Assembly (NCBI RefSeq): GCF_018320785.1
Contig: NC_054870.1
Location: 4,722,933-4,786,932, forward strand
Source: Cheilinus undulatus
Lineage: Eukaryota > Chordata > Actinopteri > Labriformes > Labridae
Reading direction: 5' to 3'
Length of the DNA: 64,000 nucleotides
The translations under genes and the position numbers were made by a program. A model generated the notes under the pieces. That model searched no databases. It was not told the DNA's origin and worked only from the letters and a program-made list of their open reading frames with translations. Below, one piece after another: positions 1-64,000 of the stretch. How positions within the stretch are numbered: the stretch's first letter is position 1; each line of letters begins with the position of its first letter.

Positions 1-360
1 TAATTTCCCATCCCTACAATGAAAAAGTGAGTTTTTATTTATTTATAGAAATTTTTGTCATTATTGAATCAAAAGCAACAAAATGAATCGGTCAACAGGT
101 GGAAATTTGTATCAAATAGAGTGAAATAAAATAGTGAGGGCTCCCTTAAAAATGTCCAAACGGTTTAGTCCAGCGCTGTGAAATGATGCAGGTAAATTTA
201 TTTTAACTGTAGTAAAAATATTGCTCATACGTCGGGTAATCGTGGTTTTAAATGCATAGATGTTTGTAATAATGATAAAAATGTGTTGCTGGGCTAGTCT
301 GTTAAGGGGGGACGGTGTAATTTTAGCTGCGCCCCTGCCTGGGGCCCCCTGAACTCAGGA
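1..360 (-). repeat. Dispersed repeat copy A, cut by the window edge
   Basis: This stretch reads as the reverse complement of 25,573-25,945. Shared landmarks in the same order are a GTCAACAG-near-GAAATTTGTATC block, TAGTCCAGCGCTG, AATATTGCTCAT, AAATGCATAGAT and a GGGGGCCC-rich end. No ORF or terminal repeat is visible. The family is not recognised, and the left end may continue outside the window. Confidence 0.6.
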
Positions 361-1206
361 CTAATTTAACCCTTTAACCTGCACCATCCTGTCTCGTGTT
401 TATTACACTTATAGAAAGTGCCAGAAGTAAACCTGGTCAGAATATAACTGCATTAAAGCTTGAAAAAATAAAACACAAATATTTATGTGAACTACTATAT
501 ATTTTACCTTCTCACTGGAAAACATTAGAAACAAGTTTTGTGGTGTAACAGCTGTTTTACCAATTATTTCATAAGTATTATAAAATTGTTATAAATTTGT
601 ATAAATTTTATGATTTATATTTTTTATAATAATTTACTTAATTTCATATTTGATAGAACTACATTTGTATATTCTTGTTTACATTTGTATGATTTTGTAC
701 AAATAAATATACAAATTTAGTTTCACATGACATAACTGCTGATGTTATTTAGAGTCTCCAAACAGACATTTTCAATCTACCTGGACATCTTCTGTTCAAC
801 AAACATTTTGTTGCTGTTCTGCATATAAATTAGAATTTAAGAGGGATGAACAAAACTTCTAAATCAGTCTCTGCATGGAGGTCATCAAAGCTGTGGTCTG
901 CTGTAAAGCTGTGATAACTGATGTTTTACTCTACCCTATAAATACACATGCTATTGTTTGTTGCTTCAGTAAAGTGTGGCCTGGTTTAAAATGTCAGACT
1001 TTGGATTGAGAGAGGATTTCATGCCATGTTTATCATGTAGAGAGCTCTGAGCCCACACATTTAGTTTGCAGCTGATGTCAGCCTTCACAGTCACGCTATG
1101 AGCTGCAGAAAAGCCAGAACACCAGAAAGAAAGGACAGACTCTCTATGGGACGGTCAGACCCAGTACGGATTTGTTAGCTCACTTTTCAGCTCTAAAAGA
1201 GTGTAA
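361..1206. other. Intergenic, no gene seen
   Basis: AT-rich flank upstream of tlx1. I see no coding region or recognised element here. Confidence 0.5.
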
Positions 1207-1269
1207 ATGTTAGCCAGGAGGCTAGCACCAAATCATGGGGAGGGCCCACTCACAGGGCTTTCAGGGGCC

Positions 1270-1555
1270 TGTGGACAGGCCTGCTGGAGGGTTCAAGTCC
1301 TGGTCCAGACCACAACATGGGAAGTGGTATGGTGGCTGAGAGGAACCAGTTCTCTTACCAAGCACTGCCAGGTGGCCCTCAGGCAAGACCCTAAACCCCC
1401 AAGTGGTCAGGTGTGCATTTTAGACCAAGGAATCATTAAATCTTTAGATGAGATCAAACTGAAATGTCCACTAAGGGCTCCCGTACATCACAGAATTATT
1501 ACTACAGTTTTTCAGACACATGTTCTCATCCCACTGGTGGTTCTTGAGCTGGTCT
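1270..1555 (+). repeat. Degenerate tRNA-derived SINE-like sequence
   Basis: A Pol III B-box-like GGTTCAAGTCC lies at about 1290. It is followed by a stretch like the teleost SINE body: a gcc-CTCAGGCAAGACCCTAAACC-type block and then CCCCAAGTGGTCAG. The open 116-aa frame across it (1207-1557) has no recognisable protein features, so I treat it as a repeat. Family assignment is from memory of fish SINEs and is uncertain. Confidence 0.4.
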
Positions 1556-1590
1556 AAATGTCTTCAGTTTTAAAATAGAAACACTAAAAT

Positions 1591-1591
<1 letters not shown>

Positions 1592-1625
<34 letters not shown>

Positions 1626-1646
1626 AGAGAGAGAGAGAGAGAGAGA

Positions 1647-1693
<47 letters not shown>
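1592..1693. repeat. (GA)n/(GT)n microsatellite
   Basis: Long GA runs interrupted by a short GT run, about 320 bp upstream of the tlx1 start codon. It therefore lies in the probable promoter or 5' UTR region. GA tracts of this kind can be polymorphic. Confidence 0.9.
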
Positions 1694-1695
<2 letters not shown>

Positions 1696-2010
1696 GGTGT
1701 TATTGATCCAGTCCAGCTGTTAATCAGTGTTTTTATGAAGTGCTCCACAAAGCCTCGTGCAGCTCTCTCAGCCAATCCAGCTCTCCTCCTAAAATTTCTT
1801 CTTAGTCTCGCGCTGTCTATTTGGCACCTTGATTGATGTCCTCGCGCTGCTCAGAGGGGTGTGCTCAGGCCCACGGTTCGTTCTCGCTCTCCCGCACGTT
1901 CTTGCACACTGACGCACGCACGTGCGGGCGCAGAAGCTAGAAAAGCGAGCGGAGCGGCGCGCGGAGCAGCCTGTGTTCCTCGCGCCGGAGCGCAGGGGCT
2001 CGCGGAGGCC

Positions 2011-17635
<15,625 letters not shown>

Positions 17636-18285
17636 AGGCGGGGACCCCGGGCCTCCGGGACTCCCAGAGGAGAGACCTGGACTTGGAGGCCTGGAGCAGG
17701 ACTGGCTTTAATGGATTCTGGCCAGCAGGCCGTCTTATTATCAGACAGACGCTGGGGCTGCAGCAACACTACACAGCTCTGATGGGGTCCCTCAGCGCTG
17801 CACCCATGTGATGGGCTTATCTGGATCCTACAGGTCTGGTCTGGATCCAGGATTGGGCCCTGCGGAGAGCACACTGACACTGTGGAAATGTTTGGATGGA
17901 CAGAGCGGAGGAGCAGACTGGTGCCAGTGAGTTTGTATTATATCTGCCTGTTTGAGAAACAGCTTATCTGACTATCTGATGGTGGAGAGGACACACCTGT
18001 GTTCATCTCTGCATCGTGTCTCTGTCTTTATTGTCCTTTATGCCCACTTTCTACACAATAATGGAGGCTGAATTCAGGGATACTGGGACCAGTTTGGTCA
18101 CATTAGTTTAAGTTTATTTCTGTTTCACACACTTTGGCACACACTTTTGTAGAAACCGTTCCAAATTCTTTCTTTCTTTTTTTTTTTCTTGGATCATTTA
18201 GGTGACTGGGACAGAACATTTCACCATTGAGCAGGCCACAGAGAGTTTTTAAACTGTGCTTTAATTGAGGTTTTAAAATTGAAAT

Positions 18286-18756
18286 TTAAAGGGGACATAT
18301 TTTTCCCTGTTAAAACAAGTTTATATTGTTCTCAGAGGTCCTCAAAACATGCCTGTGAAGTTTGTTGCTGGAAAAAACACCCCAGTTTTGGATCTTTGCA
18401 TGTCTAAAAACCACTCTGTTTCAGCCCTGATCAGAACGAGCTGTTTCTGTGTCTGTGGCTTTAAATGTTGATGAGCTGTCTGACTCCGCCCCTCTTGGGA
18501 AATGAATGTGGCTTAATGGTTGTGGCTCTGCTGAGAGCTGGATCAGGAGAGGAGGGCGGAGCTTTCTTCCAAGCGGGGAGGGCCAACTGAACCTGGGGGC
18601 GGGGCTCACTCCCCTCTTGACATCATGAGGGGAAAATCTGAGAATGGCTTGTTTTGGCACACATTTTCTGAAGGGTGGAGTCTTCTGACTCTTGTAGGGA
18701 TATATTTTTATTACAAAAGCCTGAAAAGTGATTTTTACATAATATATCTCCTTTAA
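18286..18756. mobile_element. MITE flanked by TTAA
   Basis: TTAA at 18,286-18,289 and 18,753-18,756. The inner termini AGGGGACATATT and AATATATCTCCT are imperfect inverted repeats. The interior is noncoding. A TTAA target is used by piggyBac and Kolobok families. I cannot tell which applies here. Confidence 0.6.
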
Positions 18757-18787
18757 CACATAAATTAAGATAAGGTTATGTTACTTT

Positions 18788-20501
18788 AAGGGCTGTCAAA
18801 AGATTAAAATGTGCATAAATCCCCAAATCTGTGCAGTAAATCACAATAATTAACATGCTTTTATTGCTTTTTAAAGATTCCACTATTTAGCGTTCAGCCT
18901 TCAGGCATCACTGTAAGTTACTACCCTTTAAAGCATTAAGGATGAAAATGTCCACTTCCAAAAACTGCTCTAAAAACTTAACACATTCATATGTTGTCTG
19001 CTTTTTTGTATAAATCTCTTAAATAACTTCAGCCATGCTCAAAACTACCAAACATTCAATCAATTTGAGGATTTTAACCCTTTAAATGCCTGTTTGATTA
19101 CTTGAGGTTGATGTTGTTTTTCATGAAAAAAATATATATCTTCCTCAAACTAAATGTTTCTAAATCCAGCTTGGACATGTCAATGATTAGCCAAAATATT
19201 GACTTTGATGCATTATTAGTTTTTGTATAGGATCCAATTTAAAAATGTTCTACCCTTTCATGTCATTAAGGACAAAAACATCTTTAAAAAAACCAGCATA
19301 AAAATAGTATACATTAATATTTTTCCTGCTTTTTATAAACAAATCTTTTGATCAACTTAAGTTCTAATAAAAAAAAAAGATTATTGAATAATTTTCAGGA
19401 TTTTACCTCTTTAAATGCCAGTTTGATTACAGGATGGTCATATTTTAAAAAAAAAAAAACACACACACACAAAACAGTAATTATTTTCCAGATTACTAAT
19501 GTTGGGGAGGGCGTTAAATCAGTCCTGGGTATGTCAAACATTAGCCAAAATATTTACTTTGATGCGTTATTAGTTTTTGTATAGCATCTAATTTAAAATG
19601 TTCTACTCTTTCAAGTCACAAAACTTCCCACTGACTCCCATTTAAACCACATTTTTTTATATCATAGCAATTGCATGATATAATCATAAATTCTGTAATA
19701 TCATGGTTTCATTTTTGAGAAAAATAGTCAGAAGTGTCATTTATACTGTTCATCACTAAAATCAGCCATCATGAGTAATCAAACTGGCATTTAAAGGGTT
19801 AAAATCCTAGAGTGATTGAATGTTTGGTAGTTGTGAGCACAGCTGAAGTTGTTTAAGAGATTTATGCAAAAAAAAGCAGAAAAAAAAAATCAATCTGTTA
19901 GCAGTTCTTTGGAAGTGGACATTTTTGTCCTTAGTGGTCTTAAAGGGTAGTAAATTTGTTTCAGTGTTCCCCTGACCTTTTAGAGCAATTTCAATTGGAA
20001 TTAAAAAAAAATGCATAGAAAGAAACTTTGAATTGGACCATATGGACTAACACAGCCAAAATGGTGAGCAGAGAAAGAGGAAAAATTACCCCAAATGAAC
20101 TAAATTGTCCCTGGTGATGCCTGAGAATTAAAACATTTTGGATTTTTCTACAGTCATACTAAGAGTAACTGACTTCCTGCTTTTATCAAAGATTATAATG
20201 CAAATTTATCACAGAAAAAGGAACTCTGTATGGTTTAAAAAGAAACTATAGACATTTAAAAGGTACCTTTTTTATAACATGAGGTTCAGATGTCTTCTGA
20301 TTTGTCCACTTAGCTGTCTGTGAGTTTTTAAACTAAGGAGCAGTGATTTATCACTGGCCGCAGGGAGACACTGGCGTGGATTAACCAACATGTGCTGAGA
20401 GGTAAAAAAAAGCATGAGATTAACTGCCATAAAAGGGGAAAAAAGCCCCAATTGAGGATCTAAGTTAATGGTAATTAATGCAATTAATCATGACAGCCCT
20501 A
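18788..20501. mobile_element. hAT-type element with perfect 8-bp target duplication and an internal palindrome
   Basis: Ends are AAGGGCTGTC and GACAGCCCTA, inside flanking copies of GTTACTTT (18,780-18,787 and 20,502-20,509). The 1.7-kb interior has no transposase. Instead it carries about 180-bp blocks in opposite orientations: about 18,930-19,110 is roughly the reverse complement of about 19,770-19,950. A further partial copy lies at about 19,240-19,450. The same block recurs at 27,870-28,350. Confidence 0.85.
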
Positions 20502-20524
20502 GTTACTTTATTAATTTAAAATGG

Positions 20525-20675
20525 ACAAATAGATTTTATTGTGCTGCATGGTGGATAAGTGTTGATCCCACACAGCATGAAGGTTCCTGGTTCAAATCCC
20601 AGAGCCATCTTTGTGGAGATCACATGGTCTCTCCATGCATGCATCCAGGTGCTCCAGCTTCTCTCCACAGTCTAA
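20525..20675 (+). repeat. tRNA-derived SINE, 5' part
   Basis: Contains the Pol III B-box-like GGTTCAAATCC (near 20,590) within TTCCTGGTTCAAATCCCAG. This is followed by the TGTGGAGATCACATGGTCTC and CTCCAGCTTCTCTCCACAGT stretches of a common teleost SINE. It is truncated where the next inverted-repeat element begins. Confidence 0.65.
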
Positions 20676-20849
20676 GGCCCCGTCCACACGAGACGAATTC
20701 AGGAGTGTACGCAAATATTTTTTGTCGTATCAGCATTTCATCCACACAGAAACTGTGTTTTGGATGACTTTAAACGATACTTTTTGAAACCGGGTCCCAG
20801 AGTGCACAAATCCATAAACGACTACCGTTTCGTCTCCGTGTGGACGGCC
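20676..20849. mobile_element. Short MITE with GGCC(CC)GTCCACACG termini
   Basis: Left end GGCCCCGTCCACACGAGACG and right end CGTCTCCGTGTGGACGGCC form terminal inverted repeats around a 174-bp noncoding element. No target duplication is evident. Confidence 0.7.
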
Positions 20850-20999
20850 AACTGCATCTTTCTTGAAACAACTATGTCACTCATAGTGTAGCTCTCTTAA
20901 GACGCCTGCATGGGTCCGGCCAAAACAACAATGGTGGATTACAGGGTTGTGTTCGTAACAACTAACAAATAAAAAACACGTCCAGGTTCTCCATGAGCA

Positions 21000-21966
21000 C
21001 CGTTTTCTGGACTAACCATCTCAAATTTGGGCAAACTGCCAGAAGGGCTGCCCAAATACGTCTGTAGTATGTGGTTCAGCATTGTCTTGCTGAAACAGTC
21101 AAGGCCTTCCCTGAAAGAGACGTTGTCTGGATGGAGCATATGTCGCTCTAAAACCTCTCTCTACTTTTCAGCATTGATAGTTCCTTTCCAGATGTGTAAG
21201 CTGCCCACGCCATAGGCACTGATGCAACCTCATACCATCAGAGATGCAGACTTTAGAACTGAGCCAGGAGAACCAGCTGGATGTCTCCTTTTCACTTTAC
21301 TCTCCTCTTTGCATGACACGGCGTCCACGGTATCCAAAAAGAATTTTCATATCTGGTTCATCTGACCACAGAACAGTTTTCCATTTAACATAATTCAAGT
21401 TTAACTGTCATTTGTGGATGGCACGGTGTTCTTGAACCCATGCAGTGATTTCCAGTATAGAACCATGCCTGTTTTTAATGCAGTGGCCCCTGAGGGCCCC
21501 AACATCACCTGCATACTGGCCCTCTTGTCCCTTGCTCACAGAGATTTGTCAAGATTCTCTGAATCTGATGATGATAAAATGGACGGTAGATGGTGAGATG
21601 TATATTCAAAGTCTTGACAATTTCATGTTGAGGAGCATTTGTCCACAAATTTTAGATGCAGTTTTTCACAGATTGGTGAATTTCTGCCAATCTTCACTTC
21701 TGAGAGACTCTGCCTCTCATGTCAGTGATCGGTTTCATTAATGTCAGTTACTTTTCCAGCCTTTTGTTGTCCCTACTTTTTTGAGATATGTTGCTGCCAT
21801 CAAATTTGCAATGAGCTAATGTTATTCATGAAACTGTAAAAGATCTGATACGTTGTTTTTGTTCTATTGTCAATAAAATATGGGTTAATGAGATTTGGCA
21901 ACCATTGCATTCTAGTTTTATTGTCATTCACACAGCGTCCCAACTTTTTTTGGAATTGGGGTTGTA
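21000..21966 (-). mobile_element. Tc1/mariner-superfamily remnant
   Basis: The terminus at 21,966 reads, on the minus strand, TACAACCCCAATTCCAAAAA, the end of a very common teleost Tc1/mariner family (from memory). Minus-strand coding remnants include a TVLWSDE motif (about 21,360-21,385), GRRV, and a QQDNAEPHT-like second catalytic block (about 21,070-21,095). Stops and frame changes separate the pieces, and the far end is lost near 21,000. Confidence 0.7.
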
Positions 21967-22039
21967 CTTGCTTTGTTCCTGTGGGTCACCTTTCAAGTTT
22001 GAGTGATAACTGTGAGCTATTTATCAGCTTGTCCCGCCC

Positions 22040-23290
22040 ACTTATGTGACATCACACCAGTGAGGTCATGGCATTTTCTCAGCTTGGGTCCAGATAGATT
22101 GGGTTTTTATTTTTTTGTTATTTTTATTCACTGATTAACAGAATAAACCTTCTTTGTTTAACTGATTTATTGAACATAACATCCCAATCCCCCTGAATTC
22201 AGCCGAGTATAACAGCACTTGTTTTTGCACCTTTTTACGAATTCAGACATGTAAAGTTATGAAAATGTCTCATTATGATGATTTACAGTCTATTTGTCTA
22301 TTTTTACCATCAAAATAAAATAACATTGAATTGCACTTTGCAGCTACATTAAACAGTGACCACTTTTGACCAGTTTACCTCTTTTCATTTTTCTCTCACT
22401 CTGTATAACTATGATCAAACTGAGTTTCTATATCACTCTCTGTGAGTTTTGGAGTGAATTTTAAAGGAATTTCATGCTCATTTCACACTAATTTAGGGAT
22501 GTGAATATCCTATGTAGGAGCAAGTAAAATTGCAGAATATTTCCAGGAGTTTCTATGAAAATTATATGAAAAAGAAGTGCTGCCAGCTCTAAAAGCATAC
22601 GCAGACATGGCCCTAGCAATTCATACTCAGACCAGAGGGGGCGCTGTGTGCTGTGGTTGGTTGGCTGGACTAAGAGTTGACCTGTGAGTCTGTAAAGAAA
22701 TGCCGTACATATATGTTCCAGTCCAGTTGTCTTGGTACCTTAACTATCTAGTCTAAATCCCCCCTCAACTTCTCATTTTTAAAAGGATTCATAAGCTTAT
22801 AAGTTTATCTGGCACTTTATAAAACAAATGAGAACAATGGCGGGTAATTTCGTGCAGGGAAGGGAGATAAGAGGCCAAAAAGGCCTAACATGATACTTCT
22901 CCCCTGATACAAGAGTTATTCTAGGCAGAAGTGCAGGTTTGCTACAAAAAGGACATTACAGATGTATATATCTACATGACATGATAGACTTTAGTCAGAT
23001 CTAAGATCTGGTACACATATTGTCACATTAATAACCTCTTCAAATGTCGTTGAAATAATGAAATTGTGGATGCTAATTGTGGAGAAACTGTCAGTTTCCA
23101 AAGATATAGTCCTCAGTACTTTAATGTGCACTGATTAAGGGAAGTCTGTGCTAGTCTTTAGAATGCCTCATATAATTTGGATGAATCTTTGCAGGCCTAA
23201 AAGCATTCTGAAGGGTGCTGGGCAGATCTAGATTCAAGTGTTCATGGTATACATGGACTCACAGGTTTGATATTTGTCCACATGTGAATA
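22040..23290. other. Intergenic, no gene seen
   Basis: No coding region or clear transposon termini recognised. A CTCF-like core at 22,632-22,645 is listed separately. Confidence 0.45.
22632..22645 (+). promoter_or_regulatory. Possible CTCF-like core
   Basis: CCAGAGGGGGCGCT contains the AGGGGGCGC core of vertebrate CTCF sites but matches the upstream half of the consensus poorly. It lies between tlx1 and sdhaf4. Weak call on motif alone. Confidence 0.2.
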
Positions 23291-23479
23291 GACATGTGTT
23301 TGTATTTTCTGAGAAGAGGAACAGCTGAGTCACATCTTTTGGCAAAACTTAGAAGAAGACATTCTTTCACAGTTTACATTCTGTTGTCGAACATGCTACA
23401 CACACACAGGCTGAATTACCTGCGAACACAGGATCCCCATGGACGCACCAGTGGAGGGATGTCAGAGTTACGGCCTTGC

Positions 23480-23680
23480 TGTTCTCACTGAAGCACTGCT
23501 GGCAGCTGTTGGGGGTCCAGTGCCATGCTCAAAGGCACTTCGACAGCACTCAGGAAGTTAACAGGCACCACTCCAGCTACCAGACCAAAGTCCAGATATG
23601 GTCCGACCGGGACTTAAACCAGCATCCCTCCAGTTTCCAGCCCAAGTCCTTACAGGCCGAGCTACTGCTGCCCAGTCAAT
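23480..23680 (-). repeat. tRNA-derived SINE, minus orientation
   Basis: On the minus strand: an A-box-like TAGCTCGGCCTG, a B-box GGTTTAAGTCCC about 50 bp later, then TGCCTTTGAGCATGGCACTG and ACCCCCAACAGCTG, the body of a common teleost SINE. The + strand 109-aa open frame over it is a by-product. Confidence 0.75.
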
Positions 23681-23829
23681 CTCAAAAGTGTCTTTATAGA
23701 GAGTATCACACAGTTTTACTCTACATCAGATGCATATTTGCTGATAAGAAGCATTCATCTTTTAAATTAGCACCTGATTGGTTGGATTCAACGGGCTTCA
23801 TTTAGCCTACCATATCAGCTAATCTCCCC

Positions 23830-25560
23830 TTTGTTTCACCTTCACAGTGTCAAAAATGTCAGGGCGAAACATGAACAGTAACAGCATTTAGCAGCTTTTT
23901 GTATTTAGCTTTAGCCAGGTTAGTCCCGCTGATCTCAGAGATGCGCTTGAAAGGTTTTCTCCCTGTAGAATTACTGTTAATACTCTTTATACTAAAGGCC
24001 ACTGTGGTAAATGTGTGCTGCATGTCAGTGCACCTAGACAGTGTGCAGCAGGTCTCATAACTAGCATGATTTTATGCACAAAGGGACTTTTTCTGGGTGA
24101 AGAATGGTGAGTAAGCCAGGCCTCACCCTGGACGTTGAGCCTTTGTAATTTTGTTTTGCTGTTAGCATTCAGAGCCAGTTTTTCACAGGCAGAGACCTTC
24201 ACTCTATTTCACAGCAGCATCATTCATAAATACAGGGGAAATAGATGACTGTCATCTAGAATCATTCATTTCTTCTTAAGCTTCCTCGATCAACTTATTA
24301 ACACTTTCAATGCAAATCTTAAAATAGACTATTTTTTCAATCTTCCTCTTTGGTGTGGACATGAATACCTTAAAGGTGGACTCCTCCATTATTTTATGCA
24401 GCCATTGGAGCAGCAGCAACTCGGCTGGTATTTAATCCTTGATAGTTTCTCAGTGGCTCACAATGTCAGTAAAAAAAAACAAAGGTGTGGGAGTAATAAA
24501 AACAGGGTAAAAAGAATCTAACTTTTTGTGTGTTAAACGCTGAGTCAGCTGTTTGTCTGTGTGTAACTGTGGCTGAGTGTTTCGTGTGTGATGTGACGCT
24601 CTCCAGGTCTCCTCTCTAAAAGGTTGAAGAGGAATGTAGAGGAGAATTTCATCATCCACTTGGAAATCTCTGCTCTGAGCTGAGCTGCTCTCAATCCTCC
24701 TGGAATTCTTCTCGGACGTCCGACAGGATTTTACCCCGGGGAGGAAAAGTCAACGAGGGAAAGTGGTGACTGGAGCTGATAAGAGAAAATACGCTGAAAA
24801 AATGTGAAGAAAGGTAGCACAGCTTTGAGGAGGATTGGCGAGTTGGTGCAATAAATGAACAAAAGTTTGTCAGCACTCCACGGTCATGTCCTGATATTAT
24901 AGCTCATTCTTCTGGGGAAAATAATCAGACGAGTATCTTCCAAGTTTTTGTCTACGTTCAGCATTCCCTTACACCAATTACACAGTCAGCCATGGCTAAA
25001 CTAGTCAAGTACAACTCTTAAAAGCCTGAGAACTATAATCGTTCCTTTTTAATTCATTACAGACAGAGAAAAATGACATCAGCTGGTTGGTGGATTTAGG
25101 CCCCAACAAAGTTTCCAATCATAAGACAGTGAAAGTAGAGTGTCAGGTCAAGAAGAGAGGATGGGAAGTTTACTGTGGTACAAATCAATGAATATGTGGC
25201 CTAATGACATTTCCTTTTGACCTTTGACCTGCAAAATCTAATCAGTTTGTCCTCGAATCAGAGTGAACATACATGCAAAGTTTGGAGAAAATTCAAAAAG
25301 AGGCCCACTGGATGGACAATCTCAAATCATAACCCCTCTAGCCTTGGTAATTACATGGAGGCATAAAAACAGATCAGAGAAGTTCCTCAGACCCTAATGT
25401 TCAATAAAGCGTCATGTCTGATGAATACTCCATAGGTAATCTGTTATTTAGTCAGTATTGAGTCAGTAGTCAGAGGTAGTTTTACCGTTAGACAGAGGTG
25501 TTGAGGCCGCATGTTCCAAGGAGCTCAAAATGTACAACAAATAAGGAGGTATTTGTTGAC
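23830..25560. other. Intergenic, no gene seen
   Basis: Several short overlapping open frames on both strands without protein-like features. No transposon ends found. Confidence 0.45.
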
Positions 25561-25572
25561 AAGAGGGCAAAG

Positions 25573-25945
25573 GCAGGGGCGTAGCTAGGGATTTAGGGCC
25601 CCCAGAAAAATATATAACACAGGGTCCCCCTTAACCAGCCAGCCAAGCAACAATGTTTTGCAATTTTTACAAATATCTATGCATTTTAATGTATTTTTGA
25701 ATCATAATTCTCCCCTTTATGAGCAATATTTCTAATATGGTTAAATTAAATTTACTTGTATTATCTCGCAGCGCTGGACTAGACCATTCAGATGTTTTTA
25801 AGGAGGGAGCGGCCCCCCTAGTATTTTATGTTATTCCATTCGATACAAATTTCATTCTGTTGACTGATTAATTTAGTTGTTTCTGATTCAATGACGACAC
25901 TTAATACTAAGAAAAAATAAATAAAAACACACTTTTCCTTTCAGG
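25573..25945 (+). repeat. Dispersed repeat copy B
   Basis: Reverse complement of the window's first 360 bases, colinear over its length. Ends are marked by GGGGCGTAGCTAGGGATTTA and a GGGGCC-rich segment. Followed by a C-run and (CA)n tract at 25,964-26,000. Confidence 0.6.
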
Positions 25946-25963
25946 TTTCTCAAGGGGCCTAAC

Positions 25964-25970
25964 ACCCCCC

Positions 25971-26000
<30 letters not shown>
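25964..26000. repeat. Poly-C/(CA)n microsatellite
   Basis: A C-run followed by pure CA repeats. Confidence 0.9.
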
Positions 26001-26003
<3 letters not shown>

Positions 26004-26129
26004 ATGGGCAAAGGTATATAAAAATGCTTTGAAATAAATCTATATCTTCTATTAAAACAATAAATAAATAAATAAATCAAAGCCCCTACAGTGGGCTCCT
26101 GGCTTCACAACAGGTCAAAGAACAGATCA

Positions 26130-26625
26130 AGGTTATAATAGTTTTGGATTTTCCATTGGTTTTTATTTTTATTTAGTTTTTACCTTTTCTTTAGATTTCC
26201 TGTTTAGTTTTTGTAAGTTTTTCCTGCTGGTTCTTAGATTAGCTCAGTTTGGATTTTGAAAAAATGCTTTGTTTAAGTTAAGTTTTGATTATTTTTAGTG
26301 TTAGTTTTAGTTTTTTAGAAATTTGAGACGCCTGTCAAGGGCCGGACCCAAGAAGACTCTTCACTTTTCATGCTTTTAATTAAACTTTTATGTTTGTAAA
26401 CAACTTAAGACCTAAAACTTACAGTTATGTGAAGTCTTCTGCAATCAAAGCAGGCCACTTTACTCTCTCTGGGCCTCTCAGTCTGCTGCTGACAAAGACT
26501 AAAACTAAGGAGATTTAGTTAGTTTTCATTTTTCTCATAAAGCTTAGTTTTGATTTAGTTTCAGTGAACTAAAGTGATTTTTACCTTTCAGTTTTAGTTA
26601 TTTAGTTAGTTTTAGTTAACTATAA
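26130..26625. mobile_element. hAT-like element rich in TTTTAGTTTT
   Basis: Left end GGTTATAATAGTTTTGG and right end TTTTAGTTAACTATAA are imperfect inverted repeats. The flanks ACAGATCA (26,122-26,129) and ACAGATAT (26,626-26,633) share six of eight bases, consistent with an old 8-bp duplication. The TTTTAGTTTT-rich interior resembles the element at 44,479-46,439. Confidence 0.6.
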
Positions 26626-26639
26626 ACAGATATCACTGT

Positions 26640-27860
26640 GTTTGAGCATAGATTTATGAGTTCCGATGCTCCTCTAAGAGCTGATGAAGTTCTGCTGGCT
26701 GTTATCTAGATTTCACACCAGGGTTCATCCTGTAGTCTCACAGTTTACACATGAAAAGAGATCAATAAGTCAGACACACATCAGCTCCATGTGTACTCAG
26801 TTTCCAAACTAATGCATGGTTAAATGGTTTCTTTTGGCATTTCGGTTAAGACCACTTTAAAGAGCAAAGGAGAAAATATTGATGTATGCAATAAATAATG
26901 CATCAGATAAAAATGAGAAAATTAATAACATCACCTTTAAATCAGATTGGATACACACATTTTTGGCACAATTTTACCATAAAATAAGAAACAAAATTTA
27001 AGTTGATTATATGTCTCCTAAATAAAAGTAAATATTCTTTTAAAAAGGTCTGCAACAATTTAAATTGTCTTCTTTTCTAAATCCTTTTCCAAATATGTGA
27101 CAGTTTAGCAACTACAGATAATATTTCATGTTTTTTTTTTCTTTAAAAACAAAATGATTACAGGAAAAACAAAATATTCATGAGGGGAAGAAACATTTTG
27201 TCAATACAAAATTATTCTGTGAAAAAAATGAAGAGACACAAAAACATTCAACCTGACAGAACTTTACAAGCATAGATAAACATAACTCCACCAGCAGCAC
27301 ATAGTGATGCTACAAAGACTTATTAGGAATGAATTAGAACCTGTGGCAGTTAATGGATGTTTCTCAGTGTTTGCAACGACTTTGAATTGTAATTGCAGTT
27401 AGCAAAGTTTTTGCAACATTCAAAATAAAGGTAATTATTGCAGAAATCTGATGATGAATATAACTCTTACACAGCAAAAATATCCTTACAGTGTATTTTA
27501 TGGCTTTTTCACCAATAAGAAATGACGTGTTTCATGTTTAGGCTTAAAATGGGAAAACAGTGGCATGTGTACTAAAAATGATACTTCACTGTTTTTCTTC
27601 TAACAAACAGAAATCATGGTTTTATTCTGCTGTGGCATAAATATTAAAAAAGTGATTATCATGGAAGTAAATGAGTCCAGAAATGGCTTATTCTGGAGTC
27701 AAGTTTGAAATCAGACACTACAAAAAACGAATCATGCATCAAAATCAGTGTTGTCACTAATCTTTGACACATCCAAAAGTCTAATTTAAAAACATACTCT
27801 AGCCCACCATCATATATTATATAGAAAGTAGCTATTTTGTTGTGTGATTTTCATATAAAA
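26640..27860. other. Intergenic, no gene seen
   Basis: AT-rich sequence with no coding region or recognisable termini. Confidence 0.45.
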
Positions 27861-27869
27861 CCTGACGTC

Positions 27870-28350
27870 ATTTATCCAAACTGGCTTTTAAATGGTTAAA
27901 ATCCTGAAAATAATAGAATATTTGGTAGTTATGATCAGGACTTGGGTTGATTGAAAGATTCAAGCCAAAAAATAAATAAAATAAAATAAAATAAAATAAA
28001 ATCAAGAATTATTACAGTTTTATAAGTGGACATTTTTTTCATGAATGCCTTATTAGGAAGTAAAATTTTAAATTTGCCACCTTTAAAATATATGTATGTG
28101 TGTGCGTGTGTGTGTGCGTGTGGGTGTGGGTGGGTGTGGGTGTGGGGGGGGGGGGGGGGGGGGGTATAGCAACCTGTAGTCAAACCGATATTTAAAGAGT
28201 GAGAATCCCAAATATTCAGATATTTGGTAGTTTTGGTGAGGATTGAAGTTTTTGAGAAATACATTTAAAAATGGGAAAAATAATTCATTGTAATTATTTC
28301 AATAAATGTTTTTCACTGTGGACATTTTCGTCCTGAGTAGTTTATAGAAT
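27870..28350 (+). repeat. Two direct copies of the block found inside the 18,788-20,501 element
   Basis: The landmarks AATATTTGGTAGTT (about 27,917) and ATATTTGGTAGTTTTGG (about 28,219) are each followed about 100 bp later by GTGGACATTTT. They match the internal block at 19,790-19,930. A TG/G-run tract at 28,093-28,164 separates the copies. Confidence 0.6.
28093..28164. repeat. (TG)n grading into poly-G
   Basis: TG repeats become TGGG repeats and end in a run of about 20 G. On the + strand this could form G-quadruplex structure. Confidence 0.9.
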
Positions 28351-28682
28351 GGTAAATTTGTACAGAATAAACTTCAATCTAAAAAATTTAAATATGAAAA
28401 TGTACCAAAATAACAGCCTTCATACAAAAACACTGCCTATTGCAGCGACACAGAAATGATTATCTAAAAAAGTTAAATTGTAAAGCTATCAGTCAGAAGT
28501 GTTCAGAGTGATCCCGGAGGATTACAGAAAACAAAGTTTCTCCATCCTACACGAAGATTATAACAGCCTGATAAAAGAGGGGGGGGCTCCACTGATCTGA
28601 TGTCTGTACTTTATCTCCCCCTACCGGTACCCTGTAAGCATTGCATTTGATGTCAATTTCCGTCGCCCAGTGATGATAAATA

Positions 28683-28690
28683 TGACGTCA
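28683..28690. promoter_or_regulatory. Palindromic CRE upstream of sdhaf4
   Basis: TGACGTCA, the full palindromic CREB/ATF site, 109 bp upstream of the sdhaf4 start codon. That is a usual position for functional CREs in TATA-less housekeeping promoters. Motif evidence only. Confidence 0.5.
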
Positions 28691-28798
28691 CTAACAATCG
28701 ACAAACAATAACACGATTGTGTAAGTGTCCAACCGACTGAGCGCACAGAAAAACACCGTTTGTGTTGTTTTATCTGCTTTTTCTGGTCCACTGCAGAC

Positions 28799-28877
28799 AT
28801 GGTTCTTCTGCAGGTGTGTTCTTCAACCAGCAGACGGGTTCTCCTGAATGGTCGAGCTCTAGAGTCGGTATTATCAG
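28799..28877 (+). CDS. sdhaf4: sdhaf4 coding exon 1
   Basis: Encodes 26 residues of the presumed mitochondrial presequence plus one base. The donor is GTCAGT at 28,878. The start codon is the first in-frame ATG, in context GACATGG. Confidence 0.8.
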
Positions 28878-31800
28878 GTCAGTATACTGACTTTAGCCGG
28901 TTAAACTCCATTTGTTTTTCCTGTTTAAAAATTTACATTTTGAATGTTTTAATTTTTGAGACGACAAATAATGTGTTTCTACGTCTTTAGGGTCCTCTGT
29001 GACTCTTATATATAAAGGTATACGGTCATTAAGGTAAGGTTAGCCAAGGTTAAATCAGAGCTTAAAGGTCTTATTATTAAACTAACACCACTCACTGTTT
29101 GGTCACTGACATTTTAAACCCAGTCACATACCAGACCAGTTAAACTGTGTCTGATTCCTTATAAAGATATCTTAGATCCGTGGTTTTTAAGGACCCCATT
29201 TACAACAGATTTCTTCCATTTTTTCATACCACCAAATATTTTCAATGAATACAAGAGAGTTTAAACTTTAGATTAATCCTAAATATAATAAAACAAAGGG
29301 GTGGAACTTACACTTCATAATAGAGATGCACAGTAATATCAGTATGATTTCACTATCTGCAGATTTTAGCCTAATAAAAGTGAATTACTTGAATCGGCAT
29401 ATGAATTTCTGCTGATAGTTACAACACACTGGCAGATGTAAATACTGTCCGTATGTACAAATAAGAGAGTTGAGTTTTAAGCTGGACCAACAGACCTTTA
29501 TTCAGCATCATCCCTTACACTTAAAGTCTGTTTTAAGGACTGAAATTAGTTTATTTGTTCATCTTCAGACTTTAAATTGTGTGTTGTAAGGACTGAAGTT
29601 TTAAGTCTGAACTACATTTAAATATCAGAATTGATATTGCTTTCTGCAAGAAATATTGTGCATCCTTAATAAATAAAAGCACATCATAGACTTTAAGCCA
29701 CATCATTTTTTTGACAGACACATATCTGTGACTGACTAAAAAAGGTTTTACGACCCACTTTTTGGTCCTGAGCCACTAGTTGAGAACCGTAGCCTTAGCT
29801 GCCACTGCTGCCAGTCAATGACAGATCTCTGCAGATATATTCAGAAGATGAGTGTGTGGTGTGTTTGCAGAATTATTGTCAGTGAAGTAATAATAATAAT
29901 AATAATAAACTTTATGTGTACAGCACCTTTAGAAACAGAGGTTTACAAAGTGCTTTGACAACAAGCAGAATCACAGTTACAAAGCAAAACACAAACAGCA
30001 AAACATCACAAGAAAGACAAAACCCCCACAACAGAAGTACCCATGAAAAACTCAGCCAGCAATGTAACTCCAACATCATAAAAACTAGCAGAACATTCTA
30101 AAGACAAAAATGGTGTCAGTTTAGAAAGACATCATAAAAACCCCAATATGAAAGATTCTGTAATAAAAATGAAGACCAAGAATAAAAATAAATAAATAAG
30201 TAAATAAAAACCCAGAATAACCTAGACCAATCCAGGCAACACAGGAACCGACTACATAAAAGAGACCTAAGGACCAGAAATGTAAAAGCATTTAAAATAT
30301 TAGGAAGAGATTGAATGGAATATAAATAAAATGGTAAGAAGGAGAATAAAAACAATTAAAATGTGTAGAGATTAATAAGTCAGCATACGAAATTAAAATT
30401 CTAGACTGTAAAAGATATAAATGATAATCATGATAATGATAATAGTCTGCTAAAACCGACATAGCAGCAAGAAGAGGGGGACACAATAAAAGCGGGGTGG
30501 GGGGCTCTAAAAAGCAAGTAAGAGAGGTGGAGATATTGCATAAGAATCAATAAGCATAAAATACAAAGTCGGGAAGAGCAGATATAGAGGTTTTAAGGTT
30601 AAATTTGACAGTAAAGTAGAAGAACTAGAGAGTAAGAGACATTAGACGACGTCACATAACAGCAAGTCTATAAAAATGAGTTTTAGGAAGTGATTTAAAA
30701 GATGTCACTGATTCAGCATGCCTTATCTCCTCGGGCAGGTCGTTCCAAAGTCGAGGCGCCCTGACAGAGAAGGCCCTGTCACCTTTAGTTTTGAGCCTCG
30801 ACCTTGGAATGACCAGGAGGCCCCTGCCCGAGGATCTAAGGCTGTGGCCTGGCTTGTAGGGGGTTAAAAATAGCTCGGAGCCCGGCCCTTCAGTGCTTTA
30901 AAATTAATTAGTAAAATTTTATAATCAATTCTAAAACTTACAGGGAGCCAGTGTAGGGATGCTGTATTGTTCTTTTTTTTCTATTTTTTAAGATACACAG
31001 AAAATAAATTTCTTTTGCAAATAAAAACATAACTCTTAATGATATTTTTTAAAAAGACATCACATTTTTTTCAGCCCTGTCATGAACTAATGTCACACTT
31101 TTGAAAATGACTTAAACCATAGATTATATGTTGGCAATTGCTGTCAGACATTCTTCTAATCTATGGTTGTCAGTAACATCTCATAATGAAATAGAATGAG
31201 CATTCTGTGTGTTTCCTGAATCCTTTTGAGTATCTCTGAGTATTTCAGGTTTTGAATACTTCAGTTTTTGAGTTTCATGTCCCTGAAGTTCCTAGACGGG
31301 CTAAATAAGAAACAGGCTATCATTTAGGTTTTAAAATTGTGGAGTGATGTTTGAAGAGCTACAGTTACCACAATATTTGTCAGAATTTTACATAATTAGA
31401 CTTGAATGAAAGCTGAGAAGCTCCCCTTTGAACAGATGCCAATTAGGGATGCAACAGTACTCTGTAAAATTTTGAACCGTTTGGTCCGCTCTGCACGGGA
31501 CAATATGCCCTTATGGACTGCGGGTTTTTGGATTTGTAATTCATTTTGCACTGATGCTTCACAGGCAGCATAAGCATCCTGATATAACGCTTCCCAAACA
31601 CAGGACAGTGGAGCAACTGGAAAAGGTAACACCAGCCAAACAACAGCTCAGGATGCTTTTGAACAGGCCTACTGTGCCACTTCAGACAAACACAAAAAAA
31701 TTACCCCTGTAGTGAGAGCATTTATTGCAAAAGTTGCACAATACACCTTTGTGTCCCAGGAACTTCTGTTGCAAGTGAGAGAATTTTCCCCACTGCAAGG

Positions 31801-34291
31801 GACATTGTCTCGCCCTGCTGCAGACAATGTTGACAGGCTTATCTTCTTACAAAAACAAATCTCACAATAGCAGAGGAATAAATAGCTGATTCCAACACTG
31901 GCTAATTGATACTGCACTTAAGATCCTGAATATAGCCTATAGTTAAGAATTCTTATGTTCAATTTTTCAAGGATATAAGTGCACTTTTTCTTTTGAAATT
32001 GTTTACCTCTCTTTTTATACTACTGTATTGTGTATACAACTAGTGAAGACTAAGAGGCACTTTAACATTTAGAAGCTTTTTTTGTTTACATTTTTGTATG
32101 TTTTAATTTTTTTATACATATTTGATACTACTGTATAGTGCACTGATCATCAACTGGCCTACCAGGGGATAAAACGTGGGAAATGGTTTAAATGGGTTAA
32201 AGAATGGCAAAGATAGGGTTTAGGAAGCAAAAAGGGGTGAAAAGTAGCAAAAATGTGTCAAAAAGTGGCAAAAACACAGCAAAAATGGCCTGACAAATTA
32301 GTGAAAAGTTGTTTAAGAGCCGCACACAAAGGGAAATAGTTAGTAGGAAAGTTGCAAAAGGGGGTTAGAGTGCCAAAAATAAGTAAAATGTGGCAAAAAC
32401 TGGTTAAAAGTTGCAACTATTGTTGAAAAATGTAATGAAAATAGGTTAATAAGTGGAAAAAAAAAGAAGAAAAGTGGTAAAAATGGATAAGAGTGGCACA
32501 AAGGGGATAAAACATGCAGGAAAAGTTGTTTAAAGGGGTTAAAGAATGGCAAAAATTGGGTCAAAGAGGCAAAAAATGTGTTAATGCTGGTGTTAATTCA
32601 CAGTTGTGGAGAGTCCATTCTCTGGGATTTTCAGGGGTCTAGCCAGTTCTGTTGTCAGCCCTGTCTCCTTGTGACCTGCTGCATTATAACTGGGATTGAT
32701 TCACTATAATGACTAAAAATGTCCCGCATTTTTAAAGAAAATCCAAATACTACTACAATAACATGTTACCCAGTCCACAACATTTGTTTATTTTTTGTGT
32801 ATTTGAAAGCCCGGCCCCCAGAGTTTCTGTCCAGACTAAATCTGGCCCTTGTGCAAAGGTACTTGCTGACCCCTGGTATAGTGTATACAAGTAGTCACAG
32901 AATAGGAGACAGTTTTCTATTTGAAAGAGTTTTGTTTAATAACTGTTAACTTGAAAGAAAAGTGTTATATTATTTAGTACACTAGTGATCCTGGAATTTG
33001 TTTACTGTGAAATGCAGTTCTTACTGACAAGCAAAATACAGAGATACTTTCCGGAGGAAAAAAATAGTTTGTTTTTTTTTTTTACGCACAAAACACGTAC
33101 CGAAACCATGGCCCAAAAACTGCGGTACGGACCGTACCATGGGTTACCTGTACCGTTGCACCCCTAATGCCAATCACAGTAGTATAAACTTTGAAAAGGG
33201 TCCTGTCCATGAGCCTAAGTGGGATGTGCATCAGCCTTTAGAATTAGAATTAAATTACTAAAGGGGCCAGTTCATTTCATGAGCTGGTTTCTGTGACTCA
33301 GCTGCCACTCTGGAAGTCTGTCACACTAAAACATCACCCACAGACAAGGACAACATTTTTCCACTTTGAGTGGTAGTGAAATAACACCTGGGCCATGGTC
33401 TAATCATGGATCTCCTGCCTTGTAGAAGTCTGTATTGCTGCCTTTTTATTCATGAATCCTGGTTGCTCTTGTGTTCCTTTGTGTCTTCAGGATGTTCACG
33501 GGCAGCCAGCGGAGCGGCAACCAGCAAAGAGCCACTGAAGAAAGCTAAAACCCCACAGGGTCGATTCGACAGCCCTGAGGAGAAACAGAAAGATGTTCTA
33601 GAAAGTATGATATCTTTCTGTGTTGTCTGCATGGTTCTGTTACACAGGTGTACCGTACTTGAATGAATTGTTACTTTAGTGATGCTCTAATTCATAAGAT
33701 AGTAGCTGCATGGGCTGGAGAAGTTCCAGAAACTTCCTCCAGACACAAGCTGATCAGTAGATACTAACTTTATATTTCCAATGACTGAACTTCATGCTGA
33801 AAATACTGAGAAATGTCTGCATTATTAACCCTACATTATAAGCCTGCCCATATTGGCTCAAGGACTGAATTCTTTTGGTTAATAAACATGTCTTGCATAG
33901 ATACGGAAGAGTATTAGGGCCACTGAAAAAAAAAAAATGGAGACAAATTTTTTTTTTTCTGACTTTAATCTCAGAATTCTGACTTTTTTCTCACAAGTGA
34001 AAAAAAAAATGTTCGTCTCAAATTTTTTTTTTTTTCAGTGGCCCCAATACTCTTCCGTACATAGAATTCACTACAGCAGTTGTTCTTTAGATTAGAACAG
34101 CCAGCTCATAGTTTTTAGTTGTTAAATTTTTTGCTACATCTATATCTTGTAAACTGAAATGCTGTTCTGTTGTCCCTCCAGAATTCCCGGATGATGTAAA
34201 CCCCATAACCAAAGAGAAAGGGGGTCCTCGGGGCCCAGAGCCAACCCGCTATGGAGACTGGGAGAGAAAGGGCCGCTGTGTTGACTTTTAG
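28799..34291 (+). CDS. sdhaf4: Succinate dehydrogenase assembly factor 4
   Basis: Small mitochondrial matrix chaperone of complex II assembly. In the known family it binds the flavinated SDHA subunit and promotes its pairing with SDHB. The exons 28799-28877, 33491-33604 and 34182-34291 join to 303 nt and 100 aa with consistent phases and GT-AG introns. The N-terminus (about residues 1-35) is rich in Arg, Ser, Leu and Ala with no acids apart from one Glu, as in a matrix-targeting sequence. The conserved C-terminus is clear: PEGRFD-like [41 protein letters not shown] and a terminal CVDF. Length is close to the human protein. Intron 1 (4.6 kb) contains nested hAT-type elements, and intron 2 contains a foldback element. 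A palindromic CRE lies upstream, and AATAAA follows at 34,653. Confidence 0.95.
29320..29680 (+). repeat. Dispersed repeat related to 7,530-7,950
   Basis: Begins AGAGATGCACAGTAATATCA and ends near AATATTGTGCATCC, so the ends are imperfect inverted repeats. Colinear with 7,530-7,950. It lies inside a larger decayed unit whose ends (GGTTTTTAAGGACCCC near 29,182; GTTGAGAACCGTAG near 29,779) resemble hAT termini. Confidence 0.5.
29887..30990. repeat. Teleost dispersed repeat block in sdhaf4 intron 1
   Basis: Starts with an (ATA)n tract and AAACTTTATGTGTACAGCAC, then CAAAGTGCTTTGACA. From about 30,700 there is a block around TCGTTCCAAAGTCGAGGCGC and GAGAAGGCCCTGTC that I recognise as recurrent in fish genomes. 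No intact ORF; family not assigned. A relative of the start is at 36,415-36,560. Confidence 0.5.
31700..31870 (+). pseudogene. hAT transposase C-terminal (dimerisation) fragment
   Basis: Across two + strand frames the DNA encodes [12 protein letters not shown] followed by TARDIVS, then, after a shift near the CTCGCC stretch, [11 protein letters not shown]. The SERxF...NVxxLIFLxK pattern is the hallmark of the hAT C-terminal dimerisation region. The rest of the enzyme is missing or unrecognisable, so the element cannot move itself. Confidence 0.75.
32141..32875. mobile_element. hAT-type element nested in the 31,444-33,166 element
   Basis: Exact flanking duplication GTATAGTG (32,133-32,140 and 32,876-32,883). 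Ends are CACTGATCATCAACTGG and, complemented, CAGGGGTCAGCAAGTACC. The interior is degenerate GGCAAAAA blocks, related in inverse orientation to 9,094-10,030. It is younger than its host element. Confidence 0.88.
33491..33604 (+). CDS. sdhaf4: sdhaf4 coding exon 2
   Basis: Acceptor TCTTCAG at 33,484-33,490. Encodes the linker and [10 protein letters not shown]. It ends GAA A, with donor GTATGA at 33,605. Confidence 0.93.
33902..34059. mobile_element. 158-bp foldback element in sdhaf4 intron 2
   Basis: The outer arms TACGGAAGAGTATTAGGGCC and GGCCCCAATACTCTTCCGTA are near-perfect inverted repeats, extended inward by CACTG plus A-run against T-run plus CAGTG. It is flanked by CATAGA (33,896-33,901 and 34,060-34,065), a 6-bp direct repeat that looks like a target duplication. 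No coding content. Confidence 0.85.
34182..34291 (+). CDS. sdhaf4: sdhaf4 coding exon 3
   Basis: Acceptor CTCCAG at 34,176-34,181. Encodes the most conserved part of the family, from KFPDDVNP to the terminal Asp-Phe, then TAG at 34,289-34,291. Confidence 0.97.
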
Positions 34292-34652
34292 TTCGTTGTC
34301 GGTGAAGAGCCATTATTTAGTCACTGATTGTTCTTGTTCAATCTTAGTTTCTGATTACAAAGTGAGAATAAGACAAAGATCCATTCTGTGTTTCTGGCTT
34401 CACTTACAGAGAACAGAGGCAGTTATAAGCATCATTTGGTGGTATAACCATCTCTATTCACACAGTTTAACTGAAGTTTATCTTGGCTCTCATCTTGCCA
34501 GTGTTGACATTGTAAACAAGACCATTTAAACGATCACAGAAACACGTGGATGGTTTGCACATGATGATGTTCGGTTGCATGTGAGAGTGAGATTCTGAGA
34601 GCTGGTCCTGTAGATCTTCTGTGTTTGGTTCATGAGTATGAATGATAAAGTT

Positions 34653-34658
34653 AATAAA
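34653..34658 (+). terminator. sdhaf4: sdhaf4 polyadenylation signal
   Basis: AATAAA about 360 bp after the sdhaf4 stop codon. It is the first canonical signal I see downstream. Confidence 0.65.
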
Positions 34659-34929
34659 AGGAGGGATTATTGTATGTTCATGACCTTTGAGCGATGTTTG
34701 ATCATTTCTTTAATGTCTTAAATTGATGTTAAACATGAAAAGAAGGATAAGGGACATATAGAAAATAATATTAAAATAGGAAGCATAGCATAATACAAGG
34801 ATGTCAAACACTTAGGATATAGTTACAATGTCAGAACAATAGTGAGGGAAAAGAAGACACTGATTTAATCCTAACCCTTATAAATCATTAATCCAACCTC
34901 AACAACGGATGTTTTTAGAACTTATCTGA

Positions 34930-35090
34930 ACGTCAGTCATCATGAGTCAGTCTGATGAAGTGCAGTTATGCTTGAAACTTTGGTGCAATATATAACCTGG
35001 ACTTTTGGAGCTCTGCAGTGTGTGAGATGTTTTTCTCTTCACCTCATGTTAGACTTTTCAGCTCAGCACCAGCCCACTTTGGTTTGGATG
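34930..35090 (+). repeat. Penelope-like element 3' tail fragment
   Basis: Contains CAGTCTGATGAAGTGC, CTTGAAACTTTGGTGCAATA, TTTTGGAGCTCTGCAGTGTG and CAGCCCACTTTGGTTTGG in the order found at 48,355-48,535, the 3' end of the Penelope-like element described below. Confidence 0.6.
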
Positions 35091-35099
35091 AGTGTTTAA

Positions 35100-35940
35100 G
35101 AAGTCAACTACATCAAACATAAATCTGTTTTGATATTTTTACATGAAACTGATATTACTATGCTGCTTTCCACATTTATGTGTGAGAAAGAAAATGTGGA
35201 AGACAAGTGTGGGAAATAGGGTAATGTGGGCAACTTGTGGACAGCAGAGTTGTAGCATACAGAGGGGCAATATTCCAAAGACTGGAGGGAAGTCCTGCCA
35301 CCAGAAGTTTTCAGTGCCACCAAACATTCAGGATCTCACACTGGTCCAGGAATCCAGAGGTTCACAGACTAAAGGCTCCAGAGTAAAACTCTACAGAGTT
35401 CTCGTGCACCTTCCTTTTGGATTTTGGACAGATGTATGATTTCTGTATACTTTCATTTGGTCTTTCTACTCCTGCTCTCTTTCACAGTTGTTGTAACCAC
35501 AACAACATTAAGATAATAAAAGAGCATCAAATCATCAAAAATGAATCAATAAGACAGAAAATAACACCCCCCCCCCCCCCCCCCCCAACACACTAACACA
35601 CTGCTGTGCTGCAGGGATCCCCTGTCTGCTACAGCGGTACTACAAATTTGCAAGGGAATAGGGAGATATTTACTATTTAACTCTCAGTTTTTTTCAGTCT
35701 GGCTGGGTAATGCTCTTGTGTTTTTATTAATTGTTGGAGGGTCCTGAGAGTAGAACTAGGGGTGGAAAGGTAAAAAGTATTTAGGAACGCATTTGGCTTC
35801 AGCTGACCTTCAAAAGTCTGTCCAACCTGGACCAACAAGAGAAGGCAATGCAAAGGAAAAAGTACTGGTCTATAAATCTACTCAAGTAAAAGAAGAAAGT
35901 ATTTAAAGTTTACTTCAGTTAAAGAGTACTGAGTAGTTGC
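35100..35940. other. Intergenic, no gene seen apart from a C-run
   Basis: Overlapping short open frames on both strands (35,108-35,439) show no domain. A 20-base pure C-run lies at 35,567-35,586. Confidence 0.45.
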
Positions 35941-36368
35941 TAGGGCTGAACAATATAGGAAAATAACCTGAGATTTTTTTTTTTTTCCCAAAATTGCATT
36001 GATGGTTTTACCTGCAGTTATTTAAGTCCCTCATCTTATGTATTTTTCAACAAACAGAAGCTTTAAATCATTCTATATTATAACCAAAACTGTATTAGAT
36101 TGATAAAACATGAACTGTTCTTTCCCATAGGCCAGGCTTTTAAGTAAGGATGACATAACATGATGCATGAATCAGAACACGTCTTTATTTATCTCCTTCA
36201 ATCACAGTAGTCTGTTTTTAACTCAATTGTTTAGTTGAAAAATTTGTTGCAATCATCATTAAATTTAGGGCGAAACAATCTGAAAAAACATCTAAATGCA
36301 ATTATTTTTACTCATATTGCAGATGCATTGTGAATTTTTGTGTTGAAGGGAATGTATGGAAGCCCTAA
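35941..36368. mobile_element. Decayed inverted-repeat element (TAGGGCTGAAC)
   Basis: Begins TAGGGCTGAACAATATAGG and ends GGAAGCCCTA, resembling a common fish hAT-type MITE. No target duplication is found, so the boundaries are approximate. Confidence 0.4.
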
Positions 36369-36414
36369 CGGGCCGTATACTCACATATATTATTTACTCT
36401 GTTGTCCCGTGATA

Positions 36415-36560
36415 GAAGTCAAGTCAAGTTTATTTATATAGCACATTTAAAAACAGCACAAGCTGACTAAGGTGCTTTACAGATAGAGGCAAGATACAGA
36501 TAGCAATATTCAAAACAGCAGAGAACAATAGACAATACATAAAGAGTGAAGAGACGTTAA
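36415..36560 (+). repeat. Dispersed repeat, AAGTTTATTTATATAGCAC type
   Basis: Contains AAGTTTATTTATATAGCAC and GGTGCTTTACAGATAGAGG, a motif pair frequent in teleost intergenic DNA. Related to the start of 29,887-30,990. Confidence 0.5.
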
Positions 36561-36594
36561 AATCGGGAATGTTTGTTTAAAAGAAAAAGGGATA

Positions 36595-38195
<1,601 letters not shown>

Positions 38196-38209
38196 TAATC
38201 AACTCTTCA

Positions 38210-38800
38210 TATTTACAACATTTGTGTATCTCAAGGCAGTGCTACAAGAAGTACCCTAGATCTTGAAAATATAAAAACAGCACAGAAACTTCAGAAGTAT
38301 GTACAGTAACTATCATTAGTGAAAAAAATCATGTACAATCTCACCTTTTAAAAAGGGTTTTATGTGTTTAAATGAAGTGTTTAACACTAAGGATATGTTT
38401 CTGTTATTTAAGTCATACTATTTATGTAGCACATTTCATAGACATGAAACACAATATTGTTGAACAATTACACTCTATATTAGAGAACAACAATGAGTTC
38501 TGACTTGCTTTTTAGTCTTTCTTCATATTTATTTTCAGTTAGGAAGCTGTTGTTTGTTGTATGTTAATGAAGTTCAGAAGCTACTTTATGTGTAAAATGC
38601 AAACTAATGAAGGTCTAGAAGTGAAAAGTCACAAACATTTGATCTTTTTTGTTTTCAAGTTAGACAGTGTGACCAAATTATAAGTCTGGGAAATATTAAT
38701 GGTTCAACATTTGAGGAAACATCCTGTTTTGTCAAGATAATCAGTTTCCTGTATGCTACAGTATCTATGACACAGGTATGTGGCCTCTCAAATCAAGTGG
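38210..38800. other. No feature seen
   Basis: AT-rich spacer between the Tc1 element and the minus-strand transposase remnant. Confidence 0.4.
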
Positions 38801-39560
38801 TCCCTAAAAGTTGGTCCACAGCTGGGTGACTGTTCCAGGCAGAGTCAGAGGAATGGTAGTGTCCCATTGGGGAACTCTTTGACTCTTCTGATCGCCCTCT
38901 CAACGAGAATTTGAAGCTGAGCTTTGGCTTGGGTTTTCAGAGCATCCTCTCTGCTGAACTGTGCTGTGGTTTTTAAGGGGGGTATGATCAGCACTACCCC
39001 ATGGTCAGCCAGCATCTTCTCAGTGGTGAATCCCTTGTTTGCCACGCAGCCATCACCTGGCTCCAGTAAGTCAAGAATTCCACACCTTTCAGTGAGCTCT
39101 CGATCTGAGCTTGAGCCGGTGTAGAGACTCGACACAAAAGTCACAGCACCACATGGGGAGATCCCAATCAGCCCCTTGAAGGTCGTGGTGTTTTTGTAGC
39201 TGGAGAAGACTTAAGACTGGAGAGTGAGAGATGAGGGGCTCTGGCACCGCCCCTTTGTACAGTCAATGATCACCCTCACTTCTGGACAGTACTGCCTAAA
39301 TTTGAGTGGCATGGTGGACATGACTTGATCCCTGCTCATTCAGATGGGAAGGGAGCCAAGAAGCAGGTAGAGGTAGTTGGCCCATTCTACAACAACTCTG
39401 CAGACGGTGGATATACTGACCTGAAATATCTCAGCTAACACTTTCTCTTTCAGGCCTGCAGAAACACGACAGCAGTACAGGAAAAATTCATCAATTAACT
39501 GCAACCAGCACTGTGAGCTGGGGGAATTGGGATCAGATATTTTCTCTGTGCTTTTGACTA
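38800..39560 (-). pseudogene. DDE_Tnp_4 (Harbinger/ISL2EU-like) transposase fragment
   Basis: On the minus strand, from right to left: VEWANYLYLLLGSLPI and IIDCTKGRCQSPSSLTLQS (first catalytic D), then GLIGISPCGAVTFVSSLYTG, a DKGF-like NKGFTTEKMLADHGV, and a C-terminal VERAIRRVKEF. The arrangement matches DDE_Tnp_4 enzymes. The normal second catalytic D is replaced by N in VANKGF. Frame changes at about 38,870 and in-frame stops upstream break it. The longest intact piece is 38,845-39,144. Confidence 0.75.
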
Positions 39561-39837
39561 ATAAACAAGCAGAGATGCTGATGGTTGAATAGCTTCCCAG
39601 AATGCCTGGAAAACCTCTTGTGAAGGAAATCTTGTGTAGAAGTGGATGTCTTCATCAGAGACACAAAACTGTTGGAAAAGCAACTGGTCCAGTCTCAGTA
39701 GTTTAAAGAGGGGGTATTGTGCCTTTTTTCAAGGCTTCACACCATCTCTCTGATACCCATGTAGTAGCTTCACATGGTTTACAGCTCAAAAAAACTCCTC
39801 GTTTCTCACACTGGCGCCCTGATAAACCCTTATTTTA

Positions 39838-39950
39838 GACACAAAGACACCCCCACACTCACACACAAAGACTCAGAGACACAAAGACAAGCACACACAC
39901 ACCCCCCAAGACTTAGAGACACAAAGACACGCACACACACACACAAGCAT
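39838..39950 (+). repeat. CA-rich degenerate minisatellite
   Basis: Repeats of AGAGACACAAAGACA with CACACACA runs. It lies between two divergently oriented transposase fragments. Confidence 0.8.
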
Positions 39951-39997
39951 GTCATGACGATTTTGAAATACCACTAATTAAACCCCCCCCCACCCCG

Positions 39998-40692
39998 AAA
40001 CTGCTGCTGATAGATGAACTCTTCCTCTTCCTGACATACCTGTCCACCGGCTGTACCCAAAGGGAGCTAGGCCATAGATTTAACATCCACAGAGCAACAG
40101 TCAGCCGAATTATGTCTGTACATGGATGTCTCCTGTAGCTGTGAAGGCCAGTCTTCCACGAGACTTTCATGGCATCTACAGCGATATGCAAGTAGTCCTT
40201 GACTGCACAGAGCTACGGTGTCAAACTCCTTCATCCCTGCTCTATCAGAGTGAAGTCTTCTCCAACTTCAAGGTGATGGTGGGAATGTCCCCTCATGGAG
40301 CCCTGACTTTTGTGTCGGTACTCTTTGAGGATTCCATGAGCGACGAGGAGGCGTTTTTTGTTCAGTCATTGATTACATCACTCTTAACACCTGACATGGC
40401 CATCATGGTTGATAAGGGCTTCTTGGTGGATGATCTTGTACCTGGGACTGTTCATCGTCCTGCCTTCCTCTCCAAGAGGACACAAATGCTGGAGGTGGAT
40501 GATCTGAGGACGCAGTCCATTGCTCGTTTGAGAGTGCACGTCGAGAGGATGATCCAAAGAGTTAAAGAAAATAAACTCTTTGATACCACTATCCCTCTCT
40601 CCATCTCAGGGAGCATAAACAAGCTCTTCACAGTCGCATGTCTCCTCTCAAATTACCAAAATGGACCTCTTGTCCAGAAATGGAGATATTAA
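39998..40692 (+). pseudogene. ISL2EU/Harbinger-type DDE_Tnp_4 transposase
   Basis: The helix-turn-helix part reads from about 39,998 (KLLLIDELFLFLTYLSTG, then QRELGHRFNIHRATVSRIM). One frame shift near 40,125 leads into the catalytic ORF at 40,126-40,692. That ORF has VVLDCTELRC (first D), NFKVMVGMSPHGALTFVS, MVDKGF (second D) and RLRVHVERMIQRVKE (E of the triad), and closes with TAA. Only the N-terminal THAP-like part is not seen. It converges on the minus-strand YqaJ gene. That pairing of genes is what ISL2EU elements carry, so I infer one element. Confidence 0.75.
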
Positions 40693-40699
40693 GTTTGAC

Positions 40700-41350
40700 A
40701 TTGTAGCCATATCATCTTATCCTCCTCCTCATGAACTTGACATGAACATGTTTATTCCTAAACTGTTGTAAATTACATTTTTCTTAGAGTTGTATTTATG
40801 TACAATTGATTGATTCTCTCTCACATCTTTTATGTACTTAACACTTCTTAGAGCTAAATTTTTTTTGAAATTGTGCAATTTTGTACAATGTACTTGACAT
40901 ACTACACATTTCTATAATTATGGCTGCTGTAAGCCGTAATTATTTAAATAACAAATAAATGCCTGAAATATTTCACTTTGTGTGTAATTAATATATTAGT
41001 TTCACTTTCTGAATTGAATTACTGAAATAAATGAACTTTTCCATGATATTATAATTTAATGAGCTGCACCTGTAGTTTTAAAAGCATAATCAGATAACAT
41101 TTAAAGTGATGGGGCATTGCTCTGTAGAGATAAAATTCTCACCTATTCATCTGTATTAACCACAGAAGTGTGACACATGACAGCTGATTGTCTTTTGCCT
41201 GTTCAGATTTTAATAAAGCAGTCATCTGATGTTCCATACAGTGAATAATCTGTAACGTAAACACACTGTTACACATTCAGCATTACATCAAAAATTCATA
41301 CAAGTTCAAAATAAACATATTTACATTACACACAGTGACTGGATTTGAAC
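40700..41350. other. Spacer between convergent ISL2EU-type genes
   Basis: AT-rich, no ORF. It presumably holds the 3' ends of both transcripts. I could not identify terminal inverted repeats. Confidence 0.4.
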
Positions 41351-41353
41351 ACA

Positions 41354-42249
41354 TTACATGCATTTCTGCATGTAGACATGGAAATAAAACCTGTCCACTT
41401 TGTATTTGATGACATCAAACATGTCACTGTTCTTGTAAATTCTTTGAATTAGTATGTCTTCCTCAGCTGAGACAACAAAATCACACCAGTTCATTCCTGT
41501 TATCAGCATATGCCCTTGTACTTGTGAGTAATAAGCATGTGTTTGTTTGAGCTCCAATTTGCCTGAACTCATTTTGAGATACGGGCAGTCAATGTAGCTT
41601 TTAACATTTGGACACTTAATTTCAATCAAACCAAACTGACATGGCTCTGAAGGGTCGAAAATTAACCCATCGGGAGATGCCCCCAACTAAGGGGTGTCAG
41701 GGTGGATTACAAATCCACAGGGGTAGTGATTGACCCTCTTCATCTGGCAATACTCCCAGATGGCGTCTGCCTCCATGTCAAGCCCCCTCTTCATAGCTGC
41801 AGTCTGACGGGTCCCCCGAAGTAGCCGGTCAGCCAGACTGTCAACAGAGCTCTCTCTGACCTGACAGATCTCCCTGAACCGTGAGGCGGTCAGTCTAGGC
41901 CTCCTTAACTGATGCCATTCACCACATGAACTTTGTGGTCTTGTAGCACACTCAAATTTGTGCACAGTGTATCAAGTGACCTCAAGACTTTTAATGTGTA
42001 GCTGTTGTGGTTCACTGCAGACAAACATGCAACTGGATGGCTGCAGGCGGTAATTCTGAAGAACCAGAGAAGGAGGTGGTGGGGCATCATGGAAGAGCAG
42101 GTCTCTCTTTGCTGTTGCTGGTATGACAATGGACTTCCAGCTTGAACCAGGCCAAGGGCAGAGTCAACCAGAGGAACTTCACAGCTGATGCCCATGCTGC
42201 AGGTCACCGGCGCTTCAGCTGCAGAGAAGTCCTTATACATCTCTGTCAC
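41354..42249 (-). pseudogene. YqaJ-type nuclease exon(s) of an ISL2EU-like element
   Basis: Minus-strand frames of 114, 92 and 110 aa run end to end with breaks. The last two carry RLTASRFREICQ, then GASPDGLIF and LIEIKCP, the D...ExK nuclease signature of the YqaJ/lambda-exonuclease fold, followed by a KLELKQTHAYYSQVQGHM segment typical of the domain. A TAG at about 41,687-41,689 interrupts just before GASPDG, and a frame shift near 41,950 separates the upstream part. In ISL2EU transposons such a protein is encoded alongside the transposase; its role in transposition is not settled. Ends with TGA/TAA-type stop at 41,354. Confidence 0.75.
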
Positions 42250-42259
42250 CTAGGGAAGT

Positions 42260-42970
42260 AACAAATCATTATTAACATACCATAAACAGTCCCCATACTC
42301 TGAATGAGCAACATGTGAGCATGTTACTCATTATGCACAGGGCCGCACCCCACTACAATTAATTTCATAATGGAGGACCCTTGTGTAGACATTCTCATAT
42401 TGCTTTTAGTTCAAAAAAAATTTCCCCCACTTCAAAGCAGAATACTTGTTTAAATATGTTTTATGAAAATGGGGGAAATAATAAAATTGTGAAATATCAG
42501 TGTAGGTATACCAATTTTGGTTGACATCAATTGTACTGTCCTGTGAAATCTGATATTGTTAATCCAACAGAGAGATCAGGTAAATCCCCACTGAGGCCTT
42601 TGTACAGTGTGCTCCTGTGTGAAGCATAAAACTTACGTAGGTATCATACACATATTTTCATTCAAACATTCATGCAGACTATTTTAAAGGAGTCATCACC
42701 AGGAAGTCGCATTTTTCATTGTTCTTACACGTATATTGTAGTCGGACTTTAGTTGAAACTTAATGACATCAGCTCAGGAGGATCTTTGTAAAAACCCTGC
42801 CTGTCTACCACCACCACCACCCTACCATTTCCTGCTCAGCATATGAGCTCTTACACTGCAAAAATATCTGTCTTACCTCTAGTCCCAAAGGGCTAGTCAA
42901 AACCTTGTGTGTATTCTCGTGTGAGACACAGTATGGCAGCCAGCCGCCACAAGCACAATGACATTAGAAG
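42260..42970. other. Probable intron of the ISL2EU-like gene
   Basis: No ORF. It lies between the YqaJ exon and the Penelope-like insertion. Confidence 0.35.
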
Positions 42971-42972
42971 TT

Positions 42973-43045
42973 TGAATGAATGATTGATTGAATCAATCAA
43001 TCATGAACGGATGAATGAATGAATGAATGAATGAATGAATGAATA
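42973..43045. repeat. (GAAT)n microsatellite
   Basis: GAAT/GATT repeats directly abutting the inverted start of the Penelope-like element. It may have been the insertion site or have been made during insertion. Confidence 0.85.
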
Positions 43046-43429
43046 GATGACATGTCTTTAGCTAAAGGTGAGTATGGGATGGCACATGTGATCCTATTGT
43101 TAGATTAGCTTTTTTGTTAGAAAAGTGATTGGAAGCCTCTTTTACCCACTCTTTTTGTAACCTCTTTGTAAAATCTATTTTCTAAATCAACGCTTTGACT
43201 TTTCAAGTCAGCATCTGAACTACAGATGCGGCGTATATGATGGAACCGAAAGTTAGGAAGGCTTCTCTTTAAAGAAGTGGGATGGAAAGACTGACCATGT
43301 AAAAAAGAGTTTCTATCTGTTGGTTTCCTGTATTAGATGGTGCTTAAACTTCCATTATTGTTGATAATTAGTATGTCCAAAAAGTTCATTTTGTAAGGAT
43401 CATGTGCCATGGAGAATTTCAAATGTTCA

Positions 43430-44478
43430 TGCTCATGAACCTGTGTCCAATATATGCATTTCTGCTCTTAGCAAAGGACTTTTCTTTTGTCCTACTACCC
43501 ACTGTAAAGACTTCAATGTTTACATTGATGTACAGAAATTTTTACGCAATCCGCGTCCGAAGGAGTTTTTTAAAGACTACCAAGGTTCTGCACATGTTCA
43601 TACTCCACAAGAAACCTCTGGGGCCTCCCCCTCTAGAGATATGGACACTACCGCTCATCAGGAGACACCATCATCTATTGTTTCCAGACCTAGCACTCCC
43701 TTTAAAAGGTGAATCCACCCTCATTCCCCCAAAACACAGAAATTCATCCATAGACACTTACTGCAGACTAGTAGAGAGAAACTTTTTACATTTGCTCTAA
43801 AATAAGAAACAATACAAAGTCATGCATAATCTGACCAAAAGAATGAGCTGGACACTCTGAAAAAGGACAACTTCATTGTTATTAGCAATGCTGACAAAGG
43901 TGGTGCACTGGTTATCATGGACAGAGTTTCCTATAATGCAGAGATTCTGCAACAACTAGAAAATGAGAAATTCTATCTCAAACTACCTGGTAACTCTACA
44001 ACCAAAATGCATGGTTGTTTGGACAAGCTCCTTCTCAGCAATGATATCACCAAGCAGGAACATGCCTTTATGCTGGTCAGCTCCCCCATTATCCCAGTTT
44101 TTTACACATTACCTAAGATACACAAAACTTACAGTGATGTCCCTCCTGGCAGACCCATTGTGACCACTACAGGTTCCTTAACAGAAAAAATATCTGCCTT
44201 CATAGACTATTTTCTACAACCTTGCATCACATCATTACCCTCTTACATCAGAGACTCAATTGACTTCATCAAAACCTTACAAGCTGTTGAACACAATACA
44301 GAGAATTGTTTTCTAGTCACTATGGACATTGAATCCCTATATACAAATGTTCCCATACAAGAGGGAATGAAAGCAGCTGAACTTTTCCTCCTACAAGAAT
44401 CCTCCCATACATCCAGCATCACATGCCTATTAGAGCTAATGCAAACTGTTCTGACCAACAACTATTTATGTTCGACAA
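43430..44478 (+). pseudogene. Penelope-like reverse transcriptase, N-terminal part
   Basis: The upstream region is broken over two frames (43,404-43,800). The frame from 43,917 upstream to about 43,850 reads NADKGGALVIMD, FYTLPKIHK, PPGRPIV and the motif A stretch MDIESLYTNVPIQEG. The SLYTNVP context with LPKIHK is characteristic of Penelope-like enzymes rather than LINEs. The frame runs intact to the hAT-type insertion point, where NNYLC is cut. Confidence 0.85.
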
Positions 44479-46439
44479 CAGTGTTGATTTTGTCGACTAA
44501 AACTATGACTAAAACTGTTCGTCGAAAGCCATTTTTCCATGACAAAAACTAGACTAAAACTAACAAAAATACACCTGTGATGACTAAAACTAACAAAAAA
44601 TAAGTTTAATTTTTGTCAAAATTACTACAACTAGACTAAGGGCGTACTCACACTAGGCCATCCGTACCGTGCCGTATTCTAACCGTGCTGAAGCCCATTT
44701 CACCCCCTCCCCTGTCCCCCTTTTGGCCCACACTCACACTGCTCAACGCATCCAGGCCTGGGCGCGGATACGTCACGCGCCGACGTCATCACACGAAGTA
44801 TCCACCGTTCATGACTTTATAGGTGTCGATGACTCAGTATGTATAAGTGTTGTTTTTTTAGGCTGTAAAATATCAACAGATTTATACGATATTTGATCTG
44901 ACACCAGAGGTATTTCAGCTGACACCTGACATCAGCAGCTACATTAACTATACAGAGCCCAGTGAGGAGAGAGAGAGAAAAAGCGGTTCACAGCGGAGAA
45001 TTATCGCTCACAGCATATAATCTGGAGTCTGATCAGAGTAACAAGCACTTCTGATGAATGAAACCCGGACTTTTTATCTCATATGAGCCCCTACAGCTGC
45101 TCTTCTGCGTGTCAATATACTATCTGAATCCCCGTGGAATTGTTTTACGCGCCCTGAACTGAGCCTTTTCTCTGCGTTTGGATACCTTTCAGTGGTGCAC
45201 CAAACAAGCTCTCATGTCACCAGACAGTCTGTGTTCAGAGCAGGATTAAATGTTCAGATAAAAGATGTTTTTAACAGTGACGAGAGCTATTTTAACCCTC
45301 TGATGAAAGCTGGAAGTGAATGCGCCTCAGGATTAATAAACGATGTTCTGTCCAAACGTCAGCGATCAAGATCCCAATTTCACTGCTTGGTGACATGAAA
45401 TAGAATTAGAGGTAAGTTAATTCAGTGGATGATACTTTGGTATTATGCTTTTTAGTAAGAGAGGTTAAATCAGCCGTGAGATTAACCGGCACACACTTGT
45501 CCGCATATTTGGCACTCTGCTTTACGCATGGAGGACGAAAGGTGTTATCCCGTGAGCTGCTGTTTGTCACTAAAACAAGGGAAGAAGTTTTATTTCACAA
45601 ACCAAAAAACCTCTTACAGTCATTAAAGCCTGACTTTGTTTGAAACTGGTCAGAAATGTGGACTGGACTGGGATCCATTAGAAAGAGGTCATGGAGTTGT
45701 GCGAAGTGAAATTCTTCAGCTCTTATAAAATCTTTGTAGCTTGATGAAATACAGTGAGACAAAATACATATTTCTCTCTCTCTTGAAAATCCTGCTGTCT
45801 CTGCAGCTGCTACCTCTGCTCTGGGGCGGGTCCTTTTGTTGTTACTTGATGCTACGTCACATTCCCGCGTTTGTGCTCCTTCATTTGCATCCGTGCCGTG
45901 CTTAGGCCCACCTCGTCCATCCGTGCCGGGGCCGCGAAGCATGCCGTGCCGAAGCACAGAACGATTGCACTCACACTGACCAAACATACCAGACTTTAGG
46001 CTGAAACGGGCCTAGGCACGGTAAGGATGGCCTAGTGTGAGTGCGCCCTTACAAGTAATTTATTTTTCGTCGGACATTCAAAATCTGTAGTATTTCTCCA
46101 CTGTGGGTAAATCTGTCAAAATGCAATGCATCTGTATCTCTTCTACCTCTCAGCTGTAGAAAGCAGGGACCCCAGGTTTAGCAGAGTGCAAAGAAGACAG
46201 GACCATGACTTGGTACCAAATTTAGACAAGAAAATAAATGCTTGGACTAAAAGTCAAGACTAAAATGTCAAGACTTTTTATGGAAAAAACTAGACTAAGA
46301 TGTTTTGAGTTTTCGTCGACTACAACGACAAAAATTGAAAAGGGTAGAAATGACTAAAATGTGACTAAAACTAAAATGCATTTCATTTAAAGACTAAAAC
46401 TTAAACTAAAATTAAAAATAGCTGCCAAAATTAACACTG
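44479..46439. mobile_element. hAT-type element inserted in the Penelope-like RT, 8-bp duplication
   Basis: Ends CAGTGTTGATTTTG and CAAAATTAACACTG are inverted repeats. They are flanked by exact TTCGACAA at 44,471-44,478 and 46,440-46,447. Sub-terminal ACTAAAACTATGACTAAAAC-type repeats resemble 26,130-26,625. It is interrupted by a second inverted-repeat element at 44,637-46,051. Confidence 0.92.
44637..46051. mobile_element. Inverted-repeat DNA element nested inside the hAT-type element
   Basis: Terminal inverted repeats of about 37 bp with about two mismatches: TAAGGGCGTACTCACACTAG... at the left and its complement ending ...GTGAGTGCGCCCTTA at the right. The interior is 1.4 kb with CG-rich segments and no recognised domain. 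The open frame at 45,595-45,987 (minus) runs into the TIR and is probably fortuitous. No clear target duplication outside TAA/TTA. Confidence 0.85.
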
Positions 46440-47725
46440 TTCGACAATGACTTTTTCTTACAGGTGTCAGGGGTCAGTATGGGATCCAAAATGTCTCCCA
46501 GTTTTGCATCACTGTATGTCGGAAAGTACAAACAGGACGTCGTACTGAACCCTGCAAGGAATCCTTTCCTACAGTATATTACCACACACAGAAGGTACAT
46601 AGATGACATTTTTTTCATATGGACCTCTACCGAGGAGTAACTCAGAGATTTCAATAACTTTATGAACACTCAAAATGAACATTTGAAATTCCCCATGGCA
46701 CATGATCCTTACAAAATGAACTTTTTGGACATACTAATTATCAACAATAATGGAAGTTTAAGCACCATCTAATACAGGAAACCAACAGATAGAAACTCTT
46801 TTTTTACATGGTCAGTCTTTCTATCTCACTTCTTTAAAGAGAAGCCTTCCTATCTCTCAGTTCCATCATATGCGCCCCATCTGTAGTTCAGATGCTGACT
46901 TCAAAAGTCAAAGCGTTGATTTAGAAAATAGATTTACAAAAAAGAGGTTACAAAAAAGAGTGGGTACAAGAGGCTTCCAATCAGTTTTCTAACAAAAAAG
47001 CCAATCTAACAATAGGATCACATGTGCCATCCCATACTCACCTTTAGCTAAAGACATGTCATCTATCTACTTCTAATGTCACTGGCATGTTATTGCCACG
47101 GATCCAGCCCTTAAGGATCATCTAGTAAACCCACCGTGGATTGTTTTTAAGAGACCTCTGAATCTAGGTAACATGCTGGTGAGAGCAGACTGCTCCGTAA
47201 CCCCGACATCTCACCAACCCACATTTTTGAGCACCCTGGGACCTGGCAACTATAAATGTGTTAATTGTCAACAGTGTAACTTTACTCGCAAAACGAAAAC
47301 TTTCTGTCATCCACACACAGGCAAAAGCATATTAAAGGCGTCATTTCACGTAAAACTTCTAATGTCATCGATATGCTTAAATGGCCCTGTGGACTTGCTT
47401 ACATAGAAAAAAACCTCCAGACCTTTAAAAAATAGGATTTCAGAACACAGAAGTGCCATCAGAAAACCATGACAAAAAAGTCTTGTAGCTAACCACTCTG
47501 ATCTGCAGAGCCATTCAGTTGCCTCTTCAAGTCACACTGGTATTGAACATGTCACACTCCCACAGAGAGGAGGAGGTATTAACAACATTCTCTTTTAACA
47601 TGAGGTATTCTGGATATATCCTCTTAATACATTATCACCCAAAGGTCTCATTGAAGAGATGGATATCCACCCCCTTTTATAATGTGCATGCTGTGGTTCA
47701 CCTCTGCCACTATTACTCAATCATC
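46440..47725 (+). pseudogene. Penelope-like RT C-terminal part and GIY-YIG endonuclease remnant
   Basis: After the hAT-type insertion the frame continues as VSGVSMGSKMSPSFASLYVG (motif B) and RRYIDDIFFIW (motif C with YIDD), then KMNFLDILI and YRKPTDRN. Stops occur near 46,638 and 46,770. From 47,100 a further frame shows PGNYKCVNCQQCNFT and CGLAYIEKN. The latter is a decayed GIY-YIG core in which the usual Gly after YI reads Glu. SEHRSAIR follows in another frame. The element is inactive. Confidence 0.8.
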
Positions 47726-48664
47726 CTATAGATTTATGAATTTGTGCTCCGAACTGTTAGTTGTGAAAGTCGTGTAATATTGTCTATAAACTGGTCTGTT
47801 TTGCTATTTATCACTATGCTTTATCAATGACCTGGTTTCTTAAGATTATTCAGGGTAATAGCTTCATAGAATGACAGGATCAGATGTATTTACCTCTCCT
47901 GATAGGATGACGGTTCATCTCTGACTCATCAATAGCACCCACAGTACTTCAGGCGCTGCTTTAATAATGTACTTTATGACGGCTTCTAGCCTGATAATCA
48001 TTACATTATACCGTGGAGGTTCTCAGCCCACTTATATATTTGGTTCTCTGTACTTTATCAAAGTGTAAAAATTGTTGTTTTTTTTTTTACTGCAATCTAC
48101 ACAGTCATGCTCTGGTCCTAGAGCTACATGTGCAGGATTTGTTACATTTGACTTATCTCTATAATTAGGTGTACATATAAGCACTATATCTTGAACATTT
48201 GAAATTGTAAGTATTGCACATAACCACTGGGTCGTATGTTTATGTTTTTTTGTTTGTCCTTGAAACATGTTCATGTGATGACTCTGAAATCAGATCATGT
48301 GATCGTCTATGTGATTACCTTCACCTGCATGTAATGAGGCGCTCTGCACTTGTCACTTTAGTCTGATGAAGAGCTACTCCACTCGAAATGTCACATTGGT
48401 GCAATAAATAATTATATTTTTGGAGCCCTGCAGTGTGCTAGACGTCCCTCTGTTCTCCTTTAATAAATCTACAGTATTCGGCTTTTACCTTACACCCTCT
48501 GTTGTTGCTCCACACTTTGGTTTAGCAGACAGCACAGCCATCTTACGCACAGGGCCTGGCTTCACACCCTATCAAGTTAGGCAGGATATAGTTTAGAAAA
48601 TATCACCAACACATGTATAATGACTGTACAACAGGTAAATATGCCTTTTTTTTTCTTGACTTAC

Positions 48665-48854
48665 CAAAGTTCTGGGCTTGTGCCATTGGTGTTCTCCCTC
48701 AGCTCAGCACAGGGGGGACCACTGGCACCTTCAGCTGAGAATAATGTGCTGACTGGAAAAACAAAGCCACACAGTGGTTACATAAAGTTGCTCCAGCCAC
48801 ACAGGTGCAGCTGTGATGCATCAGCTCCATAGGACTGGAATCTTTCAGTACTAC
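48665..48854 (-). pseudogene. SWIM zinc-finger exon of the ISL2EU-like gene
   Basis: Minus-strand exon with acceptor TTTTGCAG before 48,854 and donor GTAAGT after 48,665. It reads HHSCTCVAGATLCNHCVALF, a CxC...CxH SWIM zinc finger, then SAHYSQLKVP. A TGA follows at the LS codons. After a one-base shift the end reads HQWHKPR, so the copy is broken. SWIM followed by YqaJ is the expected order for this kind of protein. Confidence 0.65.
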
Positions 48855-49221
48855 CTGCAAAAGAAACATGTTATGGTTAATACTTATTAGTCTTGGCTTG
48901 TTTCATTGTTTAATCATTCTTTAGGAACACAATCTGGGTTTTTAAAATAATTTCTATATCTAATAGCTACTGAGAAAATGTCGTGTGTTACATTATTTTG
49001 TATAAAATTCCAACTGCACTAGATCAATATCCCTAATCGATTTCATTGATTCATGATATGAATCATGACTACCTACAACACCAGCGTGCACCTTAAATGA
49101 ATGACTAATTTCAGGTAAAACATAGCTAATAACAACTGTGAGAAGCACAAGAAGATACAAAAAGACCTGATGAACGAAATATTAATCAACCCAGTGGGGA
49201 CCAGCTAAATAAACTCACCTG

Positions 49222-50187
49222 TAGGGATGTAACGATAACCAGTATCACTATAAACCGTGGTAAAATTCGAGAAGGTTAGTAATACAGTTTCAAATTTGAA
49301 TTATTGTTAAAACCGTGTTTGATTACCGCACTTTGAAAACTCACGGTGATACTGCTCAATTCCTGGAGCGCTCTGTGACAGTAATGCAATTTCATGGATG
49401 CCAGCTGCCGTTAAACACCAGAGAAGAAAAAGAAGCAGCAGCACTCTCTCAGATGCAGAAGTGCGCAGTTTTAAAACATTGCAGAAGGTTGTAAAGGTTG
49501 GGGATTTCTTATAGATAAATAGTATGTTAATATAATTATATATCATAATAATATAATATAATAATAATAATATTTAAAATTTTTTTTTTACCTAATTAAT
49601 AATAGATTTATATTATTTAGTTATTATATTATTTCTTCTATTTCTCATGAAGGAGAGAACAGACTATCAGTGTGGTTCATTTGATTTGTATATATTATCA
49701 TGTTATTTTAAACACTTGCACTGTGGATTTGTTTACATGTGATTGTATTGTTCTTACATCCACATTACTTTAATATGTTTGTATGCTCATTTGATTCCTA
49801 CCTAAGGTACACCAAACAGTGAAAGTGTCTATTCTGTATCAGTTCTTCAAAGAAAAGTAATTTTATCTACAACAGTTACCCCTTACGGCCATAAGGTGCC
49901 ATCTTTAATGCACATTTATTTTTATTTATTTATGGTATTTCAATGTTTCTGCCACATTACTTTGTTTAAAGTGGAAGAGTTGCTTTTATATGCACATTTG
50001 ATTTTTATTTAAGGTACATGAAACAGTGAAAGTGTTCTTTCTGTACCAATTTTCTTAGATTCAGTGTGTGTATAAGTACTTTTTAAACATTTTGAGCACA
50101 TTTAAACAATACCGCAATAATAATGATAACTGTGATAATCTGGTCACAATAACCATTATATGAAATTTTCATATCGTTACATCCCTA
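49222..50187. mobile_element. hAT-type element inserted exactly at a splice donor
   Basis: Ends TAGGGATGTAACGATA and ATATCGTTACATCCCTA. Exact 8-bp duplication CTCACCTG at 49,214-49,221 and 50,188-50,195. On the minus strand the duplicated bases read CAGGTGAG, a consensus 5' splice site. No transposase frame is seen over 966 bp. Confidence 0.92.
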
Positions 50188-50192
50188 CTCAC

Positions 50193-50616
50193 CTGCCTTC
50201 TCTAGCCAGTGTTTTCATCCTATTAAGAGTTAAGTCACATCAAACATGAGTCTGAATCCCTAGGAACATCAGGAACACTGGGTTATAAAAAAGTGCTGGT
50301 AACAACATTGTAACATGAACAAGACGCATGCAGTAACCCAGTGGCGACCAGCAAGGTAAACTTACCTGTTATTTTATCCACTATTTTTATTATGTGCAGA
50401 TTAGATTTAAGTGTTACATTAAACATGTATAACCTTAGCTAAGCCCCCAGGAACATCGGGAACACTGGGTTGTTACAGCAACAGGCTTATGACTGTTGTC
50501 TTATCGATCCTAGCTTCAACATACTCTCAAACTGTGGGGCTTCTCAGCTTTCTTCGTGGATCTGTAACAAAATGCCCTGACAACCACTTTACCTGTGGCT
50601 TTATCTTTGTCTGACA
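50193..50616 (-). other. Candidate micro-exons of the ISL2EU-like gene
   Basis: On the minus strand: 50,616-50,593 (24 nt, acceptor CGCAG, donor GTAAAG), 50,380-50,366 (15 nt, acceptor ATAG, donor GTAAGT) and possibly 50,201-50,193 (9 nt, acceptor CTAG, donor GTGAG). All are phase 1 and would encode short Lys/Thr/Gly segments (LSDKDKAT, VDKIT, EKA). The second and third lie in a duplicated unit: a GGAACATC(G/A)GGAACACTGGG block recurs at 50,452 and 50,264. Predicted from splice signals only. Confidence 0.35.
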
Positions 50617-50757
50617 CTGCGAGGGACATAAAGTTAATACAGTTAGCACAACAACTAACGTTTACAATGAAGAAAGTACGAAACAAACACAAAGCTAAGA
50701 AATTAGCACGTTGCTAACGTTAGCTGGCCGGCTAATGTCAACACAGAACCTACTTAC

Positions 50758-50905
50758 GGTCGTACTGGTGCAAATAACTGGATATGTACAGACGAAACCC
50801 CTTTTCCTGTTTACTATTGGGAGCAGGGGAGTGGGCATCCACGATACGATGAACATCATTAATTAAAAATTTTGGCAAGTTTTGCAGACATCTTGAAAAA
50901 TTCAT
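50758..50905 (-). pseudogene. N-terminal exon of the ISL2EU-like gene
   Basis: Starts at the minus-strand ATG at 50,905 and reads MNFSRCLQNLPKFLINDVHR to KGFRLYISSYLHQYD. The donor is GTAAGTA, beginning at 50,757. Its sequence resembles the N-terminus of SWIM/YqaJ proteins I remember from fish genomes. Position upstream of the SWIM exon on the same strand supports one gene from 50,905 to 41,354, now split by insertions. Confidence 0.5.
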
Positions 50906-51227
50906 GGCGATGCAGATGAAGCCGGAAGGCAACCGGAAACGGACCTGCCGATCTCTGGCGAAAATCGGAAGTACATCAGGAGGCTTGTGTACAGATCAGG
51001 GGAATTCCCTAATCAGGGGAATTCCCTAATCAGGGCGATTCCTTCATCAGGGGAATTCCCTTACCTCATAGGATGAAAGGACGAAAGAACCATAAGACAC
51101 GCCCTTCAGCATAGCAGCAGTGTTAAATATTTAAGATATTAGATTATACACTTTGTGTTAAAATCAATCAAAACTTTACAACCGTTTTTTTTTTTTTGTT
51201 TGAAGGTAAGCTTAAAAAATAATAAAA
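50906..51227. promoter_or_regulatory. Divergent promoter region with ETS-like and kappaB-like motifs
   Basis: 322 bp separate the minus-strand ATG (50,905) from the + strand coiled-coil ORF (51,228). It has three ETS-like GGAA sites (GCCGGAAG, ACCGGAAA, TCGGAAGT between 50,921 and 50,973) and a 17-bp tandem repeat at 50,994-51,063. A long T-run followed by GAAG/GTAAGC lies just before the + start and might be a splice junction. Motif-level inference. Confidence 0.4.
50994..51063. repeat. 17-bp tandem repeat with palindromic GGGAATTCCC
   Basis: Four units of about AATCAGGGGAATTCCCT. Three hold the perfect palindrome GGGAATTCCC (51,000-51,009; 51,017-51,026; 51,051-51,060). The third unit is altered to GGGCGATTCC. 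GGGAATTCCC fits the NF-kappaB consensus GGGRNWYYCC. Confidence 0.85.
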
Positions 51228-54200
51228 ATGAGCCAACAAGACTCATTAGACATTGTCAGTGTTCCGAATGAACCTGACAACCTCTGCCAAGACAATCAGC
51301 CCCCCGACAATATTGTCACAGACCTCCAAGAAAATAAAGGCCGTCGCAGAAACACAGGAGCGCATCTTAGAAACGTTTGGAAGTGCCGAGGCAAGAAAAA
51401 CAAGGAAGTTCAAGAGAAAAATGAGGCATTAACAAGTGAAAATTTTGCCTTGAAGGAAGAAATCGGTGCCTTGAAAATCCAGATGGAGTCTCTTATAAGA
51501 ACAAGAGATATGGTCTATTCTGAGATGGAAGAGTGGAAGGGAAAGTTTGAGTCCTCTGACAATGAGCTTCAGGAGGCCAAAATAATGCTACTCAATCACT
51601 CCAAAGTCAAGGATCAGCAGAGACAGGACTTGAAAAACATAAAACGTTATATTGGAGATGAAGACATGGACTTCTGTAAACATGCTGATAACTTGTTCAA
51701 CAGGTGGGACGATTTATCATCACAAAATGAAGTGCTCAAGGAGCCAGACGTGGTTAACAAGACTGAGACAGAGGCCTTGCTAGGGGAAGCTAGTGGAGGT
51801 CAGCAAGACTTCACTGCAGACAACGAGGCTCACAAAGTGGACTTGCAGAAGCAAAGCGAAGACCTTTCTAACTGTAGGGACAGGTGTGATTCAATGTCCG
51901 CTGAAAACATTGTTTTAAGGGCCGAAAATGAGGACTTGAAACAACAAAATAAGGTGTTACAACAACAGTTGCTCAATGCAGAAACTGCAATGGAAGCATC
52001 AAGGACTGAAAGTCAAAACCTCTCTGTAGAAATCACGGACTTGCAAAGAAGGAATGAAAGCTTGTGCTCCGAAAAAGACAATTTGGAGACAGAAATTAAG
52101 GCCCTGTCCCAACAAAATGAAGAGACCGAGGAGAAATTGTTCCTCGAATTTGAAAATGAAAGGTCCAGCTTGCAAGATGGCCTCAGAGAGCTGACTGCAG
52201 ACAACGAGGCTCAAAAAGTGGACTTGCAGAAGCAAAGCGAAGACCTTTCTAACTGTAGGGACAGGTGTGATTCAATGTCTGCTGAAAACATTGTTTTAAG
52301 GGCCGAAACTGAGGACTTGAAACAACAAAATGAGGTGTTACAACAACAGTTGCTCAATGCAGAAACTGCAATGGAAGCATCAAGGACTGAAAGTCAAAAC
52401 CTCTCTGTAGAAATCACGGACTTGCAAAGAAGGAATGAAAGCTTGTGCTCCGAAAAAGACAATTTGGAGACAGAAATTAAGGCCCTGTCCCAACAAAATG
52501 AAGAGACAGTGGAGAAATTGATCCTTGAATTTGAAAATGAAAGGTCCAGCTTGCAAGATGGCCTCAGAGAGCTGACTGCAGACAACGAGGCTCACAAAGT
52601 GGACTTGCAGAAACAAAGCGAAGACCTTTCTAACTGTAGGGACAGGTGTGATTCAATGTCCGCTGAAAACATTGTTTTAAGGGCCGAAACTGAGGACTTG
52701 AAACAACAAAATGAGGTGTTACAACAACAGTTGCTCAATGCAGAAACTGCAATGGAAGCATCAAGGACTGAAAGTCAAAACCTCTCTGTAGAAATCATTG
52801 ACTTGCGGAGAAGTTGTCTACGCTTGTGCTCCGAAAAAGACAATTTGGAGACAGAAATTAAGGCCCTGTCCCAACAAAATGAAGAGACAGTGGAGAAATT
52901 GATCCTTGAATTTGAAAATGAAAGGTCCAGCTTGCAAGATGGCCTCAGAGAGCTGACTGCAGACAACGAGGCTCAAAAAGTGGACTTGCAGAAGCAAAGC
53001 GAAGACCTTTCTAACTGTAGGGACAGGTGTGATTCAATGTCCGCTGAAAACATTGTTTTAAGGGCCGAAAATGAGGACTTGAAACAACAAAATGAGGTGT
53101 TACAACAACAGTTGCTCAATACAGAAACCGCAATGGAAGCATCAAGGACTGAAAGTCAAAACCTCTCTGTAGAAATCACGGACTTGCAAAGAAGGAATGA
53201 AAGCTTGTGCTCCGAAAAAGACAATTTGGAGACAGAAATTAAGGCCCTGTCTCAACAAAATGAAGAGACAGTGAAGAAATTGTTCCTCGAATTTGAAAAT
53301 GAAAGGTCCAGCTTGCAAGATGGCCTCAGAGAGCTGACTGCAGACAACGAGGCTCACAAAGTGGACTTGCAGAAGCAAAGCGAAGACCTTTCTAACTGTA
53401 GGGACAGGTGTGATTCAATGTCCGCTGAAAACATTGTTTTAAGGGCTGAAACTGAGGACTTGAAACAAAAGAATGAGGTGTTACAACAACAGTTGCTCAA
53501 AGCAGAAACTGCAATAGAAGCATCAAGGACTGAAAGTCAAAACCTCTCTGTAGAAATCACGGACTTGCAAAGAAGGAATGAAAGCTTGTGCTCTGAAAAA
53601 GACAATTTGGAGACAGAAATTAAGGCCCTGTCCCAACAAAATGAAGAGACGGTGGAGAAATTGATCCTTGAATTTGAAAATGAAAGGTCCAGCTTGCAAG
53701 AAGGCCTCAGAGAGCTGACTGCAGACAACGAGGCTCACAAAGTGGACTTGCAGAAGCAAAGCGAAGACCTTTCTAACTGTAGGGACAGGTGTGATTCAAT
53801 GTCCGCTGAAAATATTGTGTTAAGGGCCAAAAATGAGGACTTGAAACAACAAAATGAGGTGTTACAACAACAGTTGCTCAATGCAGAAACTGCAATGGAA
53901 GCATCAAGGACTGAAAGTCAAAACCTCTCTGTAGAAATCATCGACTTGCAAAGAAGGAATGAAAGCTTGTGCTCCGAAAAAGACAATTTGGAGACAGAAT
54001 TTGAGAATCTGACGCATTGTAACCAAACTCTCCAAAAACAACTCCAGCTAATGAAAGATGTTGACAAAGAATTTAAGGTGTGTAAAATTCACAATACAAC
54101 TTTGCAGCATGACATTCAGAAGATAAAAGAGCTACTCAGGTTGGAGAAATGCTTGCGTGCACACGAGCAGATCAAAGCATGCCAAAGGGAAGACGCTCTT

Positions 54201-54383
54201 AGTGATCAATTAGGGATGGCCAAAATTCAGCTACGTTTAAAGATCAGATCAGAGTGTTCTGAAAATTGCTTTCATGGGGAGGCCTCTATGCTCAGATCAG
54301 CAGGAGATGAGCTTAATGCTAGCAGGATGGCAGCGCAAAGCAAGAGGCAAGGTTACTCTGGTTTCTTCTCTGGCTGGTTCTAA
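51228..54383 (+). CDS. Long repetitive coiled-coil protein, unrecognised
   Basis: Intact single-frame ORF of 1,051 aa. Function unknown to me. Residues 1-55 are polar with a basic patch (GRRRNTGAHLRNVWKCRGKK). Residues about 60-195 are a first coiled coil. From about residue 196 (DNA 51,813) a 127-residue unit repeats five times in full, with a sixth copy ending near residue 923 (DNA about 53,998). Repeat starts are exactly 381 bp apart. Each unit contains NCRDRCDSMSAENIVLRA, a Gln-rich QQNEVLQQQLLNAE and ESLCSEKDNLETE. The unit is 18 heptads plus one residue. A non-repeated coiled-coil segment follows, and the protein ends in a hydrophobic GYSGFFSGWF tail. Copies are nearly identical in DNA, so the array is young or kept uniform by conversion. 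No signal peptide or clear transmembrane span is seen. The first ATG is used. The lack of introns suggests a retrocopy, a transposon-associated gene or a large terminal exon. Confidence 0.75.
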   Translation: MSQQDSLDIVSVPNEPDNLCQDNQPPDNIVTDLQENKGRRRNTGAHLRNVWKCRGKKNKEVQEKNEALTSENFALKEEIGALKIQMESLIRTRDMVYSEMEEWKGKFESSDNELQEAKIMLLNHSKVKDQQRQDLKNIKRYIGDEDMDFCKHADNLFNRWDDLSSQNEVLKEPDVVNKTETEALLGEASGGQQDFTADNEAHKVDLQKQSEDLSNCRDRCDSMSAENIVLRAENEDLKQQNKVLQQQLLNAETAMEASRTESQNLSVEITDLQRRNESLCSEKDNLETEIKALSQQNEETEEKLFLEFENERSSLQDGLRELTADNEAQKVDLQKQSEDLSNCRDRCDSMSAENIVLRAETEDLKQQNEVLQQQLLNAETAMEASRTESQNLSVEITDLQRRNESLCSEKDNLETEIKALSQQNEETVEKLILEFENERSSLQDGLRELTADNEAHKVDLQKQSEDLSNCRDRCDSMSAENIVLRAETEDLKQQNEVLQQQLLNAETAMEASRTESQNLSVEIIDLRRSCLRLCSEKDNLETEIKALSQQNEETVEKLILEFENERSSLQDGLRELTADNEAQKVDLQKQSEDLSNCRDRCDSMSAENIVLRAENEDLKQQNEVLQQQLLNTETAMEASRTESQNLSVEITDLQRRNESLCSEKDNLETEIKALSQQNEETVKKLFLEFENERSSLQDGLRELTADNEAHKVDLQKQSEDLSNCRDRCDSMSAENIVLRAETEDLKQKNEVLQQQLLKAETAIEASRTESQNLSVEITDLQRRNESLCSEKDNLETEIKALSQQNEETVEKLILEFENERSSLQEGLRELTADNEAHKVDLQKQSEDLSNCRDRCDSMSAENIVLRAKNEDLKQQNEVLQQQLLNAETAMEASRTESQNLSVEIIDLQRRNESLCSEKDNLETEFENLTHCNQTLQKQLQLMKDVDKEFKVCKIHNTTLQHDIQKIKELLRLEKCLRAHEQIKACQREDALSDQLGMAKIQLRLKIRSECSENCFHGEASMLRSAGDELNASRMAAQSKRQGYSGFFSGWF

Positions 54384-55279
54384 TTTCACCCTGACAAAAA
54401 ACACCCCACACAGAAAATTACCAACATTTGGCTTTCTTAATCAAAAATACTAAAGTCAATTACAAAGTCAGAGGCGTGGAAAAATGCCTCCCTGCCGGAG
54501 GAGTCCTCTGAAATGCTGAGTGATTTTTAAAGCGGCTGCTGCCAGCAATAATGTAGAGGTGCTTCAGTGAACGTCACAGCAGAGCCACCCACATGTCCAT
54601 CACAAACCCCCCCCCCCAAAAAAAAATACGTAGAGTACCTCACGATCTCTGTATATTAACATGTATAACGTACTATAAAACGGAGGGAAAAATAAGGTTC
54701 CATCATTAACGAAACTGTTGATGCTGGCATCTCAGCTTTGCTAGTGCTTTTAGATTTGACTGCTTGTTACGGCCTCTTAAAAATTATTCATTTAAACCAG
54801 GGAAAATAAGGCTCGTATTAAAAGAGACCATAACATATAAAAGGACACAGACAAATGGTTTGAGTTTCAAAATAATCCAAGCTTTATTTTAAACAAACGA
54901 GTCAATTAATTAATTAAACATTAAATAAATCAATGAAATCAAAAGGGCTGCAGCCGTCGGCCAAAAAGAACAAAAGAGGGGTGGTGGACTGGCCTACCAT
55001 GCAATGGGCCATTGGACCGGCCACCACCCCCTAACTAAAACTGCCTAACCAAAAGAACTAACTATTTAATCAAGAAAAGAACACAACGAGAAAATAGCAC
55101 TACCGATGACTACAGCCAAACTAAAACAGCAAAACCCAGCAATCTAAACATGCCTGGGGAACAGAAAGAACGGGAAAACAAAATGCTTGGAAAAATAACC
55201 GGATTAATCAATAAACAACAAAAAGAGAAGGTTACTCAAATACAAAGGAAACAAACCTCTCACGCGCTTCTCCATGAGA
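54384..55279. other. 3' flank of the coiled-coil ORF
   Basis: Holds a C-run (54,607-54,617) followed by an A-run, and AATAAA at 54,924-54,929. Facing it is CTTTATTTT (54,890), which would be a poly(A) signal on the minus strand. GGGGTGGTGG...GGCCACCACCCC around 54,979-55,032 can form a hairpin. No ORF with recognisable content. Confidence 0.45.
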
Positions 55280-55474
55280 GTGTTACGGGTGCCTGGCCCA
55301 GCTCTGCTCTCTCTGCTCTCCCATGTTCCTCTCCCCTGCCGCTTTAATACTCCCCCTCCTCCACCCTGAGCGCTAACAGCACACAGGTGTGCTGAAGCCA
55401 CACAGATAGGGGGAGGAGGGAGATCAGAGAGAGCAGGGAGAGAGGAAACATGCAGAGCCAGGCACACGTAACAC
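55280..55474. mobile_element. Short inverted-repeat element beside a LINE fragment
   Basis: Left end GTGTTACGGGTGCCTGGC and right end GCCAGGCACACGTAACAC are inverted repeats around a 195-bp CT/GA-rich body. No target duplication seen. Confidence 0.65.
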
Positions 55475-55575
55475 TGCTGCATTTGACATGGTTGACCACC
55501 AGATTCTTTTATCACACATTGAATCATGTGCTGGGATTAAAGGGACTGTCCTGAAATGGTTAAAATCTTCCTTAT
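55475..55575 (+). pseudogene. LINE (L2/Rex-like) reverse transcriptase fragment
   Basis: Encodes AAFDMVDHQILLSHIESC followed by GIKGTVLKWLKSSLS. This is the motif A region of L2/Rex-type LINE RTs (family pattern DLSAAFDTVDH). Truncated on both sides. Confidence 0.7.
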
Positions 55576-55935
55576 CAAAATGCTGAAAAAGCAAAAAATA
55601 AGCTGAAAATAGCATAAAAAGTCCTCAAAAATAGCATCAAATTGCTAAATAGCATTATAATAGCTGAAAATAACGTAAAAAATCCTTGAAAATAGCAGAA
55701 AATATCTAAATAGCATAAAAATAGCTGAAAATAACATGAAAAATTTCTAAAAAAAATGGCATAAAATAGCTAAATTGCATAAATATAGCTAAAAAAAAGC
55801 ACAAAATTCCCTTTAAATAGCATAAAATAGCTAAATAGCATAAAAATAGGTGCAAATAGCATAAAAAAGTGCCAGAAAAAAAGCTTTAAATGGCTAAATA
55901 GCATAAAATAGCTGCAAATAGCATAAAAATCCCTG
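55576..55935 (+). repeat. AAATAGCATAAAA tandem repeat
   Basis: Degenerate units of AAATAGCATAAAAATAGCTG and variants with TCC(TT/CT)-AAAAATAGC inserts over about 360 bp. Confidence 0.85.
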
Positions 55936-55939
55936 ATTA

Positions 55940-57480
55940 TAGAGTATCTTGAGGAAAACGATAACGGGAAAGTATCGCCACCGATTCTTTGGGACGCATC
56001 CAAAGCTGTATTTAGGGGGAAAATTATTGGCTACTGCTCTTATCTACAAAAGCAGAGGAAAGTAAAATTGGAAAATTTACCAACTGAATTAAAGAAATTA
56101 GAGAACATACATAAAGAGACATTAAATGAAAGAATAAAAAAGAAATAGATGAGAAAAAGAATGAATTAAATGAAATCTATTCAAATGACATTAAAAAGAA
56201 GTTGATGTTTCTAAATTAAAGATGCTATGAGGCAGGGGGGAAATCGGCTTAATTAATTACCCACAAATTAAAAAAACAGCAGGTGGAGAACAAAATATTT
56301 CAAATAAAGGATCCCATAACAAATTCCACACATTATAAAGCAAAAGAAATCCAACAATCATTTGAAACTTTCTTCAAAAATTTGTATACACAACCTAAAA
56401 CAAATGAATTAAAGATGGAAGCCTTTTTTGAACTGATAAAACTTCCCAAAATAAGGGACGAACAAAATAAGACGGTTTGACGGTTTCCCATCAAACAGGC
56501 ATAACTCCCCCCTCATAGAAAGAAGCAGTGATCTCGCTGATACCAAAAGAGGGTAAAGATAAATTAGAGTGTGGAAGCTATCGGCAGATAAGTGTACTGA
56601 ACCAAGATTATAAGATATTTACCCATATTTTGGCAAAAAGAATTGAAAATATCCTTCCACAGATAATAAGTCGAGATCAGACAAGTTTCATCCGGCAAAG
56701 GCAGACACAAGACAATATTTGCCGAACACTGCACATGATTAATCACATAATTAAAAATAAAATTCAGGCCCCCTCCCTGAGCTGCCACCTTAACGTGGTG
56801 GAGGGGTTTGCGTGTCTCAATGATCCTAGGAGCTATGTTGTCGGGGGCTTAATGCCCCTGGTAGGGTCTCCCAAGGCCCTAGGTGAGGGACCAGACGAAG
56901 CGTGGCTCAAAAACCTCTTAGAATGGCAGGAAAGAATCAGATCTCCCTTGCCCGGACGTGGGCCACCGGGGTCCCCTCCTGGAGCCAGGCCTGGGAATGG
57001 GGCTCGATGGAGAGCACCTAGTGGCTGGGCCTGCACCCATGGGGCCTGGCTGGGCACAGCCCGAAGGGGCAACACTGTAGCTATACCTCAGTAAAATTCA
57101 GGGAGAGGATGATAGTATCAAAAAAGGAATTTCACCCAACCCTAATTGGAACCCTTAACGCTCCCGTAAAGGACCTCAGAGCGGGAAATATAGCAGATAT
57201 TCTTCATATCATTAGGAGGGAAATATTATCAGAGCTGCTGGGATGACATACCGGAAATGACATTCAAGAGTAACACAATCATGTGTATTCATGATACGCA
57301 GAGAGCATTTCAAGAAGCACACAATATGTATGTCCCTTGTAAAAGCCTTATATCAGCTGAATGTCCTCTTCCATCCTGACAAACACTTTAAATTTCATGC
57401 CAGATTGGCTATTCTGGTATCTACTGGAAACAAGACATGACTTGGGTTTTGTCCAATCAGAGACAAGTACTAGGGTCCTA
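55940..57480 (+). pseudogene. L1/Tx1-type LINE ORF2 remnant
   Basis: Endonuclease-to-RT linker and RT motifs read in pieces: EYLEENDNGKVSPPILWDAS, FRGKIIGYCSYLQKQRKVKL, QQSFETFFKNLYTQP, then VISLIPKEGKDKLECGSYRQ, ISVLNQDYKIFTHILAKRIE and FIRQRQTQDNICRTLHMI. The PKEGKD...YRPIS...NxDYKI order is typical of L1/Tx1-like RTs. Stops and shifts break it, and a 324-bp insert (56,768-57,091) splits it after KNKIQ. The frame resumes beyond the insert. The 3' limit near 57,480 is approximate. Confidence 0.75.
56768..57091 (+). mobile_element. Retroposed 324-bp RTE-like 5' region with 10-bp target duplication
   Basis: Flanked by TAAAATTCAG at 56,758-56,767 and 57,092-57,101. The GC-rich insert starts GCCCCCTCCCTGAGCTGCC and contains a CCACC-TTAACGT-GGTGG hairpin. 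It matches, from memory, the 5' untranslated region of a common fish RTE-like LINE. There is no A-tail. The 188-aa open frame running into it is a chance fusion with the host LINE. Confidence 0.7.
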
Positions 57481-60400
57481 CCCTTTCCAGGTTCCTGAAA
57501 TATATTTCGTGGTCTGTGAACTTTATTTCGTGCTCCATGAAATGTGTTTTTGTTCTGTGAAGTTTCTTTGTGTTTTGTGAAAAATTTTTGTTTTATGAAC
57601 TGTATTTCTGTTTTGTGAATTCATTTTTGTTTTGTGAAATTTATTTTTGGTCTGTGGAATGTATTTGTGTTTTGTGAAATTTATTTTTGTTCTGTGAAAT
57701 GTATTTCTGGTCTGTGAAAAGTGTTTTTGTTCTATGAAATTTATTTTTGTCCTGTGAAATGTGTTTCTTTTCTGTGAAATGTATATTTGCTCTGTGAAAT
57801 GTTTTTCTGTTCTGTGAAATGTATTTTTGTTCTGTGAAATTTTTTATTCTGTAAAATGTTATGTTTAGTGAAATTTCTTTGTGTTTTGTGAAATGTATTT
57901 TTGTTCTGTGAAATGTATTTTTCCTCTGTGAAATGTATTTCTGTTCTGTGGAGTTTATTCTGGTTTTGTAAAATGTATTTGTTTTCTGAAATTTATTTAT
58001 GTTCGGTGAAATGTGTTTTTGTTCTGTGAAATGTATTTTTGTTTTGTGAAATGGATTTGTGTTTTGTGAAATGTATTGGTGTTCTGTGAAATGTATTTCT
58101 GTTCTGTGAAGTTTTTTTTGTTTTGTAAAATGTATTTGTGTTTTGTGAAATGTGTTTATGTTCTGTGAAATGTATTTTGGGTCTGTGAAATGTATTCCTG
58201 GTCTGTGAAATGTAGATTGGTTCTGTGAAATTTATTTTTGTCCTGTGAAATGTGTTTTTCTGTGACATGTATTTTTGTTCCGTGAAATGTATATTTGCTC
58301 TGTGAAATGTTTTTCTGTTCTGTGAAATTTAATTTTTTGTTTTGTGAAATGTATTTGTGTTTTGTGAAATTTATCTTTTTTAATGTGAAATGTGTTTTTG
58401 TTTCGTGAAATGTATTTTTGTTTTGTGAAATGGATTTGTGTTTTGTGAAATGGATGGTTGTTCTGTGAAATGTATTTTTGTTCTGTCAATTGTTTTTTTT
58501 TTCCGTGAAATTTAATTTTGTTTTGTGAAATGTATTTGTGATTTGTGAAATGTGTTCTGTGAAATGTTATTATTGTTCTGTGAAATGTCTTTTTGTTTTT
58601 TTGAAATGTATTTGTTTTGTGAATTCATTTTTGTTTTTTGAAATTTATTTTTGGTCTGTGGAATGTATTTGTGTTTTGTGAAATGTATTTTTTTTGTATG
58701 GAATTTAGTTTTTGTTCTATGAAATGTATTTTGTTCTGTTAATTGTATTTCTGTTCTGTGAAATGTTATTTTTGTTCTATGAAATTTATTTTTTTGTTCT
58801 GTGAAATGTATTTCTGTTCTGTAAAATATATTTGTGTTTAGTGAAATGTATTTTGTTTTGTCAAATTATTTGTTTTCTGTGAAATTAATTTTTATCTTGT
58901 AAAATGTTTGTGTTAAGTGAAATTTCTTTGTGTTTTGTCAAATGTATTTTTGTTCTATGAATTTATTTTTTTTCTTTGAAATGTATTTGTGTTTTGTGAA
59001 ATTTATTGTTGTTCTGTGATAAATGTATTTGGAATTTGTGAAATTAATTTTTTTTGTTGTGTGAAATGTGTTTTTGTTCTGTGAAATGTACTTTTGTTTT
59101 GTGAAATGTATTTGTGTTTTATGAAATTTATTTTTGTTCTGTGAAATGTCTTTTTGTTTTTTCGAAATGTATTTGTTTTGTGAATTCATTTTTGTTTTGT
59201 GAAATTTATTTTTGGTCTGTGGAATGTATTTGTGTTTTGTGAAATGTATTTTTGTTGTATGGAATTTAGTTTTTGTTCTATGAAATGTATTTTGTTCTGT
59301 TGAATGTATTTCTGTTCTGTGACGTGTCTTTCTGTTCTGTAAAATAAATTTGTGTTTAGTGAAATGTATGGTGTTTTGTTAAATGTTTCTGTGTTCTGTG
59401 AAATTTATTTTTATTTTGTAAAATGTTTATGTGTTAAGTGAAATTTCTTTGTGTTTTGTCAAATGTATTTTTGTTCTCTGAAATGTATTTTTGTTCTATG
59501 AATTTAATTTTTTCATTAAAAATTATTTGTGTTTTTTGAAATTTATTTTTGTTCTGTGATAAATATATTTGTGATTTGTGATTTTTTTTTTTGTGAAATG
59601 TATTTCTGTCTTGTGGAATGTATTTTTGTTTTGTGAAATTTTTCTTTGTTCTGTAAAATGTATTTGTGTATTGTGAAATGTAGTTTTGTTGTGTGAAATG
59701 TATTTTTGTTCTGTGAATTTTGTTTTTGTTCTGTGAAATTTATTTTTATTCTGTAAAATGTTTGTGTTTAGTGAAATTACTTTGTGTTCTGTGAAATGTA
59801 TTTTTGCTCTGTGAGACATATTTTTGCTCTGTGATATGCATGTGTTTGTTTTGTGAAGTTTATTTTTGTTTTGTAAAATGTATTTTTGTTTTGTGAAATT
59901 TATTTTTGGTCTGTGGAATGTATTTGTGTTTTGTGAAATGTATTTTTGTTGTATGCAATTTAGTTTTTGTTCTGTTAAATGTATTTCTGTTCTGTGACGT
60001 GTCTTTCTGTTCTGTAAAATAAATTTGTGTTTTGGATAATGTATGGTGTTTTGTTAAATGTTTCTGTGTTCTGTGAAATTTATTTTTATTTTGTAAAATG
60101 TTTGTGTTAAGTGAAATTTCTTTGTGTTTTGTCAGATGTATTTTTGTTCTATGAATTTAATTTTTTCATTGAAAATTATTTGTGTTTTTTGAAATTTATT
60201 TTTGTTCTGTGATAAATACATTTGTGATTTGTGAATTTTTTTTGTGTGTGTGAAATGTATTTCTGTCTTGTGGAATGTATTTTTGTTTTGTGAAATTTTT
60301 TTTTGTTCTGTTAAATGTATTTGTGTATTGTGAAATGTAGTTTTGTTGTGTGAAATGTATTTCTGGTCTGTGAAATGTATTTTTGTTCTGTGAATTTTGT

Positions 60401-60940
60401 TTGTGTTCTGTGAAATTTATTTTTATTCTGTAAAATGTTTGTGTTTAGTGAAATTACTTTGTGTTCTGTGAAATGTATTTTTGCTCTGTGAGACGTATTT
60501 TTGCTCTGTGATATGCATGTGTTTGTTCTGTGAAGTTTATTTTTGTTTTGTAAAATGTATTTGTGTTTTGTGAATTTTTTTTCATTTTCTGTGAAATGTG
60601 TTTTTGTTCTGTGAAATGTATTTTTGTTTTGTGAAATATCTTTGTGTTTTGTGAAATGGATTGGTGTTCTGTGAAATGTATTTTTGTTCTGTGAATTGTG
60701 TTTTTGTTCTGTGAAATTTATTTTTCTTTTGTGAAATGTATTTCTGTGTTGTGAAATTTATTTTTGTTCTGTGAAATTTATTTTTGCTCTTTGAAATGTA
60801 ATTTTGTTCTGTGAAATGTATTTGTGTCTTGTGAAATGTGTTTTTGTTCTGTGAAATGTATTTTGGGTCTGTGAAATGTGTTTCTGGTCTATGAAATGTA
60901 GTTTGGCTCTTTAAAATTCATTTTTGTCCTGTGAAATGTA

Positions 60941-61029
60941 CAGTTGAAAGAAGTTTACATACACTATATAAAAAGGCACATAAACTTTTTTTCTCACTGT
61001 CTAAAATTAAATCAGATTAAACTTTTATA
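60941..61029 (+). mobile_element. Sleeping Beauty-type Tc1 terminal fragment 1
   Basis: CAGTTGAAAGAAGTTTACAT preceded by TA within the satellite. It follows the terminus of Sleeping Beauty-like Tc1 elements and stops after about 89 bp, where inverted satellite begins. Confidence 0.8.
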
Positions 61030-61392
61030 CATTTCAACAAAACAAAAAGACATTTCACAGAACAAAAATCAATTTCAGAAGACACAAACACATTCCACAG
61101 AACAATAATAAATTTCACAAAACAAAAATGAATTCACAAAACAGAAATACATTTTGAAAAAACAAAAAGACATTTCACAGAATAAAAATACATTTCAGAA
61201 GACACAAATACATTTCACAGAACCATTATAAATTTCACAGAGCAAAGATAAATTTCACAAAACACAAATACATTTCACAAAACACAAATACATTTCACGA
61301 AACAAAAAATAAATTTCACAGAACAGAAATACATTTTTACAGAGAAAATATACATTTCACAGAACAAAAATACATGTCACAAAGCACAAATA
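61030..61392 (-). repeat. Inverted segment of the 20-bp satellite
   Basis: About 360 bp in which the satellite reads in the opposite direction (CATTTCACAGAACAAAAAT on the + strand). It lies between two same-orientation copies of a Tc1 terminus. Confidence 0.93.
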
Positions 61393-61743
61393 CAGTTGAA
61401 ACCAGAAGTTTACATACACTGTATAAAAAGGCACATGAACTTTTTTTTCTCACCGTCTGACATTAAATTAGAGATTAAAGATTAGATTAAACTTTTTCTG
61501 TTTTTGGTCAATTAGGATTACCAAAATTATTTCTATTTGCTAAATGCCAGAATAATGAGAGAGATCATTTTTTAGACAATTTTTTATTATTTTCTTGAGA
61601 GTCAGAAGTTTACGTACATTTCATTAGTATTTGGTAGCATTGCCTTTAAACTGTATGACTTGGGTCAAACGTTTTGGATATGCTTCCACAAGCTTCTCAC
61701 AATAGTTTGCAGGAATTTTAGCCCATTCCTCCTAGCAGAACTG
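61393..61743 (-). mobile_element. Sleeping Beauty-type Tc1 fragment 2 with transposase C-terminus
   Basis: CAGTTGAAACCAGAAGTTTA preceded by TA, with an inner TCAGAAGTTTACGTACATT direct repeat at about 61,600 (IR/DR layout). On the minus strand the coding end reads [20 protein letters not shown] and RLTQVIQFKGNATKY, the C-terminus of the Tc1 transposase. It stops at 61,743, where satellite resumes, so only one end of the element is present. Confidence 0.88.
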
Positions 61744-64000
61744 TATTTGTGTTTTGTGAAATTGATGGTCAAATTTATCTTTGTTCTGTGAAATGTATTT
61801 GTGTGTTGTGAAATGTATTTTTGTTCTGTGAAATGTATTTCTGGTCTGTGAAATGTGTTTTTGTTCTGTGAAATTTATTTTTGTCCTGTGAAATGCATTT
61901 TTGTTCTGTGAAATTTATTTCTGTTCTGTGAAATGCATTTTTGTTCTGTGAAATGTATTTCTGTTCTGTGAAATGCATTTTTGTTCTGTGAAATTTATTT
62001 CTGTTTTGTGAAATGTGTTTCTTTCTGTGAAATTTATTTTTGTTTTGTGAAATATATTTGTGTTTTGTGAAATTACTCTATTTTGTGTAAAATGTGTTTT
62101 TGTTTCGTGAAATGTATTTTTGTTTTGTGAAATGGATTTGTGTTTTGTGACTTGGATGGTTGTTCTGTGAAATGTATGGTTGTTCTGTTATACTGTTTTT
62201 GTTCTGTGAAATTTAATTTTGTTTTGTGAAATGTATTTGTGTCTTGTAAAATTTATCTTTGCTCTGTGAAATTTAATATTGTTCTGTGAAATGTGTTTGT
62301 GTCTTCTGAAATGTAATTTTGTTCTGTAAAATGTCTTTTTGTTTTTTCGCAATGTATTTCTGTTTTGTTAATTCATTTTTGTTTTGTGAAATGTATTTTT
62401 GGTCTGGAATGTATTTGTGTTAAGTGAAATTTCTTTTTGTTCTATGGAATTTAATTTTTGTCCTGTGAAATGTATTTTTGTTCTGTTAAATGTATTTTTG
62501 TTCTATGAAATTTATTTTTTTGTTCTGTACAATGTATTTCTGTTCTGTGAAATATATTTTTGTTTAGTGAAATATATTGTTTTGTGAAATGTATTTTTGT
62601 GCTGTGAAATTTATTGTTGTTCTATGGAATTTAATCTTTTCTTGAAATTTATTGTGTTAAGTGAAATTTATTTTTGTTCTGTGATAAATGTATTTGTGAT
62701 TTGTGAAATTCATTTTTGTTGTGTGGAATGTATTTCTGTCTTGTGGAATGTGTTTTTGTTTTGTGAAATTTTTCTTTGTATTGTGAAATCTATTTGTGTG
62801 TTGTGAAATGTATTTCTGGTCTGTGAAATGTGTTTTTGTTCTGTAAAATTTATTTTTGTCCTGTGAAATATGTTTCTATTCTGTGAAATATATTTTTGTT
62901 CTGTGAAATTTAATTCTGTTTTGTGAAATGTATTTTTGTTCTGTGAAATTTATTTTTATTCTGTAAAATGTTTGTGTTTAGTGAAATTTCTTTGTGTTCT
63001 GTGAAATGTATTTTTGTTCTGTGAAATGTATTTTTGCTCTGTGAAATGTATTTTTTTTGCTCTGGTTTATTTTTGTTTTGTAAAATGTAATTGTGTTTTG
63101 TAAAATTTCTCTTTTTTGTGTGAAATATGTTTTTGTTTAGTGAAAGGTATTATTGTTTTGTGAAATGTATTTGTGTTTTGTGAAATGGATGGTTGTTCTG
63201 TGAAATGTATTTTTGTTCTGTTATACTATTTTGTTCTGTAAAGTTTATTTTTGTTTTGTGAAATTTATTTCTGTGTTGTGGAATTTTGTTTTTGTTCTTC
63301 GAAATTTATTTTGCTCTGATAAATGTATTTTTGTTCTGTGAAATGTATTTTGGGTCTGGGAAATGTATTTCTGGTCTGCGAAATGTAGTTTGTTTCTGTG
63401 AAATTTATTTTTGTCCTGTGAAATGTGTTTCTTTCTGTGAAATTTATTTTTGTTTTGTGAAATGTATTTGTGTTTTGTGAAATGTATTTGTGTTTTGTGA
63501 CATGTATTTTTGTTCTGTGAAATGTATATATGCTCTGTGAATTGTATTCTGTTCTGTGAATTTATTGTTTCGTGAAATGTATTTGTGTTTTGTTAAATTT
63601 ATCTTTTTGTGTGAAATGTGTTGTTGTGTCGTGAAATGTATTTTTGTTTTGTGAAATGTATTTGTGTTTTGTGAAATTGATGGTTGTTTTTTGAAATGTA
63701 TTTTTGTTCTGTTGTGTTTTGTTCTGTGAAATTTTATTTTGTTTTGTGTAATGTGTTTGTGTTTTGTGAAATTTATTTTTGCTATGTAGAATTTATTATT
63801 GTTCTGTGAAATGTGTTTGTGTCTTCTGAAATGTTTTTTTTTTCTGTGAAATGCCTTTTTGTTTTTTTGAAATGTATTTCTGTTTTGTGAATTCATTTTT
63901 GTTTTGTGAAATGTATTTTTGGTCCGTGGAGTGTAATTGTGTTTTGTGAAATGAATTTTTGTTATATGGAATTTAGTCTTTGTTCTGTGAAATGTATTTT

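Follow-up and report, generated by a model that had tools for sequence, protein, structure and literature searches.

The myosin II rod and the target genes of NF-kappaB are among the described systems that stand closest to the locus analysed here. Myosin II possesses a long heptad rod with one-residue skips. Its rod is described as carrying 28-aa and 196-aa charge repeats (PMC2204051). IL-6 and NGAL are given as examples of NF-kappaB target genes, and a crystal of the p50 homodimer bound to DNA with 5'-GGGGAATTCCCC-3' is described (PMC10527052).

The open frame considered here, labelled C6, belongs to a 64,000-nucleotide stretch of Cheilinus undulatus DNA, the whole of which is referred to as the window. 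Its relatives in the same genome are labelled by contig: C3 on contig 3, C21a and C21b on contig 21, and C1a on contig 1. C6 resembles the myosin II rod in its long heptad rod, one-residue skips, acidic rod and net positive end, but it lacks a motor and the 28-aa charge period, its units are near-identical, and the net skip occurs in the unit of one paralogue (C6) and not in that of another (C3). With NF-kappaB targets the family shares kappaB DNA in its presumed promoters; it differs in that four of five family genes carry tandem arrays, and induction is here predicted from the sites. Expanded immune families of fish, such as the TRIMs, may be comparable in being dispersed, multi-copy, fast-changing and coiled-coil, whereas the C6-family heads and tails tested hold no known domain above Pfam cut-off. 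On balance, C6 is likely to represent an uncharacterised, fast-evolving coiled-coil family with conserved ends and variable-length rods, probably inducible by NF-kappaB. Its parts are as follows.

50995-51061, no strand assigned: tandem array of four 17-bp copies, three with the palindrome GGGGAATTCCC, a perfect match to GGGRNWYYCC (kappaB type)
51128-51134, plus strand: TATTTAA, a possible but weak TATA-like element, from a string match only
51184-51205, plus strand: pyrimidine tract ending in AG, either plain leader or, as an uncertain candidate, the 3' splice site of an intron in the 5' UTR
51228-54383, plus strand: single-exon coding frame of coiled-coil family member C6, 1,051 aa
51228-51812, plus strand: head of 195 aa with the kept start MSQQDSLDI and a basic patch, in which the coiled coil begins
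51813-53717, plus strand: rod of five full 381-bp (127-aa) units, each with one net register shift and C-x3-C in the core
53718-54000, plus strand: partial sixth rod unit continuing into the tail, from unit alignment; a like stretch adjoins the C3 tail
54001-54383, plus strand: tail ending GFFSGWF and stop, homologous to the C3 tail, with related tails in C1a and C21b
54384-54461, plus strand: first 78 bases 3' of the stop, over which homology to C3 continues (83%)
54817-54929, plus strand: candidate polyadenylation signals from string matches (ATTAAA at 54817, 54913 and 54920; AATAAA at 54924)

Reading frame and coiled-coil rod of C6

The frame is open from end to end, as the first-pass annotation had read it, and the longest chance frame in 200 Markov-1 resamples of the same stretch reaches 290 codons. 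The remaining five frames across it hold 28-103 stops. The AG closing the pyrimidine tract upstream is kept in C3 and absent from C21a. Within the window, no tRNA was found and no Rfam family reaches its gathering threshold.

Tandem Repeats Finder reports a period of 381 with 5.7 copies at 51813-53999; full units begin at 51813, 52194, 52575, 52956 and 53337, and the partial one runs from 53718 to about 54000. These had been described as exact 127-residue repeats: the five full units and one partial unit of 381 bp stand, and exactness gives way to a pairwise identity of 94.7-97.9% among the six, with no indels and no stops. The C-x3-C pair noticed earlier is present at unit residues 21 and 25 in all six, and the register model places its cysteines at core positions d and a. 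The unit length equals 18x7+1, and a register Viterbi, written for the present analysis and not a published predictor, places a single break in each of the five full units, at unit residue 110. The heptad fit of the unit scores 42.7 with two stutters (residues 100-110), 40.8 with one shift and 25.6 with no break; 200 shuffled units reach at most 24.6, compared with the 40.8 for one shift. Heptad scoring thus upholds the earlier reading of 18 heptads plus one as a register reset, and one net shift per C6 unit is well supported; its exact form is less certain, because two stutters fit slightly better. Over five units a hydrophobic period of 3.52 has a power of 13.3 against a shuffled 99% point of 6.7, whereas a single unit alone, at 5.3, falls below its own 99% point of 6.3. 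The heptad pattern of a coiled coil is thus present in the C6 rod beyond chance.

The predicted structure of two units is one helix (residues 2-253, mean pLDDT 88.7), which is consistent with the long rod proposed at first pass. The full-length prediction has a mean pLDDT of 53.4 and gaps in the helix; a hinge at C-x3-C, considered on account of these gaps, was dropped, the helix of the two-unit model being unbroken. The computed length is about 19 nm per unit and about 139 nm for residues 56-990. Against register-preserving shuffles, the head bears a weak likeness to the unit (P = 0.03) and the tail none (P = 0.63). The ends also differ from the rod in charge: residues 38-60 of the head form a basic patch with a net charge of +8, and the computed pI is 8.8 for the basic tail and 4.3 for the acidic rod unit. 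The chain ends in GYSGFFSGWF, which had been proposed as a terminal anchor. The motif is kept, as SGWF at the chain end in C6, C3 and C1a and as FFSCW near the end in C21b, but the peak 19-residue hydropathy mean in C6 is only 0.35 and lies in the head; there is therefore no membrane-spanning stretch, and an anchor in the membrane is not sustained.

That C6 builds filaments in the manner of myosin or intermediate filaments, with a stagger set by skip residues and charge repeats, is very unlikely. The one net extra residue per 127 in the C6 unit would suit such a protein, and an acidic rod followed by a tail of net positive charge is as described for myosin II (PMC2204051). However, the C6 unit shows no 28-residue charge period (power 0.06), its highest charge peak (4.05) lies below the shuffled mean (4.81), and the intermediate filament model PF00038 scores 24.1 bits, below its cut-off of 40. 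The C3 unit, moreover, has no skip: its 105 aa are 15 exact heptads, and it scores 32.4 for continuous heptads, where none of 500 shuffles exceeds 19.6 (37.8 with two compensating breaks). The skip residue is not a family-wide feature, and the earlier analogy with myosin skips is left unsupported, because the C3 unit is exactly 15 heptads and the C6 unit is without the charge period.

Paralogues and coding constraint

A search of the source assembly (1.17 Gb; 1,173,462,691 bases) overturns the earlier remark that no homologue could be recognised, as four further head-bearing paralogues and three tail pieces lie in the fish's own genome. At least five loci with a head and a single coding exon are present (C6, C3, C21a, C21b and C1a), and their alignment gives a common start, M-x-QQD, in all five. 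Tail homology is found at seven places in the genome. C21a is without a tail, and the three further loci are tail pieces in which neither head, kappaB site nor whole frame was found. Amino acid identity in the head is 64% between C6 and C3 and 41% between C6 and C21a over residues 1-91; in the tail it is 62% between C6 and C3. The rods vary far more, with units of 127 aa in C6, 105 aa in C3 and a degenerate 117 aa on contig 21, and a rod hardly expanded in the 400 aa of C1a. Open frames extend over 1,051 codons in C6, 1,093 in C21a, 693 in C21b and 400 in C1a, and the C3 repeat array contains two frame breaks. Within this one genome the members range from a gene of 400 codons up to a span of 9.4 kb that includes two frame breaks. 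The rod of tunable length proposed earlier holds in the sense that rod length has changed in evolution, with unit length and number differing among paralogues. Judged from these alignments, the family keeps its start and, in four of five members, a recognisable tail, while each member's rod has been rebuilt from a different repeat.

This is almost certainly a real protein-coding family. Between C6 and C3 (81-82% DNA identity), coding gaps measure 21, 18 and 72 nt, all three multiples of three (a chance of about 1 in 27; three gaps at the edges of trimmed alignments, two of 3 nt and one of 12 nt, are left out of the count), against one of the six non-coding gaps (1, 23, 10, 5, 9 and 4 nt). Outside one cluster, changes between C6 units comprise 12 silent and 12 replacement, where 6.4 silent are expected (P = 0.01; P = 0.004 jointly with the absence of stops). 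By NG86, dN/dS between C6 and C3 is 0.87 in the head (bootstrap 0.54-1.45) and 0.79 in the tail (0.47-1.18), and in the head of C6 and C21a it is 0.49 (0.24-0.89). YN00 and LWL85 give 0.9-1.5, with no YN00 value for C6-C21a, and six tail pairs give 0.67-1.12, every interval spanning 1. With dN/dS among paralogues this high, the ends are therefore not strongly constrained in sequence.

These values bear on the possibility that the family is decaying, its frames open by inertia and its genes drifting to pseudogenes. Tail dN/dS that is not distinguishable from 1, three of eight loci reduced to mere pieces and the two frame breaks in C3 would all be expected of such a family, but four loci have frames open over 400-1,093 codons, and these, the three in-frame C6-C3 gaps, the silent excess among C6 units and upstream sites in all five head-bearing loci argue against decay, which is quite unlikely.

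Four Pfam families clear their cut-offs with the whole ORF, namely ATG16 (61.5 bits, cut-off 33.7, 1.6e-16), HOOK (49.6 bits, cut-off 35, 3.6e-13), KOW2_Spt5 (6.2e-10) and bZIP_1 (2e-7), whereas a single C6 unit alone passes no curated cut-off. One register-preserving shuffle of the unit, in five tandem copies, passes the cut-offs of five unrelated Pfam families, and after this control the four identities were dropped. HOOK, ATG16, Rod_CreS and other coiled-coil models resemble C6 in heptad composition, but C6 gives no match to HOOK or ATG16 outside the repetitive rod, and its head and tail alone match nothing in Pfam above cut-off. The first-pass annotation had named, as a refutation, that the frame might prove to belong to a known coiled-coil family or transposon; this did not come about, since a single unit, the head and the tail each pass no Pfam cut-off and the shuffle passes those of five other families. 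In PHROGs the whole ORF matches 13 families of unknown function (best 1.9e-10), and in NCBIfam ten, all below curated cut-off; head and tail match none in either. No match was returned by a PDB sequence search with the whole protein, and no useful homologue by a viral contig collection (queried with the whole protein, the head, the tail and an alignment of tails) or a genome contig collection (queried with the whole protein). Openly searchable papers yielded nothing relevant on such a fish family, which is not a claim of absence from print.

KappaB-type sites and a proposed role

The array just 5' of the ORF was not mentioned at first pass. In its third copy (51029-51044) the palindrome consensus is lost. 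All five head-bearing loci keep GGGRNWYYCC near the start, with one to three sites per locus at 129-248 nt 5' of the ATG; C6, C3, C21a and C21b carry tandem arrays (two to three sites at 17-18-bp spacing) and C1a a single site. Nine of the 11 upstream sites read GGGAATTCCC, one GGGAATCCCC (C3) and one GGGAAATTCCC (C1a). The 5 x 300 nt upstream (1,500 nt in all) hold 11 kappaB-type clusters, whereas 145,507 nt elsewhere hold 5, and the chance of at least one is 0.0103 per locus, although a Poisson statistic on these sites overstates independence because they are related by descent and lie in arrays. Markov resamples of upstream sequence contain on average 0.06 clusters for C6, 0.02 for C3 and 0.03 for C21a; at least one of 2,000 resamples of the 400 nt upstream of C6 reached three clusters, and one of 100 window shuffles held three near-matches to the 14-mer. 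A tandem-pair pattern of the palindrome, written from C6, C3 and C21a before C21b was known, has four reported matches in the genome's 1,173,462,691 bases, before C3, C6, C21a and C21b, and its reversed control none. These sites suggest that kappaB control of the family is highly probable.

Palindromic GGGAATTCCC can bind other factors too, and Ikaros- or RBPJ-type factors bind GGGAA cores. The sites are palindromes of GGGAA and long rods are usually structural, so that translated rods with no immune role, for instance structural rods of gametes or epithelia under another GGGAA-core factor, deserve consideration. This is nevertheless unlikely; both half-sites are preserved in the 11 upstream sites, as binding by an NF-kappaB dimer would require, a weak argument and partly circular, because that consensus was itself the basis of the count.

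It is extremely unlikely that the ORF is an accessory gene belonging to a mobile element such as the adjoining ISL2EU-type remnant. Remains of that type do adjoin the ORF: a Pfam match to DDE_Tnp_4 lies at 40126-40692. Motifs resembling YqaJ (at 41894) and SWIM (at 48792), together with the pieces up to 50995, have no Pfam match and are presumably of ISL2EU type. The YqaJ/SWIM-type gene of the remnant lies immediately left of the ORF on the opposite strand. However, C6-C3 homology begins at the kappaB array, with none further upstream within 3 kb by blastn; inverted repeats around the ORF do not exceed the shuffled level, its near flanks share no 9-mer, and just five head-bearing loci were found in 1.17 Gb. 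ISL2EU, in addition, is described with two ORFs, a transposase and YqaJ (PMC4482050, PMC9179366). Neither at C6 nor across the genome was the gene found between element ends in many copies. The 17-bp array was also considered as an end of the ISL2EU-type element and dropped; it belongs to the gene, because paralogues carry similar arrays.

For an NF-kappaB-inducible family, dimers would switch the genes on through the upstream sites during infection or injury, or under cytokine signalling. The products would form long parallel homodimers in which the acidic rod may serve as spacer or multivalent scaffold; specific contacts would be made by the head, through its basic patch, and by the tail, which is basic and ends in aromatic residues. 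Unequal crossing-over and conversion among near-identical units could reset the length and the sequence of the rod and leave the contacts of the ends in place. Most likely the product is inducible and acts in the cytoplasm as a scaffold or effector in innate defence, a defence role as such being tentative and somewhat short of an even chance. It is more doubtful that these genes constitute a new class of NF-kappaB-induced fish innate-defence proteins, in which sites, head and tail would stay, rods would be rewritten by tandem-repeat turnover and rod geometry would adapt in an arms race. If the genes are NF-kappaB-induced, an uncharacterised family would be added to the innate response of fish, and the arrays may vary in length between individuals. 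Five paralogues with like ends and control sites and differing rods form a natural series for testing coiled-coil length, and the tandem-palindrome search provides a simple sequence handle, the four places it reports in 1.17 Gb all belonging to the C6 family.

Anatomy and members of the coiled-coil family

The open reading frame C6 (51228-54383, forward strand) consists of a head, a repeat rod and a tail, and runs for 1,051 codons without a stop. The 381-bp unit occurs five times in full and once in part between 51813 and about 54000, confirming the repeat array described in the first-pass annotation; the term "exact" used there proved too strong, as the units differ pairwise by 2.1-5.3%, with no indels and no stops. 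In unit 3, ten changes are clustered at codons 75-83 (window 52798-52821, 24 bases). This tract looks as if it had been replaced from a divergent donor, and an 18-nt piece of it has no second match in the window at up to 3 mismatches.

The same annotation recognized no homologue of C6, a view overturned by searches of the genome (1.17 Gb, 46 contigs; the window is C6:4722933-4786932). The first head search found heads on contigs 6, 3 and 21, and the head of the paralogue C21a as query matched contigs 21 (two loci), 6 and 1, giving at least five head-bearing loci over both searches, with head counts to be read as lower bounds. Tails match in at least seven places. Among the family heads and tails tested against Pfam, none gave a match above the cut-off. 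The paralogues bearing a head, with L numbers denoting local coordinates of genome stretches, are as follows.

Head-bearing paralogues of C6
C3, L003:5288 to L007:4797: head 64% and tail 62% identical to C6; tail end CSGWF
C21a, L008:3567-6848, minus strand: 1,093 codons, degenerate 117-aa unit, no recognizable tail
C21b, L018:5756-7837: 693 codons; tail FFSCW, then ten more residues
C1a, L017:5680-6882: 400 codons; self-offset 106; C-terminal end FFSGWF

C3 spans 9,411 nt from ATG to stop; the repeat unit of its rod is 315 bp (105 aa) long and has 26 anchors, and 22 whole units are 90-100% alike. The C3 array contains two frame breaks (L003 between 7790 and 8103, and L007:92 to L007:403; net -2 and -4), past the second of which the original frame is regained; these are either assembly errors or real damage. 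Three further loci (C1b, C21c and C15) are pieces, with a tail in each and a rod too in two of three. No head was found in them within 8.5-9 kb per locus by two protein queries or the M-x-QQD string, and since the C6 head query missed the C21b head, that query alone does not prove absence. On contig 21, the starts of two members (C21:14585847 and C21:14595255) are separated by about 9.4 kb and point in divergent orientation, so that this pair may be a source cluster.

Frame constraint and retained kappaB-type sites

Among C6 units, with the cluster excluded, 12 of 24 inferred changes are silent, compared with 6.4 expected (P = 0.01), and the joint probability with the absence of stops is 0.004; the replacement-to-silent ratio is about 0.39 of neutral. 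In the head and tail alignments of C6 with C3, 18-19% of bases differ. All three coding gaps (21, 18 and 72 nt) are multiples of three, as against one of six non-coding gaps, three gaps at alignment edges being left out. The corresponding dN/dS values (NG86) are 0.87 for the head and 0.79 for the tail, with both intervals including 1; two further methods gave 0.99-1.45, and six tail pairs of the family 0.67-1.12. This homologue comparison supports the frame more strongly than the residues: the reading frame is maintained, and residues change fast.

Before the C6 ATG stands a 17-bp array (50995-51061) in which three copies keep the GGGGAATTCCC palindrome and one no longer does. Matches to the kappaB-type palindrome GGGRNWYYCC occur 129-248 nt upstream of the ATG in all five head-bearing loci (three in C6 and C3, two in C21a and C21b, one in C1a), with 11 clusters in 1,500 upstream nt versus 5 across the remaining 145,507 nt included in the count, and none in 26,003 nt of the three headless pieces. 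In resampled 400-nt upstream stretches of C6, C3 and C21a, cluster means were 0.06, 0.02 and 0.03, and maxima 3, 1 and 2, respectively. A tandem palindrome pattern drawn up from C6, C3 and C21a returned four reported matches in the whole genome, upstream of these three and of C21b, and the reversed control pattern returned zero. From array to ATG, C6 and C3 are 72% identical over 171 bases, array counted in; upstream of the array, blastn detected no likeness in 3 kb. According to PMC10527052, GGGGAATTCCCC is the core of the DNA in a p50 crystal. The upstream sites are probably functional, and in the most likely reading a stimulus would bring NF-kappaB onto the array and induce the family transcript.

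Register and turnover of the rod

The proposed one-residue register reset per unit held up: a simple register Viterbi of our own making yielded uninterrupted heptads with one net shift in C6 units, the break falling at residue 110 in 5/5 full units. Scores are 42.7 for a pair of stutters placed within residues 100-110, 40.8 for one inserted residue and 25.6 for no break, with 200 shuffled units reaching at most 24.6. An AlphaFold model of two units is a single helix (residues 2-253, mean pLDDT 88.7); the full-length single-sequence model has low confidence (53.4). The transcript would encode a long parallel homodimer, whose ends may make contacts and whose rod may act as spacer or scaffold.

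Unit lengths are 127 aa in C6 (18x7+1), 105 aa in C3 (15x7) and 117 aa in C21a (16x7+5). Continuous heptads in the C3 unit score 32.4 versus at most 19.6 in 500 shuffles, and two compensating breaks raise this to 37.8. C6 and C3 units have the stretch LSNC..R..S.S.EN..L in common and differ in the remainder; ESQN...VEI.DL...NESLC..KDNLE, internal to C6 units, adjoins the tail in C3 and is absent from its 105-aa unit. The C6 skip residue would be an outcome of which stretch was amplified rather than a family trait, and unequal crossing-over would alter the rod.

Neighbouring elements in the window

String matching located exon-like stretches on the forward strand within 1861-2466, ~15040-15240 and ~17500-17640, which we take to be exons of a tlx1-like homeobox gene. 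Two repeat tracts lie between the first two: a 2.6-kb array of AGATGATGT (12174-14747) and a minisatellite with a 42-bp unit (2431-3066). Mobile DNA also occurs in the window, as ISL2EU-type remains, one Tc1-type element and pieces of retroelements.

Mobile-element remains and satellite
40126-50995: ISL2EU-type remains in tail-to-tail order; DDE_Tnp_4 transposase piece (forward) and motifs (reverse), presumably YqaJ-like and SWIM-like
43043-47066: retroelement with inverted ends (43043-43430 / 46675-47066) interrupting the ISL2EU-type remains; reverse-transcriptase matches inside weak, below cut-off
36593-38197: Tc1-type element; end segments 85-97% complementary; DDE_3 transposase piece
57496-64000: degenerate 20-bp satellite with strand skew, at least 6.5 kb, continuing past the window end
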